From NCBI GenBank assembly GCA_902780505.1, contig CACZFN010000017.1, positions 88,368-152,367 of the forward strand: a stretch of DNA of 64,000 nucleotides, written 5' to 3'. A model generated the notes under the pieces. The model ran no database searches. It saw only the letters and a list, made by a program, of their open reading frames with translations, and had not been told where the DNA came from. Within the stretch, counting starts at the first letter, position 1. The number at the start of each line of letters is the position of its first letter. This document shows positions 1 to 64,000 of this stretch, piece by piece. The position numbers and the translations under genes were made by a program. This DNA is from an uncultured Ruminococcus sp. GTDB taxonomy: Bacteria > Bacillota > Clostridia > Oscillospirales > Ruminococcaceae.

Positions 1-435
1 AGATCTCTGATCTGTAGGTGTTTCAAGTCTTAAAAGAGCAATATCCTTTACCTCATCGTAATCTACAACAAAAGCATTAGAATAATCATCCTGTTCAAAA
101 TATATCCTCATTGTTAAGTATCCATCGCCAAATTCTGAATCCTGATATATTTTTTGCCCCATATCTGTGTCAATATATTTCTGGCATACGTGCCAGTTTG
201 TCATAATATACTCTGCCTTGTCACCTTTTTTTCCAACTACAAAACCGGTTCCTCCATTAAGCCAGTCGTCATACGTATTACTTTTTAGGTGTACTATCAC
301 TTTAACAACGCCGTCTCTTACTTCATTTTTGAATTCCGCACTCGCTTTGAGTGCAGGTAAAGCCACAACTGAAACTGCCATAGCCACAGCACAAATTGCA
401 GAGCCAATACGGCTTAATAATCTTATCTTCATCAT
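1..435 (-). CDS. Secreted trypsin-like (HtrA/DegP-type) serine protease, N-terminal part, cut by window edge
   Basis: The frame is open from an ATGATG start at 435 to base 1 (145 codons), so the C-terminus lies outside the window. An AAGGAA ribosome binding site precedes the start. Residues 1-30 form a signal peptide or membrane anchor with a hydrophobic core ending near ALKASA. The chymotrypsin-fold pattern follows: GGTGFVVG, then TNWHV with the catalytic His, then DIALLRLE with the catalytic Asp. The catalytic Ser (GNSGGP-type motif) would lie beyond the edge and cannot be checked. It is the fourth gene of the kinase-FHA-phosphatase operon, 21 bp after the phosphatase stop. I infer an exported protease linked to Ser/Thr phospho-signalling; the substrate is unknown. 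Confidence 0.8.
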   Translation of the reverse strand, partial: MMKIRLLSRIGSAICAVAMAVSVVALPALKASAEFKNEVRDGVVKVIVHLKSNTYDDWLNGGTGFVVGKKGDKAEYIMTNWHVCQKYIDTDMGQKIYQDSEFGDGYLTMRIYFEQDDYSNAFVVDYDEVKDIALLRLETPTDQRS

Positions 436-456
436 TAATTTCCTTCTTTCATTATT

Positions 457-1260
457 TTAATAACACGATACTAAAAGTGCCGTGTAATTATCCTGATTGG
501 GCTTCTGGATAGTCTGAATAGCTTCATCTATATCCTTTGCGATCTCTTGTACATTGCCGCCCTCGAGCATTGTGAGCAGTGCGCCCTCACCGAGCACGCC
601 GCCGACACCGTCTGAGCAGGCAAGCACTATATCCCCGCGCCTAAGCGGTATCGGGTGTGCGCTGTAATCCACCGTCAGCTCACCGTCCATGCCGAGAAAG
701 CTTGTAAGTGCCTGCGCTTCGGCGTCCTCACGCGGGCCGTTTATATCAAGCTCGCCGTCCCTTATGTTTTCAAGGTAGCGCTGATTGCAAAGGTTATGCT
801 CAACATTCAGCCTTATAAGCCTGCCGCCGCGGTAAAGGTAAAGAAAGCTGTCCCCTGCGCTTGAAAAATACAGCTTATCCTGATAGAACACACAAAAAAC
901 CGCTGTGCTGCCGCCTCCCCCGCCGAGGATTGAAAGCACCTCGTCTGATGCGGCATAAAGCCCGTTTCCAAGCTGCCTGCCGATATTCCCGCTAAGGTCA
1001 AGGGCGGAAAATGTCCTTCTCAGGCTTGCAATAGCTGTTTCAGAAGCCACCTTGCCGTCCTTCATTCCGCCCATACCGTCGCATACGCATATCATAAGCC
1101 CGCTTTTAAGATATTGCTCACGGCTCAAAGCATTTGCAAGTGTAAAGGAATCCTCCTGCCGCTGTCTTCTGCCCAGGCCCTGTAAATTAGCCACCTGATA
1201 TTGCAGGCTGTCATCAAATCCGGTAAGCGGCGAAAGAGTTCTCTGATTATCGCTCAGCAT
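457..1260 (-). CDS. PP2C-family Ser/Thr protein phosphatase
   Basis: This 267-residue cytoplasmic protein has the PP2C/PPM metal-binding motifs in order: RQEDS near residue 34, CDGMGG near 60, SDGVGG near 216 and a final QDNYTALLV near 256. These carry the Asp residues that bind the two Mn/Mg ions in the family. Length matches bacterial Stp/PrpC phosphatases. It lies 18 bp downstream of the FHA gene and two genes after the Ser/Thr kinase, the classic kinase-phosphatase pairing, so it very likely dephosphorylates the kinase and its targets. There are no membrane segments. The start ATG at 1260 follows a weak ribosome binding site, consistent with coupling to the FHA gene. Confidence 0.92.
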   Translation of the reverse strand: MLSDNQRTLSPLTGFDDSLQYQVANLQGLGRRQRQEDSFTLANALSREQYLKSGLMICVCDGMGGMKDGKVASETAIASLRRTFSALDLSGNIGRQLGNGLYAASDEVLSILGGGGGSTAVFCVFYQDKLYFSSAGDSFLYLYRGGRLIRLNVEHNLCNQRYLENIRDGELDINGPREDAEAQALTSFLGMDGELTVDYSAHPIPLRRGDIVLACSDGVGGVLGEGALLTMLEGGNVQEIAKDIDEAIQTIQKPNQDNYTALLVSCY

Positions 1261-1278
1261 AGTTTAAATCTCCGTAAT

Positions 1279-1884
1279 TTATTTTTTGTCTTTCCATGTA
1301 AAGTTATCGTCGCAAAGCGGAACAAACATAAACTTGCCCTCGCCGAACTCGATTATATCCCTTGATGTAAGCTTTGCGGGAACATAAACAGGTTCGTCAT
1401 TTAAGTAGATAGTGTTCGTGCTCTCTGCGGGGATAAGGTGGAATGCGTTATGCTTTTCATCATAAGCAAGCCTTGCGTGGTTTTCCCTTGAAATCGTTGT
1501 GTCGCCCTTTATGCAGATATCCATTTTCTCAGACCTGCCGACAGTGTTGTTCTTGCCGTAGATACGGAAATCCTTGCCCTTTTCAGGTCCTTCGATACAT
1601 ACGAGCCATCCTACAACGGGTTCAAAATGCATCTTTTTCTGGAACACGCCCACTGTCTTGCCGATATCGGCAGAGCTTTCCTCCTTTTTCATGTAAGCCT
1701 GCGGTGCAACAGTTGAACCCACCTCGGAAATAGGCGGTATAACTGCGTTAGTTGCCGCAACTGTCTTGCCGACTTCGCTTGAAGCCGCAAAGTTGATAAC
1801 GTTTGCCCCGCCGCTGCAATAAGGGCAGGTCGGGTACTGGTCTGTGTCATAAAGATGACCGTTTGCACATTCCTGTAATGCCAT
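1279..1884 (-). CDS. FHA-domain protein with N-terminal zinc-ribbon-like segment
   Basis: The start at 1884 is set by AGGAGG seven to nine bases upstream; the frame is open further upstream, but that part overlaps the kinase 3' end and is not coding. The product has 201 residues. The N-terminus holds a CANGH...CPYC pattern (residues 6-23), a likely small zinc knuckle. The last ~110 residues form an FHA domain, with NTVGRSEKMD and TISRENHARL carrying the phosphothreonine-binding Arg, Ser and His positions of the family. It sits between kinase and phosphatase, so it is probably the phospho-reader of the kinase, possibly itself phosphorylated in the Thr-containing linker (residues 30-85). Confidence 0.9.
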   Translation of the reverse strand: MALQECANGHLYDTDQYPTCPYCSGGANVINFAASSEVGKTVAATNAVIPPISEVGSTVAPQAYMKKEESSADIGKTVGVFQKKMHFEPVVGWLVCIEGPEKGKDFRIYGKNNTVGRSEKMDICIKGDTTISRENHARLAYDEKHNAFHLIPAESTNTIYLNDEPVYVPAKLTSRDIIEFGEGKFMFVPLCDDNFTWKDKK

Positions 1885-1903
1885 AGTTTTTTCCTCCTGT
1901 ATG

Positions 1904-4120
1904 TTAATTATTTGATTTGGGTTGGCCGTTTTTATCAAAATCCTTATAGCAGTTCTTATAAGTATTATCTTCAAGCGCCATATAACTAAGCTCGAAGCCG
2001 CCGTCATCCAACGCTTCGACATACGGCGAGTATGCATCACTTGAGATCTTTTCAATACTAAATTTTTGGGTACTATTATTGAAATAATATAATGTATGAC
2101 TTTTACTGCTGTCCATTACATCAAATATTATAGTATTATCAAATACATTCATGCTCTGTATCCAGCCGCCCGACGGAACAACACTTGATACATCATAATA
2201 GATAGGAGTTTTTGTTTCAAAATCGCTTTTAGCTATTCTGTCAATATAATGACCGTTTGTAGTGTTTCTTATATCATAAATATAATTATCATCACCAATA
2301 ACAAATACGTAGCCGCCGTTTGAACCAGAGTATCCCTTTCCGCCGCTTGCAAAATTATCAGCCGGCTTTCTGAACACACCGGGATTTCCGTTTTTTCCTG
2401 TACTTATAAAATACAAATACCCGCCGTTGATAGTAAAATCATCAGAGCCTTTTATTTCATTCATGGTTTCTTCTTTTTCGTAATCACTTCTTCTTACACG
2501 GTAAAGTGTGCTTGTATCATAAATAAAGAAATAATCTGCCGTTATATATAAACGCTTAGCATTTGAAAAGGATTCAAGCCCTGATTCATAATAATTCTTA
2601 TCGCCGTCATAGAAACATATCCTGCCGTCGTCTATATAGAAAAGTAAGCCGTCAACATAACAAAGATTGTATATATTCGTGCCTTTAAACAGCAATCCCG
2701 AGTCACTATGCATTTCAGTACGGCTATTGTCTGTCCAATAATTAACGTTTCCGCCAAGCACACAAACAGCGTCGTTGTTTATATTTCTTGAATAATTCCC
2801 AATCACTGACAGATCCCCGGACTTCTGCACTTCGGGGGCTTGTGTTGTAACGGGGGCTGTAGTCACCTCCGGTGCGGTGGTTATCAAATCGTCGGGCAGT
2901 GACAGGTCATCAACTTTTGTTGTAGTCACAGCAGGTGTTTCACTGTCATCAACTGCAACTACCGAACTGCTCTCGTCGTCGTCATCATCGTCATCATCTT
3001 TTTTAAGCAGAGAGGGTGTCAGTACAGCCGCACCTATTGCAGCTATCGCAAGCACAGCCGCAACCGCTATGCCGACTTTTTTGCCGCCGCCCTTTTTCAC
3101 CTGTGCTGCGGGAACGCCCTTGTCAGCTGTCGGCGGGGTATCCCCCGAAGCTGTTGCAGGGATAACGGCTTCTTTTTTCTTTTCAGGTTCAATAACATTG
3201 TTCACAGGCTCGCTCACTGTCGCAACGGGAGCCGTCTTGCCCTCGTTTAAAAGCACCTTCTTGAACACCGCCATTGACTGGAAACGGTTCTGCGGCTGAA
3301 CTTCAAGCGCCTGATAGAGTGCCTTTTCCTGATAATCGGTTATATCCACGCCAAGTGACGAGGGCGGGATAAGGTCGTCTTCATCAAGCCTGTCCACCGA
3401 ATCAGGCGGGCGCTTGCCTGTTATCGCAAAGTAAAAGCTTGCCGCAAGGCTGTAGATATCCGTGTAAGGGCCCTGCCTGCCGCGCCTTGTGTACTGCTCT
3501 TTGGGGGCAAAGCCATGCTTTAGTATTACATCAAGGCTTCTGCTCTTATCGCCAAGGCTGTACCTTGCCGCACCGAAATCAAGCAGCTTTACCGTACCGT
3601 CATTGCAGATGTATATATTATCGGGGGTAACATCTCTGTGAACTATCCCCTTGCCGTGAACAGCGTCAAGTGCGTCCATTATCGGTATAAGCACCTGCTC
3701 GGCTTCCAAAACGGATATCTTGCCGCCTTTTCTTTTTATGTATTCATCAAAGCTTATGCCCTCGATAAAATCCATAACAAAGTAAGCTGTTCCGTTTTCC
3801 TCGAAATAGCTGTGTATCCTTACGATATTCTCGTTGCCGATAAACTGCGCAAGTGTCTGCGCTTCCTGTAGAAAGCTTTCCTTGCCGTACTCGTAATTTT
3901 CAGTTCTTTCACCGGGGTAGGCTATAACTTCGGTACCCTCACGGTAAGCAAGCGTATCGGGGAAGAATTCCTTTACCGCCACATTGCCGCCCGTTTTATG
4001 GTCAGTTGCCTTGTATGTTATACCAAAGCCGCCCTGACCAAGTACATCTTCAATAATATACTGCCCCGCAAGCACACTCCCTTTAGGCAACGCAAGCGGG
4101 TATTTTTCAGAAGTTTCCAT
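1904..4120 (-). CDS. Transmembrane Ser/Thr protein kinase (PknB/PrkC type) with extracellular propeller-like domain
   Basis: An N-terminal Hanks-type kinase spans about residues 20-285: glycine loop GQGGFG, AVKEFF lysine, HRDVTPDN catalytic loop and LLDFGAARY. A Pro/Ala linker leads to one membrane helix near 349-369, followed by a run of eight Asp and a Thr-rich linker, then about 310 residues of repeating YxxxGxLYFxDD-like segments resembling the DUF5050 or beta-propeller type rather than PASTA repeats. The outer domain may sense a ligand or envelope state. The ATG at 4120 is 12 bases from AGGAG; a GTG at 4129 is only 3 bases away, so either start is possible. First gene of the kinase-FHA-PP2C-protease operon. 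Confidence 0.92.
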   Translation of the reverse strand: METSEKYPLALPKGSVLAGQYIIEDVLGQGGFGITYKATDHKTGGNVAVKEFFPDTLAYREGTEVIAYPGERTENYEYGKESFLQEAQTLAQFIGNENIVRIHSYFEENGTAYFVMDFIEGISFDEYIKRKGGKISVLEAEQVLIPIMDALDAVHGKGIVHRDVTPDNIYICNDGTVKLLDFGAARYSLGDKSRSLDVILKHGFAPKEQYTRRGRQGPYTDIYSLAASFYFAITGKRPPDSVDRLDEDDLIPPSSLGVDITDYQEKALYQALEVQPQNRFQSMAVFKKVLLNEGKTAPVATVSEPVNNVIEPEKKKEAVIPATASGDTPPTADKGVPAAQVKKGGGKKVGIAVAAVLAIAAIGAAVLTPSLLKKDDDDDDDDESSSVVAVDDSETPAVTTTKVDDLSLPDDLITTAPEVTTAPVTTQAPEVQKSGDLSVIGNYSRNINNDAVCVLGGNVNYWTDNSRTEMHSDSGLLFKGTNIYNLCYVDGLLFYIDDGRICFYDGDKNYYESGLESFSNAKRLYITADYFFIYDTSTLYRVRRSDYEKEETMNEIKGSDDFTINGGYLYFISTGKNGNPGVFRKPADNFASGGKGYSGSNGGYVFVIGDDNYIYDIRNTTNGHYIDRIAKSDFETKTPIYYDVSSVVPSGGWIQSMNVFDNTIIFDVMDSSKSHTLYYFNNSTQKFSIEKISSDAYSPYVEALDDGGFELSYMALEDNTYKNCYKDFDKNGQPKSNN

Positions 4121-4154
4121 TCGATCCACAGACTCCTTTACTCAAATATTAATA

Positions 4155-4189
4155 ATTATAGCATATATATATATATATATATATATATA
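4155..4189 (-). promoter_or_regulatory. Kinase-operon promoter: -10 box directly preceded by a 27-bp AT dinucleotide tract
   Basis: On the minus strand a perfect TATAAT (4155-4160) lies about 35 bases upstream of the kinase start. Just upstream of it, after two bases (GC), is a pure alternating AT tract of 27 bases (4163-4189), which fills the spacer and the place of the -35 box. The nearest non-repeat bases upstream are too far away to act as a normal -35 element. Slippage in such a tract would change promoter geometry. Confidence 0.6.
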
Positions 4190-4367
4190 GAACTTTGTGT
4201 GAACAAAGTATTAACCAACACGATTTTTTCACCTATTTTATTATAAAATGTCAGTTTTTTAACCTTGTAAAAGTTTTGGCACTTTGCTGTAAACCTGTTT
4301 ATGTAAACTATCACAAAATTTCCATTCATATTTTTTACAAAACGCTTATTTTGACTTGTTATATGAA

Positions 4368-4404
4368 TGTAATCGTTGACAAAGAAATAAAAACGTGATA
4401 TCAT
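4368..4404 (+). promoter_or_regulatory. lacI-family gene promoter with operator over the -35 box
   Basis: TTGACA (4376-4381), a 17-bp spacer and TATCAT (4399-4404) form a sigma-A promoter. The imperfect palindrome TGTAATCGTTGACA (4368-4381), with the central CG typical of LacI-family operators and a full match to the cre pattern TGWAANCGNTNWCA, overlaps the -35 box. Nearly the same site, inverted, lies before the binding-protein gene at 5796-5809. This suggests autorepression. Confidence 0.75.
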
Positions 4405-4441
4405 ATTTGTAATAAAACAGTATGAAAGGGGCTGTAAGCTT

Positions 4442-5446
4442 TTGAGCGTTACAATAAAAGACGTTGCAAGGGAAGCGGGTGTTTCCGTCGCAACAGTATC
4501 AAGGGTGCTTAACGGAAGCGCCAACGTCAGTGAAGCTTCCGCAAAGCTTGTAAACGACACTATACAAAGACTCAACTACTCCCCCAACTTCCTCGGGCGC
4601 AATTTAAGGAAGCGGGAAACAAACGTAATACTCGTCATAATGCCGTCGTCGGAACACTCCCTTTACGGCAGTATAATATCAGGTATGCAGGATTACGCAA
4701 ACAAGATAGGGTATGATATAATCTCAGCCGTGTCAAATTCCACTTCATTCGTTGAAGCAAGGCAGATGGATATGCTTTTCAACAAGACCGTTGACGGCGC
4801 CGTACTGCTCGGCACACAGTTTTCCGCCAAAGAGCTGAACGAAATGTCAAGGGGCTATAATATCGCACTTTGCTGTGAGGGCGTTGAGGGCGCTGATGTA
4901 CTGACAGTCGCCGTAAATGACGAACAGGCAGGCTATGATGCCGCTAAAGCGCTTATCGACCTCGGCCATAAGAAGATAGCGCTTATAAGCGTAAATTCCG
5001 ACGCAGTGTCCTCACGAAAGCGTGAAAACGGCTATATAAGGGCATTAAAAGACAACGGCATCGAGATACGTCAGGAATATATCTGGCATAACACATACGA
5101 TTATATCAACGGCGCACTGGCTATGGAACAGTTTATGTCACTCCCCGACAGGCCGACAGCAGTGTTCGCGGTGTCAGACCTGCTTGCGGCGGCAGCTATC
5201 AGAAAAGCCACAGATATGGGGCTTTGTGTGGGTAAGGACGTTTCCGTCATGGGGTTTGACAATATCACCATGTGTGAAATGTTCATTCCGTCTATCTCGA
5301 CAGTTGCACAGCCTTGCAGGAAAATGGGCGAGTTCGTCATCAAGAAGCTTATCGACAACATAAATTCCGATATCAAGGACGCCCATTATTATAACCTTGA
5401 CCACGAAGTCATCCTGCGTGCTTCTACAGGCAGAAGGATCTCATAA
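4442..5446 (+). CDS. LacI-family transcriptional regulator
   Basis: 334 residues, the usual length of the family. The N-terminal helix-turn-helix (residues 2-50) reads VTIKDVAREAGVSVATVSR with the hinge around NFLGRNLR, followed by a periplasmic-binding-protein-like effector domain to the C-terminus (MGFDNITMCE near the end is typical). The start is a TTG at 4442, 10 bases after AAAGGGG; no ATG fits the domain. The gene sits upstream of an orphan sugar-binding lipoprotein with the same operator before both promoters, so it probably represses itself and the binding protein and responds to a sugar. The ligand cannot be read from the sequence. A role as a global CcpA-like factor is less likely but the sites do match cre. 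Confidence 0.93.
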   Translation: MSVTIKDVAREAGVSVATVSRVLNGSANVSEASAKLVNDTIQRLNYSPNFLGRNLRKRETNVILVIMPSSEHSLYGSIISGMQDYANKIGYDIISAVSNSTSFVEARQMDMLFNKTVDGAVLLGTQFSAKELNEMSRGYNIALCCEGVEGADVLTVAVNDEQAGYDAAKALIDLGHKKIALISVNSDAVSSRKRENGYIRALKDNGIEIRQEYIWHNTYDYINGALAMEQFMSLPDRPTAVFAVSDLLAAAAIRKATDMGLCVGKDVSVMGFDNITMCEMFIPSISTVAQPCRKMGEFVIKKLIDNINSDIKDAHYYNLDHEVILRASTGRRIS

Positions 5447-5920
5447 CGGCCGCGTAAACGTTTGCGTAAGGTTACACACGTTTTCATATACTTGTGAAGG
5501 GTTAATTTATTTATATGATTATTACAGCTGTAAACTTTTCCGCACCGCATTAAGTGTACTTTTATGTAAACCGATATGTGCGGTCATCAGGTACTTTACT
5601 CGCGTGGCAGGCGCCATTTCAGACGCAATTTTCAGTATATCTGTAAAAAGCATATAAGATCATAAGTGAACTTTCGTGCAAACACGTGTTGCCGGATTGT
5701 CAAAGAAAATAGACTATATCAACAAATCAATATGTCAAAAATTGTGCAATCAGCCAAAACTTTATTTCAAAAAGATATCAAACGGCCTAATTTCTTGACA
5801 ACGATTACATTCTTTGCTATACTTATGTTTGGCAGGGTGTGCGGTGTACCGCTGTGCGCCCTTAAAACAAGGCAATAAACTTGAACTTATAAAAGCATTT
5901 AAAGAACGGAGGAACAAACT
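5447..5920 (+). promoter_or_regulatory. Intergenic region with operator-promoter of the sugar-binding lipoprotein gene
   Basis: This 474-bp gap holds no convincing gene. TTGACA (5795-5800), 17 bp, TATACT (5818-5823) is a strong promoter. The operator TGACAACGATTACA (5796-5809) overlaps the -35 box and is the inverted counterpart of the site at 4368, matching over more than 14 bases plus flanks. A second palindrome with central CG, GTAAACGTTTGC (5454-5465), lies just after the lacI stop. A GC-rich hairpin (about 5837-5863) falls in the leader. No clear terminator for lacI is seen. Confidence 0.75.
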
Positions 5921-7354
5921 ATGAAGAATCTGAAGAAAATTCTCGCGGGAACAATGTCAGTGCTTATGGCATTCGGCGCAGCTGCCTGCGGAAACAGCAG
6001 CTCAAGCTCAAGTGCGGAAGAATCCTTTGAGCCGCAGGTAGAAGTAAATGTTGATGCAAACACTATCGAAGCTATCCCCGACGGTGCTGAGAAAAAACTT
6101 GTGTGGATGTCCTACTTTGACTTAAACCCCTCAAAGACATCTCCCGAAAAGAGTACGGCTCTCACACTTTTCGAGTCAAAGGGCGGCTCTATCGAGTACA
6201 CCAGGGTAACTTCACTCAATAAGTATGAAAAGCTTGCTGCCGCTATCATGAGTAAGCAGGTGCCCGATATATTCTGGTACGAACAGGGTATGACTTTTCC
6301 CTATAACGTTATTATGGGAATGTTCCAGCCTGTTGACGATATCGTTAATTTCGACGATCCGCTGTGGAGTGGCGTAAAAGGCACCGCTGACCAGTTCGTG
6401 CTCAACGATAAGCACTATGTTGCACCTATCAATATGCTCCCGCTTTCCGTAATGTGCTATGATAAGTCGCTTCTTGCCAAGGCAAACCTTGACGATCCGT
6501 ATGAACTCTACGAAAATGGTGAATGGACATGGGATGCATGGTATGAAATGATGGAAGAATACTGTGCAAATTCTACAGAGGAAGAACCCCTTTACGGCGT
6601 AAACGGCTGGTTCGCACCTTTCTTCTACCATTCAACAGGCTCTACGCTCGTTCAGTATGACGCAGAAAAGGGCGAGTATTATAACAACCTGAGCGATCCT
6701 AACCTTGAACGTGCGGCCAACTTCCTTTCAAACATCAAGAAGAACGGCTACTATGATCCCGAGTGGATAGGCGGCGCGCCTGAGTGCTTCCAGAAGAATA
6801 TCCTGTTCTACGCTATGGGACCGTGGGCTTCTATCGACAGCCATACGCCCAAGGAAGGTCAGGAATGGGGCATGGTCCCGATACCGAGAGATCCTAACAC
6901 AGATACGCTCTATACATCTATAGATGTAAACGCTTATATGTGGGTAAAGGGTTCGACCAAGAAGGAAGCTGTAAAGTGCTGGCAGGAATGCGCAAGGATC
7001 GCATTTGTTGATGACGAGTATATCCAGACTGAAAGAGAAAAGTTTGATGTAAGCAACCCCTACTGGACAGATGAAATGTATAACGTTGCTTATGTTGACC
7101 TTATTTCCGATAAGTATACACAGGTATTTGATCCCGGCTACGGTATATCCACAAAGCTTTCGGATAACGATGCGGCTACAAACGATACTAAGGAAGCTTA
7201 TGTTGCACTTACATACCGCGGCGTACTTACCGAAGACGAAGACGGCAACCAGCTCACATGGACACAGATCAGAGAGTCATACTCTAATATCTTTGATACA
7301 GAGATTGCCGACTTTAACAAGAAGCTTAAAGATTTTGTGGCTCAGGACAGCTGA
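5921..7354 (+). CDS. Extracellular sugar-binding lipoprotein (ABC transporter family 1)
   Basis: 477 residues with a lipoprotein signal ending GAAAC at Cys23, then a Ser-rich linker (residues 25-34). The rest matches family-1 solute-binding proteins of sugar ABC importers: an N-lobe from KKLVWMSYFD, a hinge segment around PINMLPLSVMCYDKSLL, and aromatic-rich C-lobe motifs such as WTWDAWYEMMEEY. GGAGGA lies before the ATG. No permease or ATPase gene follows; the next gene is rpsL after two hairpins. It must therefore use permeases encoded elsewhere, perhaps those at 44.6-53.3 kb or outside the window. Expression is probably controlled by the adjacent LacI protein through the operator at 5796. 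Confidence 0.92.
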   Translation: MKNLKKILAGTMSVLMAFGAAACGNSSSSSSAEESFEPQVEVNVDANTIEAIPDGAEKKLVWMSYFDLNPSKTSPEKSTALTLFESKGGSIEYTRVTSLNKYEKLAAAIMSKQVPDIFWYEQGMTFPYNVIMGMFQPVDDIVNFDDPLWSGVKGTADQFVLNDKHYVAPINMLPLSVMCYDKSLLAKANLDDPYELYENGEWTWDAWYEMMEEYCANSTEEEPLYGVNGWFAPFFYHSTGSTLVQYDAEKGEYYNNLSDPNLERAANFLSNIKKNGYYDPEWIGGAPECFQKNILFYAMGPWASIDSHTPKEGQEWGMVPIPRDPNTDTLYTSIDVNAYMWVKGSTKKEAVKCWQECARIAFVDDEYIQTEREKFDVSNPYWTDEMYNVAYVDLISDKYTQVFDPGYGISTKLSDNDAATNDTKEAYVALTYRGVLTEDEDGNQLTWTQIRESYSNIFDTEIADFNKKLKDFVAQDS

Positions 7355-7566
7355 TAAAACTGAATATCATAAAGCGGCAGGAAAGACCTGCCGCTTTCAG
7401 TTTGCCGCAAAACCTTGTTTTTTTTGTGATACGCGCAAAACGAAGTGAAAACTCAAAGGCTGTCCACGCCCTATTTTGGGGACTTTTCCTGCTCACGAAG
7501 TAAGCAAGTGCTCCCAAACCCCTTCGGATATGCATTCTCAAAAATTACTGCTTTATCAACAGACTG

Positions 7567-7598
7567 AAAGCGGCAGGGACTTTTCCTGCCGCTTTTTT
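7567..7598 (+). terminator. Rho-independent terminator upstream of rpsL
   Basis: An 11-bp GC-rich stem (AAAGCGGCAGG / CCTGCCGCTTT) with a 7-base loop is followed by a T run. It would separate the binding-protein transcript from the str operon. Confidence 0.85.
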
Positions 7599-7717
7599 GT
7601 GCCGGATATGTAAATTTTTCGTTAAAACTGTCTGTTTTTGATTTTAAGGTCAATAATCCGGTGTGCAATGCGGAAAAGTTTGTGAAAATGCACAACGGCA
7701 TACAGCGCTGAAAATGC

Positions 7718-7746
7718 TTGACAAACGGGAAAAATAAGTGTATAAT
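7718..7746 (+). promoter_or_regulatory. str operon promoter
   Basis: TTGACA (7718-7723), 17-bp spacer, TATAAT (7741-7746): a perfect sigma-A consensus promoter about 55 bp before rpsL, as expected for a highly expressed ribosomal operon. Confidence 0.9.
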
Positions 7747-7804
7747 ATTGAAGTATGCTGATGTATTGTGCATTAGTGTATAAATCTATGAAAGGAGTGA
7801 GTAT

Positions 7805-8230
7805 ATGCCGACCTTTAACCAGTTAGTAAGAAAGGGCAGAAAGGACCTTGAAACAAAGTCCACCGCACCTGCACTTCAGAAGGGCTATAACTCTAAGAAG
7901 AAGATCGCTATCGACCAGAGCTGCCCCCAGAAGAGAGGCGTTTGCACAGCTGTAAGAACCGCTACCCCCAAGAAACCTAACTCAGCTATGAGAAAGATCG
8001 CAAGAGTACGTCTTACAAACGGCAACGAGGTAACTGCTTATATTCCCGGTATCGGCCATAACCTTCAGGAACACAGCGTTGTTCTTATAAGGGGCGGCAG
8101 AGTAAAGGACCTCCCTGGTGTAAGATATCACATCATCAGAGGTACACTCGACGCACAGGGCGTTGCCAAGAGAATGCAGGCAAGATCCAAATACGGCGCT
8201 AAGAGGCCTAAGGCTGGAGCTGCCAAGTAA
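7805..8230 (+). CDS. rpsL: 30S ribosomal protein S12
   Basis: 141 residues, normal for Firmicutes S12. It begins [11 protein letters not shown] and contains the decoding-centre loop [11 protein letters not shown] and the second conserved loop [14 protein letters not shown]. The two lysines where streptomycin-resistance mutations occur in this family (within PKKPNS and RVKDLP) are present as wild type. AAAGGAGTG precedes the ATG. First gene of the rpsL-rpsG-fusA operon; S12 sits at the A site of the small subunit and monitors codon-anticodon pairing. Confidence 0.98.
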
Positions 8231-8417
8231 TAAGGATTACAAAAGCTCAAACAGTAAAAGACACAAACTCATTGTCGCGTAAAGCGAAGACCACAGTTTT
8301 TAATGTGGAGTGATTTATATATACATTATATAAACTCTGCGTGGAACTGACGGGGCTGTAAATAAGATTACAGAGCGAGTACCTGTGAATTCATTTTTTG
8401 TGAAGGAGGGAATTAAA

Positions 8418-8888
8418 GTGCCAAGAAGAGGCAGAGTTGCAAAGAGAGATGTTCTTACAGATCCTGTATACAATTCAAAGCTTGTTACAAGACTTGTAAA
8501 TAACATAATGCTCGACGGAAAGAAGGGTGTAGCCCAGAAGATCGTTTACGGTGCATTTGAGATCGTAGAGGAAAAGACAGGCCGCCCCGCACTCGAAGTA
8601 TTCGAGGAAGCAATGAACAATATCATGCCTGAGCTTGAAGTCAAGGCTCGCCGTGTCGGCGGTGCTACTTATCAGGTACCTATGGAGGTTAGACCTGAAA
8701 GAAGACAGACACTCGGACTCAGATGGATAACAAAATTCTCAAGAGAGAGAAACGAAAGAACAATGAAGGAAAGACTTGCAGCTGAAATACTTGATGCTAT
8801 CAACGGTGTAGGCGGCTCATGCAAGAAGCGTGACGAAACACACAGAATGGCAGAAGCTAACAAGGCTTTCGCACACTACAGATGGTAA
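8418..8888 (+). CDS. rpsG: 30S ribosomal protein S7
   Basis: The real start is GTG at 8418, eight bases after AAGGAGGG, giving [12 protein letters not shown] and 156 residues, the standard S7 length. An upstream ATG at 8385 in the same frame adds 11 residues that overlap the ribosome binding site and is not used. Conserved blocks [15 protein letters not shown] and ALRWI-like [13 protein letters not shown] are intact, as is the C-terminal AHYRW. S7 nucleates assembly of the 30S head and contacts E-site tRNA. The gap after rpsL (187 bp) is long for this operon; I see no promoter or terminator in it. Confidence 0.97.
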
Positions 8889-8912
8889 TCGGGAAGGAAA
8901 GGTAAGTAATTT

Positions 8913-10991
8913 ATGGCAAGAGAATGCTCGTTACAGGATACCAGAAATATCGGTATCATGGCACATATCGATGCCGGTAAGACAACTACTACAGAACGTA
9001 TCCTTTTCTATACCGGTATCAACCACAAGATCGGTGAAACACACGACGGTGCGTCTACAATGGACTGGATGGAGCAGGAAAAGGAAAGAGGTATCACGAT
9101 CACTTCCGCTGCTACTACCTGCTATTGGAACAAGCACAGACTTAACATAATTGACACACCAGGACACGTTGACTTCACAGTTGAGGTTGAAAGATCTCTG
9201 CGTGTACTTGACGGTTCTGTAACAGTCCTTTGTGCTAAGGGCGGTGTTGAACCGCAGACTGAGACCGTTTGGCGTCAGGCTGATAACTACAAAGTACCGA
9301 GAATGGTATATGTAAACAAAATGGATATCATGGGCGCGGATTTCTATAACGTTATGCGTATGCTCCATGAAAGACTTAAAACTAATGCTGTTGCTATACA
9401 GCTGCCTATCGGCGCTGAGGACGACTTCAAAGGTCTTATAGATCTTCTTGAAATGAAAGCTTATATCTATACAAACGACCTCGGCACAGATATCCAGGTA
9501 ACTGATATTCCTGATGATATGAAGGATAAGGCTGAAGAATATCGTTCCATACTTCTCGACGCTGTCGCAGAACAGGACGAGGAGATCATGGAAAAATACC
9601 TCGAGGGCGAAGAACTCACTATCGAGGAAATCAAGAAGTGCATCAGAAAGGGTACTATAGCTAATACTTTCGTTCCTGTATGCTGCGGTACTTCTTACAG
9701 AAACAAGGGCGTTCAGAAGCTTCTTGACGCTATCGTTGACTATATGCCCGCACCTACTGATATCGAGCATATCAAGGGCATAAACCCCGAAACAGGCGAA
9801 GAATGTGAAAGACCTTCCTCCGATAACGAGCCTTTTGCAGCTCTTGCATTCAAGATCGCTACAGATCCGTTCGTTGGTAAGCTCTGCTTCTTCAGAGTAT
9901 ATTCGGGCGTGCTTAAAGCAGGCAGCAACGTTTATAATGCATCTAAGGATAAGAGCGAGAGGATCGGCAGAATACTCCAGATGCACTCCAACCACAGAAA
10001 GGATATCGAGGAAGTCTATGCCGGCGATATCGCAGCTGCGGTAGGTCTTAAAAATACAACTACAGGTGATACGCTCTGCGACGAGAATAACCCTGTAATA
10101 CTTGAATCCATGGAATTCCCCGAGCCTGTTATCCAGCTCGCTATCGAGCCTAAGACTAAGGCAGGTCAGGAAAAGATGGGTATCGCACTCTCCAAGCTTG
10201 CTGAGGAAGATCCTACTTTCAGAACATGGACAGACGAAGAAACAGGACAGACGATCATCGCAGGTATGGGCGAACTTCACCTTGAGATCATTGTTGACAG
10301 ACTTATGCGTGAGTTTAAGGTAGAGGCTAACGTAGGCGCTCCTCAGGTTTCTTATAAGGAAACTATCAGAAAGAGTGCAGATGTTGACCATAAGTACGCT
10401 AAGCAGTCAGGCGGTAAAGGTCAGTACGGTCATGTTAAGATCAAAGTTGAACCTAACGAAAGCGGTAAGGGCTACGAGTTTGTAAATAACGTAGTCGGCG
10501 GCGCTATCCCGAAGGAATATATACCCGCAGTTGATGCAGGTATCAGGGGCGCAATGGAAGCAGGCGTGCTTGCTGCTTACCCCGTTGTTGACGTAAAGGT
10601 AACACTTTATGACGGTTCTTACCATGAAGTCGACTCCTCAGAAATGGCATTCAAGATCGCAGGTTCAATGGCGTTCAAGGAAGCTATGGCTAAGGCAGAT
10701 CCTGTAATACTTGAACCTATCATGAAGGTCACAGTAATTGCCCCGGATGACTATATGGGTACTATCATAGGAGATCTTAACTCCAGACGTGGCCAGATAC
10801 AAGGTCAGGAAACAAGAAACGGCACTGCACAGGTAGACGCACTTGTTCCGCTTTCCGAAATGTTCGGCTACTCAAATGACCTGAGATCCAAGACACAGGG
10901 CAGAGGCAACTATACAATGGAACCTCACAGCTATATCGAGCTGCCTAAGTCACTTCAGGAAAAGATCGTTGCTACAAGAAGCAAGAACTGA
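8913..10991 (+). CDS. fusA: Elongation factor G
   Basis: 692 residues, the normal length. The G domain carries [13 protein letters not shown] (G1), [11 protein letters not shown] (G2), DTPGHVDF (G3) and NKMDIMGAD (G4); domain II and the ribosome-reaching domain IV ([16 protein letters not shown]) and domain V ([12 protein letters not shown]) follow. It is the ribosomal translocase GTPase that moves tRNA and mRNA after peptide transfer. It starts 24 bp after rpsG and is co-transcribed with it. The antisense strand is open over long stretches, a side effect of strong codon bias. Confidence 0.98.
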
Positions 10992-11029
10992 TTTTTCAGA
11001 AAAAAATACTAAAAAATTCCGGTAATCTA

Positions 11030-11058
11030 TTGCAAAATCTATTTATATCTGTTATAAT
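11030..11058 (+). promoter_or_regulatory. tuf promoter
   Basis: TTGCAA (11030-11035), 17-bp spacer, TATAAT (11053-11058), 50 bp before tuf and after the fusA stop. tuf therefore has its own strong promoter besides any read-through from the str operon. Confidence 0.8.
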
Positions 11059-11107
11059 AGAATTACGTTAAAATTTACCGTAAATTTATTTAAGGAGGAA
11101 TATTCCA

Positions 11108-12250
11108 ATGGCAAAGGCAAAATTTGAAAGAAACAAACCCCACGTAAACATCGGTACCATCGGTCACGTTGACCATGGTAAGACAACCCTTACAGCAGCT
11201 ATCACAAAGACACTTGCTTTGCAAGGTCTTGCTGAGAAGAAGGATTATGCTAATATCGACTCTGCTCCTGAAGAGAGAGAGAGAGGTATTACAATCAACA
11301 CAGCTCACGTTGAGTATGAAACAAAGAACCGTCACTATGCACACGTTGACTGCCCCGGACACGCAGACTACGTTAAGAACATGATCACCGGTGCTGCTCA
11401 GATGGACGGCGCTATCCTCGTTGTTGCTGCTTCTGACGGCCCTATGGCTCAGACAAGAGAGCACCTTCTCCTTGCTCGTCAGGTTGGCGTTCCTGCAATC
11501 GTTGTATTCATGAACAAGGCTGACCAGGTTGACGATGAAGAACTCCTCGAGCTCGTTGAGATGGATATCCGTGAACTCCTCGACAAGTACGAGTTCCCTG
11601 GCGATGAAACACCTATCATCAAGGGTTCTGCACTTGCTGCTCTTGAAGCTCCCGACGATCTTAGTGATCCCGCTTACAAGCCGATCCTTGACCTTATGGA
11701 CGCTGTTGACGAGTTCATTCCTACACCTGAGAGAAAGGCAGACCTTCCTTTCCTTATGCCTGTTGAAGACGTATTCACGATCACAGGCCGTGGTACAGTT
11801 GCTACAGGTAGAGTTGAAAGAGGTCAGCTCAATATGTCTGACGAAGTTGAGATCATTGGTCTTACAGAAGAAAGAAAGAAGACTGTTGTTACAGGTATCG
11901 AAATGTTCAGAAAGCTTCTTGACTATGCAGAAGCAGGCGACAATATCGGTGCTCTCCTCCGTGGTATCCAGAGAACAGAGATCGAAAGAGGTCAGGTTCT
12001 TTGCAAGCCCGGCAGCATTCACCCCTATACAAAGTTCAGCGGTCAGGTTTACGTACTGAAGAAGGAAGAGGGCGGCCGTCATACTCCTTTCTTCAACAAC
12101 TACAGACCTCAGTTCTACTTCAGAACAGATAACGTAGCTATGGATGTTGAGCTTATCACTCCTATCGCTATCGAAGAAGGCCTCCGTTTCGCTATCCGTG
12201 AGGGCGGCAGAACAGTAGGTTCAGGCGTTGTTACAGGTGTTAGAGACTAA
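11108..12250 (+). CDS. tuf: Elongation factor Tu with an in-frame ~19-residue gap in domain 3
   Basis: The product has 380 residues against about 399 for close relatives. The G domain is normal: [29 protein letters not shown] and SAL motifs. Domain 2 is normal. In domain 3 the sequence runs QFYFRT directly into DNVAMDVEL. Relatives have, between these, TDVTG...LPEG.EM.MPG. The missing piece corresponds to about residues 334-352 of E. coli EF-Tu, a beta-strand and loop of domain 3. The reading frame is kept (57 bases missing) and both flanks are otherwise perfect, including [17 protein letters not shown] precedes the ATG. It could be a real deletion, a second non-essential tuf copy, or an assembly or editing artefact. 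Confidence 0.95.
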
Positions 12251-12333
12251 TTCTTTCTGATACTGAACACACTATAAAAAACAAAAATACCGCCGCTCGC
12301 TAAACGGGCGGCGGTTTGTTGTAACTGAAAAGT

Positions 12334-12374
12334 AAGCTGCGCCAAAGTCATAAAGACTTTGGCGCAGCTTTTTA
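12334..12374 (+). terminator. Strong bidirectional terminator after tuf
   Basis: A perfect 16-bp stem (AAGCTGCGCCAAAGTC and complement) with a 5-base loop ends in T5 on the plus strand. A second GC hairpin (about 12290-12317) precedes it. It lies between convergent tuf and the anti-sigma-like gene. Confidence 0.9.
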
Positions 12375-12388
12375 TGCTATCTTTTGTT

Positions 12389-14152
12389 CTATATATCTTC
12401 ATCAAAGAAGTGTATGCTGTAAACGTTATTGTCGGGTGAATTGTAACTGATATAATACCCCGCTGTGCCGCCGTCAGCTGAGCGTACCCTGTAAAGCCTG
12501 CATACATCACGGTCAGTCGTAAGGGCTTCATCAGATACAACACCCTTGTACTGCCCGTCAAGGTCATAGCTGCCGGAACTTAGTTCCTCCCCCTCTATAT
12601 ACATAAGAGCCGGTGATACCGCCGCCCTCGCTTCCTCCTCTTTCTGGCTGATAAGAGCATCACATCCCGTTATCATCATGCCCATACTGCTTGATAAAAG
12701 CTTTGTTCCCTCTGTGGCTGAGGCAAATATTTTCTGTGCGCTTTTTTCCTCAGCGGCAGAAGTCTCGGGAATAGATATTTCAAACATATAATGATAACTC
12801 TGCTCTCCGTAATCCCCGCTGCCTGATATGATATGAAGCTGAACAGTCCTGCCTGAGAGGATATTATCAGGTCTGAGCCGTATTATCATCCTGCTAAGAC
12901 CTTCTGTACTCACTTCAAATGTTTCGGGCGTGCCGAGCAAACTTATTTCCTCACCTGTGTCTTTAAGGTACGCTTTTATAATGAGATCGCTGTTTAAATT
13001 TTCCACCATTCCGAGCGATACCGAAGTTTCCCTGAACAGCGCATACATATTCACACCGTCAGTAATGATCCCGTCACAGTCGATATCTACGCTCTTGACA
13101 TATGATTTCTGGCTGTTGTTTTCTGCCTGCCTCAGTACCGCCTTGTCAGTCAGGTCGCTGTCATCAGGTATATGAAATTCAGGGGTTCTTGTAATGTACC
13201 GTGCTGCGCCGCCACTGTAATAACAGCCTGTCAGCTGATATGCGGCATTCTGATCTATGGGGTAAAGTGCCGATCTGTTTGAAAGATATGCGCTTACTGT
13301 GTCGTAGCTGTCGTTTTTCTCTGATTTGTCAGCATATGCCTGCCTGATCCTTATGTCGTAATGATACCTGCCCGAATACTGCCCCGCTTCATCATCAGTT
13401 ATGACCGTATCAAGCCCTTTATCGGTGAGCAGTATATGCGTATCTACAGTAAGTTCATTAAAACGCATCATAAGTTCTTTCCCGAGGGTTATGTCTACCC
13501 GTAAAAACTGCGCCATAAAACCTTCGTAAGATGTGACCTCGACTTGCTTTTCCACCTGAGTGCCCGTCTGACTGTCCACGACCGAAACATATGTCGAAAA
13601 CATTCTCGCTATGTCCTTAGTGTCAACTGAAGTGCCTGTATTGTCAAGCCGTATCAGCAGTGAGATCTTCTTGTCCGACAGAATATACCCGTCACACTCT
13701 GCACTGATCTCATTGAGTTCACCTGCTTTTATCCTGCCAAGATCCCCCTTTAGCATATCAGAAAAGCTTTCAGGGCAGCCCGTCATGTCTGTGAGTTTTG
13801 TGCAGCAGTTCTTATTGTTATACTGGTCAAAAAGCTTTGTGACAGCATAATCATTTGATTTCGGATAGTAAGCCGAGATCTTCTGCTTTATCGTAAGTTC
13901 CTTTCTGGCATCGGGATCTGAAACTTGTGTAGGGGCGGGTTCATAAGGCGGTATCATTTCGTCATTGCTTGTGTGAAGTATCAAAAATCCGCCGGCACCT
14001 ATCCCAATTGCTATAGCCGCCACTGCTGCCGCCTTTATCGGGCTCAGGCTCTTTACTGCCGCTGTGCCTGTTCTGCCTGCGGGTATTTTTCTTGCACGTT
14101 CCTTCCATTCATCAGGGGTAGTATAAGCATTTACTATGTTCATTTTCTTCAT
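12389..14152 (-). CDS. Membrane-anchored anti-sigma-factor-like protein
   Basis: 587 residues. A short cytoplasmic N-terminus (residues 1-37) is followed by one membrane helix (about 38-59) and a long extracellular part of Asp/Ser/Tyr-rich beta-type sequence with no family I can name. It begins 6 bp after the stop of the ECF sigma gene, with AAAGGAGG overlapping that stop, so the two are translated together. The arrangement of sigma gene followed by a single-pass membrane protein is the standard ECF sigma/anti-sigma pair, with the outer domain as sensor. The N-terminus is short compared with zinc-binding anti-sigma domains and has no HxxxCxxC motif, so it would be of another class (RsgI- or DUF4179-like). 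Confidence 0.7.
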   Translation of the reverse strand: MKKMNIVNAYTTPDEWKERARKIPAGRTGTAAVKSLSPIKAAAVAAIAIGIGAGGFLILHTSNDEMIPPYEPAPTQVSDPDARKELTIKQKISAYYPKSNDYAVTKLFDQYNNKNCCTKLTDMTGCPESFSDMLKGDLGRIKAGELNEISAECDGYILSDKKISLLIRLDNTGTSVDTKDIARMFSTYVSVVDSQTGTQVEKQVEVTSYEGFMAQFLRVDITLGKELMMRFNELTVDTHILLTDKGLDTVITDDEAGQYSGRYHYDIRIRQAYADKSEKNDSYDTVSAYLSNRSALYPIDQNAAYQLTGCYYSGGAARYITRTPEFHIPDDSDLTDKAVLRQAENNSQKSYVKSVDIDCDGIITDGVNMYALFRETSVSLGMVENLNSDLIIKAYLKDTGEEISLLGTPETFEVSTEGLSRMIIRLRPDNILSGRTVQLHIISGSGDYGEQSYHYMFEISIPETSAAEEKSAQKIFASATEGTKLLSSSMGMMITGCDALISQKEEEARAAVSPALMYIEGEELSSGSYDLDGQYKGVVSDEALTTDRDVCRLYRVRSADGGTAGYYISYNSPDNNVYSIHFFDEDI

Positions 14153-14158
14153 TTCGGG

Positions 14159-14635
14159 CTAACCTCCTTTCTCAAGCTCTTTTTTAAGCCTTTCTCGTGC
14201 ACGTTTGAGCTGTGAACGCACAGTGCTTTCCTTCTGTCCGGTTATCTCGGCTATCTCCCTCGTGGAATAACCGACATTTACATATAAATGCAGAACATTC
14301 CTGTACTTTTCGGGCAGCGAAAAAACTATCTGTATCAGTTCACTTTCCTGCGCTGTATCAAACGGCATGGTTATGTCATCAATGCTTACAAACTTGTGTT
14401 TCAGCTTAAAGCGCAGCATGGATTTGCATTCGTTGTACGCTACCTTTGCAAGCCATTTGCCTGTGTCATCAGGCGGCTTCTTCTTTAGCTGCATATAAAG
14501 ACTCTCAAAGCAATTAAGATACGCTTCCTGAGCATCTATCATATTCCCTAAGGAAACGATACATATTCTTGTGACCATATCCGAATATTCGTCGATAGCC
14601 GACTGAAAGGTTTCGTTTATGCTGTTTTCACCCAA
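14159..14635 (-). CDS. ECF-type RNA polymerase sigma factor
   Basis: 158 residues with region 2 at about residues 10-75 (AQEAYLNCFESLYMQ, KWLAKVAYNECK) and region 4 at about 100-152 (STREIAEITGQKESTVRS, a helix-turn-helix). The start is TTG at 14635, just after GGAGGTGAT; no ATG is available. A putative ECF promoter lies upstream, so it probably activates its own operon. Held inactive at the membrane by the following gene product until an unknown signal releases it. Confidence 0.93.
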   Translation of the reverse strand: MGENSINETFQSAIDEYSDMVTRICIVSLGNMIDAQEAYLNCFESLYMQLKKKPPDDTGKWLAKVAYNECKSMLRFKLKHKFVSIDDITMPFDTAQESELIQIVFSLPEKYRNVLHLYVNVGYSTREIAEITGQKESTVRSQLKRARERLKKELEKGG

Positions 14636-14672
14636 TATGTATCACCTCCGATAAAAACCCTCTATATATAAA

Positions 14673-14698
14673 GACGCTTCAAAACGTCAAAAAGTTGC
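14673..14698 (-). promoter_or_regulatory. Putative autoregulated ECF promoter
   Basis: On the minus strand GCAAC (14694-14698) followed by a T run, 17 bases, then CGTC (14673-14676) has the AAC / CGTC layout of ECF sigma promoters such as those of Bacillus extracytoplasmic sigma factors. It lies about 40 bp before the sigma gene. Confidence 0.55.
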
Positions 14699-14764
14699 AT
14701 AGTGATAAAATTTTTTTTCATTGTATGTGTCATTTTTTTGTTTGTAAATAATTTGTTAAGCCGC

Positions 14765-14793
14765 TTGACGAGGCTTTGATTACGTGTTATAAT
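14765..14793 (+). promoter_or_regulatory. Promoter of the TerD-like protein gene
   Basis: TTGACG (14765-14770), 17-bp spacer, TATAAT (14788-14793), 38 bp before the ATG at 14832, which has GGAGGGG in front of it. Confidence 0.85.
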
Positions 14794-14831
14794 GAAAGGC
14801 TACATTAACAATAATACGGAGGGGATCAATA

Positions 14832-16856
14832 ATGAATTTCGATCAGCTGCTTTTTTCTGAGTTAAGGCTCGCGGCCATTTCAAACGGCAAGAATACAACA
14901 GATGATAACGCCATCACAAAGGCTATGACTGTCAATGAAGAACTTATAAATATCGGCTATACACTGTCCCCTGCGGATATAGTAAGACTTTCAAAATCGC
15001 CCGACCTGAATTCCTTTGCCGCAAGGATAAGGGAATACGCAGGTGATGTCAAGGCAAAGCCTATGTACCCCGATTTTCCTTCACAGGTAATGGCTATGGA
15101 TGATGCTGTTTTCCGCTTTCACCAGTTAGTGCACTATATGTCTACTTACGGCGTGGAGTTTTTTACGGGGCAGAGGGTTTTCAAAGGCTGGCTGCCCGAA
15201 GTAACTGACACTCAAAAGAGTGAACCCGACACTGCGCTTGTTGAAGCTAAGGTCATATCCCTTATAGGTAAGGGTGAAAAGTATATCCTGCCCTATAAGA
15301 GGATACTTTCAAAAACCGAGCGTATGAACGATAAGGAGAGCATGATAGTCCTCGGGTGTATCGCACATTTAACCCCTGAAGAACTTGCGGGCGTCAATAT
15401 CACATTCAAGCAGAATATGCTTTATGTGTTCAATGCCATATTTACCAGTGAAGAACTTGAAAGTAAAGCTAAGCTTGAACTTCTGTTCACACTGTGCCAG
15501 CATACAGGTGATGTGTGGAAATGTATGGATTACGCCCTCACCCGCACAGGCTACCATTTCAGGACTTCTCAGAAAAGGCTTATCGTAAAGCTTCTTGAAA
15601 AATATCCTCTCACGGATTTCAAGGCAAACCTTATCCTTTCAAACAAAAAGGGTGAACGTACCCTGCTTATGCTCAAATATATCGACTTCAACGAATACTG
15701 CCGAAGCAAACCGTTTAAAAATGCCGTTGCTGATTTCAGAAGCGGCAAGCTCAGATCGTGGGAATCCCGCGCTAAGTTTTTAGCTGAAAGCGGACACGAG
15801 CAGACACTTGAATACTACTCACAAAGGCCCGGTATGATGCTCAGAAGCCTTACATACCTTCTGCGCCGCGGCTTCAGGGCAGATGATATCTACGATACAC
15901 TTTACCCACACTCAGCCGAACTTAAAGCGCAGACACTTGTAAGACTTGCTTCCTTCTTTTCCCGCCCCGCTGACCTTTGGGAAAATGACGAAAAGTATAA
16001 TGAAGCACTTGTTTTAAGCATTATGATCACCTACCTGCTTGCGGGCAGGCTAAGCGCAAATAAGACTCCCCTGCGCGGCAAAAAGGTCTATGTTGACGCA
16101 AAAGACTTTGACCTTTCGCTGTCTGAAATAAGGGTGACAAACAAGTCCTCAGAGGGCGGCTATATACGCTCGGGGCTTGCTTATAAGATACCCGATAACG
16201 CAAAGGCTATACGCTTCTTTATCTACTGGAACGACACAACCAGGGTAGATGTCGATCTGCACGCATCAGCCTTCTCGACTGACGGTCAGCAGATCCAGGT
16301 CGGCTGGAACAGCAATTTTAGATCGGGCGCGCTCGTTTTCAGCGGGGATATCACCCATAGTGACGCTGCGGAATATGTCGATATTGACCTTGAAAAAGCC
16401 CGTCAGACGGTTTCCACAGTCTGCACTAATATCAACCTGTTTTCGGGCTACCCGACATTCAGCGAAATAGACGAATGCTTTGTCGGCGTAATGGCAGTAG
16501 ATAAAACAGGTACGAATATAAAGCTCTATGATCCCAAAAACTGCTTTTTTACACACTACCTTACAGGTAAGTACAAAACAATAAACTACGGCTTTATCGA
16601 CATTAAGAACCGTGTAATAGTTTTTGACGGCTTTGAGGGCAATGGCGATTATTACGAAATGCCCGAGCACAGCTGCGGCTTTTCTGTCGAAAACTACCTT
16701 GATATACTTTTTCGTGTCCAGCGTGTCATAAAAGTCGATTCGCCCGAAAAAGCTGATGTTACCCTTGTTATGGGCAAACCCTCGGGCGATAAAGAGATAA
16801 GCCTTATCGACAATAATTTCTTTATGGAAGCCCTTGACGAAAAGGCTGAAAAATGA
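14832..16856 (+). CDS. Large protein with TerD-like C-terminal region
   Basis: 674 residues, no signal peptide or membrane helix, so cytoplasmic. The first ~430 residues are helical and repeat-like without a family I can name with certainty. From about residue 440 the sequence turns to beta type: GGYIRSGLAYKIPDNAKAIR and FIYWNDTTRVDVDLHASAF resemble the calcium-binding TerD/CABP fold of tellurite and stress proteins (V-D-L-D-L motif). The overall layout resembles the MXAN_6230/SCO0854 family, but I see no RING-type Cys pattern. Monocistronic with its own promoter. The promoter of the downstream RNA lies inside its last 25 bases. Function unknown. Confidence 0.65.
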   Translation: MNFDQLLFSELRLAAISNGKNTTDDNAITKAMTVNEELINIGYTLSPADIVRLSKSPDLNSFAARIREYAGDVKAKPMYPDFPSQVMAMDDAVFRFHQLVHYMSTYGVEFFTGQRVFKGWLPEVTDTQKSEPDTALVEAKVISLIGKGEKYILPYKRILSKTERMNDKESMIVLGCIAHLTPEELAGVNITFKQNMLYVFNAIFTSEELESKAKLELLFTLCQHTGDVWKCMDYALTRTGYHFRTSQKRLIVKLLEKYPLTDFKANLILSNKKGERTLLMLKYIDFNEYCRSKPFKNAVADFRSGKLRSWESRAKFLAESGHEQTLEYYSQRPGMMLRSLTYLLRRGFRADDIYDTLYPHSAELKAQTLVRLASFFSRPADLWENDEKYNEALVLSIMITYLLAGRLSANKTPLRGKKVYVDAKDFDLSLSEIRVTNKSSEGGYIRSGLAYKIPDNAKAIRFFIYWNDTTRVDVDLHASAFSTDGQQIQVGWNSNFRSGALVFSGDITHSDAAEYVDIDLEKARQTVSTVCTNINLFSGYPTFSEIDECFVGVMAVDKTGTNIKLYDPKNCFFTHYLTGKYKTINYGFIDIKNRVIVFDGFEGNGDYYEMPEHSCGFSVENYLDILFRVQRVIKVDSPEKADVTLVMGKPSGDKEISLIDNNFFMEALDEKAEK

Positions 16857-16862
16857 TATAAT
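16834..16862 (+). promoter_or_regulatory. Promoter of the large intergenic RNA
   Basis: TTGACG (16834-16839), 17-bp spacer, TATAAT (16857-16862). It overlaps the end of the TerD-like gene and points into a region with no open reading frame, with a start expected near 16869. Confidence 0.8.
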
Positions 16863-16868
16863 ATCTGT

Positions 16869-17449
16869 GGGCAGGCGTTTGCGCGCCTTTAGTCAGCATA
16901 CTTTTATCAGAAGGCTATTCCGCCTGGAATAATCTACTCGGCGCTGCAAGCCATAAGCTGTCAGATAGCCTGTCCTGCCGATATTTATATCGGTAACGGT
17001 GATAAGCGTATACCCGCACGCTTTACAGCATACTTTTAATACACCGGTCTTTGTATTAGTGCGGGTGTGTTTGCTGTATAATAGCTTATCATTATTCCTG
17101 TAAGCGTTGCCTGGCGGTTAATTATTTGTGACTTCCTTTTATGTATGGATTTTTATGAGAGCGATAGGTGCGGCCAATAAAAAACGGGCCTGAACTCACC
17201 CAAGTGAGCCGAGGTCAAAAAACACAGGCCGGCAAAAACACCTGTCGTTCGGTATACCGCCTTGTTCAGCCTGTCACATAATTGCTTGCAGGAAAAAACC
17301 GACAAGCGTTTCGCGCGTTTTTTTGTACGGGGATCGTACTGATGACATCCTTTTATCCACCATCTTTTAAATGGGAACGCCGGAGTAAGTCATTAAATAG
17401 CTTGTCGCACGTAAAAACAGTGCCGAGGGCAGAAATGCTCTCGGCTTTT
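16869..17449 (+). ncRNA. Candidate large structured non-coding RNA (~580 nt)
   Basis: The interval runs from the start predicted by a near-consensus promoter to a strong terminator and has no plus-strand frame worth calling. Many long complementarities exist: GGGCAGGC (16869) with GCCTGTCC (about 16968); TTGCGCGCC with GGCGCTGCAA; CCGATA/TATCGG; TGATAAGC with GCTTATCA enclosing ACCCGCAC/GTGCGGGT and TACAGCA/TGCTGTA, which cross and so form a pseudoknot or a switch; GGCGGT/ACCGCC crossing an AATTATTTGTGAC/GTCACATAATT pairing; GGCCTG/CAGGCC; GTACG/CGTAC. CAGCATACTTTTA occurs twice. A tRNA-Thr gene follows on the other strand. Length, ornate folding and tRNA neighbour recall ROOL-type RNAs of rumen Firmicutes; that class is my guess, not a match. 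RNase P RNA and tmRNA signatures are absent. Confidence 0.6.
17421..17449 (+). terminator. Terminator of the large intergenic RNA
   Basis: Stem GCCGAGGGCA / TGCTCTCGGC (one wobble) with a GAAA loop followed by T5. An earlier, weaker hairpin with a T7 run lies at about 17305-17325 and could give a shorter RNA of about 455 nt. Confidence 0.8.
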
Positions 17450-17458
17450 TAGTTTTAC

Positions 17459-17493
17459 AAAAAATATCCTTCCGCTGTCGCAGAAGGATATTT
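17459..17493 (-). terminator. Terminator of tRNA-Thr
   Basis: On the minus strand AAATATCCTTC pairs with GAAGGATATTT around a 10-base loop and ends in a T run, just after the tRNA 3' end. Confidence 0.8.
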
Positions 17494-17494
17494 C

Positions 17495-17570
17495 TGGAGC
17501 TGGTAGCCGGACTCGAACCGGCGACCTGCGCATTACGAATGCGCTGCTCTACCAACTGAGCCATACCAGC
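17495..17570 (-). tRNA. tRNA-Thr (anticodon CGT)
   Basis: Acceptor arm GCTGGTA / TACCAGC, D arm GCTCAGTTGGTAGAGC, anticodon stem GCGCA/TGCGC with loop TTCGTAA, T arm GCCGGTTCGAGTCCGGC; discriminator T and an encoded CCA. The anticodon CGT reads ACG codons. Confidence 0.97.
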
Positions 17571-17658
17571 AGCTGTTCAACTTATTTATTATATCATGTT
17601 TTACTGCTTTTGTCAAGTGTTTTTCGCCCCGCAGCATACTGTCTGCGGGGCATTTATA

Positions 17659-18750
17659 TTATATTAGCTTTCGCTCGTCACAGTATTCGCAAACAAGCAG
17701 ACTCTCGCTGCCCTTGAAGTAATGCGGCAGATAAAGCTCATGATTGGTGATGCAATTCGGGTTGTCACAGCTTATCCCCTTGTGCTTCCTGCCTATGACA
17801 AGCGGCAGACTCTTGCCATTGTCCTTTGATTCAAGCATAGTAAGGATAAGCGCCATTCTTACGTACATTCCGTACTTTGCCTGCTTGAAATAAAGCGCAC
17901 GCTCATCATCATCGACCTCCATAGCTATCTCGTCTACTCTCGGCAGCGGGTGAAGTATCACAAGGTCATGCTTTGCCGCTTCAAGCTTCCTGCGGTCAAG
18001 AATATAAAAGCCCTTCTGTGCGAGGTAATCCTCCTTTGATGCAAACCTTTCCTGCTGTATTCTTGTCATATACAATACATCAAGTTCGGGCATAGCTTCA
18101 TCAAGGCTTGTGACCTCACGGAATTCAAGTCCCGAAGCAGTAAGTATATCTTTTATATATACCGGCAAAGCAAGCTCGGCAGTAGATATCAGTACAAACC
18201 TGTTATTCTTAAAGCAGGACATTGCCTTTATAAGCGAATGTACAGTCCTGCCGTTTTTAAGATCACCGCAAAGACCTATCGTCAGCCCTTCAAGTGTTCC
18301 CTTTTCTTCTTTCAGTGTAAGCAGGTCAGTAAGCGTCTGCGTCGGGTGAAGATGCCCGCCGTCACCCGCATTTATTACAGGACATTCCGCAGTCAGCGCC
18401 GCCGCTTTTACTGAACCCGCCAGCGGGTGACGCATAACAAGTATATCCGAATATGTAGAAACTATCTTTGTCGTGTCCTTTAGGTTCTCCCCCTTTGCTA
18501 CGGAAGATGTTGCAGGGTTGTCAAATCCGATAATGGTCCCGCCGAGCCTCAGCATTGCCGTCTGAAACGACATCTGCGTTCTTGTCGAGGGTTCATAGAA
18601 AAGCGTCCCCATTATCCTGCCCTTGCAGCTTTCCATATAGCGCTCAGGCTCTTTGATGATACCGTGTGCCCTTTCAAGCAGCGAAAGCCACCAGTCAACA
18701 GGGTAATCATTAAGGTCAATAAGGTTTAAGAATTTATTGTCAGCCGCCAT
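17659..18750 (-). CDS. pyrB: Aspartate carbamoyltransferase with fused PyrI-like zinc domain
   Basis: 363 residues, about 50 longer than a standard catalytic chain. Residues 1-310 are PyrB: carbamoyl-phosphate loop EPSTRTQMSF, HPTQTLTDLLT, and the aspartate-binding HPLPRVDEI. The extra C-terminus has CDNPNC...CEYC spaced like the four-Cys zinc domain at the end of E. coli PyrI (regulatory chain), here without the PyrI nucleotide-binding domain. It makes carbamoyl aspartate in pyrimidine synthesis. The gene stands alone with its own promoter; no other pyr gene or attenuator is seen. The zinc tail may hold catalytic trimers together without allosteric control (inference). Confidence 0.95.
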   Translation of the reverse strand: MAADNKFLNLIDLNDYPVDWWLSLLERAHGIIKEPERYMESCKGRIMGTLFYEPSTRTQMSFQTAMLRLGGTIIGFDNPATSSVAKGENLKDTTKIVSTYSDILVMRHPLAGSVKAAALTAECPVINAGDGGHLHPTQTLTDLLTLKEEKGTLEGLTIGLCGDLKNGRTVHSLIKAMSCFKNNRFVLISTAELALPVYIKDILTASGLEFREVTSLDEAMPELDVLYMTRIQQERFASKEDYLAQKGFYILDRRKLEAAKHDLVILHPLPRVDEIAMEVDDDERALYFKQAKYGMYVRMALILTMLESKDNGKSLPLVIGRKHKGISCDNPNCITNHELYLPHYFKGSESLLVCEYCDERKLI

Positions 18751-18792
18751 ATTTATACCGTCCTTTGCTTACCGAATTCTTTCATCTGTATT

Positions 18793-18821
18793 ATTATACC
18801 ACACAAGGGCACATATTTCAA
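18793..18821 (-). promoter_or_regulatory. pyrB promoter
   Basis: On the minus strand TTGAAA (18816-18821), 17-bp spacer, TATAAT (18793-18798). No PyrR-type hairpin attenuator is visible in the ~40-base leader. Confidence 0.75.
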
Positions 18822-18856
18822 TAGCCCGCAAAAAATTTTACACACCTCCGCTGATG

Positions 18857-18885
18857 TTGACGGACCGCCCTGAAAGTGCTATAAT
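18857..18885 (+). promoter_or_regulatory. Promoter of the unknown gene at 18925
   Basis: TTGACG (18857-18862), 17-bp spacer, TATAAT (18880-18885), divergent from the pyrB promoter. Confidence 0.8.
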
Positions 18886-18924
18886 AATACTACAGCCATA
18901 TTTTGTAAGGGAGGTATTTTCATC

Positions 18925-19821
18925 ATGCCTGGACTTTTCAAAAAACGCCCGTCCCAAACCCCTGCTGTATGCGGGGGCACTAACAGGACAATTGACGAAA
19001 ACGCACCCAAAAATATAACCTCGGAAATAATCACCTGTTTTGATGTCCGTTCAAAGCTGCCTTATGATATAAACAATAAAGCTGCTGACAGGCTGTCTTA
19101 TATAGCCGCTTTTGCAGCAAAGTGCAGTTTTGGTACTCTTGTCTGCCTTCAGAAAGAACAGAACTTTGAAAAAAGCACCTCCGCCTCCGGCTTTTTTGTC
19201 GTAAAGGAGGATATTCTCACTCCCCTTGCCCTTTTAGTTAAAAAGCACAATATCGCCTTAAAAAATGGCTTTCATTCCTTTACAAGTGGTCTGCCGCAGA
19301 ACTTCGGCGGGGATATAAACATATTATATGAAAGCGGAGAAAAGATAAGCATATCTGACAATCAGACATCCGTCCTTTCCCGCCCCGCAGCAGAGGATAT
19401 CTGTCAGGTGTTTGAAAAAGCTATGTCCGGTGAGTGTGCTGTGCTCCCCGGTGCTGACAGTATCAGTGATATTCTTTTTGAAGAAAAGTCCCCTGACGGC
19501 AGCTTTTCCCGTATTTTATTCAGAACAGACGGCTCGACAGGCGTCGTGATCGAAGACAGCCGCTATCAGGATCAGACATCATACCATAATGAAAAACCCG
19601 CAGATATCGAAAAAACGCAAAAGATCCTTTCGCTTGTATCACAAAGCAGCATACTCGCCTGGGCGGGACTGCCTGAGAGAACTGCCAGGGCAAGCAGTGA
19701 CAAGACACTTACATTCACCTTTAATGACGGCAGCAGTATAGTCGTCAGCAATAATACCCTGCTGCCCCCGAAACTCTCAGCTGCGTTTTTTAATATCCAG
19801 CTTGAAATATCTAAAGTTTAG
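18925..19821 (+). CDS. Conserved-looking protein of unknown function
   Basis: 298 residues, cytoplasmic by composition, with no signal peptide, membrane helix or motif I recognise. GGGAGG precedes the ATG and the gene has its own promoter, so it is real. The stop is 11 bp before the MATE exporter gene, which has no promoter of its own, so the two form an operon. The sequence alternates beta-type stretches (GTLVCLQKEQ, FSRILFRTDGSTGVVIEDS, LTFTFNDGSSIVVSNN). It may assist or regulate export, but nothing in the sequence proves this. Confidence 0.75.
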   Translation: MPGLFKKRPSQTPAVCGGTNRTIDENAPKNITSEIITCFDVRSKLPYDINNKAADRLSYIAAFAAKCSFGTLVCLQKEQNFEKSTSASGFFVVKEDILTPLALLVKKHNIALKNGFHSFTSGLPQNFGGDINILYESGEKISISDNQTSVLSRPAAEDICQVFEKAMSGECAVLPGADSISDILFEEKSPDGSFSRILFRTDGSTGVVIEDSRYQDQTSYHNEKPADIEKTQKILSLVSQSSILAWAGLPERTARASSDKTLTFTFNDGSSIVVSNNTLLPPKLSAAFFNIQLEISKV

Positions 19822-19832
19822 GAAGGCTTTTT

Positions 19833-21191
19833 ATGCAGCAGGAAAATACAGATAAACGAATATATATCTTAAATGAAGAAAAACCCGCCAAGGCTGTGAT
19901 ATCCCTCGGTGTGCCGCTTATAGCGGGGATGTTTATAATGGTTCTGTATAATCTGGTCGATACTTATTTTATAGGCCTTATGCATGACGATTATAAGCTT
20001 GCCGCCGTAAACCTCGCTTACCCGATAATGATGATATCCGCAGCGGTATCAAACATAGTAGGTTCAGGCGCTTCATCACTTATAGCACGCCGCCTTGGTG
20101 CGCAAGACACAAAAATGGCTGAACACACACTTACAGTATCCTTCCTTCTCACCGCTGTAAACAGTGCTGCCGTCACGACCGCAGGGCTTGTCTTTTTGCA
20201 AAGGATAGTAAGGATGCTCGGTGCCAAGCAAAACACCCTTGCCTACACTGCCGACTATACACGTATTATTCTGATCGGCAGTTTGTTTACCATAGGCAGC
20301 CTTACAGTAGGCGCATTGCTGCGAAGCGAAGGCTCTGTAAAGCTCTCTGTTGCCGGTATGATAACGGGAACTGTCGCTAATATCATTCTTGATCCGCTGT
20401 TTATATTTGTTTTCGATATGGGTGTCAGCGGTGCTGCAGCGGCAACAGTCATCGGCAACGCATTAAGCCTTGCCGTATCACTTTTCTTCTACCTGAAAGG
20501 CAGGACGATACTCCGCCCGCGCCTTAATTATATCCGCCCGACAAGGGATATCGTAAAAGACATATACTTTGTCGGACTTCCCGCTTCCCTTGAAACCCTG
20601 CTGACCTCCGGGGCGTATATAGTAAACAATAACCTTGCCGTTTCCTATGGCGAGCTTACTGTTACAGCTGTAGGTGTAGCCCAGAAGATAATGACACTCG
20701 GCAACTATATCTATCAGGGCTTTGCATCAGGCACTCAGCCGTTAATGGGCTATAACTTCGGCGCCGGGAATTATAAGCGTATGCTGTCAGTCCTTCGTGC
20801 AGGCGTTATTGTCGTAAGCCTGACAGAGCTTGTGGTTATGGCGGTATACGGCATTTTTGCACCTTACCTTATAGGTGCTTTTTCAAAAACGGGTGAAGTC
20901 ATCACCCTCGGCGCAAAGGTACTGCGTACTATAATGTTCGTTCTCCCCTTTGCAGGGGCAACATCTATGTGCCGGATGTCCTTTCAGGCAATGGGCAAAC
21001 CGGGATCTGCATTTATTATCACACTTATAAGGCAGGGATTTCTGTACGTGCCGCTTCTGCTTTTGCTTGATCGCCTGCTCGGCTTTAACGGCATGATCTG
21101 GGCACAGCCCATCACCGAGGTCATAATGATGTGTTTTTCCGTAGCTTTGCTAAGCAGGACTATTATTTCATATCAGCGCAAAAACAAATAA
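19833..21191 (+). CDS. MATE-family multidrug/Na+ antiporter
   Basis: 452 residues with about 12 membrane helices in two six-helix halves, the MATE layout. Typical segments are PLIAGMFIMVLYNLVDTYFI at the first helix, GSGASSLIARRLGA after helix 2, and QPLMGYNFGAGNYKRM at the start of the second half. These proteins export drugs or metabolites using a sodium or proton gradient; the substrate is not predictable. GGAAGG lies before the ATG. Second gene of the operon begun at 18925. A long inverted structure follows it. Confidence 0.95.
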   Translation: MQQENTDKRIYILNEEKPAKAVISLGVPLIAGMFIMVLYNLVDTYFIGLMHDDYKLAAVNLAYPIMMISAAVSNIVGSGASSLIARRLGAQDTKMAEHTLTVSFLLTAVNSAAVTTAGLVFLQRIVRMLGAKQNTLAYTADYTRIILIGSLFTIGSLTVGALLRSEGSVKLSVAGMITGTVANIILDPLFIFVFDMGVSGAAAATVIGNALSLAVSLFFYLKGRTILRPRLNYIRPTRDIVKDIYFVGLPASLETLLTSGAYIVNNNLAVSYGELTVTAVGVAQKIMTLGNYIYQGFASGTQPLMGYNFGAGNYKRMLSVLRAGVIVVSLTELVVMAVYGIFAPYLIGAFSKTGEVITLGAKVLRTIMFVLPFAGATSMCRMSFQAMGKPGSAFIITLIRQGFLYVPLLLLLDRLLGFNGMIWAQPITEVIMMCFSVALLSRTIISYQRKNK

Positions 21192-21282
21192 ATCACCCCC
21201 GAATATAAGCGCAGCAGCGATATAGGAGTATTTGAATAGCCAAGTTCTGTGTTCGCTGCTGCTAAAAGAAGAAAGAATAAAG

Positions 21283-21349
21283 AATAATAAAGGTGTCCGC
21301 TTTGCGGACAGGTATTAAAAAAATCGCCGAAGGCGATACCTTCATTATT
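21283..21349. terminator. Composite inverted repeat after the MATE gene
   Basis: Two small hairpins (GTCCGC/GCGGAC and ATCGCC/GGCGAT) are nested inside a larger imperfect palindrome whose arms read AATAATAAAGGT and ACCTTCATTATT. Likely a terminator between the convergent MATE and histidine kinase genes. Confidence 0.6.
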
Positions 21350-21374
21350 ATTTCTTATTTATTAGTAACGCAAA

Positions 21375-21405
21375 GACACTTCTGCCGTGATACAGCAGAA
21401 GTGTC
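21375..21405. repeat. Recurrent 31-bp hairpin, copy 1 (terminator type)
   Basis: GACACTTCTGC...GCAGAAGTGTC. The same 31-bp hairpin occurs at 44477-44507 and, with changes, at 60071-60101, each time between genes at an operon end. Copies 1 and 2 also share about 30 bases after the hairpin (ACTTCT.TATTGC.CC.GCGC). Confidence 0.8.
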
Positions 21406-21472
21406 GGATATAAAACTTCTATATTGCGCCTGCGCATACTTCGGGGGTTGATATCTTTGCCTGCAAAAGTCA

Positions 21473-22855
21473 TTATCCTTTGCTTTTTTCTTTCTGCGCT
21501 GTGCCCTTTCCCTTTACAAGAACAGCCGTGAACAGTATGCCTCCGTCAGTGTTCTTTGCGCTTATGCTGCCCTTGTGGGCAAGCACTATCGCCTTTGCGA
21601 TAGAAAGCCCTATGCCGCTTCCGCCTGTTTCACGGGTGCGTGAACTGTCCTCACGGTAAAACCTGTCAAAAAGCTTTGGCAGGCTTTTTTCATCAATAGG
21701 TTCTCCTTTGTTGAATACACAAAGCCTTACCTCCCTGCCCTGTTTTTTTAGCGAAAGCTTGATAGTGCTTCCTTCGTCTGCGTATTTCACGGCATTCTCG
21801 GTAAGTATGCTTGTCAGTTCCCTCACCGACGCTTCATCACCCGTGAAAATAAGTCCCTCCTCAACATCAAGTGTTAAGTCCTTGTTCTTTGACTTTGCAA
21901 GGGTTATAAAAGGCTCTGCTGTGTCTATCACGGCATCTGATATGTTAAAATCGGTTATAACAAGTTCGCTTTTTACCTCGTCCTCCATTTTTGCAAGCTT
22001 TAAAAGCCTTGCTACAAGCTCTGAAAGCCGCTTTGTCTGGTTCTTTATACTGTCAAGCCATTCGTTCTCGCCGCTTAGCATCTCTATCACTTCGGTGTTT
22101 GCCGAAATAATTGCAAGCGGTGTTTTTATCTCGTGCCCCGCATCTGTTATAAACTGCTTCTGGCGTTCCATATTTTCAACCATAGGCTTTATAGCCCTGC
22201 GCGAAAATACTGCTACAAGTACAGTGACCACTATAAGTGATGCAAACGCTACCAGACATGATATCATCAGAAAACTCTGCGCTGTTGATATGTCGGAATT
22301 AAAATCAACAACTATAACGAGCTTCCCGTTGTCATTATCTGCAATAAGGTATTTGTAGTTGTCAAGGTATCCTGTTTCTTTTTCAAGGGCAAGTATCTCC
22401 TCGGCAAACTTCTTGGCTTCCTTTGCGGAAAGCGCCGCTATGTGGCTTGTGTTTATCTGGGTTATTTCGTTTTTTTCGTTTGTCTTTACCGTGAAAAACC
22501 TTGTGCTGTAGCGCATTTCAATATCAACTTCACCCGGACCTATAACTGAACTGAGTTTCCTGCTGCTCCCTCCCCTTGATGATGAAGTGCTCTGCTCTGA
22601 ATGGCTGTCAGGCATCTCGGGCGGTTCGCCGTCGGGCTTTGATGAGGGGGAAACATTGTATCTCTTTTTAAGGCTCGGATCTGTCATCTCGATAAAACTG
22701 CCCCCGCCCGCTGAAAGTTCAGAAAGCAGTGTGTCGGCGCGTTTGTCAAGGTTGTAGAAATTTATCCCGTTGATCAGAACTACTATTATAAGCTCAACTA
22801 TAAACAAGGATATCACAACAATAAGTACAAGCTTGCGCCTTAATTTTCCAAACAT
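21473..22855 (-). CDS. Two-component sensor histidine kinase
   Basis: 460 residues. Membrane helices lie at about residues 9-30 and 195-220, with an extracellular sensor domain between them that contains a Pro/Ser-rich stretch (residues 68-100). Cytoplasmic part: HisKA with ITDAGHEIKTPLAI (phospho-acceptor His), then a HATPase domain with ENAVKYA (N box) and GGSGIGLSIAKAI (G box). GGGAGAAATT lies before the ATG. It is 13 bp after the response regulator gene and forms a pair with it. The signal is unknown; the position opposite a polyphosphate-type cluster with OmpR-like repeats suggests an envelope or phosphate signal. Confidence 0.95.
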   Translation of the reverse strand: MFGKLRRKLVLIVVISLFIVELIIVVLINGINFYNLDKRADTLLSELSAGGGSFIEMTDPSLKKRYNVSPSSKPDGEPPEMPDSHSEQSTSSSRGGSSRKLSSVIGPGEVDIEMRYSTRFFTVKTNEKNEITQINTSHIAALSAKEAKKFAEEILALEKETGYLDNYKYLIADNDNGKLVIVVDFNSDISTAQSFLMISCLVAFASLIVVTVLVAVFSRRAIKPMVENMERQKQFITDAGHEIKTPLAIISANTEVIEMLSGENEWLDSIKNQTKRLSELVARLLKLAKMEDEVKSELVITDFNISDAVIDTAEPFITLAKSKNKDLTLDVEEGLIFTGDEASVRELTSILTENAVKYADEGSTIKLSLKKQGREVRLCVFNKGEPIDEKSLPKLFDRFYREDSSRTRETGGSGIGLSIAKAIVLAHKGSISAKNTDGGILFTAVLVKGKGTAQKEKSKG

Positions 22856-22868
22856 AATTTCTCCCTTA

Positions 22869-23543
22869 TCATGTCTTCTTTTCGAGCGTGTATCCCGCGC
22901 CCCTTACCGCCTTGATGTTTATATCCGCATCAAGCTGTGTCAGCTTTTTTCTCAGGTATGATATGTATACCCATACAACATTTATCTCGCTCTCGCTGTC
23001 ATAGCCCCAGATCTTTTCCATAAACCTTTCTGTCGAAATAAGCACATTCGGGTTGTTCATAAGCATTTCAAGCATCTGGAACTCCTTGCTCGCAAGTCGC
23101 AGGCTCCCCTTTTTGGTGCAAAGCTCAAATGTCGAACGGTTAAGCGTAACATTTCCCATTTGCAGGTCATTCGGCGCTATCTCCGACTTTCTTCGGCACA
23201 TTGCCCTTATCCTTGCTAAAAGTTCACCCATTGCAAACGGCTTTGTAAGGTAATCATCCGCCCCCGCATCAAGGCCTTCTATCCTGTCATCAACATCACT
23301 CTTTGCTGTCAGGAACAAAACAGGTGCCGCTATCCCTTTGGCTCTTAGATTTTTCAGCACATCAATGCCGTTCATTTTCGGCATCATTATATCAAGCACA
23401 ATGCAGTCATAATCATCAGCAAGGCCGTAATTGTAAGCGTCCTCGCCATTGTAAACGGCATCTACATAGTAATGGTTATGCTTGAGCACAGCACTTATCG
23501 CGTTAGCCATTTCCTTTTCATCCTCTGCCAGGAGTATTTTCAT
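22869..23543 (-). CDS. OmpR-family response regulator
   Basis: 224 residues from the ATG at 23543 (AGAGGG ribosome site); an upstream in-frame start would overlap the preceding gene. Receiver domain: EDE near residue 8, phospho-Asp in CIVLDIMMPKMNG, TAKSDVDDR, and the Lys of DYLTKPF. Winged-helix output domain in the second half, ending INVVWVYISYLRKKL and VRGAGYTLE. Lies one base after the stop of the coiled-coil membrane protein gene and 13 bp before the kinase. It probably binds the 11-bp-period repeats at 24725-24763 and controls the divergent operon. Confidence 0.96.
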   Translation of the reverse strand: MKILLAEDEKEMANAISAVLKHNHYYVDAVYNGEDAYNYGLADDYDCIVLDIMMPKMNGIDVLKNLRAKGIAAPVLFLTAKSDVDDRIEGLDAGADDYLTKPFAMGELLARIRAMCRRKSEIAPNDLQMGNVTLNRSTFELCTKKGSLRLASKEFQMLEMLMNNPNVLISTERFMEKIWGYDSESEINVVWVYISYLRKKLTQLDADINIKAVRGAGYTLEKKT

Positions 23544-23544
23544 A

Positions 23545-24525
23545 TCAGTTTCCCTCTTTCTGTGAACTGCTGTCAGCCTGTGAGCTGTCATCAGCCTTTT
23601 TCATTTTTGCAGGCGGGGTTTCAAGCCCTGTGTCGCCCGTTTCCTCCGCTTTCTTTGCAAGGTCATCTGCTATAGCTTCAAATACTTTTACGTCACGGTC
23701 AAAGTTTTTCTGCATTTCTTCCTCTGAATCCTGCAATGTCTTTACAGGCCTGCGCATTGCAAGCACAACATCATAAGGCATTGATTCATACTTTATCTCG
23801 TTTGCAAAGAACTTGAAGTTGAGCGAAAGCCCGTTTTCTGTCATATACTTGTTATCGGGGTAGTCTTTGGGGAAGTCCTTGTACATCACCCCCAGGAAAT
23901 CGGGATCGGTATTTGAATCAACTATCATAAAAAGATTATCCGCCGTCTGAAGCTGTGCAAGCGCCTTTGCCTGATTTGAAGTCTGCGACATATCCGAACT
24001 GTTCGGGTTAAGCGGGCAGGCGATTATCTGAACATATACCTCACCGTCGCCGTTCCTGTCGTCAACATACCCTTCAAAGAACTTTTCAAGCTCGTCCGTT
24101 CTGAATTCAAGCCCGTTGTTTGCAAGTATCACGACCGTCATATCAGGCTTTGTGCGTGATACCGCATCATAGATTATATATGCCGCCGCCAGCGCCATTG
24201 CAAGTATAAATATAATAAGTATCTTGTAATGGTACCATATGTTTGCGATCTTTTCAAAACCGTGGAGCTGTCTTATCTCGTCATGCTCCTCGCTTATCCT
24301 GTCGGAACTCTCTATTACCCCGCTTTTAAGCTTCATCAGCTCTACCTTATCTCGTTTGAGCTGTTCCTCACGCTGCTTTTCACGCTCACGCTCGGCTTTT
24401 ATTCTTTCTGCCTTCTGTTCCTGCAAAGCCCTCTCGCTGTCCTCGCGGGAACGCCTTTCTTTCTGTGCAAGTTCCCTTTCATATTCAAAATCATCATCAG
24501 GTATAAGATTATTGTTATCGTTCAT
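23545..24525 (-). CDS. Coiled-coil single-pass membrane protein of unknown function
   Basis: 326 residues: an acidic N-terminus, a charged Glu/Arg/Lys coiled coil at about residues 14-68, a membrane helix at about 101-119 and a ~200-residue extracellular domain. No signal peptide; orientation cytoplasmic N-terminus by the positive-inside rule. I do not recognise the outer domain. It is the first gene of the operon that continues with the response regulator and histidine kinase, and its TGA ends one base before the regulator ATG, so translation is coupled. It may act as an accessory sensor for the two-component system, or in the function of the divergent VTC cluster. Confidence 0.7.
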   Translation of the reverse strand: MNDNNNLIPDDDFEYERELAQKERRSREDSERALQEQKAERIKAEREREKQREEQLKRDKVELMKLKSGVIESSDRISEEHDEIRQLHGFEKIANIWYHYKILIIFILAMALAAAYIIYDAVSRTKPDMTVVILANNGLEFRTDELEKFFEGYVDDRNGDGEVYVQIIACPLNPNSSDMSQTSNQAKALAQLQTADNLFMIVDSNTDPDFLGVMYKDFPKDYPDNKYMTENGLSLNFKFFANEIKYESMPYDVVLAMRRPVKTLQDSEEEMQKNFDRDVKVFEAIADDLAKKAEETGDTGLETPPAKMKKADDSSQADSSSQKEGN

Positions 24526-24545
24526 TTATATTATACACACCCTTG

Positions 24546-24779
24546 TTTAAAGTTACTTTAAATCACTGTATAACATTTATTATACTATACAATTATTAAT
24601 ATATTATGAAGTGAGGGCGATAATTTGCAGAAATCTTTCTTACTCAGGGCAATACATATGCCAGACTGCCCCTGTTTCTTTATAAAAGTGCCTGTTTAAG
24701 CGGCTTTTTACTGCTTTTCAAAACTTTAGGTAAACTTTAAGTAAAAATTAAGGTTCATTTTAGGTTGGTGCCTTATAAT
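24546..24779 (+). promoter_or_regulatory. Divergent control region with 11-bp-period direct repeats
   Basis: The 309-bp gap 24526-24834 has no gene. TTTAGG (24725), TTTAAG (24736), ATTAAG (24747) and TTTTAG (24758) are exactly 11 bp apart, the layout bound by OmpR/PhoP-type dimers. The -10 box TATAAT (24774-24779) follows, but the -35 place (24751-24756) is poor and lies inside the repeats, the mark of an activated promoter. Near the divergent gene two TTTAAA units (24546, 24557) are also 11 bp apart. Confidence 0.65.
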
Positions 24780-24834
24780 AAAACCATAGCAAAGAGAGAA
24801 ATGCTCTTAAAATCCATTTAAGGAAGTGACCACT

Positions 24835-25557
24835 ATGGCAGGACAGATATTTGAAAGAGTGGAAAAGAAATATCTTCTCAATGAATACCAGTATTCCGAA
24901 CTTCAGAAAGTGCTCAAAGGCAGGTTTCAGGTAGATAATTACGGCAAGACGACCATCAATAATATATACTACGATACTCCCGACAGTCTGCTGATAAGGC
25001 GTTCGATAGAAAAACCCGTGTATAAGGAAAAGCTTAGGGTGCGAAGCTACGGCAAGGCTGATGAAGACACAAAGGTTTTTATCGAGCTTAAAAAGAAATA
25101 CAAGGGCGTTGTCTATAAAAGAAGAACAAGCATGAAGCTTAAAGACAGTGACAGCTTCCTTGCCTGCAAGACAAAGCCGCAGAAGTCCCCGCAGATAGAA
25201 AACGAAATACAGTATTTTATGAATTTCTATCAGGACATTGCCCCTATGATGTATATAGGCTATGACAGAATAGCAATGTTCGGGCTTGAAAATAAAGATC
25301 TCAGGATAACATTTGATACCAACATCAGATACAGAACTGATGATCTGAGGCTTGATAAAGGCTCACACGGCATACAGCTCCTTGAAAAAGGGCAGACACT
25401 TATGGAAATAAAGATCCCGGGCGTTATGCCGCTGTGGCTTTCAAAAGAACTTTCAAGACTCGGTATCTTCCCGACAAACTTTTCTAAGTACGGGAGGGCA
25501 TACACAAAGGTTTTTATGGATAATTATGAAAAGGGTAGGGTGAATTACTGTGCTTGA
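24835..25557 (+). CDS. VTC-domain protein (polyphosphate-polymerase-type tunnel fold)
   Basis: 240 residues from the ATG at 24835; a GTG at 24826 overlaps the AAGGAAG ribosome site. The VTC/CYTH-type motifs are visible: ERVEKKYLLNEYQY at the start, then IYYDTPDSLLIRRSIEKP, YKEKLRVRSYG, FIELKKKYKGVVYKRR and LMEIKIPGVMPLWLS, supplying the basic tunnel residues and acidic metal ligands. In yeast Vtc4 this fold makes polyphosphate from ATP; in bacteria the function is rarely tested. It heads an operon with a DUF4956 membrane protein (8-bp overlap) and a Cthe_2159-type lipoprotein, a recurrent Clostridia neighbourhood, though the usual CotH-type kinase gene is not seen here. Confidence 0.88.
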   Translation: MAGQIFERVEKKYLLNEYQYSELQKVLKGRFQVDNYGKTTINNIYYDTPDSLLIRRSIEKPVYKEKLRVRSYGKADEDTKVFIELKKKYKGVVYKRRTSMKLKDSDSFLACKTKPQKSPQIENEIQYFMNFYQDIAPMMYIGYDRIAMFGLENKDLRITFDTNIRYRTDDLRLDKGSHGIQLLEKGQTLMEIKIPGVMPLWLSKELSRLGIFPTNFSKYGRAYTKVFMDNYEKGRVNYCA

Positions 25558-26248
25558 TAATATGTTTAGATCAATACTTGATACAGCATCAGACGGAACT
25601 ATTGAATTGACCGGATCGGATTTTATGATCTGTACTCTCACGGCGATAGCGCTCGGGCTTATAATTGCAGCAGCTTTCCGCTATAAACACAATATGACAA
25701 AGGGCTTTTCGGTAACGCTTGCACTTCTTCCCGCGGCGGTGGCACTTGTCATAACACTTGTAAACGGCAACCTCGGTACAGGCGTTGCGGTAATGGGTGC
25801 TTTCTCACTTGTAAGGTTCCGTTCAATACCTGGTTCTGCCAAAGACATCTGCGCTATCTTCGTATCAATGGCGGCCGGCCTTGCAGCAGCAACAGGCTTT
25901 ATTGCAGTAGGTTTTATATTCACAGTGCTTATATGCCTGCTAAATATCGTGTATACGTCGATCCCGCTTGAAAAGAAGGATAAAAACGAAAAAGAACTCC
26001 GCGTAGTTATTCCCGAAGGGCTTGACTATACAAATATATTTGACGACCTTTTTGAAAAGTATCTTGATTCTTACACACTTGACAGCGTTAAAACAACAAA
26101 TATGGGCAGCTTATTCAAGCTTGACTATACTATAAGTCCCAAGAGCGCCGACGACGAAAGAAAGCTTATAGATAAAATAAGAGAAAGAAACGGCAACCTT
26201 GAGATCGCTGTATTAAGAAAACAGTCTTTGGTCAAAGAAGAACTCTGA
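25550..26248 (+). CDS. DUF4956 membrane protein
   Basis: 232 residues. Four or five membrane helices lie in the first ~140 residues (ALGLIIAAAFRY, VALVITLVNG, IFVSMAAGLAAATGF, FIFTVLICLLNIVY) with the family-typical GAFSLVRFRSIPGSAKDI loop, then a cytoplasmic ferredoxin-like tail of about 90 residues. Start GTG at 25550 overlaps the VTC gene stop by 8 bp. In related genomes this family pairs with VTC proteins, so it may be the membrane channel or anchor for the VTC product. That role is inference. Confidence 0.88.
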   Translation: MLDNMFRSILDTASDGTIELTGSDFMICTLTAIALGLIIAAAFRYKHNMTKGFSVTLALLPAAVALVITLVNGNLGTGVAVMGAFSLVRFRSIPGSAKDICAIFVSMAAGLAAATGFIAVGFIFTVLICLLNIVYTSIPLEKKDKNEKELRVVIPEGLDYTNIFDDLFEKYLDSYTLDSVKTTNMGSLFKLDYTISPKSADDERKLIDKIRERNGNLEIAVLRKQSLVKEEL

Positions 26249-26274
26249 CCTGACTATCCTAAGGAAGATGTAAA

Positions 26275-28356
26275 ATGAAATACTCAAAAATACTTGTATT
26301 TGCGCTTGCTCTGAGCATAGCTGCTATGAACTTCACCGCCTGCAATAAAAGCGGTGACAGTTCATCAGCCGCGGATCAGAGTTCAGATGTGCAGATAAGC
26401 TCAAAAGAAACAGATATAGATGATTCAATATCATCACTTGACCTCGATTTTACAGCAAACGATATAGATGTCGGCTATGACGAGGCAAACGCCACAAAGA
26501 TAGTTTTTGAAGCCGACACCCCCTCTGTCAGCGGCAGCGGCGCTTCGGCAGACGGCAAGAATGTCACTGTAACCTCCGCAGGCTGCTATATAGTAACAGG
26601 TGTGGTGTCCGACGGGCAGATAATAATAGATGCGGGTGAAAACGATAAGATACAGCTTGTTCTTGATAACGCATCACTTACTTGTAAAACAGGCCCGGCT
26701 GTTTATATAAAAAGCGCCGATAAGGTGTTTGTTACTCTTGCAGACGGCACCCATAACGTGCTTTCTGATACGGGCGTGGAATATTCAGCAGACGGCGATA
26801 TATCCCCTGATGCAGTTGTATTTTCAAAGGCAGACCTCACCTTTAACGGAACAGGTACACTTGAAATAAATGCAGGCTATAAACACGGTATAGTTTCAAA
26901 AGATGACCTTGTGTTCACAGGCGGCAGCTACACTGTAACAGCTGCTAAAACAGCAATTGAGGGTAAGGACTGCGTCAAGATAGCAGACGGCAGCTTTACA
27001 ATAGATTCAGGCACAAACGGTATCGTTTCATCAAATGACGAGGATACCGACAGGGGCTTTGTATATATCGCAGGCGGCGAATTTGATATCACCGCAGGAA
27101 CAGACGGTATCCAGGCTGAAACTATACTGACAGTTGAAGACGGTACATTCAAAATAGTAACCGGCGGCGGTGCTAAAAACGCACAGTCTAAAGGTAAGAA
27201 CGATCTCGGCGGCGGTAAACAAGGCGGTGGCTTCGGCGGACAGGGCGGCGAAATGCCCCCCGATATGCAGGGCGGCGAAACGCCCCCGGATATGCAGGGC
27301 GGCTTCGGCGGCGGCAGAGGTGACAGACAGCAAGGCGATATGCCGCAGGGTGAAGCACCCGAGCCTTTTGAGCAAACAGCAGCTTCTCAACCAGATGGCG
27401 ACAGTACACTCCCCCTTACAACTGCTTCAGACGAACAGCAGTCAGATATGGATAATACCTCCTCGACGAGTATGAAAGCACTTAAAGCAGGAACGGGTAT
27501 CGCAATATCCGGCGGCAGCTTCAATGTGGATTCGGCTGATGATGCAGTCCATACAAACGGCAACGCTGTAATAAGCGGCGGCGAACTGACTCTCAGTACG
27601 GGCGACGACGGTATACACGCTGATGAAATAATCGAAATATCCTCGGGCAAGATAAATATCACTAAGTCTTGCGAGGGAATTGAAGCAAAGTATATAAATG
27701 TAAGCGGCGGCGAATTGAGCGTGATAGCATCAGACGACGGCTTTAACGCTTCCGACGGCAGCGGCGAAAACTTCGGCGGCATGGGCGGCTTCGGCGGCAG
27801 AGGGATGCAGCAGCAGAATACCGACAATACCCAGGCGGGCGATACGCCGTATCTTAAAATATCAGGCGGCACAGTTTATGTAAATGCCGACGGCGACGGC
27901 CTTGACTCAAATGCTGATATAATTGTCGAGGGCGGCGATATCACAGTTTACGGCCCGACAAACGGCGGCAACGGCGCACTTGATAAGGGCGACGGCAACT
28001 ATTCGCTCACTGTAACGGGCGGCACGCTTGCAGCCTTCGGCGCTGTGGGTATGGAAGAAGGCTTTACCGATAATTCTGCACAGGTAAGCTTTTTGCATAA
28101 CTTCTCATCATCTGTTTCTGCCAATACCGAAGTGACAGTAAAGGATTCAGACGGTAACGTTATCGCTTCCTATAAGCCCGATAAATCATGGCAGAGTATG
28201 GTGTTTACCTCCCCAAAGCTCAAACAGGGTGACACTGTTACCATAACAGCAGGCTCTGTAAGCGAAACTGTAACACTTGACAGTATAAATACCTCAAACT
28301 CCACCTCAAACGGCGGCTTCGGCGGCGGTTTTGGCGGCAGGGGCGGCAGGCAGTAA
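26275..28356 (+). CDS. Cthe_2159-type beta-helix lipoprotein (carbohydrate-binding)
   Basis: 693 residues. The lipoprotein signal ends NFTAC at Cys23 with a Ser-rich linker after it. The body repeats short G-rich turns (for example DDGIHADEIIEISSG, CEGIEAKYINVSGGELS, GDGLDSNADIIVEGGDI), the signature of the right-handed beta-helix of the Cthe_2159 family, whose founding member binds calcium and acidic or cellulosic polysaccharide. Two Gly/Gln/Met/Pro-rich inserts (about residues 305-365 and 500-520) and a Gly-rich C-terminus interrupt it. Third gene of the VTC operon, presumably a surface polymer-binding or matrix protein. Confidence 0.85.
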   Translation: MKYSKILVFALALSIAAMNFTACNKSGDSSSAADQSSDVQISSKETDIDDSISSLDLDFTANDIDVGYDEANATKIVFEADTPSVSGSGASADGKNVTVTSAGCYIVTGVVSDGQIIIDAGENDKIQLVLDNASLTCKTGPAVYIKSADKVFVTLADGTHNVLSDTGVEYSADGDISPDAVVFSKADLTFNGTGTLEINAGYKHGIVSKDDLVFTGGSYTVTAAKTAIEGKDCVKIADGSFTIDSGTNGIVSSNDEDTDRGFVYIAGGEFDITAGTDGIQAETILTVEDGTFKIVTGGGAKNAQSKGKNDLGGGKQGGGFGGQGGEMPPDMQGGETPPDMQGGFGGGRGDRQQGDMPQGEAPEPFEQTAASQPDGDSTLPLTTASDEQQSDMDNTSSTSMKALKAGTGIAISGGSFNVDSADDAVHTNGNAVISGGELTLSTGDDGIHADEIIEISSGKINITKSCEGIEAKYINVSGGELSVIASDDGFNASDGSGENFGGMGGFGGRGMQQQNTDNTQAGDTPYLKISGGTVYVNADGDGLDSNADIIVEGGDITVYGPTNGGNGALDKGDGNYSLTVTGGTLAAFGAVGMEEGFTDNSAQVSFLHNFSSSVSANTEVTVKDSDGNVIASYKPDKSWQSMVFTSPKLKQGDTVTITAGSVSETVTLDSINTSNSTSNGGFGGGFGGRGGRQ

Positions 28357-28392
28357 ACTAACCAATTCCTATACTTCCCTATATTTCCACTA

Positions 28393-28432
28393 AGGGAACG
28401 GCGCTCTGATAAAAAGGAGCGCCGTTCTTTTT
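28393..28432 (+). terminator. Terminator of the VTC operon
   Basis: Stem AACGGCGCTC / GAGCGCCGTT followed by T6. Confidence 0.9.
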
Positions 28433-28452
28433 TATTTCCCGGGGAATGCTTT

Positions 28453-28632
28453 CTATTTAAGCTTTTGTGTTATCTCGTCTACCATGTCGGCAAGGCTTTC
28501 AAGCATTCTGCCTGCGGCACCCTTGACCTTTTTCTTTGACTTGTTTAACTTTGAAGTGAGCACAAACGCCGCAGTACCAAAGGTTATTCCCGTTGATATT
28601 CCCTTTACAAGGGGCGAATCTTTTATATTCAT
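28453..28632 (-). CDS. Small single-pass membrane protein, 59 residues
   Basis: An ATG at 28632 preceded by AAGGAG opens a 60-codon frame. The product starts MNIKDSPLVKGISTG, has a short hydrophobic helix (about residues 10-26, GITFGTAAFVL), then a Lys-rich segment (KLNKSKKKVKG) and an amphipathic tail. The layout recalls YtxH-like small proteins. Nothing ties it to the neighbours, which are convergent or divergent. The good ribosome site and protein-like composition support it; function unknown. Confidence 0.65.
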   Translation of the reverse strand: MNIKDSPLVKGISTGITFGTAAFVLTSKLNKSKKKVKGAAGRMLESLADMVDEITQKLK

Positions 28633-28795
28633 GTTTTTTCTCCTTTCATTGTTTTCAGACTTTTCTTGCCTGATAATAATATTATTCTGCCCGGTGTCTG
28701 CATAAATACAAGTGAATTAATGCTATTTTGCGCTTATATTCTATAATATGGCAATTGATACAAATATTATTAATAGAAAATGTGAAAAATATCTG

Positions 28796-28824
28796 TTTAC
28801 CTTTGTGCAGAAATGTGGTATAAT
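28796..28824 (+). promoter_or_regulatory. leuCD operon promoter
   Basis: TTTACC (28796-28801), 17-bp spacer, TATAAT (28819-28824), 40 bp before leuC. The 231-bp gap shows no T-box or leader-peptide attenuator. Confidence 0.75.
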
Positions 28825-28863
28825 AAATTTGTATAAATATATTAAATAAGGGGTTGTATTACT

Positions 28864-30126
28864 TTGGGTATGACAATGACACAAAAAGTCCTTGCGGCAC
28901 ACGCCGGACTTAAAGAGGTCAGGGCAGGCCAGCTGATAATGGCAAAGCTTGACCTTGTCCTCGGTAATGACGTAACATCACCCGTGGCGATCAATGAATT
29001 TAATAAGGCAGGTTTTGACAGCGTTTTTGATACTGAAAAGGTAACAATGGTAATGGATCACTTTACGCCCAATAAGGATATCAAGTCAGCTGAAAATTCA
29101 AAGCAGTGCAGGGATTTCTGTAAGAATTACTGTATAAAGAACTACTTCGATGTCGGTGATATGGGTATTGAGCACGCACTTCTCCCCGAAAAAGGCCTTG
29201 TGGCCCCGGGCGACTGCGTTATCGGCGCTGACAGCCATACCTGTACATACGGCGCACTCGGTGCTTTCTCAACAGGTGTCGGCTCAACAGATATGTGCGC
29301 AGGCATGGCAACAGGTAAGGCATGGTTCAAGGTGCCTTCTGCAATAAAATTCAATATCACAGGCAAGCTTCCCAAGTATAGTGCCGCTAAGGACGTTATA
29401 CTGCATATAATAGGTATGATAGGCGTTGACGGCGCACTTTATAAATCTATGGAATTTTCGGGTACAGGCCTTAAAAACCTTACAATGGAAGACAGGCTTT
29501 GTATAGCTAATATGGCAATTGAAGCAGGCGCTAAAAATGGTATCTTTGCAGTGGATGATGTAACGATGAACTACTGTAAGGGCAGGGTGGACAGAGAATT
29601 CACCGTGTTTGAAGCAGACGAGGACGCCGAATATGACGCAGTTTATGATATAAACCTTGATGAAATAAAGCCTACGGTCGCGTTCCCGCACCTGCCTGAA
29701 AATGCAAGAACATTTGATGATATGCCGGAAGTTGTTATAGACCAGGTGGTTATCGGTTCCTGTACAAACGGCAGGATCGAGGATATAAGGGCGGCTGCCG
29801 AAATACTCAAAGACAGGCATATCGCCGAAAACGTCAGATGTATAATTATCCCTGCCACCCAGAAAGTATACCTTCAGGCAATGAAGGAAGGTCTGCTTGA
29901 AATATTCATAAATGCAGGCTGTGCGGTCTCAACACCTACCTGCGGCCCATGCCTCGGCGGGCATATGGGTATCCTTGCCAAGGGTGAACGTGCAGTGGCT
30001 ACAACAAACCGTAATTTCGTCGGAAGAATGGGACACCCTGAAAGTGAAGTCTACCTCGCTTCTCCTTATGTTGCAGCAGCATCGGCTGTGGCAGGCAGGA
30101 TAGCACAGCCTTCCGATATTATATAA
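28864..30126 (+). CDS. leuC: 3-isopropylmalate dehydratase large subunit
   Basis: 420 residues, normal for the archaeal/clostridial LeuC type. The TTG at 28864 is 10 bases from AAGGGG; the ATG at 28870 is too far. Aconitase-family motifs are present: [20 protein letters not shown], the 4Fe-4S cysteines in [10 protein letters not shown] and [10 protein letters not shown], and [11 protein letters not shown]. With LeuD it isomerises 2-isopropylmalate to 3-isopropylmalate in leucine synthesis. Homoaconitase or methylbutanedioate paralogues look alike, but the pairing with leuD supports LeuC. Confidence 0.93.
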
Positions 30127-30139
30127 GCAGGTGATGAAA

Positions 30140-30439
30140 ATGGTAAGACATATCATTATCTGGACACTTAACAAGGGTATGACTGATGAGGAAAAAACCA
30201 AAGCCCTGCTTAAAGCAAAGCGCGGGCTTGAAGGGCTTAAAAACCGCATAGAAGGTCTTGAAAGCATAAAGGTGCATATAGATATCCTTGATTCATCAAA
30301 CGGGGATATGATGCTTGAAAGTACATTTACCGACGAAGCGGCACTTAAAGCTTACCAGACACACCCTGACCACTTAGAAGTGGCAAAGTATATTAAAAGC
30401 ATCACATCAGACAGAAAATGTATCGACTTATTGATTTAG
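30140..30439 (+). CDS. Dabb-family (stress-responsive alpha/beta barrel) small protein
   Basis: 99 residues from ATG 30140, six bases after AGGTG; earlier GTG/ATG codons overlap the ribosome site. It begins VRHIIIWTL, the typical first strand of the dimeric alpha/beta-barrel (Dabb) family, and contains DMMLESTFTDEAALKAYQTH P-type sequence and HLEVAKYIKSI. Members include A/B-barrel plant stress proteins and olivetolic acid cyclase-like enzymes; most bacterial ones are uncharacterised. It lies between leuC and leuD in one operon, only 13 bp after leuC. Confidence 0.85.
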   Translation: MVRHIIIWTLNKGMTDEEKTKALLKAKRGLEGLKNRIEGLESIKVHIDILDSSNGDMMLESTFTDEAALKAYQTHPDHLEVAKYIKSITSDRKCIDLLI

Positions 30440-30482
30440 AAACGTTTTACAAATATGTGAAGGCTGATAGGAGATGTAAGAC

Positions 30483-30869
30483 GTGAAAGACTATCTTATT
30501 GAAATATTCGGCGACATTATGATGAGCTGGCTGACAAAAAAATACGGCAGTAAGCTGAATGATAACCAAAGGATAGAAAAATATGTTGAATGCTTTAAAC
30601 AGCTTAAAGCTGATGCAAACTTTACTGTAACATCTACACAGAGTATTTTCGATAAAAAGGGCATCAATTCAAGCGAGCCCACTATGCTTAACGGCGAACC
30701 GGTTTTCAGGCTCACTAAATCGGGAATGTTCGGCAAGGTAAAGATATGTTACTATATCACACGTGTTAAGGACGAACTTACAGTCCCCTATCTCGACAAG
30801 ATCTTTGATGAACTCAGGCGTCAGGCAAACGGCGAGAATGTTTTCTCCGCCCCTGATTTTAAAAACTAA
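30483..30869 (+). CDS. Unknown protein between leuC and leuD
   Basis: 128 residues from GTG at 30483, behind GGAGATG. Soluble, mixed alpha/beta, no signal peptide or motif I can name. The central part (GEPVFRLTKSGMFGKVKICYYITRV) looks like a beta hairpin core. It sits in the middle of the leu operon with short gaps (43 and 21 bp), so it is co-expressed with leucine synthesis enzymes. The function cannot be read from the sequence. Confidence 0.75.
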   Translation: MKDYLIEIFGDIMMSWLTKKYGSKLNDNQRIEKYVECFKQLKADANFTVTSTQSIFDKKGINSSEPTMLNGEPVFRLTKSGMFGKVKICYYITRVKDELTVPYLDKIFDELRRQANGENVFSAPDFKN

Positions 30870-30890
30870 AATGTAAGGAGTCATATTATT

Positions 30891-31379
30891 ATGAAGGTAT
30901 GCGGAAAAGTGCATAAATACGGCGACAACGTCGATACAGACGTTATAATCCCTGCAAGGTACTTAAATAACCCGGACCATAAAGCTTTAGCTGAGCATTG
31001 TATGGAGGATATAGATACCGAATTTGTCAAAAATGTGCAGGAAGGCGATATAATGGTTGCTGAATCCAACTTCGGCTGCGGTTCTTCAAGAGAGCACGCA
31101 CCTATCGCTATAAAGGCAAGCGGAATATCCTGCGTTATAGCAAAAACATTTGCAAGGATATTCTACCGCAACGCTATAAATATCGGCCTGCCGATAATCG
31201 AATGCCCCGAAGCTGCCGAAAGGATCGAAAAGGGCGATGAAGTTGAAATAGACTTTGAAACAGGTATCATAACCGATAAAACCAAAAATGAAACCTATCA
31301 GGGCACAGCCTTCCCCGAGTTTCTGATAAATATTATAAACTCAAACGGGCTTTTGAATTCACTTAAAAACGAACAGTAA
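30891..31379 (+). CDS. leuD: 3-isopropylmalate dehydratase small subunit
   Basis: 162 residues, normal for the short LeuD type. Motifs: [17 protein letters not shown] at the start and the swivelling-domain active-site loop [15 protein letters not shown], which holds the catalytic Ser and substrate-binding Arg. AAGGAG before the ATG. It forms the heterodimer with LeuC. leuA and leuB are not in the window. Confidence 0.94.
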
Positions 31380-31420
31380 AAAAAACCACCGGCTTCTCTG
31401 TGAAACCGGTGGTTTTTTCA
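31380..31420 (+). terminator. leu operon terminator
   Basis: Stem AAAACCACCGG...CCGGTGGTTTT with a T6 run, directly after the leuD stop. Confidence 0.9.
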
Positions 31421-31460
31421 AGAAAGGAGTAATATATAACAACAAACACAACCTGTTTGA

Positions 31461-32600
31461 CTATTGATCTTTTATTGTACGTATCTTGTTGCAGATGTCA
31501 ACTATTTCCTTATCCTGCTTGTACTCGTCTGTGGCTACGGCATCAAAAATAGCTGGGATGTATCCGCTGTCCTCCTCAAAATCATCCATACTATATTTAT
31601 CTTTACCGATAAGTATCGACTTTTTTTCAGTGGGTATATAATTATCATTACAGAATTTTTTATACTCAAACAAACTGAGTGCACCTTTCATAACTTGTAA
31701 AACTTCATCTCTCTGAGAATAATCCTTTAATGCAAAATGCAATACTGCACACCATATCTGAAGGACTTCTTCCTCCTTTCCCATAAATTGGTCATCTTGT
31801 ATTAGAAACAAAAGCTTACTAAGCACTATTAATGCTTCTCTTTCTTGTGGATCATACAAAAAGTCATCATTGTATTTCCCATTGAATATCTTAAAATCCA
31901 GTAGCACGCAAAGCTGCTCAATAAATTCATCATAAATCAAAGAAATCAGCTGATGTTGTTTTGCTTTGGATTTATTGACATTAGCCAAGAGATTCTCCCT
32001 GCTAAAGCTAAACGAGGACAGCTTTTTCAGATATTTATTGAATGTATTTTCAGCACTTTTGTTAAGCGGTGCATATTGACCAATAAAATGAAGCAAGTTA
32101 TAAACAGTTTCGGAGTCCTCTGCGCTTTCAAGTGCAGATGCCAGTATTTCTACTACTTCTTCAAAATCAGGCGATAGCTTTTCAAGCAGTATTTCTTGTT
32201 CATAGTCATATTCTGACCATTTCTTATAATTCTCGTTGACTATATTTGAAGCCTCAATCGCAGCATTAATCTTTAATGTGTAGCTATCAGGAAATCTTTT
32301 TATACCCTCCTTGTATATTTCAAGAGCTTTTTTGTAATCTTCCTTTTTTTCATATTCCTTAGCAAGCCTGTGATAATCCTCCACCGTATCCGTAAGCCTC
32401 TCCACACTTCTCCCAAGCAGGTAATCGGTAGATGTCCCGAAAATGTCAGCGAGCATGGTCAGGTTATCTATATCGGGCGAGGAATCCCCGCGCTCCCACT
32501 TGCTTACAGCCTCCGTTGAGATATTAAGCTTTTCAGCAAGCTTCTCCTGTGTCATTTCACTTTCTTTTCTCAGCCTTTTTATTACTTCTCCTCTTAGCAT
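31461..32600 (-). CDS. XRE-family regulator with TPR-like C-terminal region
   Basis: 379 residues. Residues 5-60 form a Cro/C1-type helix-turn-helix (LRKESEMTQEKLAEKLNIST, AVSKWERG). Residues 75-115 resemble one or two TPR units (YHRLAKEYEKKEDYKKALEIYKEGI-type pattern), and the rest is helical and less conserved. GGGAGGCGG precedes the ATG. Local composition is AT-richer than neighbours (for example around 31.8-32.2 kb), a possible sign of later acquisition. Such standalone regulators respond to unknown ligands or peptides; no target is evident next to it. Confidence 0.9.
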   Translation of the reverse strand: MLRGEVIKRLRKESEMTQEKLAEKLNISTEAVSKWERGDSSPDIDNLTMLADIFGTSTDYLLGRSVERLTDTVEDYHRLAKEYEKKEDYKKALEIYKEGIKRFPDSYTLKINAAIEASNIVNENYKKWSEYDYEQEILLEKLSPDFEEVVEILASALESAEDSETVYNLLHFIGQYAPLNKSAENTFNKYLKKLSSFSFSRENLLANVNKSKAKQHQLISLIYDEFIEQLCVLLDFKIFNGKYNDDFLYDPQEREALIVLSKLLFLIQDDQFMGKEEEVLQIWCAVLHFALKDYSQRDEVLQVMKGALSLFEYKKFCNDNYIPTEKKSILIGKDKYSMDDFEEDSGYIPAIFDAVATDEYKQDKEIVDICNKIRTIKDQ

Positions 32601-32713
32601 TTTACCGCCTCCCTATATATATATTATACACTATTGCAAAAGCCTTTTCCACGAACTGTCATTACTGAAATTATTCAACCGCAGGTTGATTCTATCCACC
32701 TGCGGTTGATTTG

Positions 32714-35017
32714 CTACTGTGCTTCATTAAGATACGGGTTATATCTGCGTGACCTCTTTACTTTGTAAAGAGCGTTGTCAGCCTGCTCTATCACCGCCGG
32801 AAGGTCAATGATCTCCGAACACCTGAACTCACATATGCCCATAGAAATGTCTATCCTGTATGGCTTTTTTGCATTGATATTCAGCGCTTCAACACAGGCG
32901 TTCTTACGCTTTATTATTCTGTCTTCAAAATCCGGCTCGTTTACAACTGCCATAATGTTGAATTCATCTCCGCCTGTTCTCCCTATAATGTCTGTCGAAC
33001 GGAACAGCTTCCTTAAAACATCGGCCGCAGCCCTCAGCGCATAGTCACCCTCGTTGTGCCCGAAGTTGTCATTTATGTATTTGAGGTAATCAAGGTCTGC
33101 AAAAACCAATACTGCGTATTTATCACTGCCCTTGTACTGTTCAATGCACTCCTCAGCCTGTGCATAGAATCCCCTTCTGTTTAAAAGCCCTGTAAGCTCG
33201 TCTTTCTTTGATGCGCCTTCAAGTGCTATGTTGTCATTGTGCAGCTCGTTCATGTGGCGTTCAAGTTCACCGAACAGTTTCAGTATCTTTACCGCCGCCC
33301 CGAACTGATAGGTTATGAATTCAAGATATTCAAAGAACTTGCTCTTTAGTTCACAAAGCAGCATCCCGTACTGGTATTCACCCGAATACAGGTCAGCCAT
33401 TACAAGCGTCACACGCTTGTCGTCAGGTATATACCTGTTCCTGAAAAGCCTGTCAAGCGTGATGTCCCTGTCCTCCTCGGGAACATCACATATTTTATCA
33501 AAATGGCTGTAGGACATAAACTTCCACCTGGAAATATCATAAAGCTTATCCCCCTGCCTGTATACAACAGGTTCAGGAAGAAGGTAAAGATAGCTCGAAT
33601 TAACTTCAAGCAGCGGCAGCCTGCGTAAAATAGCACTGTAGCTGCCCTCCTCCGTTACAGAACCGCCTATCATCAGCGTATCGCGTACAAGTATGTTTGA
33701 ACGCCTCAGCATATCAATGGATACTTCCCCCGCTTTGTATACAAGGTTTGAAACATCACGCGAAATATACCTGTACACTTCAAGATATAAGCTTTCAAGC
33801 GCAAGCCTGCTCTTTTCATCAGTCATTTTCCCTGCAAGCCGTTCATAAAGTGCATCTGCCACCATATGTATGTTTTTAAGGTAGAGAAAATAATCCTTGT
33901 CATAATTTATCATTTTCTCCGCACTTTCTATTATGGCAAGTGTGTCCTCTTTTTCAAGCCTGCCGCATTTTTCTATCTTTTCTACCCTGTCAAAAATATT
34001 TTTCATATTCCTGTTAAGGTATGCGTCATTGCAGTTTTCACTGCCGCTGAACATAAAGTACATAAGCTTTTCAAGCTTATCCTCACTGCTGCCTGAAAGG
34101 AATATGTCCAAATCCGTTATCCTGCTCCCCATATATCCGCAGGAAAGCCGTGGAATAAACCTCGTCGGCACATTGCGGGAACTTATCTCCTTTCCCGTAA
34201 GGCAAGCATATGCATTCATAACGGCCCTGTAACCCAGGTTCTCCGCCGAAGCCTTTATGCTCGTAAGCGGCGGTTCAAGCTTTTCAGCGTAATCCATATC
34301 ATCAAAGCCCGCTACAAGTATATCTGTGCCTATTTTCATTCCCCTGTCTGTGCAAAGCTCGTAAACTGCCAGACACATATCATCATTTGAGCATATTATC
34401 GCTTCAATATCGGGGTGTTCATCAAGCAAGCGCTCTGCATCTTCCCTGCACATACGTGACGGGTTGCAGAAAACTACTATTTCCTCGTCATACTCTATCC
34501 CGTTGTCTTTAAGTGCAAGCTTGTACCCTTCAAGCCTTTCAAAGTAATCGGAATTGTCCGTATACCCCGAAAGCATCGCAATTCTTTTCTTTCCCTGCTT
34601 GTTTATTATATAATCCGTACACGCCCTGACAGAATCGGTGTTGTCATACACAACATACTCAAACCCGTCTATCTTCGCCGCTATCGAAATGACAGGCATA
34701 TCACCAAGCCTTGAAAGGAACTCTTTCTTTTCCTCCGCGCTGTTTGCATATGCAATAGTACCCGTACATACACAAGCGGCATCAACATTTGTATTGTTGA
34801 TATACGAAAACAGGTTGTTATACTGGTATTCATAAACCGTATCCGAATTTGTATAAGAAGTCTGGCAGATGTATTTCCCGGGAACTATTATAAGGTTCAC
34901 ATCAAGTTCCTCAGCCGCTGCCATAGCGCCGATCGCCGCCTGATTGGAAAACGCATCAACTATATTTGCCACAAGGCAGGCTATAGTGTATCTTTTGTTG
35001 TCACGCAAATCATTCAC
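32714..35017 (-). CDS. Diguanylate cyclase with LacI-type sugar-sensing domain
   Basis: 767 residues. Residues 8-300 are a periplasmic-binding-like domain of the LacI effector type (EYVVYDNTDSVRACTDYI, AIICSNDDMCLAVYEL, DILVAGFDDMDYAEKL, PPLTSIKAS) but without the helix-turn-helix. A long helical middle part follows. The C-terminus is a GGDEF domain with GGDEF at 682-686, the inhibitory RSTD site five residues before it, and KKDELTGLLNRRGF at its start, so it should be active and product-inhibited. No signal peptide or membrane helix: a cytoplasmic sugar sensor making c-di-GMP is inferred. Located 29 bp after the small HAMP-like gene. Confidence 0.9.
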   Translation of the reverse strand: MNDLRDNKRYTIACLVANIVDAFSNQAAIGAMAAAEELDVNLIIVPGKYICQTSYTNSDTVYEYQYNNLFSYINNTNVDAACVCTGTIAYANSAEEKKEFLSRLGDMPVISIAAKIDGFEYVVYDNTDSVRACTDYIINKQGKKRIAMLSGYTDNSDYFERLEGYKLALKDNGIEYDEEIVVFCNPSRMCREDAERLLDEHPDIEAIICSNDDMCLAVYELCTDRGMKIGTDILVAGFDDMDYAEKLEPPLTSIKASAENLGYRAVMNAYACLTGKEISSRNVPTRFIPRLSCGYMGSRITDLDIFLSGSSEDKLEKLMYFMFSGSENCNDAYLNRNMKNIFDRVEKIEKCGRLEKEDTLAIIESAEKMINYDKDYFLYLKNIHMVADALYERLAGKMTDEKSRLALESLYLEVYRYISRDVSNLVYKAGEVSIDMLRRSNILVRDTLMIGGSVTEEGSYSAILRRLPLLEVNSSYLYLLPEPVVYRQGDKLYDISRWKFMSYSHFDKICDVPEEDRDITLDRLFRNRYIPDDKRVTLVMADLYSGEYQYGMLLCELKSKFFEYLEFITYQFGAAVKILKLFGELERHMNELHNDNIALEGASKKDELTGLLNRRGFYAQAEECIEQYKGSDKYAVLVFADLDYLKYINDNFGHNEGDYALRAAADVLRKLFRSTDIIGRTGGDEFNIMAVVNEPDFEDRIIKRKNACVEALNINAKKPYRIDISMGICEFRCSEIIDLPAVIEQADNALYKVKRSRRYNPYLNEAQ

Positions 35018-35045
35018 TTCCCTGTTATAAACAATGGTCAGTTTT

Positions 35046-35315
35046 TTATTTTGTTTCTTTAAGTGTCATAACAAGCTTCTCTATGCTTTTCAAAAGCGGG
35101 TTGTCATCACTCAGAGGCTTTGCATCAAGGTTGCCCGCTGTCACTTCGTCTATATACTTTTTGCAGTCATTTATATACTTTGAAAGATTATTGAGCCCCT
35201 CACCAAGATCCTGCGACTGCGGCTCAAGTATTGTCACATTAAGGCTCTGATATCTTCTTGAATACATTATATCCTTTAGAAAGTTCAAAAGAATTTCCGC
35301 ATCTTTACTGTTCAT
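35046..35315 (-). CDS. Small HAMP-like helical protein
   Basis: 89 residues from ATG 35315 (GGGGTG eight bases upstream); the longer frame to 35393 has no ribosome site. The C-terminal part (YIDEVTAGNLDAKPLSDDNP) resembles the HAMP segment found just before GGDEF or kinase domains in Clostridia sensors, but the protein stops there and has no membrane helix. It precedes the LacI-GGDEF gene in the same direction and may interact with it. It could be a remnant of a larger sensor; the intact ribosome site speaks for a functional gene. Confidence 0.65.
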   Translation of the reverse strand: MNSKDAEILLNFLKDIMYSRRYQSLNVTILEPQSQDLGEGLNNLSKYINDCKKYIDEVTAGNLDAKPLSDDNPLLKSIEKLVMTLKETK

Positions 35316-35393
35316 CAAAAACACCCCAGTTTTCCGAATACTATTACTTAAAGCAATACCGCTTGTCCGCAAGCTTACTCCTTTGCCCGTCAT

Positions 35394-35437
35394 TTACACG
35401 CAAAGCCCTCGGGAGGTCTTTGTGTGGTACTGCCTTA
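35394..35437. repeat. Palindromic intergenic element, copy A
   Basis: On the minus strand it reads TTAAGGCAGTACCACACAAA then GACCTCCCGAGGGCTTTG. Copy B at 36071-36140 has the same order of bases with scattered changes. Both are able to form hairpins. Confidence 0.6.
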
Positions 35438-35569
35438 ATAATTATATCATACTTTATTACAAAATGTCAACAAAATTCCAATACTTTTCATTCCTATGCT
35501 GTGCATATTGCAAAGCTTTCTGCATACACTAATCACATATCATAAGATCAATAAAATGGGAGGAAGAAT

Positions 35570-36007
35570 ATGACACTTACCAAAGAATCCTATAAAGCCC
35601 TGTATCAGACCGGGGGCTCAAAAACAAAATGGTGGATAACTCTGCCCAAAGCTTTTGTCATAGGCGGCCTTGTCTGTACGCTCGGTCAGGTGCTGTCAAA
35701 CCTGTATAAATACGCGGGCTTTGAAGACCGCCCCGCATCACTTCTTACGACCATTACACTTATCTTCATGTCAGCACTTCTTACCTCGCTCGGGCTGTAT
35801 TCAAAGATCGCAAAACACGCAGGCGCAGGCACACTTGTCCCCGTAACAGGCTTTGCAAACTCTGTAGCCGCCCCCGCAGTCGAATTTGTAAGCGAGGGCT
35901 ATGTCACAGGTCTTGGCGCAAAGATATTTATAATAAGCGGCCCTGTTATCCTCTATGGTATACTTGCAAGTACCCTTGCGGGGTTAGTGCTGTACTTCAC
36001 AGCATGA
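35570..36007 (+). CDS. spoVAC: Stage V sporulation protein AC
   Basis: 145 residues with about four membrane helices and SpoVAC family motifs: the N-terminal YQTGGSKTKWWITLPKAFVI, GGLVCTLGQ, GLYSKIAKHAGAGTLVPVTG and FANSVAAPAVEF. In Bacillus, SpoVAC forms the mechanosensitive dipicolinic acid channel of the spore with SpoVAD and SpoVAE; here spoVAD/AE are not next to it, which is unusual. GGGAGGAAG precedes the ATG. A weak forespore-type promoter (GCATA at 35503, CATACAC at 35523) has a non-ideal spacer. Together with spoIIA it suggests real or recently lost sporulation ability. Confidence 0.92.
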   Translation: MTLTKESYKALYQTGGSKTKWWITLPKAFVIGGLVCTLGQVLSNLYKYAGFEDRPASLLTTITLIFMSALLTSLGLYSKIAKHAGAGTLVPVTGFANSVAAPAVEFVSEGYVTGLGAKIFIISGPVILYGILASTLAGLVLYFTA

Positions 36008-36017
36008 CCTCATCACC

Positions 36018-36062
36018 CAAAACCGCCCGAAGTTCATATGCTTCGGGCGGTGTTATTTTTTT
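36018..36062 (+). terminator. spoVAC terminator
   Basis: Stem ACCGCCCGAAG / CTTCGGGCGGT, 8-base loop, then T-rich tail. Confidence 0.9.
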
Positions 36063-36070
36063 CTCTTTAT

Positions 36071-36140
36071 TTAAGGCAACACCGCACATAGACTGCCAGA
36101 GGGCTTTGAGCACGGACTTTGTGCGGTGCTGCCTTTATTT
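36071..36140. repeat. MITE-like palindromic element, copy B
   Basis: Terminal inverted repeats AAGGCAACACCGCACA and TGTGCGGTGCTGCCTT (15 of 16 match) enclose about 32 bp. The inner sequence GAGGGCTTTG and the left end match copy A at 35394-35437. The right end overlaps the stop codon of the SGNH hydrolase gene. Confidence 0.7.
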
Positions 36141-37778
36141 AAGCTTCTTTGTCAGTGATGATTTCAGGCTTCCCTTTTCAAGCTTGTTCACATAAGCCTT
36201 TGCCGTTTTAAGGTTGTCGGCAGTCTTGTTTTCGGTGTAAGTTGCAACAGCGTCCTTTGCCTTCTGCTCGGCTATAAGCTTTTTTTCAACGTATTCAACC
36301 ATCGTGTCCGTCCATACCTTATATGCCGCATTTGTCAGGTGTACGTACTTATCACTTGAATACTTTGCAGGAAGTGAGCTTGTCCCCGCCTTCAGCGGCG
36401 TGTTTATGTCTATATAGTAAATGTCGCTCTGCTTTTTAGCATAGCCTGCAAGCAGTTCATTAAGTCGGTTCACCTGATAATTCGTAAGATTTCCCCTCTG
36501 CCCGCTTGAATATATCGGTGTCATGGCTTCTATGTATATCGGCACATTCGGGTTTACTGCACGTATGCCTTCAAGGTAGCTTTTGTATCTTTCAAAAACC
36601 GATTCTGCATTGCCGAACATATCATTTGTACCCATGTTTATAAACACCCGCTTCACGCCCGAGCGTTTAATAACATTCTTAGCCATTCCCGTAACACCGC
36701 CGTAGGCTATCTGGTACTGGCTCCCATTTGCGCCGCCATCATTGTGGAACGCATAACACCCACGCACCATCATAGTCGGGTGCCCGAGGAAGTTGTACCC
36801 CATTGAATTAAAGTAATTCTGCTGCCCTACACCTATAGAGCTTCCCACAAACCCCGAGCTGCCAAAAAACGAATCTATCGTTTTCTGTGAAACACTCGGT
36901 GAAGGATTGCTCTTGTAAACGTGCACTTTGGTGTAGAATATAAAGCTTTCCTTTCCCGCTGTGACTATTGCCTTTATTATAGCAACGCCCTTGCCTTTTC
37001 CTGTGACAACACCCTTTGAATTGACAGTTGCTATCTTCTTGTCTGTTGTCTGATAACTTATCTTGTCATATCCTGTGGGCTTTATGTTCATGGTGCTTCC
37101 TATCTTTAACCCCTTGTGCATTATAAGTGCTGTGCGTTTAAAGTCCTTAGGCGTTTTCGTCTGTGAAAACTTAACACTGCTGTTGTAGCTTGATATCTTT
37201 ACAGTTATCTTGATGTTTACAATGTATGTGTTCCTGCCCGATTTTACAGTTACAACAACATATGTGGTGCCGCATTTCTTAGCGGTTATCTTTTTGCCGT
37301 TTACATAAACTATTTTTGCGTTTTTGCTCTTGACAGTATACTTGTACTTGCTTCCAATTATGTCAAGCGCGCGTGATTCTCCCTTGTACATAGTTATGCC
37401 CTGTGTGAGCTTTACCGTCTTGCTTACCGCCTTTGTGGTGGCTTTGGTGGTCACTTTTGTCGTAGCTTTGGTAGTTTTCTTGGTTGTTTCGGCAGTTGTT
37501 TTTGCGGTTGTCTTTGTAGTCACACTTGAAGCCGCTGTATTCTTCTGTGAAGCAGCTGCTCCGCTGCTGTTCCCCTGTTCGGGCGCAGCAGTAACATTTT
37601 TAGATTCATTTAGCAACTCACTCTCCGCAGACAAGTCCACGCTTCCATCTTCAGGAATAACAACCTCTATCTTTTCTAAGTTTTCATTATCCTCTGCTGC
37701 AAAAGCTGTAGGCGCTATGCCCATTATAAGTGCCATACAAAGTGCCGCACTTACTAACCTTTTAAGCACTTGTATCAC
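36135..37778 (-). CDS. Secreted SGNH/GDSL hydrolase with Thr/Lys linker and Ig-like domains
   Basis: 547 residues: signal peptide (cleavage near AFAAED), an acidic then Thr/Lys-rich low-complexity linker (residues 75-115, many TTK units), two bacterial Ig-like (Big2) domains (about 118-200 and 205-300, the second with TVNSKGVVTGKGKGVAIIKA), an SGNH esterase domain (about 305-510; FVGSSIGVG, NMGTNDMF, DKYVHLTNAAY holding Ser, Asn and Asp/His positions), and a charged tail. The start GTG overlaps the NAD synthetase stop by 4 bp. Probably an esterase acting on acylated wall or plant polysaccharide, with the Lys-rich parts binding the cell surface. Substrate not known. Confidence 0.85.
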   Translation of the reverse strand: MIQVLKRLVSAALCMALIMGIAPTAFAAEDNENLEKIEVVIPEDGSVDLSAESELLNESKNVTAAPEQGNSSGAAASQKNTAASSVTTKTTAKTTAETTKKTTKATTKVTTKATTKAVSKTVKLTQGITMYKGESRALDIIGSKYKYTVKSKNAKIVYVNGKKITAKKCGTTYVVVTVKSGRNTYIVNIKITVKISSYNSSVKFSQTKTPKDFKRTALIMHKGLKIGSTMNIKPTGYDKISYQTTDKKIATVNSKGVVTGKGKGVAIIKAIVTAGKESFIFYTKVHVYKSNPSPSVSQKTIDSFFGSSGFVGSSIGVGQQNYFNSMGYNFLGHPTMMVRGCYAFHNDGGANGSQYQIAYGGVTGMAKNVIKRSGVKRVFINMGTNDMFGNAESVFERYKSYLEGIRAVNPNVPIYIEAMTPIYSSGQRGNLTNYQVNRLNELLAGYAKKQSDIYYIDINTPLKAGTSSLPAKYSSDKYVHLTNAAYKVWTDTMVEYVEKKLIAEQKAKDAVATYTENKTADNLKTAKAYVNKLEKGSLKSSLTKKLK

Positions 37779-39802
37779 TCCCCTGTTTTTATATCATCGA
37801 TCTCTTTTTGCCATAATGCCGCAGAAGCATCTGAAGGCATTCTCCAGTCGCCTCTCGGTGAAAGTGTTACCGAACCTATCTTCGCCCCGTCAGGCAGACA
37901 ACTCCTCTTGAACTGCTGCGAGAAAAACCTCCTGTAAAATGTCTTTAACCATTTGAGTATCGTTTCGTCACTGTATTCTCCCTCAAAGGCTTTCTTTGCA
38001 ATCCTTAAAACCTTTTTCGGCCCGAAGCCCCAGCGTATACCATAGTACAGGAAGAAATCATGCAGTTCATAAGGCCCTACAAGGTCCTCTGTTTTCTGTG
38101 TCATCTGCTCGCCGCTTTTATCTGTCGGCAGCAGTTCGGGCGAAACAGGCGTGTCCAAAATATCGTACAGTACATTTCTTAATGTATCACTTGTGCAGGT
38201 ATCTGCATAATACCTTACAATATGCCGCACCAGCGTTTTGGGAACAGAGCCGTTCACGCCGTACATTGACATATGGTCGCCGTTGTATGTTGCCCAGCCG
38301 AGCGCCAGTTCGGAAAGATCCCCCGTTCCGACTACAAGCCCGCCAACCTGGTTTGCAATGTTCATCAGAACCTTAGTGCGCTCTCTTGCCTGCCCGTTTT
38401 CAAATACAACACTGTGGTCATTTATATCATGCCCTATATCCTCAAAATGCTGTAAAACGCTTTTTGTGATGTTTACCTCCCTGAAGGTAACACCGAGCGC
38501 TTCGCAAAGTATCTGTGCATTTCCCCTTGTTCGCTTAGTTGTGCCAAAGCATGGCATTGTCACCGCCACAATGTCAGAATGCGGCCGCCCAAGCTTGTCA
38601 AGCGCCATAATGCTTACAAGCAGAGCAAGCGTCGAATCAAGCCCGCCCGAAATGCCTATAACAAGCGTCTTGGAAAACGTATGCGTCAGGCGCTTCATCA
38701 GCCCGTGTGACTGCATATTCAGTATAAGGTCACATCTCTTGTTCCTCTCCGCTTCGTTTGAAGGTATAAAAGGTGTTTTTGCAAATTTTCTTGTAAGCTC
38801 TGTATCCTCTCTTTTGAAGCTTATAAGGCTCACAGGAAGCCTGTCAAGAAAGCCCGGTGAATAGCAATCGTCCCAGTCCGATTCCTCTGTATTTGCAGGG
38901 TATGTGGACATTTTCCTGCGCTCAAAAGCAAGGCGGGAAACATCTATTTCCGATATGATAATCCCGTTTTCAAAAAGCCTGCTCTCAGCAAGTATAGTGC
39001 CGTTTTCTGCAATGATATTATGACCTGAAAAAACCATATCCTGCGTTGATTCACCATCTCCTGCCGATGCATAGATGTATCCGCAGACAAGCCTTGCCGA
39101 CTGATTTGAAACAAGTGAACGCCTGTAATCGTCCTTGCCTATCACCTCGTCGCTTGCGGATAAGTTGCATATTATATTTGCCCCCGATTTTGCAAGGTAA
39201 TTGGAAACAGGATCAGCCACCCAAAGGTCCTCGCAGATCTCAAACCCTATAATTATATCGTCAGGATCGCGTACAAACTTCCAGTTGCATACCTGCTCAT
39301 CGCAGTGGTCAAGTTTGAAAAGCTCCTGCCGCATAGATGTAACATGGGTGCAGCCGCCGTCGTTATAATACGGATCAAGGTCTATATCAACACTGCCGCC
39401 GCGGTATGGTGCAAAATGCCTTGCCTCGTAAAACTCGTTGTAATTCGGCAGGTGCGTTTTCGGCACAAACGAAAGGACCTCGCCATGCTTTATCACAGCG
39501 GCACAGTTATATATCTTGCCCTTTGCCTTGAGCGGCAGGCCTACTGCTATCATCATGTCATATTCCTTTGTGGCCTTGGCTATATCAACGCACGCCTGTA
39601 ACGCCGCATCAAGCAGCACCCCCTGAAAGAACAGATCCTGACAAGTATACCCTGTTATGCAAAGCTCAGGGAAAACACACAGCTTCACCTTCTTTTCATT
39701 GCATTCATCGATCATTTTCAGAATAGAATTTTTGTTGAATTCCACATCTGCCACCTTTATTTCAGGTGTGCAGGCCGCAACTTTGATAAAACCGTCCTTC
39801 AT
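37775..39802 (-). CDS. nadE: Glutamine-dependent NAD+ synthetase
   Basis: 675 residues from ATG 39802 (GGAGAGG); the 690-residue frame starts too early. N-terminal nitrilase-type glutaminase: Glu in FPELCITGYTC, Lys in PKTHLPN, Cys in EICEDLW. C-terminal synthetase: P-loop GISGGLDSTLAL, and GTGDLSELALGWATYNGDH. Converts deamido-NAD to NAD using ATP and glutamine-derived ammonia; the two-domain form is typical of Clostridia. Promoter at 39836-39864. Confidence 0.97.
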   Translation of the reverse strand: MKDGFIKVAACTPEIKVADVEFNKNSILKMIDECNEKKVKLCVFPELCITGYTCQDLFFQGVLLDAALQACVDIAKATKEYDMMIAVGLPLKAKGKIYNCAAVIKHGEVLSFVPKTHLPNYNEFYEARHFAPYRGGSVDIDLDPYYNDGGCTHVTSMRQELFKLDHCDEQVCNWKFVRDPDDIIIGFEICEDLWVADPVSNYLAKSGANIICNLSASDEVIGKDDYRRSLVSNQSARLVCGYIYASAGDGESTQDMVFSGHNIIAENGTILAESRLFENGIIISEIDVSRLAFERRKMSTYPANTEESDWDDCYSPGFLDRLPVSLISFKREDTELTRKFAKTPFIPSNEAERNKRCDLILNMQSHGLMKRLTHTFSKTLVIGISGGLDSTLALLVSIMALDKLGRPHSDIVAVTMPCFGTTKRTRGNAQILCEALGVTFREVNITKSVLQHFEDIGHDINDHSVVFENGQARERTKVLMNIANQVGGLVVGTGDLSELALGWATYNGDHMSMYGVNGSVPKTLVRHIVRYYADTCTSDTLRNVLYDILDTPVSPELLPTDKSGEQMTQKTEDLVGPYELHDFFLYYGIRWGFGPKKVLRIAKKAFEGEYSDETILKWLKTFYRRFFSQQFKRSCLPDGAKIGSVTLSPRGDWRMPSDASAALWQKEIDDIKTGE

Positions 39803-39835
39803 AACGCCTCTCCTTATAAAAATAGTCTTTATCTG

Positions 39836-39864
39836 ATTATACCACATTAATCCACTTTTTTCAA
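39836..39864 (-). promoter_or_regulatory. nadE promoter
   Basis: On the minus strand TTGAAA (39859-39864), 17-bp spacer, TATAAT (39836-39841). Confidence 0.8.
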
Positions 39865-40029
39865 TAGCAAATTAATTCACCGCCGTTACCTTTCAGGTGT
39901 CCCGGCGGTGCTTTGATATTTTTCATTGTGTATTCATATCACAAGTTGCATATTCAGCTTTCAAAACTTTATTTATATTACTAATGGACAGATCCTGTTT
40001 TTCATGTTATCCTTAAATCAGAGAAAGAT

Positions 40030-41181
40030 TCAGTCGAGCCACAGGAAATTATTATCCGAATTGAAAAAATCGACGTTGTAAAGCATTATCACCCTTGAAG
40101 CCCCTGTACTTTTTATAAGCTCTGAAACAGTCTTTTCCTCCATATGATAATAACGCATATCGACCACATCTATCGTTGAAAAGCTGTCGGCAAGGTACGG
40201 CAAAACAGCATTTGCGTAAGAATCCTTGATAACCAATATACGCTCGTCATTTTTTGCATTTGAGTGTATAGTGATGTGTGAGTAATTCCCCCCGAAAAGT
40301 GTGGCATACTTGTCTTTTTTCTCAAGCTTTGTTACGTCATACATTCCGATAAGCGTTTTGGGGTTTTCCTGCTCTTTTGCAAATTCCACATTATAGTTCC
40401 CGTCAGGGTTTTTCGGGGCATAGAATGTATCCGCCCGCTGTATAGCCGAAGGCGCCTTTGAATAAAGCGTGCCGTAGAATTCGCCCTTAAATGTATCATA
40501 ATCATAGCCGCCGCTAAGGTAGACCTCACTTGGCTTTTCACCTATAGCATCCATAAGCGCTAAATACCCCTCAGCCGCGCCATTTGCGTTCCAGTGGTGG
40601 TCTGTCCTGTAAAAAACCTGTACATTCTTTGAAGCGTCAACAAGCCTCTCTGTCGGGCAGACAAAGCTTATCTTTTCATCAAGGGCATTTTTCACATACA
40701 TAACCGTTTCAAGCTGATCGTCATTCATGCACCCGACGGGCAGCTTGTCTGAAAGCACACTTGAAGCCGTCGGCACGAGCATAAACGTCACCGGAACATC
40801 TACCTTCTGAACAAAGCTGTTTATATAGCCTGTATTTTTGTCAAGCTGTGCCCGGTTTTCCTTGTAATCCTGTATAATATACCCGTCGTCACAGAAATAC
40901 ACGCCGTTCTGATGTGTTTTGAGCATTATCCTTTCATAATCCACTTTAAGCGAAAACAACTCATCCCTTAACGGCATCTGGTCAGCAAGGTAGCTTTCAA
41001 GCTTGTCCTGAAACTCGCCGTTTAGTATAGTTTCGCTGTTTACCTCGGGCGATTGTGCCAATAGCCTGTTTTCCATATCGGAAAACTCCCTGTCCTTGAT
41101 AACAAGCCCTAATACAGCAAAACCGAATATAAAAAGCACAAAGAAAACAGTTATTATCTTAGCTTTAATCTTTTCATTCAT
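40030..41181 (-). CDS. DHHW-family (AlgJ/AlgX-like) membrane-anchored acetylation protein
   Basis: 383 residues with one N-terminal membrane helix (about 9-28) and an extracellular domain of the SGNH-like DHHW family: QVFYRTDHHWNANGA contains the name-giving motif, and ILVIKDSYANAVLPYLA carries the Ser block. Directly follows the MBOAT gene (14 bp). In alginate and similar systems the MBOAT protein passes the acyl group across the membrane and the AlgJ/AlgX-type partner transfers it to the polymer. Polymer identity is unknown. Confidence 0.88.
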   Translation of the reverse strand: MNEKIKAKIITVFFVLFIFGFAVLGLVIKDREFSDMENRLLAQSPEVNSETILNGEFQDKLESYLADQMPLRDELFSLKVDYERIMLKTHQNGVYFCDDGYIIQDYKENRAQLDKNTGYINSFVQKVDVPVTFMLVPTASSVLSDKLPVGCMNDDQLETVMYVKNALDEKISFVCPTERLVDASKNVQVFYRTDHHWNANGAAEGYLALMDAIGEKPSEVYLSGGYDYDTFKGEFYGTLYSKAPSAIQRADTFYAPKNPDGNYNVEFAKEQENPKTLIGMYDVTKLEKKDKYATLFGGNYSHITIHSNAKNDERILVIKDSYANAVLPYLADSFSTIDVVDMRYYHMEEKTVSELIKSTGASRVIMLYNVDFFNSDNNFLWLD

Positions 41182-41195
41182 TACCCTTACCCCCG

Positions 41196-42611
41196 TCAGA
41201 ACCTGAAATACAAAAACGGATTATAAGTGCTGCTGACAATATATGCCACACTTAAAGTAAGAAGCAGCGGTATGCTTATCATCTGGATCATATCAAAGGC
41301 AAGCACACTTTTTTTCTTTATCTTTTCCCCCGCCCATCTGCAAAGCGGTGTTGAAGCGATCACAAGTACCGCAAAAGTCACCATGAACCCTAAAAGCTTT
41401 GACACAGTCATATCATTGATGACAGGCAGCCCATTTGCAAAGAACATATTCTTCAGGTTGTTGACAAGCTTCTCGCTGTCATCAAAAGCAAACAGCGCCC
41501 AGCCTATCACCACAAAAAACATAGCATATATATGCTGCAAGACCTTCGGCGCTTTCAAAAGAGCCTTGCCCCATATAAATTTTTCAAGCAGCAGCAGTAT
41601 TCCAAAGTAAACGCCCCAGCCCATAAAATTCCAGCTTGCGCCATGCCAGAAACCCGTAAGTGCCCAGACTATCATAATGTTTACTATCTGCCTGCCCCTG
41701 CCCTTGCGGTTGCCGCCAAGCGGAATGTATACATAATCCCTGAACCACGTAGAAAGCGATATATGCCACCTGCGCCAGAATTCGGTAATAGAAGTTGATA
41801 TATACGGGTAATCAAAGTTTTCAAGGAATTCAAAGCCGAACATCTTTCCAAGCCCTATCGCCATATCCGAATACCCTGAAAAATCAAAGAAGATCTGGAA
41901 GGTATATGCAATTATCCCAAGCCACGCCGCCGCAACAGAAAGCTCGCTGTTGTTCATGGCACTCAGCTCGTCAAAAAGTGCGCCTGCGGTGTTTGCAAGT
42001 ATCATTTTCTTCGCAAGTCCATAGGTAAAGCGCTTAACGCCGTCTGAAAACAGTGCAAAACTCTCCCGGCGGTCAGTGAGCTGTTCTTCGATCGTCTGGT
42101 ATCTGACTATCGGCCCCGCTATAAGCTGCGGGAAAAGCGCGACATAAGTCGCAAGGTTCAGTATATTCTTCTGTGCCCTGACTTCGCCCTTGTAAACATC
42201 TATCACATAGGATAACGTCTGAAAGCTGTAGAAAGATATGCCTATCGGCAGCACTACTTCAAGCGGCTTTATGCCAAAGCCGCCTAAACTGTTGGCGGTA
42301 TCAATAAAAAGGTTTGTGTATTTAAAGAAAAACAAAAACCCTAAATTCCACACTATAGCCGTTATCATTGCAATACGGCCTTTTAGCACACCGTTTTTCT
42401 TATACTTTTTTGTATCCGCAAACAGCCCCGTGATATATGCCACAGTAATGGAAAGTATCATTATTATTACATATTTAGGCTCGCCCCACGCATAGAAAAC
42501 AAGGCTGAAAACAAGCAGCACAAAGTTTTTGAGCTTTCTGGGCACTAAATAGTAAAGTGCCAGGCAAAGCGGAAAGAATACAAATAAAAAAACACTACTG
42601 CAAAAAAGCAT
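41196..42611 (-). CDS. MBOAT-family O-acyltransferase (AlgI/DltB/PatA type)
   Basis: 471 residues with about 11 membrane helices. Family motifs: PIGISFYSFQTLSYVIDVY, PQLIAGPIVRY, FWRRWHISLSTWFRDYVYIP and the catalytic His in GFWHGASWNF. It moves acetyl or other acyl groups across the membrane for surface polymer O-acylation. Third gene of the 44044-40030 operon, paired with the DHHW protein. Not dltB: no dltA/dltC nearby. Confidence 0.95.
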   Translation of the reverse strand: MLFCSSVFLFVFFPLCLALYYLVPRKLKNFVLLVFSLVFYAWGEPKYVIIMILSITVAYITGLFADTKKYKKNGVLKGRIAMITAIVWNLGFLFFFKYTNLFIDTANSLGGFGIKPLEVVLPIGISFYSFQTLSYVIDVYKGEVRAQKNILNLATYVALFPQLIAGPIVRYQTIEEQLTDRRESFALFSDGVKRFTYGLAKKMILANTAGALFDELSAMNNSELSVAAAWLGIIAYTFQIFFDFSGYSDMAIGLGKMFGFEFLENFDYPYISTSITEFWRRWHISLSTWFRDYVYIPLGGNRKGRGRQIVNIMIVWALTGFWHGASWNFMGWGVYFGILLLLEKFIWGKALLKAPKVLQHIYAMFFVVIGWALFAFDDSEKLVNNLKNMFFANGLPVINDMTVSKLLGFMVTFAVLVIASTPLCRWAGEKIKKKSVLAFDMIQMISIPLLLTLSVAYIVSSTYNPFLYFRF

Positions 42612-42685
42612 TTAACGCCCTCCGATAAATCAAAGGACGCATTGACGGAAATAAGAGTCAATACGCCCCGTAAGTCGTAAATCTA

Positions 42686-43186
42686 TCAGCCAATGATCTC
42701 CTTAGCCTTTGCATTGTCATCACTTATGCACATATAAACACAGTTGCCTTTGGTTACAATAACAGGATCTTCAAGCTTGCCCATTTCTTCGGGGGAATAG
42801 TCCTTTGATGACTGCTTCATATTCTCGATCCTTTTATTAATTGCATTCTTTATCGTTTCAAGAGAAGCCTCGTCCTTAGCCTCAAAGCAGGCAATCTCCT
42901 CAGCAATAGTACCGCCGCCGATATATATCTTTGCACTCTTATAGCTGTCCGCAGTCACGCCATACAGCTTTTCATACATATCTTCTTCAAGCGGGTTAAG
43001 ATTATCTTTAAAGGTAATGCTGTTTCTAAGTTCATCAGCAATTTCCGTAACGCTCTTTGAACTCTCAGCGCTGTTTGAACTTTTGCTTCCGCTCTCAGAG
43101 CTGCTTCCATCTCCACAGGCTGTAAGCCCCATAGTAAGTGCAGTAACGCCCGCAAGCAAAAGTGCCGTTAATTTCTTCTTGTTCAT
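42686..43186 (-). CDS. DUF4358-type lipoprotein
   Basis: 166 residues. Lipoprotein signal ending LTAC at Cys24, a Ser-rich linker (27-45), then a small alpha/beta domain of the DUF4358 type (LYGVTADSYKSAKIYIG, AEEIACFEAKDEASLETIKN). This family commonly stands next to MBOAT and DHHW genes in Clostridia, so it is probably an accessory of polymer acylation. It lies 21 bp after the SGNH gene and 74 bp before the MBOAT gene. Confidence 0.8.
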   Translation of the reverse strand: MNKKKLTALLLAGVTALTMGLTACGDGSSSESGSKSSNSAESSKSVTEIADELRNSITFKDNLNPLEEDMYEKLYGVTADSYKSAKIYIGGGTIAEEIACFEAKDEASLETIKNAINKRIENMKQSSKDYSPEEMGKLEDPVIVTKGNCVYMCISDDNAKAKEIIG

Positions 43187-43207
43187 TTTTATCTGTCCTT
43201 TCTTTTA

Positions 43208-44044
43208 TTATGTATTCTGTATAAGAAAATCAAGCCATTTAAGCAGGTATTCCTTGACAAGGTGAACACCGTCCGTAGAAGCTTCTTCGGGCAGATATCC
43301 GTTTGCATCAGCAAGTGCCGAACCTACATCAAGAAACTCTACCCCACAGTTATCTGCCGCCGCCTTTACAGCAACATTAAAGCGTCTGACATTTTCATTT
43401 GTCCACGGCTCACCCTCTGATTCCTTGGAAGCCGTGATCGGGATTATCGACTGAATATATATCTTTGCATCAGGCTGTTTCTCTTTAATGGCATTTATCA
43501 GTTCTTCATATTCCGCCTGGAAGTTTTCCACATAAGGCCAGCCTATCTCGTTTATACCAAACATCACATATACTCTGCCAAACTGGTGCTGTGCAAGGGC
43601 ATCTGAAACATTGCCCATATTTCCGTTATCAAGTGTTATATTTTTTTCGTCAAGTGCAGAGGATACATTAAGCCCTGTTGCACAGTAGAAAGTAGCAAGC
43701 GGCTTACCCGAATTCATAGAAAGCCCGACAGTTCTTGAGTCCCCCACAAAGCAGGCGTCTGCAAAATCGTCCGAATCTTTCGTTACAGGCTGGGGCGCCG
43801 ATGAATCATCACTGCTGCTGTCATCATTCTTTACAACATCCTCTTTATTCTTATCTGCCGAAATCACAGAAGAACTTTCATCAGCAGAATTACTGCTGTT
43901 ATCCCCTGTATCTGTTTCAAGGCTGACAGAAGAAAGTATCAGCCACACAAAAACCATTATTGCCGCCAAAACGCAGAAAACAGATATTACATTTTGCTGG
44001 ATCCTTGCCCTGTTAGCGGGCGAAGGGGCTTTCTGCTCAGCCAT
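43208..44044 (-). CDS. Membrane-anchored SGNH/GDSL hydrolase
   Basis: 278 residues: short cytoplasmic N-terminus, membrane helix (about 19-40), Ser/Asp-rich linker (45-95), then an SGNH domain with CFVGDSRTVGL (Ser block), MFGINEIGW (Asn block) and STDGVHL (Asp/His block). First gene of the acylation operon. It may remove or transfer acyl groups on the same surface polymer that MBOAT and DHHW proteins modify. GAGGTC lies before the ATG. Confidence 0.88.
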   Translation of the reverse strand: MAEQKAPSPANRARIQQNVISVFCVLAAIMVFVWLILSSVSLETDTGDNSSNSADESSSVISADKNKEDVVKNDDSSSDDSSAPQPVTKDSDDFADACFVGDSRTVGLSMNSGKPLATFYCATGLNVSSALDEKNITLDNGNMGNVSDALAQHQFGRVYVMFGINEIGWPYVENFQAEYEELINAIKEKQPDAKIYIQSIIPITASKESEGEPWTNENVRRFNVAVKAAADNCGVEFLDVGSALADANGYLPEEASTDGVHLVKEYLLKWLDFLIQNT

Positions 44045-44080
44045 ACCAAAGACCTCCGACTTAGAAATTCACACATATTT

Positions 44081-44109
44081 ATCATAACACATTTTACCTT
44101 TCTTTTCAA
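44081..44109 (-). promoter_or_regulatory. Promoter of the acylation operon
   Basis: On the minus strand TTGAAA (44104-44109), 17-bp spacer, TATGAT (44081-44086), about 40 bp before the SGNH gene. Confidence 0.7.
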
Positions 44110-44204
44110 GGGCTTTAATGAAATTTAAGAAAAAAGCCAAATCTATCCTGAAATTCAAGTCATTTTTTGTCAGTTTATCACCACACAAAAATCCCCCCTG
44201 CCTA

Positions 44205-44435
44205 TATGGGTGGCGGGCTTAAAAGGGCTTACGTGTTCTACTGGGGGAAACCCTTCCCGAAAAAGGGTTCTCCCCCAGGCCCCTTTCCTAAAACTTTTGA
44301 CCTATTTTTACATAAAGGGCGTCTTGCCCTTTATGAAAAAATAAATTAGAAGTCTTTGGAAGGGGGTTCGGGGGAGAACCTTTCTTCAGAAAGGTTTCCC
44401 CCGATAAAAGATAAAACACATAAGCTTCTTTAAAC
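44205..44435. repeat. Long imperfect palindrome (~230 bp)
   Basis: The gap 44045-44587 has no gene. Its centre is CCCTTTATG-type complementary sequence around 44331, and the two arms match over about 100 bases each: outer ACGTGTT / AACACAT-like ends, then an inner hairpin in each arm (GGGGGAAACCC...GGGTTCTCCCCC on the left; GGGGGAGAACCTTT...AAAGGTTTCCCCC on the right). The arms differ at many positions, so they are old or exchanged copies. Possibly a non-autonomous element; no transposase is seen. Confidence 0.7.
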
Positions 44436-44476
44436 CCAGCTTTATATGCGCGGGCGCTGAACTCAAATAACAAAAA

Positions 44477-44507
44477 GACACTTCTGCCGTGATACGGCAA
44501 AAGTGTC
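44477..44507 (-). terminator. Terminator of the ABC operon; recurrent 31-bp hairpin, copy 2
   Basis: On the minus strand GACACTTTTGCC...GGCAGAAGTGTC is followed by T5. Same hairpin as at 21375-21405, with matching downstream bases. Confidence 0.8.
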
Positions 44508-44587
44508 TTGATAAATACTTCTTTATTGCACCCGCGCTTAAAGAGCAGAGGTGCCTTTGAAAAGCATTCTTGCAAACTGTAGTGCGA

Positions 44588-45622
44588 TCAGATACCTGTG
44601 ATACCCGAACGCTCAACACCCTCAATGAAGTATCTTTGCAGGAATACATACATAATAAGTATTGGCGTGATAGAGAGTATACAACCAGCTTCGAGCCATA
44701 CTATCATCTGCCTTATACCTACCTGCTGACCTGCAAACAACTCCTGAATAAGAGTAGAGTCAAGGTTTTTGAGCATAAGTGCAACAGTATCATTTCTTGT
44801 AAAGTATGAAGATGAGATATAGAAGTCATTCCAGTACCATACGATAGCGAAAAGGAATACTGTAAGGAATGAAGTTTTCGCATTAGGGATCATGACCTGA
44901 ACATAAGTTCTGAGCGGTCCGCAGCCGTCAAGGTATGCAGCATCTTCAAGTTCCTTTGGCAGTCCTCTGAAGAACTGACGGAAGATGTAGATGAACAGGC
45001 CGGCTCTTATACCATTTGCAAAGAGTGCAGGCAGGTACATTGTAAGCGGGCTGTTGATAAGTGACTCACCGCCCTTGAGAACCGTTATCCAGCCGAATGA
45101 ATACTGCATGAACAGCGGTATAGTGATGATCTGCGGTGGAACGATGATCATAAGTGTTACTATTGCGAAAAGTATGTTTTTGCCCTTGAACTTAAATCTT
45201 GCAAAGCCATAGCCTGTTATCGAACAGGATACGACCTCCAGAACGGAAGCGATAAGGTTAAGTAAAACCGTATTGAGCGCTGTTTCCGTAAAGTTCATTA
45301 TCTTCCATACGTCCTTGATATTATCAAGGGTGAAGCTCTTGGGCAGCCAGATGATCGACGGATCGTTCATCTGTTCATCAGGTCTGAATGCTGTTGAGAT
45401 CATAAAGATCATAGGGTAGAGTATGATAAAGCTAAGACCGAAAAGAATAAGGAATCTGAATATAGGCCAGATAGAGTCGATCGCAGCCTTACGTCTGTTA
45501 TATCTTATCTGATCGGGGGTAAGGTATTTTTCTATACCCTCCTCTTTCATTTTCTTCAGACGTTCTTTTCTTGCCTTTTTACACTCTTTTTCAAACTGTT
45601 TTTCTTCCTTTTTAGTTGCCAA
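44588..45622 (-). CDS. Carbohydrate ABC transporter permease (MalG/AraQ type), pair 2
   Basis: 344 residues. A charged cytoplasmic N-terminus of about 50 residues (Lys/Glu-rich, coiled-coil-like), then six membrane helices and the EAA loop ELEDAAYLDGCGPLRTYVQV that docks the ATPase. Ends IEGVERSGITGI, close to the usual terminal motif of MalG-type permeases. The long charged N-terminus is unusual. Last gene of the operon, 14 bp after its partner. It should form a heterodimer with the 45637-46701 product. Substrate unknown, probably an oligosaccharide. Confidence 0.93.
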   Translation of the reverse strand: MATKKEEKQFEKECKKARKERLKKMKEEGIEKYLTPDQIRYNRRKAAIDSIWPIFRFLILFGLSFIILYPMIFMISTAFRPDEQMNDPSIIWLPKSFTLDNIKDVWKIMNFTETALNTVLLNLIASVLEVVSCSITGYGFARFKFKGKNILFAIVTLMIIVPPQIITIPLFMQYSFGWITVLKGGESLINSPLTMYLPALFANGIRAGLFIYIFRQFFRGLPKELEDAAYLDGCGPLRTYVQVMIPNAKTSFLTVFLFAIVWYWNDFYISSSYFTRNDTVALMLKNLDSTLIQELFAGQQVGIRQMIVWLEAGCILSITPILIMYVFLQRYFIEGVERSGITGI

Positions 45623-45636
45623 TTTACTCCACCCCC

Positions 45637-46701
45637 TTACTCAACTTCATAGTATACGATCTTGTTTACAATGATAACAACGATACCAAGTACCACGCCG
45701 ACTATTGCGAAGTACGCCCAGGCCATTGCTGCCATCATGCCATGCTCCCAGCTCGAAGACTTAGTAAGTACGAGCAGCATGACGTCGTTAGACGGATCAA
45801 CGAAGGAGTCAACGACTGTGTAAACGATAGATGCAAGTATCATAGGGCTTATGTAAGGGATAGTGATCTTCCAGAAATACTCCCATGCTGTAGCACCCTC
45901 CATATTAGCAGCTTCCTTAGCTGATGTGGGGATACCCTGTAATGCCGAGAGGAACAGGAGGATCTGTATACCCGAGTTCCATACGAGGTTCATGATATCA
46001 CTCGTTACCGAGCTTATTACCTCTGTCAGAGAATCGCTGATGTTATAAACGCCTAAGAAATTGAGCAGCTCGTCAACGAGGTTTGCTTCAAACATTGAGC
46101 TGAACTGTTCAGAACCGCCTGCGTAACCGCCTGTGGACATATTACCGTTGATAATATCTATAACAGGACCGGTAGCAATAATAACCGGGAGGAAGAATAC
46201 TGCTCTTGCGAAAGTTCTTCCCTTGAACTTCTGGTTGAGGATGACCGCGATAAATATTGAGAATACAAGGATAAGAGGAGTTTTGAGTGCTGTATCCTTG
46301 AGCATATTTACAAGTGCGGGGGAATAGTCAACGTCTGTTCTGAAAGCGTCTATGTAGTTTTTAAGGCCTACCCATTCAAGCTGCATCTCGCCGTCAACAG
46401 GCTGAGTTTTGTTGAACGAGTATATAAACGATTCAATAAGCGGCATTATGAAGAAGTATATAGTACCTATTGCCCAGAGAGCTATAAACCCATAGCCATA
46501 GAGTGCTTTTCTTCTTTCATAGGGGATCTTTCTTCCCTTCTGCTTGACAGGGGCTGAGCCTGCAAGCTTTGCCTCAGTTTCTTCCGTGTTCGTTGTTTCA
46601 GGTTCTGAGGCATCATTAGTTTCCGTTGCAGCAGCTTCTTCAACAACTTCTTCTGCTGTTTCAAGAACTTCCTGCTCCTGCATATTTTCCATTTCACTCA
46701 T
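45637..46701 (-). CDS. Sugar ABC transporter permease (MalF/UgpA type), pair 2
   Basis: 354 residues. An acidic Glu/Thr/Ala-rich cytoplasmic N-terminus (1-55) precedes six membrane helices. A ~60-residue extracellular insert follows helix 3 (NGNMSTGGYAGGSEQFSS and onwards). EAA loop: SAKEAANMEGATAWEYFWKI. Its ATG overlaps the TAA of the DUF5696 gene by one base, so translation is coupled. Partner of the 44588 permease. The acidic N-terminus here and the basic one on the partner might pair (inference). Confidence 0.93.
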   Translation of the reverse strand: MSEMENMQEQEVLETAEEVVEEAAATETNDASEPETTNTEETEAKLAGSAPVKQKGRKIPYERRKALYGYGFIALWAIGTIYFFIMPLIESFIYSFNKTQPVDGEMQLEWVGLKNYIDAFRTDVDYSPALVNMLKDTALKTPLILVFSIFIAVILNQKFKGRTFARAVFFLPVIIATGPVIDIINGNMSTGGYAGGSEQFSSMFEANLVDELLNFLGVYNISDSLTEVISSVTSDIMNLVWNSGIQILLFLSALQGIPTSAKEAANMEGATAWEYFWKITIPYISPMILASIVYTVVDSFVDPSNDVMLLVLTKSSSWEHGMMAAMAWAYFAIVGVVLGIVVIIVNKIVYYEVE

Positions 46702-49130
46702 TAGCCGTTTGAACCCCCTTCACTTAAAGCTGGCGACAGATCGTAAGTCGTACCGTCCACCGTTGCGGTATATGCTTTAAGATTTACTCTTACCACGACA
46801 TCCTTGCTGCCGTCTGTATAAGTTGTCTTTAGCTCGTTACCGTCGGAAGAACGTTCATACTTCTTGATCGTCATATCACTCACACCTGAAAGTATCTGCT
46901 TTGTAAGCTCGTACTCCTTAGCTGCGTGAGGTACCCAGCCTTCATAATTTGCATAGTAAAGCTCATCGTAATCCGTATCTGCAAGCACTGATGAATCCTC
47001 ATATATCATATCATAGTGGATATTAGAGCCTGCCGCCAAGCTCAGCATAAACATTTCGTCGCTGTTGGAGCTTGCGTTTATCGGTGTACCCGCATACGGA
47101 ACATACCCGTGAATTACCATCTGATAGAACGGAATATCATAATCCGTAACATTAAAGCCGCTTGAGTATACAGGCACATTTGTTATATTTGATGCAAACG
47201 GAAGAACATAAGCATTTGTAGCATCTGTAATAACGCCGCCCATTTCCTCCTTAGCCTTCTTGTAGCCTTCAATAATAGTATTCATGGTCTTATCCCTGCT
47301 TGAAGTATTCTTTGAGGAGAAGTCACTTGAAAGCTTATAGGAGAAATCACCGAAGCCGATATTCTCTATACTCTCGTCCTTATAGCTCGATATCATTTCA
47401 TCAAAGACATCATTATACCTTGAAGGCGAGAGCAGTGCAGGAGATACGCCGACTTCTGCAACACCGAATGCGTAGGAATATTTGCTCTGTCTTGAATAAG
47501 CATTTGATATTCTTATCGCTGTGCTTGTAAGTGTCATATACCCCCACGAGCTTGAATCCATTGTATTGTTGTTCATCGAGGGGTATACCTTCACGCCGTC
47601 GGTTGAAAGAACATCCTTAAAGTCCTTGTCGCCGCCGAGCGTACCCGAAGCCTTAGCTTTGGTAGAGATCTTATTTGTGATAGACTTATTTGTCCAGTCA
47701 TTATAGTCGATTATCATATCGTCTATTTGCTGTTCTTTAAGCTTATCAATGATCTCCCCTGCCTGCTTAAAGCCTGTTATCTCAGTTTTAAGGTCAAAGG
47801 GAAGGCCTAAGATAGACGTCTGCTTCAAAACACCACCGTAGAAGTCAACATAAAGAGGAGTCTTGTTAGCCTCTGTTTTCTTTTCAAGCCCCTTGTTTTC
47901 AACAAGGTAGTTCCTGTAGACCTCAGCGCACTGTGCGTAATTCACCTGTTCGCCGTCTTCATTTGATATAGGATAGTACCTTACGCCGAATCTTTCGGTC
48001 TTGATGCTTCCCTTTTCAAAAACCGTAAGCCTGTTTGTAGAGTCACCGCTCATATAAAACTGGTCTGTGCTTCTTGCAGTAAATGTGAAGTTCACATTAT
48101 TGTAAGCCTGCTTGTTCTGACCTGTCACCTGAGCGTTGCAGTATACAAAGGAATCGCCTTCAGTCGCGATCATTACAAGCCCGTCAGATCCTTTGACAGT
48201 TGCCGCAACAGGCATATAAGCCTGCTGAACAACTCTCGGTGCGGAGAGTGGTACAGGGGTATAATCCCTGCCGTAGATCACCTGTTCATAGTCAGCGTAG
48301 TTTGACTTGCCGTTATTATAGTTTATAATTGCACCGCTGCCGTCTGGGACTATCATATAGCCGTCTATTGCAGTTCCGTCGATATCTGTTGCCGACTGCG
48401 CGCCGAACATAGGCGCCATTGATATCTGTGTTATTACCTTACCGTCTATAGCATTCGTATCAGGCTCGACGATATCCTTAGTATCAACATAGATATAAAG
48501 TCCCTTATCATCAAGCTCGTAATGTACGGGAACGGTAAAGCCGCCGTTTGATTTTGTGAACTTGTAAGTAGCAACAAGTCCCTTTGAGTTAGTCTTATAC
48601 TTCACCTTTGCCTTTGAGGTAACGGAGTATACGTCCGTTGTGTTCCTCTTGCTCTGCAAAAGGTCTGCATACTGAACGACAAGTCCCGAAGCAACCTGTT
48701 TTCTCTGGGCGGTCTTCATCATTCTGCCCTTAGCCTCGTCAACGATAGTTGCATCGCCGAATGCATTTATCGGGCTTGACCACCAGAACTGCTTTGAAGC
48801 CTTTACGTAAAGCGCTACCCTTTCATTTTCTTCATCCGCGTAGAGTATGAAGTTATCATTTTCGGCAGCAACCTCACAGCTTTCAAGTGCAATTGCTTCT
48901 TCGTCGGTAATAAGGGGTTCAAGGTCATCAGACTTTTCTTCCTTTTCTTCCTTTTCTTCCTTATCGTCCTTGCTGTCTTCACCGCCTGCATCTTCAGCAG
49001 ATGTATCCGCCGCAGCTGCCGCTGCTGCATCATCTGCTTCATCAGATGAAGCGACTACCGAACCCAGAGGCATCAGCATTGTAAGAACTAACGCAAAAAC
49101 TATTGCCTTTTTATAATTTCTGTTATGCAT
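46701..49130 (-). CDS. DUF5696 secreted protein
   Basis: 809 residues with a signal peptide (hydrophobic core 8-22, cleavage after VVAS) and a strongly acidic, low-complexity Asp/Glu/Lys/Ala linker (30-75). The rest is a large globular domain of the DUF5696 type, with beta-rich N-terminal half and a C-terminal half that reads like a TIM-barrel or glycoside-hydrolase-like fold (DDMIIDYNDWTN, GVKVYPSMNNNTMD, NIGFGDFSYKLSSDF, VPVYSSGFNVTDYDIPFYQMVI). I infer a surface enzyme or receptor for the transported carbohydrate. No catalytic residues can be assigned with confidence. Eighth of ten genes. Confidence 0.8.
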   Translation of the reverse strand: MHNRNYKKAIVFALVLTMLMPLGSVVASSDEADDAAAAAAADTSAEDAGGEDSKDDKEEKEEKEEKSDDLEPLITDEEAIALESCEVAAENDNFILYADEENERVALYVKASKQFWWSSPINAFGDATIVDEAKGRMMKTAQRKQVASGLVVQYADLLQSKRNTTDVYSVTSKAKVKYKTNSKGLVATYKFTKSNGGFTVPVHYELDDKGLYIYVDTKDIVEPDTNAIDGKVITQISMAPMFGAQSATDIDGTAIDGYMIVPDGSGAIINYNNGKSNYADYEQVIYGRDYTPVPLSAPRVVQQAYMPVAATVKGSDGLVMIATEGDSFVYCNAQVTGQNKQAYNNVNFTFTARSTDQFYMSGDSTNRLTVFEKGSIKTERFGVRYYPISNEDGEQVNYAQCAEVYRNYLVENKGLEKKTEANKTPLYVDFYGGVLKQTSILGLPFDLKTEITGFKQAGEIIDKLKEQQIDDMIIDYNDWTNKSITNKISTKAKASGTLGGDKDFKDVLSTDGVKVYPSMNNNTMDSSSWGYMTLTSTAIRISNAYSRQSKYSYAFGVAEVGVSPALLSPSRYNDVFDEMISSYKDESIENIGFGDFSYKLSSDFSSKNTSSRDKTMNTIIEGYKKAKEEMGGVITDATNAYVLPFASNITNVPVYSSGFNVTDYDIPFYQMVIHGYVPYAGTPINASSNSDEMFMLSLAAGSNIHYDMIYEDSSVLADTDYDELYYANYEGWVPHAAKEYELTKQILSGVSDMTIKKYERSSDGNELKTTYTDGSKDVVVRVNLKAYTATVDGTTYDLSPALSEGGSNG

Positions 49131-49155
49131 TTAATTTACACCACCGTTTCTAAAG

Positions 49156-49785
49156 TTAGCCTCTGATCCTGTAAAGAATTTCCGTATAGATCTGATAGAT
49201 GAATACATATAACTGCTGGAAAAGTGAGATAAGCAGCACTGCAAGGAAAAGTATCAGGAGCATTACGATCACCGTACCCACCATTGAAACAAGTGTCTTA
49301 CCGAATGAATACTGGTGTGCTGCACGCATAGCCTGCACCATAAGTATCACTGACCAGCCAAGTCCCAGCCAGGAAATTGCTGTTATCCAGATCGATTCAT
49401 CTTTTATAAGTACGTTTGAAAGTATGACCGATAAAAACGTACACACTATATAAGGAACGAGCGCGTAAGCCGAGTAGATAAAGATCCTTTTGAATGTACC
49501 TTCACCGTCGAACAGTGTACACAGCGCCCAGTTGCCTACTACCCATGTTATAAAGTATACTACCGACTGAACCAGAAGGGGAACAACGTTGAATACTTTA
49601 ACATAGTTTTCATTATAGGCAAATCCCGTAAGTCTGTGGTCAACCACCTGTGCGATAAAGAGCAATACAACTATCGCTATCGAAACAGGTATCGAACCCT
49701 TCTTTTTCCACCTGAGATCCTCAAAGCCTTCAACGGGGTGGAAAATGCAATGCTTGAGCCAACCTATGGTTGAATATTCATACAT
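49156..49785 (-). CDS. YIP1-family membrane protein
   Basis: 209 residues with five membrane helices (about 34-52, 65-90, 98-120, 128-152, 168-195), the YIP1/Yip1-domain layout with a short N-terminal cytoplasmic segment. GGGAGGGAA lies before the ATG. Between the NHL protein and DUF5696 genes in one operon with gaps under 30 bp. Bacterial YIP1 proteins have no established function; here it may be a membrane scaffold for the transporter. Confidence 0.82.
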   Translation of the reverse strand: MYEYSTIGWLKHCIFHPVEGFEDLRWKKKGSIPVSIAIVVLLFIAQVVDHRLTGFAYNENYVKVFNVVPLLVQSVVYFITWVVGNWALCTLFDGEGTFKRIFIYSAYALVPYIVCTFLSVILSNVLIKDESIWITAISWLGLGWSVILMVQAMRAAHQYSFGKTLVSMVGTVIVMLLILFLAVLLISLFQQLYVFIYQIYTEILYRIRG

Positions 49786-49800
49786 ACAAGTTTCCCTCCC

Positions 49801-51408
49801 TTAAATTCTCTCACGCTCGTGGATAACGATTATACCCTTATTTATAAGTATCTTTCTTACTATAAGGAGGATTATCAGTACCGCGATTATGATGATTATT
49901 GCTGTAAAGTGATCCCTGAGGAAATCTTCTCTTGCATACTTGAATGCCTTATCGTAGTCATCTCTGTCATATGCAAGCTTAAAGTAGTCAAGAGCCTCGT
50001 TATATCTTTCCTGATTAAGTGAAGCCTTGCCCATTCCGACATATGCGAGTGTATAAAGGCCATCTCTGTCAAGAACGTTATTCCAGTAAGGAACAGCCTC
50101 TACATACTTACCTTCGTCATAAAGCTCAACTGCCTTATGGACCTGCTGGCCGAAAGTAGTTGTCGTAAACACTGTTATATCATTCTTGGCACCGTCTATT
50201 ACATAGACATTTTCACCGAGAGTTTCAACGGCATTAGGCTGTGAGAAAGAACCTCTCTGGTCAGCAGTTGAAGTCTTGGTGCCGAAGATACAGATAAGGT
50301 TTGCATTCTTATCGTACTGGAACACACGGCCTGTTTCAAAGTCAAGGACATTCATACGCCCCTGTCTGTCGACCACGATATCGGTAAGCATTATGTTATG
50401 CTTTTTGTTCTGTACCGAGTCCCATACGGCATCTGTGATATCGCCGAATTTATACTCGTTACCTGTATTATTGTTCCAGATATTATAGCCTGCGGAGTTA
50501 AGCTTCTTGACCGCGTCTGTCGAGGTATTGCCCTTTTCGGTTACGGTATAGATAAAGCCTTCGCGGTCTATATCGAAGTTGTTGTACTCAGAAGGAACGT
50601 TTCTTTCCATAGCGTTTATCTGAGCATTGGAAGCGAACTTCCTCCAGATAGTCTGTGCGATTACCTTAGCAGTAACTTCAACACGGTTAGCGCCGTAGAA
50701 GCCTGTAAAGGAACCGTCCCTTGAAAACTGTACCGCACCTGTATTTACAGAAGTAACAACAGCATACACGTTTTCAGCGTTATCTGCTATTACCTTTGAA
50801 GGGAGGAATGTCGACTGAGTGTAGAGTGCCTCCTCAGGCTTGGTATATTCAAGGATAAGTTCAAGAGTATTCTGTACTGTAAGCTTAGCCTTTACTACTC
50901 TTGCATTCTTGTTATCTGCTATATAAACGATCTTTTCGTTTGTATATGCACTTGTTTTCACGTAGATACCCATAGGATCCTGGAAATTTGAAAGCCCTGT
51001 TTCGGCATCAACGTTTATCTCACTGTTGCCGCTGACGCCATAATACACGCCGCGGAGTTTGAAATCCTCGTTTACTCTGATTATTCTGTTATTGCCCGTA
51101 TCAGCTATCCAGAATTCCCTTGCATCATCATCACAGAACAGATCCTTGGCACCAGAGAGGGTTATTACAGCGTCCTCACTTACGAAGTAAGGGCTTGAGG
51201 GATCCCTCAGCTGTGCAAGACCGATCTCCTCGCCTGTGATCGTTTCGGTTATTCTGTATGCGCTCTGTGAGGGGATAGGCTCCTCCCACGCATCATAGCT
51301 ATATGAATTGTACGGTTCATCAGCAAATGCCGTGATCGTCATGACCGAGCAAAGCGAGGCTGTCAAAGCAAGAGTAAGGATGCGTTTCATCTTTTTTCTT
51401 ATTGACAT
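49801..51408 (-). CDS. NHL-repeat / TPR protein anchored by a C-terminal membrane helix
   Basis: 535 residues from ATG 51408 (AAGG eight bases upstream). Signal peptide 1-32 (ending ITAFAD), then six NHL/beta-propeller-type repeats (REFWIADTGNNRIIRVNEDF, KIVYIADNKNARVVKAKLT, FIYTVTEKG, MNVLDFETGRVFQYDKNAN, NVYVIDGAKNDITVFT), then two TPR units (about 415-480, ALDYFKLAYDRDDYDKAFKYA) and a C-terminal helix (about 500-522) followed by basic residues. The propeller is thus outside and tethered to the membrane. Likely a binding or scaffolding part of the uptake complex. Composition and order match no characterised transporter subunit I know. Confidence 0.85.
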   Translation of the reverse strand: MSIRKKMKRILTLALTASLCSVMTITAFADEPYNSYSYDAWEEPIPSQSAYRITETITGEEIGLAQLRDPSSPYFVSEDAVITLSGAKDLFCDDDAREFWIADTGNNRIIRVNEDFKLRGVYYGVSGNSEINVDAETGLSNFQDPMGIYVKTSAYTNEKIVYIADNKNARVVKAKLTVQNTLELILEYTKPEEALYTQSTFLPSKVIADNAENVYAVVTSVNTGAVQFSRDGSFTGFYGANRVEVTAKVIAQTIWRKFASNAQINAMERNVPSEYNNFDIDREGFIYTVTEKGNTSTDAVKKLNSAGYNIWNNNTGNEYKFGDITDAVWDSVQNKKHNIMLTDIVVDRQGRMNVLDFETGRVFQYDKNANLICIFGTKTSTADQRGSFSQPNAVETLGENVYVIDGAKNDITVFTTTTFGQQVHKAVELYDEGKYVEAVPYWNNVLDRDGLYTLAYVGMGKASLNQERYNEALDYFKLAYDRDDYDKAFKYAREDFLRDHFTAIIIIIAVLIILLIVRKILINKGIIVIHERERI

Positions 51409-51446
51409 ACGTTTCACCTTTTCCTTTTGATATTTGTCTTTTCAGC

Positions 51447-52343
51447 TTAGTCCTTGATACCCGAATTAGCCATTGTTTCCATAACGTTGCTCTGTGCAAC
51501 AAGGAATACAACGAGCGGCGGGATAAGAAGTACAACTGCCGCTGCATAAACAGCGCCCTGACGGGAAAGACCGGTCAATGAGATCTGCTGTACTATCGTA
51601 GGCAGAGTCTTGAGTTCTTCCGAGTAGATAAGAACACCGCCCTGCATATTCCAGGCGCCCTGGAATGCGAAGATTATCAGTGTCATGATCGCAGGCTTTG
51701 AGTTGGGGACAACTATCTGCCAGCATATCCTGAAAAGCCCTGCGCCGTCCATCTTTGCAGCCTCTATCATCGAGTCATGTATAGTTGACATACTCTGACG
51801 CATAAGGAACAGGCCGAGAGGAGTAGCGATATTGGGGAGGATAAGTGCGCCGTATGTATCTATCAGGCGAAGCTTTGAAAGCACGAGGAATGTCATAATC
51901 CAGGTTGCCTGAGAGGAGAACAGGAGGGCGGTAACAATTATCTTGTTAAGCACGCCGACACCGGGGAAACGGCACTTTGCAAGCACGAATGCCGCACAGC
52001 AGCACACAAAGAGGTTAGCCGCGCAGACAACTATCGTAATGAATACCGAGTTGAATATGTACCTTGAAAGCGGCACCCACATATTAGATGCGATATTTAC
52101 AAGGTCTGAGAAGTTTTTGAACGTAGGGTTGATAACATAAAGCTTAGGCGGGAATACGAACAGCTCCTCGATAGGCTTTATAGACTGTATCAGTGAATAA
52201 TACAGCGGGAAGAGCATAAACGAACCCAGCAGGCACAGGAAAATGAATATTGCGATATCGCCGCCGAGAGAACCGTTGACTTTCTTCTTTTTATCTTTTA
52301 CCTTCAGTTTCTCAATAGAAACCTTTTTCTTTTTTCTTGCCAT
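51447..52343 (-). CDS. Carbohydrate ABC transporter permease (MalG type), pair 1
   Basis: 298 residues with a basic Lys-rich N-terminus (1-22), six membrane helices and the EAA loop MIEAAKMDGAGLFRICWQIV. Ends TMANSGIKD, the usual MalG-type C-terminus. 18 bp after its MalF-type partner. Together they should form the first permease heterodimer, fed by the 974-residue binding protein upstream. Confidence 0.94.
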   Translation of the reverse strand: MARKKKKVSIEKLKVKDKKKKVNGSLGGDIAIFIFLCLLGSFMLFPLYYSLIQSIKPIEELFVFPPKLYVINPTFKNFSDLVNIASNMWVPLSRYIFNSVFITIVVCAANLFVCCCAAFVLAKCRFPGVGVLNKIIVTALLFSSQATWIMTFLVLSKLRLIDTYGALILPNIATPLGLFLMRQSMSTIHDSMIEAAKMDGAGLFRICWQIVVPNSKPAIMTLIIFAFQGAWNMQGGVLIYSEELKTLPTIVQQISLTGLSRQGAVYAAAVVLLIPPLVVFLVAQSNVMETMANSGIKD

Positions 52344-52361
52344 TTCGTATACTCACCTCCC

Positions 52362-53300
52362 TTAGTCAAGGTACTTCGACAGCAAGGAGTTTATGCCCTT
52401 ATTTGCCAGAAGCATTGCGGCAAACAGTACAAAGCATATTGCTGCGGAGTAGCCCATTTCAAAACGGATATAGCCATAGTCGGTAGCGTGGTTCATAATT
52501 GTGTGAGCCGCGTAGTCAGATGAAGGAAGACCTACGAGTGACTGACCGACAACACCTACTGTGAATGACGAGGATATCTGCAAAACAGCTGCAAAGAGGA
52601 GCTGAGGTCCCATTGAAGGGATAGTTATCATGAAAAGTTCCTGCCATCTGTTCTTTATACCCTCGATAGCGCCTGCTTCATACATTGACTTATCAATGTT
52701 CTGGAAGCCTGCACGAAGTGCAAGGAAGCCTGCGCCCATTGAGATCCACAGCTGAACTACTATGCAGACACCGAGTATATACTTAGTATCTGTAAGGAAC
52801 TGAACAGGCTGTGTAAAGATGCCGATATCCATAAGGACTGAGTTTATGTAGCCGTTAGCGTCGCCCGAAAGGATAAGCTGCCAGATTACGTAAACGGAAG
52901 TCGTCATAGAAGGTGCATAGAAAACGAATGTAAAGAATGTCTTCAGGAACGGGTGCATTTCATTTATAAGCCAAGCAAGTATAAAGCTCAGTATATAGGA
53001 GAAAGGTCCCGTAAACACCGCGAAGATAAGTGTATTTCTTATAGCTATAAGGAATACTTCATCATTCAGAAACAGTGTTTTGAAGTTTGAAAGCCCGACG
53101 ACCTTAGGTGTCTGAACCATATTGAAGTTCGTAAAGCCTATAGGAAGTGACATTACTATCGGAACTATCAGGAAGATCAAAAACAGTATCATAAAGGGAG
53201 CCATAAGACCATAGCACGCTTTATTGACTTTTACCATGTGCCACGTATAAGCCCATTTGCCGGCTTTATTCATTGGCACCTGTTCATTATTTTTAGCCAT
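52362..53300 (-). CDS. Sugar ABC transporter permease (MalF type), pair 1
   Basis: 312 residues, six membrane helices, EAA loop MYEAGAIEGIKNRWQELFMI, and the conserved FVFYAPSMTTSVYVIWQLI segment. 24 bp after the binding protein stop. Pairs with the 51447-52343 permease. The acidic/basic N-terminal extensions of pair 2 are absent here. Confidence 0.94.
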   Translation of the reverse strand: MAKNNEQVPMNKAGKWAYTWHMVKVNKACYGLMAPFMILFLIFLIVPIVMSLPIGFTNFNMVQTPKVVGLSNFKTLFLNDEVFLIAIRNTLIFAVFTGPFSYILSFILAWLINEMHPFLKTFFTFVFYAPSMTTSVYVIWQLILSGDANGYINSVLMDIGIFTQPVQFLTDTKYILGVCIVVQLWISMGAGFLALRAGFQNIDKSMYEAGAIEGIKNRWQELFMITIPSMGPQLLFAAVLQISSSFTVGVVGQSLVGLPSSDYAAHTIMNHATDYGYIRFEMGYSAAICFVLFAAMLLANKGINSLLSKYLD

Positions 53301-53324
53301 AAATTACCTACTCTCCTCCCTTTA

Positions 53325-56249
53325 TTACTTATAAACATCAAGGTCATCAAGCTTACGGGTGATCTCGTCGTTGATATCCTTATTGTACCAGAAGAGCGTA
53401 TCTCTTGCGTTATCAGCCTCGTTTACCACCTGTCTGAATGCGTTCATGATATTTCTTGTTACGCCGTAGGAAGCGGGGATTACAGGTATTTCCACCTGAG
53501 AATCGAGCTGTTCCTTGAGCAGAGCGTACTCAGAAGTTGTCCATGAAAGGTTTGCAAGTGCTTCAACGTTTGCTGTAGCGTAACGTCCCATTGTACCGAG
53601 GACAGCCTCAATATCCTGACCGTACTGTGTCTGGATATCCGTAGATGTGAACCACTTAGCGAAATCCCATGCGCCGTCAACGTCGGATGCCTTCTTAAAG
53701 ATAAGTATACCCGAACCTGCCGAGCTTGCAGCGTGGTTGATAGAGCCGTCCGGCTGGACAGTACCGGGAACAGGCTGGAAGCCCCAGCAGCCCTTGATCT
53801 CAGGGGCAGCCTTTGCGAGCTGGTTAGCAAAACCGTAGTTATTGATAACTATCGGCATATCGCCCATTCTGAAACGTGTAAATGCATCATATGTCTGTGA
53901 GAAGCTGTATGTTGTATAGAACTTTGTCCACTTATCGAAAGCGTTTACAGCTTCGGTTGTATCGAAGTTTGTCTTGGTCTGGTCTTCGTTATAGTAGTTT
54001 ACGCCCTGCTGGAGGAGGAGCATAGCAAATGTATTGCCTGCTTCTGTTGTAGCGGAGATCGCTGTAACGCCTGCCGAACCCATCTGAGCGAGGATAAGGC
54101 CGACCTCCATATAGTTACGCTGAAGTGCAGGGAGGACATCTATAAGACCGTCCCATGTTGTAAGATCTGTTGCGGGATCAATGTTATACTCAGAAAGGAT
54201 ATCCGAGCGGTAGAAAAGCATCGGGAAGTTCTGTTCAAGCGGCAGGCCGTATGTACCGCCGTTATACTGATACAGTACCATAGCATCCTTGGAGAAGTTC
54301 TTTGTCACCTCGTCATAGCCGTCAAGCTTTGACAGGTCAACAAGCACATCACGCGCCGCAAGCTGTATCGGGTAGTCACCGCCGATAAACATTGCTATAT
54401 CAGGGCCCTTGCCTGCGAATGTAGCTTCAACTATACCGCCGACAACGAGCTTTAAGTTTATCTTAGTCTTGGCATCAAGGTTATAGTCGTTATTGATAAG
54501 GTTTGTTACCACCTTGGCGTTATCTCTGCCCGTACCGATCCAGGCTGTCATAACGTCGCCGGAATCCTCGTCGATATCAGAGAGAGTATTATAATCCTCA
54601 AAGAAGGAACCTATGAACTTCGAGAAGCCATACGAAAGCGACTTGAAGAAGTTTGAGTCTGTTGATGTGAAGTCCTCGTCAGACGAGCAGATCTCGATAA
54701 GATCAACTTCAAGCGGCTGAGCGCGGTACTGTGATACCCATGAAGAAACCGCTGTGATATTATCCTTGATCTGTGACATCATAGAAGGTATTCTGTCAGG
54801 CTTATCAACACACTTATCAAGTATTATCGACATGGTTCTGAGCGTTACAGCTTCAGTACCGCCGGAACCGGAAAGCTCCTCGATCTTCTTCTGGGCATCT
54901 ATCAGCTGTTTGCTGTAGGTCTCAAAATCCTTTATACAATCAGGAAGAGCCTTGTCGATATTATAGTTATTGTATTCATCAGGTGAAGGACCTGTGATCT
55001 GTCTTATCTGTCTGTAATAGCTGTTTGTATTATAAACGATAGTATCGATCTCGTCCATTATCTCGCCTATCTCACCGGGTACAGCTTCAAGAGTAAGGGT
55101 ATTCTTACCGGATTCGAGATAGAAGTACATAGGATCATCACCAACGGAAGGTGCTGTAACAGTCCAGTCAGTATCATAGAAGAACTTGATCTGTTCAGCT
55201 TCCTGATAAGGCACCTTTCCATTTATATACAGGCGGCGGTTTGAATACATACCGCGCATCTGATCCTGTCTTGCCCTTATACCTATTTTATACCAGCCTG
55301 CACTGTCTACAGTAAACTCCCACGTTACAGCCTGAGTAGCTTGATTCCAGTTGCCCTGGCCGCCTATCGTGTTATACTTTTCCTTTGTAGGCGAGGAGCC
55401 GTTTGAGGAGGAAGTAAGATAGGAGGTATTATCAGATGTCGGGAACAAGGTCTTATCCGACTTATACTTGGCAAGCTCACCCTCAAGGGTTATCCTCTTG
55501 CCCGAAACGGAACCTGTATCGGGGCTTACGGATGAATAAGCGGGAAGTGCCTCGTGGTTATAGAACTTTAAGTATTCTACTGCGAACTGTGCCTTTTCAG
55601 AGTCGATCGTTACAGTATGCTTACCCGAATCAAAATAGAAATAAAGCGAATCGTTTGAAAGACCGTCTATATCCTCCAGATCCTTAGTCTGCCACATAAC
55701 GAGTTCTTTCTGTCCCGGGCGGATATCGTTACCCTTGGAGTTCGTTTCGATAACGCCCTCCTCCTTAGTATCGTTTATCCACACCTTGGGGAGTGTTATA
55801 CGCTCCGCCGTAGCGTAAGGACTCTGCCCGTCTATACGCAGGCCAAATTCAACGTCTGTTGTCGTTCCTTCAAGTGCTTCATAGCTTGCCTCCACACAGT
55901 AAAGGCCTGAAGTCTTGACATCGATATCAAACTCGACCTGACCTGTCTGGCTCGCCCATTTAAAGACGTCGTTCTTACCGTCAACGGTCTCGATACTATA
56001 GCTGATGCCCGAGTCTTCGACAGCTCTGAAGTCCTTTCCGTACACCGTGATCTCGTCGTTCGGACGTTCTGCGTCTTGATGTCTTTTCAGGTATGCGCTG
56101 TATGTATGTTCTCTCTTAGCCGCGTCTACCGCTTCAGCAGATGCTTCGGAAGCTGTCGAAGAATCCGCATATGCCGCAGGCACAAGAGAAAGCACAAGTG
56201 CCAAAGCCATAGCCGATGACGCTATACGTCTAAACCTTGTGTTTTTCAC
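53325..56249 (-). CDS. Giant extracellular solute-binding protein with two N-terminal beta ectodomains
   Basis: 974 residues, about twice the normal size. Signal peptide (cleavage near AYADSS) with no lipobox, so the protein is not lipid-anchored by sequence. Two carbohydrate-binding-module-like beta-sandwich domains follow: about 35-240 (VEFDIDVKTSGLYCVEASYE, LYFYFDSGKHTVTIDSEKAQ) and about 285-425 (VTWEFTVDSAGWYKIGIRAR, MYFYLESGKNTLTLEAVPGE), which share the same repeated motif order and so look duplicated. A helical linker (430-540) leads to a family-1 solute-binding domain (about 565-974; GKGPDIAMFIGGDYPIQL, NFPMLFYRSDILSEYNID, WDFAKWFTSTDIQ). It probably captures a complex glycan and delivers it to pair 1 and perhaps pair 2. 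Confidence 0.92.
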   Translation of the reverse strand: MKNTRFRRIASSAMALALVLSLVPAAYADSSTASEASAEAVDAAKREHTYSAYLKRHQDAERPNDEITVYGKDFRAVEDSGISYSIETVDGKNDVFKWASQTGQVEFDIDVKTSGLYCVEASYEALEGTTTDVEFGLRIDGQSPYATAERITLPKVWINDTKEEGVIETNSKGNDIRPGQKELVMWQTKDLEDIDGLSNDSLYFYFDSGKHTVTIDSEKAQFAVEYLKFYNHEALPAYSSVSPDTGSVSGKRITLEGELAKYKSDKTLFPTSDNTSYLTSSSNGSSPTKEKYNTIGGQGNWNQATQAVTWEFTVDSAGWYKIGIRARQDQMRGMYSNRRLYINGKVPYQEAEQIKFFYDTDWTVTAPSVGDDPMYFYLESGKNTLTLEAVPGEIGEIMDEIDTIVYNTNSYYRQIRQITGPSPDEYNNYNIDKALPDCIKDFETYSKQLIDAQKKIEELSGSGGTEAVTLRTMSIILDKCVDKPDRIPSMMSQIKDNITAVSSWVSQYRAQPLEVDLIEICSSDEDFTSTDSNFFKSLSYGFSKFIGSFFEDYNTLSDIDEDSGDVMTAWIGTGRDNAKVVTNLINNDYNLDAKTKINLKLVVGGIVEATFAGKGPDIAMFIGGDYPIQLAARDVLVDLSKLDGYDEVTKNFSKDAMVLYQYNGGTYGLPLEQNFPMLFYRSDILSEYNIDPATDLTTWDGLIDVLPALQRNYMEVGLILAQMGSAGVTAISATTEAGNTFAMLLLQQGVNYYNEDQTKTNFDTTEAVNAFDKWTKFYTTYSFSQTYDAFTRFRMGDMPIVINNYGFANQLAKAAPEIKGCWGFQPVPGTVQPDGSINHAASSAGSGILIFKKASDVDGAWDFAKWFTSTDIQTQYGQDIEAVLGTMGRYATANVEALANLSWTTSEYALLKEQLDSQVEIPVIPASYGVTRNIMNAFRQVVNEADNARDTLFWYNKDINDEITRKLDDLDVYK

Positions 56250-56351
56250 AATTTAGTCCACCTTTCTTACTGAATTTGCTGATATATTAAGGTATAAAAA
56301 ATCTATCCCGAAGCAGGGGAAGCCTCAGCATCTTGCCCCGCGTGTGAAACT

Positions 56352-57299
56352 CTATGACGGGGGTACTATTTTAATACCCGTACCCGCATCATCAAGTTCA
56401 ACCCTGACTTTATCGCCGCCTTTAAGACCGAGAGCCTCAAGCTGTTCCTTTGGTATCTGGAGTCTGCCCGATCTATCGAGGACTGCAAGTTCCTCATGCG
56501 TCTGTTCTTCTTCGCTTTCCGCCTTTTCAGAAAGCATATCGCCCATTTCATCAAGTTCAGCTGCATAGGAGCGTTTTCTTACTATTTCCGAGCTGGTCCG
56601 GCCGTCCCTTATAGCGACCACCCTGTCGATATGGTTTGCAAGCTTCACATCATGCGTAACTATCACGACGGTTATCCCCTCGGACTTATTAAGTTCTTTA
56701 AATATATCAAGTATCTTATTTGAAGTCTTGGTATCGACCGAGCCAGTCGGTTCATCAGCGAGCAGCAGCCTCGGCTTATTTGCGAGCGCTATAGCTATTG
56801 CCACCCTTTGCTGTTCACCGCCCGACATCTGGTCAAGCCTTGAATTCTTCCTATGTGCAAGCCCCACCTTTTCAAGAAGTTCGGATGCCCGTTTCTTTCT
56901 TTCCTTAGCGGAGGAGAGTATCATAGGCATTTCAACATTCTGCTGTGCAGTGAGGTAAGGGATAAGGTTCCTTGCATTATTCTGCCACACAAAGCCGACA
57001 GTTTCACGCTTATATATCATATAGTCCTTATCCGAAAACTTCAGCAGGTTCTTGCCGTCGATATAAAGGCTGCCCGCCGACGGTCTGTCAAGGCCGCCGA
57101 GCATATTGAGCAATGTTGATTTACCGCTGCCCGAATTACCGACGATCGCCATAAGCTCACCTTTTTTCACATCAAGGTCAAGCCCCTGCAGTGCGACGAC
57201 TTCGACTTCATCAGTCTTATATATCTTGACCAGGTTTTCACACCTTATCATATATTCGCCGTCATTATTGTGTTCATTCACGGTGATATCTTCATTCAA
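56352..57299 (-). CDS. LolD/MacB-type ABC ATPase with C-terminal AbrB-like domain
   Basis: 315 residues. ATPase: Walker A GNSGSGKST (54-62), Q loop FVWQNNARNLIPYLT, signature MSGGEQQRVAIAIAL, Walker B LLLADEPTGSVD, H-loop VIVTHD. The short LolD/MacB-type body is followed by an acidic linker (about 240-270) and a swapped-hairpin AbrB/SpoVT-like tail (271-315: VLDRSGRLQIPKEQLEALGL, then GGDKVRVEL). The AbrB fold normally binds DNA or forms dimers; here it may dimerise or link the ATPase to gene control. TTG start overlaps the preceding ATPase gene by 8 bp. Sugar importers normally use MalK/MsmX ATPases with a TOBE/OB tail, absent here. Confidence 0.92.
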   Translation of the reverse strand: MNEDITVNEHNNDGEYMIRCENLVKIYKTDEVEVVALQGLDLDVKKGELMAIVGNSGSGKSTLLNMLGGLDRPSAGSLYIDGKNLLKFSDKDYMIYKRETVGFVWQNNARNLIPYLTAQQNVEMPMILSSAKERKKRASELLEKVGLAHRKNSRLDQMSGGEQQRVAIAIALANKPRLLLADEPTGSVDTKTSNKILDIFKELNKSEGITVVIVTHDVKLANHIDRVVAIRDGRTSSEIVRKRSYAAELDEMGDMLSEKAESEEEQTHEELAVLDRSGRLQIPKEQLEALGLKGGDKVRVELDDAGTGIKIVPPS

Positions 57300-57990
57300 C
57301 TATCTCACCGTCCTCTAAAGTATAGACCTTATCCGCGATCTCCACCATACTGGGATCGTGGGTGGTCATTATTATCGTCATTTTATCCCTTGCGACAAGC
57401 TCTTTGAAAAGCTTTACAACGTGAAGCCCGGTTGCCGTATCAAGCTCGGCAGTAGGTTCATCGGCAAAGATTATCTTCGGTTCATGCGCTATAGCCCTTG
57501 CTATCGCAACCCTTTGCTGTTCACCGCCTGACATTTCGGGCGGCCTGTGGTGCATACGTTTGGAAAGGCCGACATTTTCGAGGACCTCCCTCACGCGCTT
57601 ATCGCGCTGTTTATAGGGGTACCCTGCAAGGCGCAGGCCGAATTCGACGTTTTCATAAGCCGTCATACCCGACATAAGCGCCACCGACTGGAACACAAAC
57701 GCCATCTGATACCGCCTGAGGTCGTCACGCTTAGCTTCGGAAAGCTCAGTGATATCGTCGCCGTCAAAGTACACGCCGCCTGTTGTAGGCTTATCAAGTG
57801 CGCCCATTATATTTATAAGTGTGGTTTTACCGCTGCCCGAGCGCCCCCTTAAAATAGTGAGTTTACCCTTTTCGATATCGGCATTTATGCCCTTTAGTGC
57901 GTGGACAACGCTGCCGTCACCTATTTTAAAATCACGCCCGACATTTTTCACGGAAAGAATGACATCCCGCGTATTATCTGCATTATCCAT
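57292..57990 (-). CDS. LolD/MacB-type ABC ATPase
   Basis: 232 residues from ATG 57990 (GAGGATAAGC upstream). Walker A GRSGSGKTT, Q loop FVFQSVALMSGMTAYENV, signature MSGGEQQRVAIARAI, Walker B IIFADEPTAELD, and TTHDPSMVEIADKVYTLEDG at the end. Typical LolD/MacB size with no extra domain. First gene of the operon. With the AbrB-tailed ATPase it could form a heterodimer. No FtsX-type permease, the normal partner of this class, is encoded in the operon, so these ATPases probably drive the sugar-type permeases. Confidence 0.93.
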   Translation of the reverse strand: MDNADNTRDVILSVKNVGRDFKIGDGSVVHALKGINADIEKGKLTILRGRSGSGKTTLINIMGALDKPTTGGVYFDGDDITELSEAKRDDLRRYQMAFVFQSVALMSGMTAYENVEFGLRLAGYPYKQRDKRVREVLENVGLSKRMHHRPPEMSGGEQQRVAIARAIAHEPKIIFADEPTAELDTATGLHVVKLFKELVARDKMTIIMTTHDPSMVEIADKVYTLEDGEIVE

Positions 57991-58562
57991 AAGCTTATCC
58001 TCAATACAAGCACAAAACACTCACGCCGTTTTCACATTATCATTATCAAAAAACGCCCTGTACCATATTATATAGGGCGCAAAAGCGGCAGAACTGCGCG
58101 CCTCACTTGTGCATTTTGCACATACGAAAGCGCCGCCTTGCACGATAACAAGATGTAGTGAATTTGTTCAAAAAACTATACGTAGCTTGTGTATTTTGAC
58201 TTACTTTTAGTCAATTTAATCAAAAAGACGGTATTAGCCTAATCATAATTATACCAATTCGCAAAGGTTTTGTCAAGATAACGTAAACGTTTTAGGTTTA
58301 ATTTTTTTGTGCAAATTTTGCCTTTGTGCATTTTGCATACTGTGTGCCCGTATTTTTGTGCAGGGTGCAAAAACTATTTAAACAAGTTTTCAAAGATTTA
58401 CAATTCAAACGGGCATTATAACGATTACAAGCAAATTATTTGCAGAAAATTTACAATTGCGAGGATAATTTCTTTCTTGTTTTCGACAAAAATCTTCGGG
58501 GACAGGCTGTAATATTCTTATAGCGAGATTTCATATTTTTATAAAGAGGGTGTTTTTTCCAT
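57991..58562. promoter_or_regulatory. Divergent control region between the ABC operon and spoIIA operon
   Basis: No gene is seen in these 572 bp. For the ABC operon (minus) TTGACA (58271-58276), 17 bp, TATAAT (58248-58253) is a perfect promoter; a palindrome GTAAACGTTTTA (58283-58294) lies six bases upstream of its -35 box. At 58417-58429 TATAACGATTACA shares its ACGATTACA half with the LacI operators at 4368 and 5796. For the plus strand a Spo0A box (TTCGACA, 58482-58488) lies 75 bp before spoIIAA. Confidence 0.75.
58482..58488 (+). promoter_or_regulatory. Spo0A box upstream of spoIIA
   Basis: TTTTCGACAAAA (core TTCGACA, reverse TGTCGAA) matches the Spo0A site exactly. A sigma-H-like -35 element (GCGAGGATAAT) lies 20 bp upstream at about 58459-58469; the matching -10 box is weak. 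Confidence 0.75.
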
Positions 58563-58922
58563 ATGATCCCAATTACAGAATACGACAGTGAGCGAAAGAT
58601 ACTGACAGCACTTCTGCAAGGCGAGATAGACCACCACTGCGCAGGAGAGATACGCAGGTGTATCGACATAGCGATAGACAAATACTCCCCAGAGCTTTTA
58701 GCGCTTGACTTTTCGGGGGTGACATTCATGGACAGTTCGGGGATAGGGCTTGTTATGGGCAGATACAAGCTTATGAAGGAAACAGGCGGCGAAACGATAG
58801 TTTTAAACCCACGCGATGACATAAGGAAGCTTATGGAGCTTGCATCACTCGGGCGGCTGACAAAAATTGCATACACTGCACATTCAGCAGCTAAAGCAAG
58901 CAGCGGCAGGAAGGTACCGTAA
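58563..58922 (+). CDS. spoIIAA: Anti-sigma F factor antagonist
   Basis: 119 residues, STAS domain. The phosphorylation loop LDFSGVTFMDSSGIGLVMGR carries the target serine (Ser58/59). In Bacillus, dephosphorylated SpoIIAA binds SpoIIAB and frees sigma F in the forespore. First gene of spoIIAA-spoIIAB-sigF, in the classic order. AGAGGG before the ATG and a Spo0A box upstream support control by Spo0A. The phosphatase SpoIIE is not in the window. Confidence 0.95.
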   Translation: MIPITEYDSERKILTALLQGEIDHHCAGEIRRCIDIAIDKYSPELLALDFSGVTFMDSSGIGLVMGRYKLMKETGGETIVLNPRDDIRKLMELASLGRLTKIAYTAHSAAKASSGRKVP

Positions 58923-58975
58923 CAAGCGCACAAAACCGAAAGGAGGAGGTACCCCCCGAAGGTACCGAAAAGACA

Positions 58976-59416
58976 ATGAAAAGAGAAGTAAAAAACAAAA
59001 TGAAGCTAAGCTTTATCTCACGCTCTGAAAACGAAGGGCTTTCGAGGATCGCGGTAAGCGCGTTTTTAAGCAGTGCCGGGGCTGATGCAGGGGTGATAGC
59101 ACAGCTGAAAACCGCTGTTTCGGAGGGTGTCACGAATGCTATAGTACACGGCTACAGAGGGATCACCGGAATAGTCACGCTTGAATGTACGATATACGAA
59201 AACGGGCTTATCAGAACGGTGATACGTGACAAAGGTACAGGCATAGAGGACATTGAAAAAGCCATGGAACCGCTTTACACCACCGCCCCCGAGGAGGAAC
59301 GCGCAGGGCTTGGCTTTGCGATAATGAAAAGCTTTTGTGACAGGATAAGGGTAAGAAGTGTGCCGGGCAAAGGCACAACTGTCACCCTTGACAAATACAT
59401 AGCAGAAAATGGATAA
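58976..59416 (+). CDS. spoIIAB: Anti-sigma F factor (serine kinase)
   Basis: 146 residues, GHKL ATPase fold: N box SEGVTNAIVHGY, G1 box VIRDKGTGIED, and AGLGFAIMKSF. It binds and blocks sigma F and phosphorylates SpoIIAA. The best ribosome site (AGGAGGAGG) is about 30 bases from the ATG; a nearer GAAGG is weak, so translation may be low or start at the Met codon at 59000. The stop overlaps sigF by 8 bp. Confidence 0.95.
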   Translation: MKREVKNKMKLSFISRSENEGLSRIAVSAFLSSAGADAGVIAQLKTAVSEGVTNAIVHGYRGITGIVTLECTIYENGLIRTVIRDKGTGIEDIEKAMEPLYTTAPEEERAGLGFAIMKSFCDRIRVRSVPGKGTTVTLDKYIAENG

Positions 59417-60065
59417 GCAGAGAGAAGCGCTTATAGAGGAAAACACGGGGCTTGTTCATCTTTGTGCGGGAAGGCTGAAGGGCAGAGGGATAGAATACGA
59501 GGAGTTATTTTCGGCGGGAATGCTCGGGCTTGTAAAAGCGGCAAGGGGATTTGACACAGACAGAGGTGTTAAGTTTTCCACATATGCTGTTCCTGTTATC
59601 CTCGGGGAGATAAAGCGGCTTTTCCGTGACGGAGGGCAGGTAAAGGTAAGCAGGTCACTCAAAGAGTTATCCCTTAAAATATCAAGAGCAAGGGAGAGCC
59701 ACATACGCACAAACGGCAGAGAGCCCACAACAGAGGAGCTTTCACAGATGCTCGGGGAAAGCCGTGAGAGGATAGTACAGGCGATATGCGCCATAATGCC
59801 CGCTGTCAGCCTGACAGAATGGGACGATGACGGAGAGAGCCAGACCGACATACCAACGCCCCCGCCCGACGGCGAGATAACCGACAGGCTTGCGCTTTAC
59901 TCGGCACTCGGCGAGCTTGGCGGGCAGGACAGAAAGCTTATTTATCTGCGCTTTTTCGAGGACAAGACGCAGTCGGAAACCGCAAAGATACTTGGAATGA
60001 CACAGGTACAGGTATCAAGGCGGGAAAAGAAGATAATCAGCGGGCTGAAGGAAAAGCTGATATAG
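59409..60065 (+). CDS. sigF: RNA polymerase sigma F (early forespore)
   Basis: 218 residues, shorter than Bacillus sigma F (about 255) but with all parts: region 2 (FSAGMLGLVKAARGFDTDRG, KFSTYAVPVILGEIKRLFRD), region 3 (VSRSLKELSLKISRARE, REPTTEELSQMLG) and region 4 (SETAKILGMTQVQVSRREKK). ATG overlaps the spoIIAB stop. It directs early forespore genes, possibly including the spoVAC gene at 35.6 kb indirectly through sigma G. SigB or SigG relatives look similar, but the spoIIA context settles it. Confidence 0.95.
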   Translation: MDKQREALIEENTGLVHLCAGRLKGRGIEYEELFSAGMLGLVKAARGFDTDRGVKFSTYAVPVILGEIKRLFRDGGQVKVSRSLKELSLKISRARESHIRTNGREPTTEELSQMLGESRERIVQAICAIMPAVSLTEWDDDGESQTDIPTPPPDGEITDRLALYSALGELGGQDRKLIYLRFFEDKTQSETAKILGMTQVQVSRREKKIISGLKEKLI

Positions 60066-60070
60066 CAAAA

Positions 60071-60101
60071 GACACCCCTGCCGATATACAGCAGAAGTGT
60101 C
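60071..60101. terminator. Terminator between sigF and typA; recurrent hairpin, copy 3
   Basis: GACACCCCTGC...GCAGAAGTGTC, the same 31-bp design as the copies at 21375 and 44477, with two arm mismatches. Lies between convergent genes. Confidence 0.75.
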
Positions 60102-60128
60102 TGATCCACTATTTTTACCATTCTGTTA

Positions 60129-61946
60129 TCAGAGCTTTGCCCTGTCCTTAGCACGCTGCGTATTGCTCAGAGTCTTTTTCCTGATACGGATATTCTTGGG
60201 CGTTACTTCAAGAAGTTCATCGTCAGCGAGGAATTCAAGGCTGTCTTCAAGGCTCAAAACTCTCGGCGGGATAAGGCGGAGTGCATCATCACTGCCGCTT
60301 GCACGAGTATTGGTCAGGTGCTTTTTCTTGCAGACATTTACCACAAGATCCTCCTGCTTGGGTGAAGCGCCCACTACCATGCCTTCATACACAGGGGTGC
60401 CGGCTTTAATAAAGAGCTCTCCCCTTTCCTGTGCGTTATAAAGGCCGTAAGTAACAGCTTCTCCGGTTTCAAATGCAACAAGTGAGCCTGTTGCACGCTT
60501 GGGGATATCACCCTTATACGGCTGATAGCTGTCAAACACGCTTGACATAATACCCTCACCCTTGGTATCGGTAAGGAATTCACTTTTATATCCGAAAAGT
60601 CCCCTTGCAGGGATAAGGAATTCAAGGCGCATTCTGCTCCCGACGGGGGCCATCTGTGTAAGTTCGCCCTTTCTGGCGCCTATCTTTTCCATTACGGGGC
60701 CGACACAGTCCTCGGGAACATCTATAACAAGGCGTTCAATTGGTTCATTAAGTTTACCATCGATTTCACGGTAGAGAACCCTTGGTGTAGAAACGCCGAG
60801 TTCGTAGCCCTCTCTGCGCATATTCTCTATAAGGATAGAAAGGTGCATCTCTCCCCTGCCCGCAACACGGAATGAATCGGTAGAATCGGTTTCGGACACC
60901 CTGAGGGAAACATCTTTGAGAAGTTCTTTGAAAAGCCTGTCACGCAGGTGACGGGAGGTAACGAATTTGCCCTCTCTGCCTGCAAAAGGCGAATCATTGA
61001 CAGAAAAGGTCATTTCCACTGTAGGCTCAGATATCTTAACAAAAGGAACGGCTTCAAACTCGCCGAAATTACAGATAGTATCGCCTATTGTGATATTTTC
61101 GATACCGCTTATACATACTATATCGCCTGCCTTTGCGCTGTCGCAGGGGACACGCTTTAAGCCCTCGATCTGATATATTGTAACTATCTTACCGCGGTAG
61201 GGCTTTTTGGTTTCATGGAAATCGCCTACTGTAACGTCCTGATTTACCCTGATCTCGCCGCGTTCTACCCTGCCGATAGCTATCCTGCCGACATACTCGT
61301 TATAGTCGATAGAAGATACGAGCATCTGCATTGAGCCTTCGGTATCAACTTCGGGCGCGGGTATATAGGAAAGTATCTCATCAAAGAGAGGGATCATATC
61401 CTTACCCGGTTCATCAGGCGAAAGGGAGGCTGTACCGTCCCTGCCAGAACAGTAGAGTATTGGAGAATCGAGCTGTTCGTCAGATGCATCAAGATCCATA
61501 AGAAGTTCAAGCACTTCGTCGCCGACTTCATCAAGCCTTGCATCAGGGCGGTCTATTTTATTTACAACTATTATGATCTTATGACCGAGTTCAAGGGCTT
61601 TCTGGAGTACAAACCTTGTCTGGGGCATAGGACCTTCAGCGGCATCAACGAGCAGTATAACGCCGTTCACCATTTTAAGAACACGTTCGACCTCGCCGCC
61701 GAAATCGGCATGGCCGGGGGTATCTATAACATTTATCTTTACGTCCTTATAGAATATAGATGTATTCTTTGCAAGGATAGTGATACCGCGTTCACGTTCG
61801 ATATCATTTGAATCCATCACCCTGTCATTTACTACCTGGTTTTCACGGAAGGTACCGCTTTGCTTTAACATTTCGTCAACGAGGGTAGTTTTACCGTGGT
61901 CAACGTGAGCGATGATTGCGACGTTTCTCAAGTCTTCTCTTATCAT
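60129..61946 (-). CDS. typA: Ribosome-associated GTPase TypA/BipA
   Basis: 605 residues from ATG 61946, eight bases after AGGA; a 9-residue upstream extension has no ribosome site. G domain: [51 protein letters not shown]-terminal BipA-specific region contains [18 protein letters not shown] and [16 protein letters not shown]. It binds the 70S ribosome or 50S precursors and helps assembly and growth under stress or cold. Monocistronic with its own promoter. Confidence 0.97.
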
Positions 61947-62002
61947 TTTACCCGTCCTTTCGGTCATGATCATCCATTTTCATCTTAAAAACACCGAAAA
62001 AT

Positions 62003-62031
62003 ATTATAACGCTTAATAACCAAATTGTCAA
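62003..62031 (-). promoter_or_regulatory. typA promoter
   Basis: On the minus strand TTGACA (62026-62031), 17-bp spacer, TATAAT (62003-62008). Confidence 0.85.
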
Positions 62032-62113
62032 GGCGGTTTTTATACAATTTTCACAAATTTAATATATTCTCAAAATTTATGCAAAAGCGGATCTAACTGT
62101 CCAAAAATTTGCA

Positions 62114-62141
62114 TTGACAAATCCGTGATCCGTGTTATAAT
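62114..62141 (+). promoter_or_regulatory. Promoter of the small membrane protein gene
   Basis: TTGACA (62114-62119), 16-bp spacer, TATAAT (62136-62141), divergent from the typA promoter. Confidence 0.8.
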
Positions 62142-62193
62142 AGCATTGACAGAGCAAGACAGAACAAACATTCTTAAAGGACAGGTGAGTAAA

Positions 62194-62679
62194 ATGAAAG
62201 CAAACAGCATTTACTTAGACTACACATCAAATCTGGCATTTGAGCAAAGAGAGGAGAAGCACTGCCCGCCGATATCGGTAACAACGAAAGCACAGGCATT
62301 AAAGAAGCGCGGCAGAATAAGAAAAGAGCGTATTTTTATGACCTCTGCCGCTGCTATGGTGATAGCAGCAGACCTGACTCTCCTCGGGCTGATACTGAAA
62401 ATAGCGCAGGTAATAGCTATACAGACGCAGTCATATACAATGGCAGGCATATACACAACAGGAATGTGTTTTTTCACTCTTACGCTGCTTGAAAGTGTTG
62501 CGGCGCTGAAAGGTTCGGGCGTAATAGAAGCGCTCTCCTACATCTGGAAAATAATTACTGCAGCGTGCGTTTCAGGACTTATAATCACATCTGCGCTATT
62601 TCACCAATCCGCAGGCGGCAGCATCATAATCACAGCTTTCATATGCATTTGCGGCCACATGACTTTAAAAAAGAAATAA
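62194..62679 (+). CDS. Small polytopic membrane protein of unknown function
   Basis: 161 residues from ATG 62194 (AGGTGAG before it); earlier in-frame starts lie within the leader. A hydrophilic, basic N-terminus (1-48) is followed by four hydrophobic helices (about 52-72, 80-103, 118-138, 140-156). The last residues are Lys-rich. No family recognised. The start sequence (MKANSIYLDYTSNLAFEQRE) is soluble-like. Own promoter; no operon partner, as tRNA genes follow. Confidence 0.7.
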   Translation: MKANSIYLDYTSNLAFEQREEKHCPPISVTTKAQALKKRGRIRKERIFMTSAAAMVIAADLTLLGLILKIAQVIAIQTQSYTMAGIYTTGMCFFTLTLLESVAALKGSGVIEALSYIWKIITAACVSGLIITSALFHQSAGGSIIITAFICICGHMTLKKK

Positions 62680-62776
62680 TCGACAGCAAAAATGCACAAC
62701 CGGGCGCAGCAATTCAGCCACACAATTTATAAATTCCTACAAAAATAAAAAAAATCGTCAAATCTCCAAAAAAAGC

Positions 62777-62805
62777 TTGACAAACAAAATGTTTTAGTGT
62801 ATAAT
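62777..62805 (+). promoter_or_regulatory. tRNA operon promoter
   Basis: TTGACA (62777-62782), 17-bp spacer, TATAAT (62800-62805), a perfect consensus 25 bp before tRNA-Met. Confidence 0.9.
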
Positions 62806-62830
62806 AATATAGTCGTTTACGGGGCATAAT

Positions 62831-62907
62831 GGCGGCATAGCTCAGTTGGCTAGAGCACTTGGTTCATACCCAGGGTGTCACTGGTTCAAATCCAGTTGCC
62901 GCTACCA
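62831..62907 (+). tRNA. tRNA-Met (anticodon CAT, elongator type)
   Basis: 77 nt including encoded CCA. Acceptor GGCGGCA / TGCCGCT (pair 1-72 is G-U, not the initiator C-A mismatch), D loop CTCAGTTGGCTAGAG, anticodon loop TTCATAC, T arm CTGGTTCAAATCCAG. The stem lacks the three G-C pairs of initiator tRNA, so elongator Met (or lysidine-type Ile) is likely. Confidence 0.95.
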
Positions 62908-62926
62908 TTAAGCCCCACAGACAGAC

Positions 62927-63001
62927 GGCCCGTTGGTCAAGTGGTTAAGACTCCGCCCTTTCACGGCGGCATCATGGGTTCAAATCCCGTACGGGTCACC
63001 A
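62927..63001 (+). tRNA. tRNA-Glu (anticodon TTC)
   Basis: 75 nt with encoded CCA. Acceptor GGCCCGT / ACGGGTC, anticodon stem CCGCC/GGCGG with loop CTTTCAC, T arm GGGTTCAAATCCC. Its 3' end is the likely attachment site of the adjacent integrated element. Confidence 0.95.
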
Positions 63002-63009
63002 TTCAACGT

Positions 63010-63048
63010 TCTCGGAAACAGCGTAATATCGCCGTTTCCGAGTTTTTT
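63010..63048 (+). terminator. tRNA operon terminator
   Basis: Stem CTCGGAAACAGCG / CGCCGTTTCCGAG (one mismatch) then T6. Confidence 0.9.
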
Positions 63049-63068
63049 ATTTTCCTAAAAATCGCTCT

Positions 63069-63090
63069 TGGGACTTACTTGGGACTTATG
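63069..63090. repeat. Tandem 11-bp repeat at element end
   Basis: TTGGGACTTAC and TTGGGACTTAT lie head to tail between the tRNA terminator and the integrase stop. Such short direct repeats near the end of an element are often arm sites for its integrase (inference). Confidence 0.5.
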
Positions 63091-63096
63091 CTGTCT

Positions 63097-63999
63097 TCAC
63101 GCACCGTAGCCTGTCTTGATGCAGATGATCTTCGCACGGTTGATGTCACTTTCATTACAATTGTCCGCCGTGACAGTCGGCTCAGAATCTTTGACCTGGT
63201 TTTCTCTGAACATATGAGAATACAAGTTCAAAGTTGTAGAAACTTGGGCATGACCTAAAACTCCCGAAACCGTGGTGGGGTCGATACCTGCACCGATAAG
63301 TAAGCTAGTATGCAAGTGTCTGAATTGGTGAATTCCATAAAATGGGAAGTTGTGTTCCTCACAAAATTCCTTCAACCAGCCATAGGGAGTTTGAAGATTC
63401 ATAGGTCGCCCATCCCACTTTGTAAACAGGCGGTCTGTTTCGTTCCACTTGCTGCCGAGTCGCCTGATCTCACTATCCTGCCATTCTCTGTATTCTTTCA
63501 AAACGTCTATCACATTCATCGGGACTTTTATGAAACGCACCGAGCATTCGGTCTTGGGGGTATCGGTGTAGATTCCCCTCGCCTTTGTGTAATTCGACGT
63601 TCGCTCAATGTGGATAACTCCCGTTTGAAGATCAATGTCATGCCATTCAAGGCCTAACATCTCACCCCGACGCATACCGCTGTAAATTATCAGCGTAAAA
63701 AATGCTTTCCATTTGATAGTTGCGTGCTCGTCAAGCAGCGTAAAGAAATGCTGAGTTTCTTCCATTGTGAGAATATGCCGCTTTTTCTTGCTGCCCTTCG
63801 GGACGGTCACTCTCCTGCACGGATTGTCCGACAGCATATCCATTCTTATACCATAGTCAAGTACAGTTGATATGAACGACAAATAATGCACCATTGTTTT
63901 ATGTGACAGCGGCTTGCCTGTATGCTCGTTTACTCCTTCCCCGGCAAGGCTGTTGATGAATTTCTGGATATCCCTTGCGGTCAGCTTGTCGATGCGGAT
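63097..63999 (-). CDS. Tyrosine recombinase (phage/ICE-type integrase), N-terminus outside window
   Basis: The frame runs open to the window edge; 300 residues are visible. The core-binding SAM-like domain is partly visible (KLTARDIQKFINSLAGEG, PLSHKTMVHYLSFI). The catalytic domain has YSGMRRGEMLGL (Arg I), HQFRHLHTSLLIGAG (His-x-x-Arg), LGHAQVSTTLNLYSH (His and the nucleophilic Tyr). An internal ATG at 63894 is not the start. The C-terminus (residues after LYSHMF) is poorly conserved. It points towards tRNA-Glu, 95 bp away, the usual arrangement of an integrative element inserted at a tRNA 3' end; the element lies beyond 64000. Confidence 0.95.
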   Translation of the reverse strand: MRIDKLTARDIQKFINSLAGEGVNEHTGKPLSHKTMVHYLSFISTVLDYGIRMDMLSDNPCRRVTVPKGSKKKRHILTMEETQHFFTLLDEHATIKWKAFFTLIIYSGMRRGEMLGLEWHDIDLQTGVIHIERTSNYTKARGIYTDTPKTECSVRFIKVPMNVIDVLKEYREWQDSEIRRLGSKWNETDRLFTKWDGRPMNLQTPYGWLKEFCEEHNFPFYGIHQFRHLHTSLLIGAGIDPTTVSGVLGHAQVSTTLNLYSHMFRENQVKDSEPTVTADNCNESDINRAKIICIKTGYGA

Positions 64000-64000
64000 A

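Follow-up and report, generated by a model that had tools for sequence, protein, structure and literature searches.

Two systems probably share one transcript in the ten-gene operon at positions 44588-57990 of the window, the 64,000-nucleotide stretch of an uncultured Ruminococcus sp. genome that we analysed: an oligosaccharide importer energised by MsmX, and the ATPases of a MacB/YknXYZ-like transporter encoded in trans. The two ATPases at the head of the operon, ATP1 and ATP2, are a lineage-specific addition to an eight-gene sugar module and most likely power another membrane pump whose remaining parts lie elsewhere in the genome; the sugar permeases of the module are probably driven by MsmX.

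Extent and signals of the operon

The ten open reading frames are present on the minus strand, as the sequence-only reading of this DNA had claimed, and the gene families it named are borne out by Pfam and NCBIfam profile matches, several of them below cut-off. Neighbouring genes in the run either overlap (by 8 nt and 1 nt) or are separated by 14-29 nt, apart from a single gap of 102 nt between ATP2 and the gene for the binding protein (SBP). We kept the earlier start of ATP1 at 57990; it is an ATG behind a GAGG (judged by eye) and looks better than the mechanically called GTG at 58020.

ATP1 is preceded by a predicted TTGACA-17-TATAAT promoter (58248..58276, minus strand, the motif reading from 58276 to 58248) that matches the consensus at 12/12 positions, and the last gene, P2g, is followed by a putative intrinsic terminator (44475..44509, minus strand) with a 16-pair stem, a 3-nt loop, and a T tract. 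Given these two signals, the ten genes are likely to form one transcription unit. An internal terminator that splits the operon had been raised as a concern; the only intergenic terminator-like site within it on the operon strand is a 7-pair hairpin at 56328-56308, inside the 102-nt gap, and terminator-like sites show no excess over shuffled sequence (11 found, 11.8 expected). A 12/12 promoter with a spacing of 17 or 18 lies within 400 nt of ATP1 in all 38 upstream stretches examined, the window included.

The eight-gene module and its proteins

Judged by sequence, genes 3-10 are a recurring module of constant order: SBP, permease pair 1, an NHL/TPR protein, a YIP1 protein, a DUF5696 protein, and permease pair 2. 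All eight parts are present in 30/34 class/order loci, 37/39 family loci, and 70/80 named loci, three sets that overlap and so cannot be added as independent counts; most of the misses fall at contig ends. The sequence-only reading had proposed looking for this gene order in other genomes, and we found order and strand kept in 140 of 141 loci, the sole exception in order being a stretch that holds two copies of the module. It is present in Clostridia and in some Bacilli, including Paenibacillus and Gracilibacillus, and 45 of the 148 family genomes strongly match its marker, DUF5696. The class loci were picked mainly for a high DUF5696 score, with many weak matches left out; loci L070 and L071 have just a short DUF5696 relative. 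Our literature searches found no publication on the eight-gene module. What stands of the earlier interpretation is the glycan-uptake part: a composite set of genes, for which our searches found nothing in print, that joins two MalF/MalG-type pairs to unusual surface proteins.

The SBP (53325..56249, minus strand) is a 974-residue protein with an SBP_bac_8 match at residues 610-883. A signal peptide is followed by two beta-sandwich regions (about 67-390), a helical linker (394-509), and a sugar-binding domain (514-969). The AF2 model (pLDDT 85.9) suggests that the two beta-sandwich domains precede a domain with an oligosaccharide-binding fold, and all 50 Foldseek matches listed are MBP fusions or proteins that bind sugars or solutes. 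With its CBM-like domains, the SBP would capture oligosaccharides.

The DUF5696 protein (46701..49130, minus strand; PF18952, 522 bits) is predicted to be secreted, and its AF2 model (pLDDT 87.2) adopts what looks like a GH129-like glycosidase fold. The best 11 Foldseek matches are chains of ZgGH129/anhydrogalactosidase and of NagBb, which we take to be a GH129 enzyme (E 8.6e-27 to 5e-20, probability 1.00, TM 0.67-0.75 by target length). The fold of these glycosidases matches DUF5696 over nearly its whole length, at 10-12% identity. Two acidic residues, possible catalytic candidates, are widely kept: D603 is Asp in 55/55 near and 31/40 diverse homologues, and D663 in 49/55 and 34/40. Such a protein may trim or hold oligosaccharides. 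A match of the DUF5696 profile to PDB 6een was rejected as a repeat artefact. By a crude pattern, a lipobox-like motif occurs in only 22/152 binding proteins and 15/147 DUF5696 proteins, so most of these proteins do not look like classic lipoproteins.

Between permease pair 1 and DUF5696 lie two membrane-associated proteins. The NHL/TPR protein (49801..51417, minus strand) has NHL and TPR matches, is predicted to be extracellular, and by hydropathy ends in a C-terminal membrane helix that starts near residue 507; the YIP1 protein (49156..49785, minus strand; PF04893, 67 bits) is an integral membrane protein. The two are fused in 17/30, 5/37, and 6/70 full loci of the overlapping class/order, family, and named sets, and together they might form a membrane scaffold that gathers the surface parts.

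All 137 full loci, again counted over three overlapping sets, carry two permease pairs. On the minus strand of the window, pair 1 consists of the MalF-type P1f (52362..53300; no Pfam match, NCBIfam UgpA/PotB/GlcT below cut-off) and the MalG-type P1g (51447..52343; PF00528, 41 bits), and pair 2 of the MalF-type P2f (45637..46701; UgpA-like, PF00528 at 21 bits, below cut-off) and the MalG-type P2g (44588..45622; PF00528, 61 bits). NCBIfam matches across the four are of the UgpA/UgpE/GlcU type, and each has an EAA loop. Counts for these loops were taken from an alignment; a narrow EAA pattern missed 29 of 78 P2f proteins. The acid is kept in 156/156 P1f, 151/153 P1g, 150/150 P2f, and 146/147 P2g homologues, and the G at +6 in 156, 152, 149, and 146, respectively; the second position is A, S, or G in just 126/150 P2f homologues.

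We also scanned neighbouring ORFs of class-level and some Paenibacillus and Gracilibacillus loci, with the window's own neighbours left out. Of 186 ORFs, 182 were eligible after four longer than 1100 aa were set aside, and the 103 scanned include GH10 in 6, GH43 in 4, and extra sugar-binding proteins in 11. The GH10 and GH43 neighbours in some relatives suggest that the substrate may be plant-type glycans.

The ATPase pair and its probable FtsX partner

ATP1 (57292..57990, minus strand) and ATP2 (56352..57299, minus strand) are LolD/MacB-class ATPases. Among NCBIfam models, both score best against LolD (238 and 201 bits, each under the LolD cut-off of 308), and the closest solved chains to ATP1 are 5xu1, MJ0796, MacB, and LolD. 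ATP2 also has a C-terminal MazE/AbrB-like domain that the sequence-only reading had missed (PF04014, residues 275-313, 25.8 bits with a cut-off of 24.7). No OB_MalK match was found among the ten operon proteins. The earlier statement that there is no FtsX permease here is correct for the operon but not for the genome, in which an MFP-type fusion protein and a double-FtsX permease of ~1000 residues are encoded together on contig C3, outside the operon.

Our survey of 148 family genomes for ATP2 and FtsX scored the best 15 and best 5 first-look candidates per genome, so its absences are not watertight. A double-FtsX permease (~950 residues) was found in 25 genomes and an ATP2 orthologue (E <= 1e-80) in 23, with an overlap of 23 (Fisher 6e-25, kinship ignored); ATP2 was detected only alongside the permease. 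The two FtsX genomes outside this overlap also carry ATP2: G459 (locus L098, cut by a contig end) and G481 (locus L237). The 45 genomes with a strong DUF5696 match divide into 15 with both FtsX and ATP2 and 30 with neither, and FtsX is absent from 6/6 module genomes without the ATPase pair in which all candidates were scored.

We then counted gene orders using an ORF scan that keeps ORFs lying under longer opposite-strand ORFs. In module-less genomes, MFP, FtsX, ATP1, and ATP2 form a single run in 8/9 cases (L112-L115, L117-L119, L237), the ninth (G397) being cut by contig ends. Where module and pair occur together, ATP2 precedes SBP on the same strand in 17/17 loci (16 surveyed family genomes plus G370); ATP1 is also present in 15 of them, and the other two are cut by contig ends. 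Within 8-16 kb of FtsX in module genomes, no ATP1 or ATP2 orthologue was found in the 16 stretches fetched (L132-L146, L148), which include the window's genome. The co-occurrence of ATP2 with FtsX, together with the gene order in module-less genomes, indicates that the FtsX partner of the ATPases exists in trans. The two FtsX halves of one permease match two different ATPases, consistent with a single heteromeric unit, and ATP1 and ATP2 would serve such a MacB/YknXYZ-like transporter with the MFP and permease from contig C3.

The sequence-only reading had instead given both permease pairs to these ATPases. That ATP1 and ATP2 drive the two heterodimers in place of MsmX would explain why two ATPases head a module with two permease pairs whenever both occur in the family, and why the strong promoter stands before ATP1, with no site as good in front of SBP where the pair is present. 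However, most modules have no such ATPase alongside (the pair is beside 0/30, 11/37, and 29/70 full loci of the class/order, family, and named sets, which overlap), EAA loops look alike whether or not a module carries the pair, and the ATPase contact regions share their motifs between orthologues linked to FtsX and orthologues linked to the module. These data, the restriction of ATP2 to FtsX genomes, and the run it forms with FtsX and the fusion protein in module-less genomes make this reading highly improbable.

The presence of MsmX also argues against it: an MsmX-type ATPase is found in 39/40 module genomes, and in 37/37 of good quality. The window's genome has one OB_MalK match, on contig C21, and the two MalF/MalG-type heterodimers would import oligosaccharides with energy from this multitask ATPase. 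An MsmX-type gene directly precedes the module in locus L051, and in L092 one lies on the same strand, 2 kb upstream. Of the multitask motif, the genome's own MsmX keeps D77, R104, and E110 and has Q rather than K at 154. The missing K154 sits uneasily with our preferred reading, as does the ATP2 contact region: between FtsX-linked and module-linked orthologues, it differs a little more than the remainder of ATP2 does (15 points vs 9-11).

So too does promoter strength. Before MFP-FtsX, a strong promoter was sought in 26 rows, all but one with usable sequence, and the best reach 8-10 of 12, compared with the 12/12 promoters before the ATPases; this is a poor match for one complex and hints at an additional role of the ATPases in the importer. 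Likewise, the constant linkage of module and ATPases within the family suggests a shared job. The pair might then be a shared motor, serving FtsX in trans and, part-time, the module permeases or a YIP1 complex, and passages of PMC7658222 describe multitask ATPases for sugar importers. The sequences give no clear indication of a second way of docking, and the orthologues in module-less genomes are linked to FtsX; we regard a shared motor as distinctly unlikely.

The linkage could instead be accidental, the ATPase genes having arrived at the head of the operon in a single ancestor and been retained purely for their expression, without a functional link between the two systems. Many genomes carry either system alone, and MFP-FtsX is unlinked to the module in most genomes carrying both. 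In Bacilli, the four-gene transporter retains its own ATPases; it occurs in up to four copies per Paenibacillus genome, and in the stretches seen of Gracilibacillus and P. harenae, module and transporter are at separate places. In contrast, MFP-FtsX lies directly downstream of the module in Ruminococcus bicirculans (L152/L236) and two family MAGs (L134, L135), and three related Paenibacillus have a transporter copy ~5 kb upstream of the module, beside a GH10-like gene and with an opposite-strand ORF between. We consider accident unlikely, though less so than a shared motor; importer and FtsX transporter may be functionally coupled.

Known transporters and the meaning of the operon

Like the CUT1 oligosaccharide importers (B. 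subtilis AraNPQ-MsmX; MsmX/MsmK), the module has MalF/MalG-type permeases with EAA loops, a sugar-binding protein, and an ATPase encoded elsewhere; unlike them, it has two permease pairs, a 974-aa SBP with beta-sandwich domains, NHL-YIP1, and DUF5696. Systems of the MalFGK2 type have a single permease pair and an in-operon MalK/MsmX ATPase with an OB domain, neither of which applies here. The ATPase class and an FtsX-type permease are shared with MacAB and LolCDE, and the MFP with MacAB, but here permease and ATPases are unlinked and the host is presumably Gram-positive, a Ruminococcus-like bacterium by relatedness.

All four kinds of part in B. subtilis YknWXYZ (Yip1, MFP, LolD-like ATPase, and FtsX), the precedent described in passages of PMC4338810 and PMC4887032, are encoded in the window's genome. 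The differences are that the parts are split between loci, that a single double-FtsX permease is accompanied by two distinct ATPases, and that YIP1 is a component of the sugar module, even where such an FtsX was not found in the genome. In YknWXYZ, the Yip1 protein modulates assembly of the MFP-FtsX-ATPase complex, and by analogy YIP1 is a candidate bridge between the two systems here. A further step, conceivable but doubtful, is a twelve-part machine in which the importer and the MFP, double-FtsX permease, and two ATPases assemble round NHL-YIP1, the FtsX motor acting outside while MsmX powers import.

The module extends the known design of sugar importers with two permease pairs, a GH129-like protein, and a putative Yip1 scaffold. 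As the split FtsX system illustrates, inferring ATPase-permease partners from gene order can mislead, and the assignment of each ATPase to its permease is testable. If the twelve-part machine were true, an FtsX motor would load, release, or turn over glycan or binding protein in Gram-positive glycan feeders.

A ten-gene run with a conserved core

The ten genes lie in a single minus-strand run, as the sequence-only reading had described it, from 58020 (57990 is the better start) to 44588; adjacent genes overlap at two junctions and are nowhere more than 102 nt apart. That reading's gene labels also hold, Pfam and NCBIfam being concordant. Two LolD/MacB-class ATPases (ATP1 and ATP2, the pair) are followed by an eight-gene core, or module: SBP-P1f-P1g-NHL-YIP1-DUF5696-P2f-P2g, where SBP is a 974-residue binding protein and P1f/P1g and P2f/P2g are MalF/MalG-type permease pairs. 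A perfect promoter match (TTGACA-17-TATAAT) stands ahead of ATP1, and a 16-pair hairpin with a T tract follows P2g. The nearest named relative of P1f, 95% identical, is from a Ruminococcus MAG, records of the window's own genome possibly being excluded; the probable source of the window is thus a Ruminococcus-like bacterium of gut or rumen.

Immediately upstream of the -35 box is the palindrome-like AAACGTTT (58276-58296), a possible LacI-type operator; by a count made by eye, its octamer occurs within 20 nt of the -35 box in 10 of 38 upstream stretches, some of which share a genome. Three plus-strand genes at 58563-60065 we take by eye to be look-alikes of spoIIAA, spoIIAB and a sporulation sigma factor; downstream of the run (41196-44044) are genes that, again by eye, presumably encode an AlgI/MBOAT O-acetyltransferase, a small lipoprotein and an SGNH hydrolase.

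We surveyed loci around DUF5696 in the order and class (L036-L069) and in the family (L072-L110), and around P1f in named genomes (L149-L228), annotating them with profiles built on the proteins of the window and on related sequences. All eight parts are present in 30/34, 37/39 and 70/80 loci, respectively; those that fall short are mostly truncated by contig ends, and L039 lacks P2g. The search for the same gene order elsewhere, proposed from the sequence alone, found order and strand identical in 140 of the 141 loci tested, the single exception (L047) containing parts of two modules. A fused NHL-YIP1 protein is encoded in 17 order/class, 5 family and 6 named full loci. Besides Ruminococcus and other Oscillospiraceae, Paenibacillus and Gracilibacillus carry full modules; DUF5696 matches, weak ones included, were obtained in 119/391 class and 57/148 family genomes. 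At two of three loci of one order-level genome (G186), a very long ORF follows P2f and P2g is missing there (1611 aa, L038 5368-10203; 1864 aa, L039 2680-8274). A full module on a contig titled Alistipes sp. (L163; P1f 67% identical to the query) is probably from a mislabelled MAG. Among open-licence PMC papers we found no publication on DUF5696 or a YIP1/NHL/solute-binding module, nor one linking xylan in Paenibacillus to YIP1, FtsX and solute-binding; a term search of two R. bicirculans papers (PMC5320581, PMC4867992) returned none of YIP1, NHL, DUF5696, FtsX or MsmX.

The AF2 model of SBP (pLDDT 85.9) places a helical linker between two beta-sandwich regions and a sugar-binding domain, and its top PDB matches include binders of beta-1,2-gluco-, cello- and malto-oligosaccharides. 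GH129-type enzymes match the AF2 model of DUF5696 (pLDDT 87.2) across nearly its full length, and a profile search matches them weakly. The 103 neighbour ORFs scanned, from class-level and some named loci, include 6 GH10, 4 GH43, 11 extra sugar-binding proteins and 6 AraC regulators. The importer part of the earlier glycan-uptake reading is well supported for the core.

ATP1/ATP2 and a double-FtsX permease

The operon had been read as lacking any FtsX-like permease; this is true of the operon but not of the genome, where a double-FtsX permease and a membrane fusion protein (MFP) lie together on contig C3; the surrounding 16 kb (L132) contain no orthologue of ATP1 or ATP2. In genomes without the module, the gene order is MFP, a ~950-residue double-FtsX permease, ATP1, ATP2; we see this as one run in eight genomes (L112, L113, L114, L115, L117, L118, L119, L237), and in a ninth (G397) the MFP-FtsX-ATPase run is interrupted by contig ends. 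Scoring the best 15 first-look candidates per genome for ATP2 and the best 5 for FtsX, we found ATP2 orthologues (E <= 1e-80) in 23/148 family genomes and the permease (profile, E <= 1e-60) in 25/148, including all 23 with ATP2. Of the two extras, one (G459) has an ATP2 truncated at a contig end (L098) and the other (G481) has the pair (L237). Among the 45 family genomes with a strong DUF5696 match (E below 1e-100; the remaining 12/57 are weak), FtsX and ATP2 occur together in 15 and 30 lack both, with no discordant case. With every candidate scored, FtsX is absent from 6/6 module genomes without the pair; it is also absent from R. callidus and R. flavefaciens ND2009 (full module, no pair) and from R. 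flavefaciens 007c, where P1f and P1g are the only module parts seen at the locus. In one locus (L148, G438) the double-FtsX gene is split into 26-1855 and 1858-2916, through either a frameshift or an error of assembly.

ATP2 (56352-57299, minus strand) carries a C-terminal MazE/AbrB-like domain, also seen by eye in a Paenibacillus orthologue adjoining FtsX (L220:715-1602); the ATP2 of G487 (L109) is just 240 aa, without this domain.

Candidate ATPases for the sugar permeases

The sequence-only reading had ATP1 and ATP2 driving both permease pairs. The data speak against this: ATP2 tracks FtsX (23/23), and an MsmX-type protein is found in 39/40 module genomes, the one lacking it being 75% complete. 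In L051 the MsmX-type gene immediately precedes the module, and in L092 it lies 2 kb ahead of it; L123, L124, L126 and L183 have the gene 3-5 kb upstream of ATP1. The closest solved chains to the MsmX-type protein of the window's genome are 7x0q and MsmX 6yir, and of the four residues examined in PMC7658222 it retains three. All four permeases keep their EAA loops, with nearly identical consensus with and without the pair. Between Q-loop and signature, FtsX-linked ATP1/ATP2 orthologues retain the motifs and are 58-59% identical to the window's own ATPases, versus 74% for module-linked ones; this drop matches the rest of ATP1 and is slightly larger than that in the rest of ATP2.

Linkage of module and transporter

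In all 17 family genomes with both module and ATP2, ATP2 precedes SBP on the same strand, mostly by <140 nt and by up to ~600 nt in G424. A 12/12 promoter occurs within 400 nt of ATP1 in 38/38 stretches (window included; some from the same genome). Before SBP, loci without the pair have a 12/12 promoter within 400 nt in 41/103 and a score of 11 or 12 in 59/103; loci with the pair, over 200 nt, score 12 in 0/44 and 11 in 3/44. Given a promoter before ATP1 and none equal before SBP, the pair most likely belongs to the module's transcription unit. Promoter-like sites before MFP-FtsX are weaker, at 8-10 of 12, and this speaks against reading the parts as one tight complex.

R. bicirculans 80/3 has the order ATP1-ATP2-eight genes-MFP-FtsX, with 258 nt from P2g to MFP; MFP-FtsX also lies downstream of P2g in two family MAGs (L134; L135, one ORF between). 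In three related Paenibacillus (L217, L220, L227; extended L229-L231), ATP1-MFP-FtsX-ATP2 stands ~5 kb before the module, separated by GH10 (by eye), an opposite-strand ORF and a further binding protein (by eye); these genomes have up to four transporter copies. In Gracilibacillus and P. harenae, module and transporter are separate in the stretches seen, and each transporter has its own ATPases. Given these varied arrangements, the linkage arose more than once, and there is no rule outside the family. Paenibacillus sp. BK033 has three more ATP1-MFP-FtsX-ATP2 copies (L235, L238, L239), with no module parts recognised in the fetched 17-18 kb.

By analogy, the module's YIP1 would be a natural bridge between core and transporter, because in Bacillus the Yip1 protein YknW modulates how the YknXYZ transporter assembles (PMC4338810, PMC4887032). 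But YIP1 is retained even where the double-FtsX permease was not found, and so must also do something for the importer by itself. We read the core as a double importer, probably driven by MsmX, with a scaffold at the surface. ATP1 and ATP2 we take to be the putative motor of a separate MacB-like transporter, which may serve the same feeding programme as the core.
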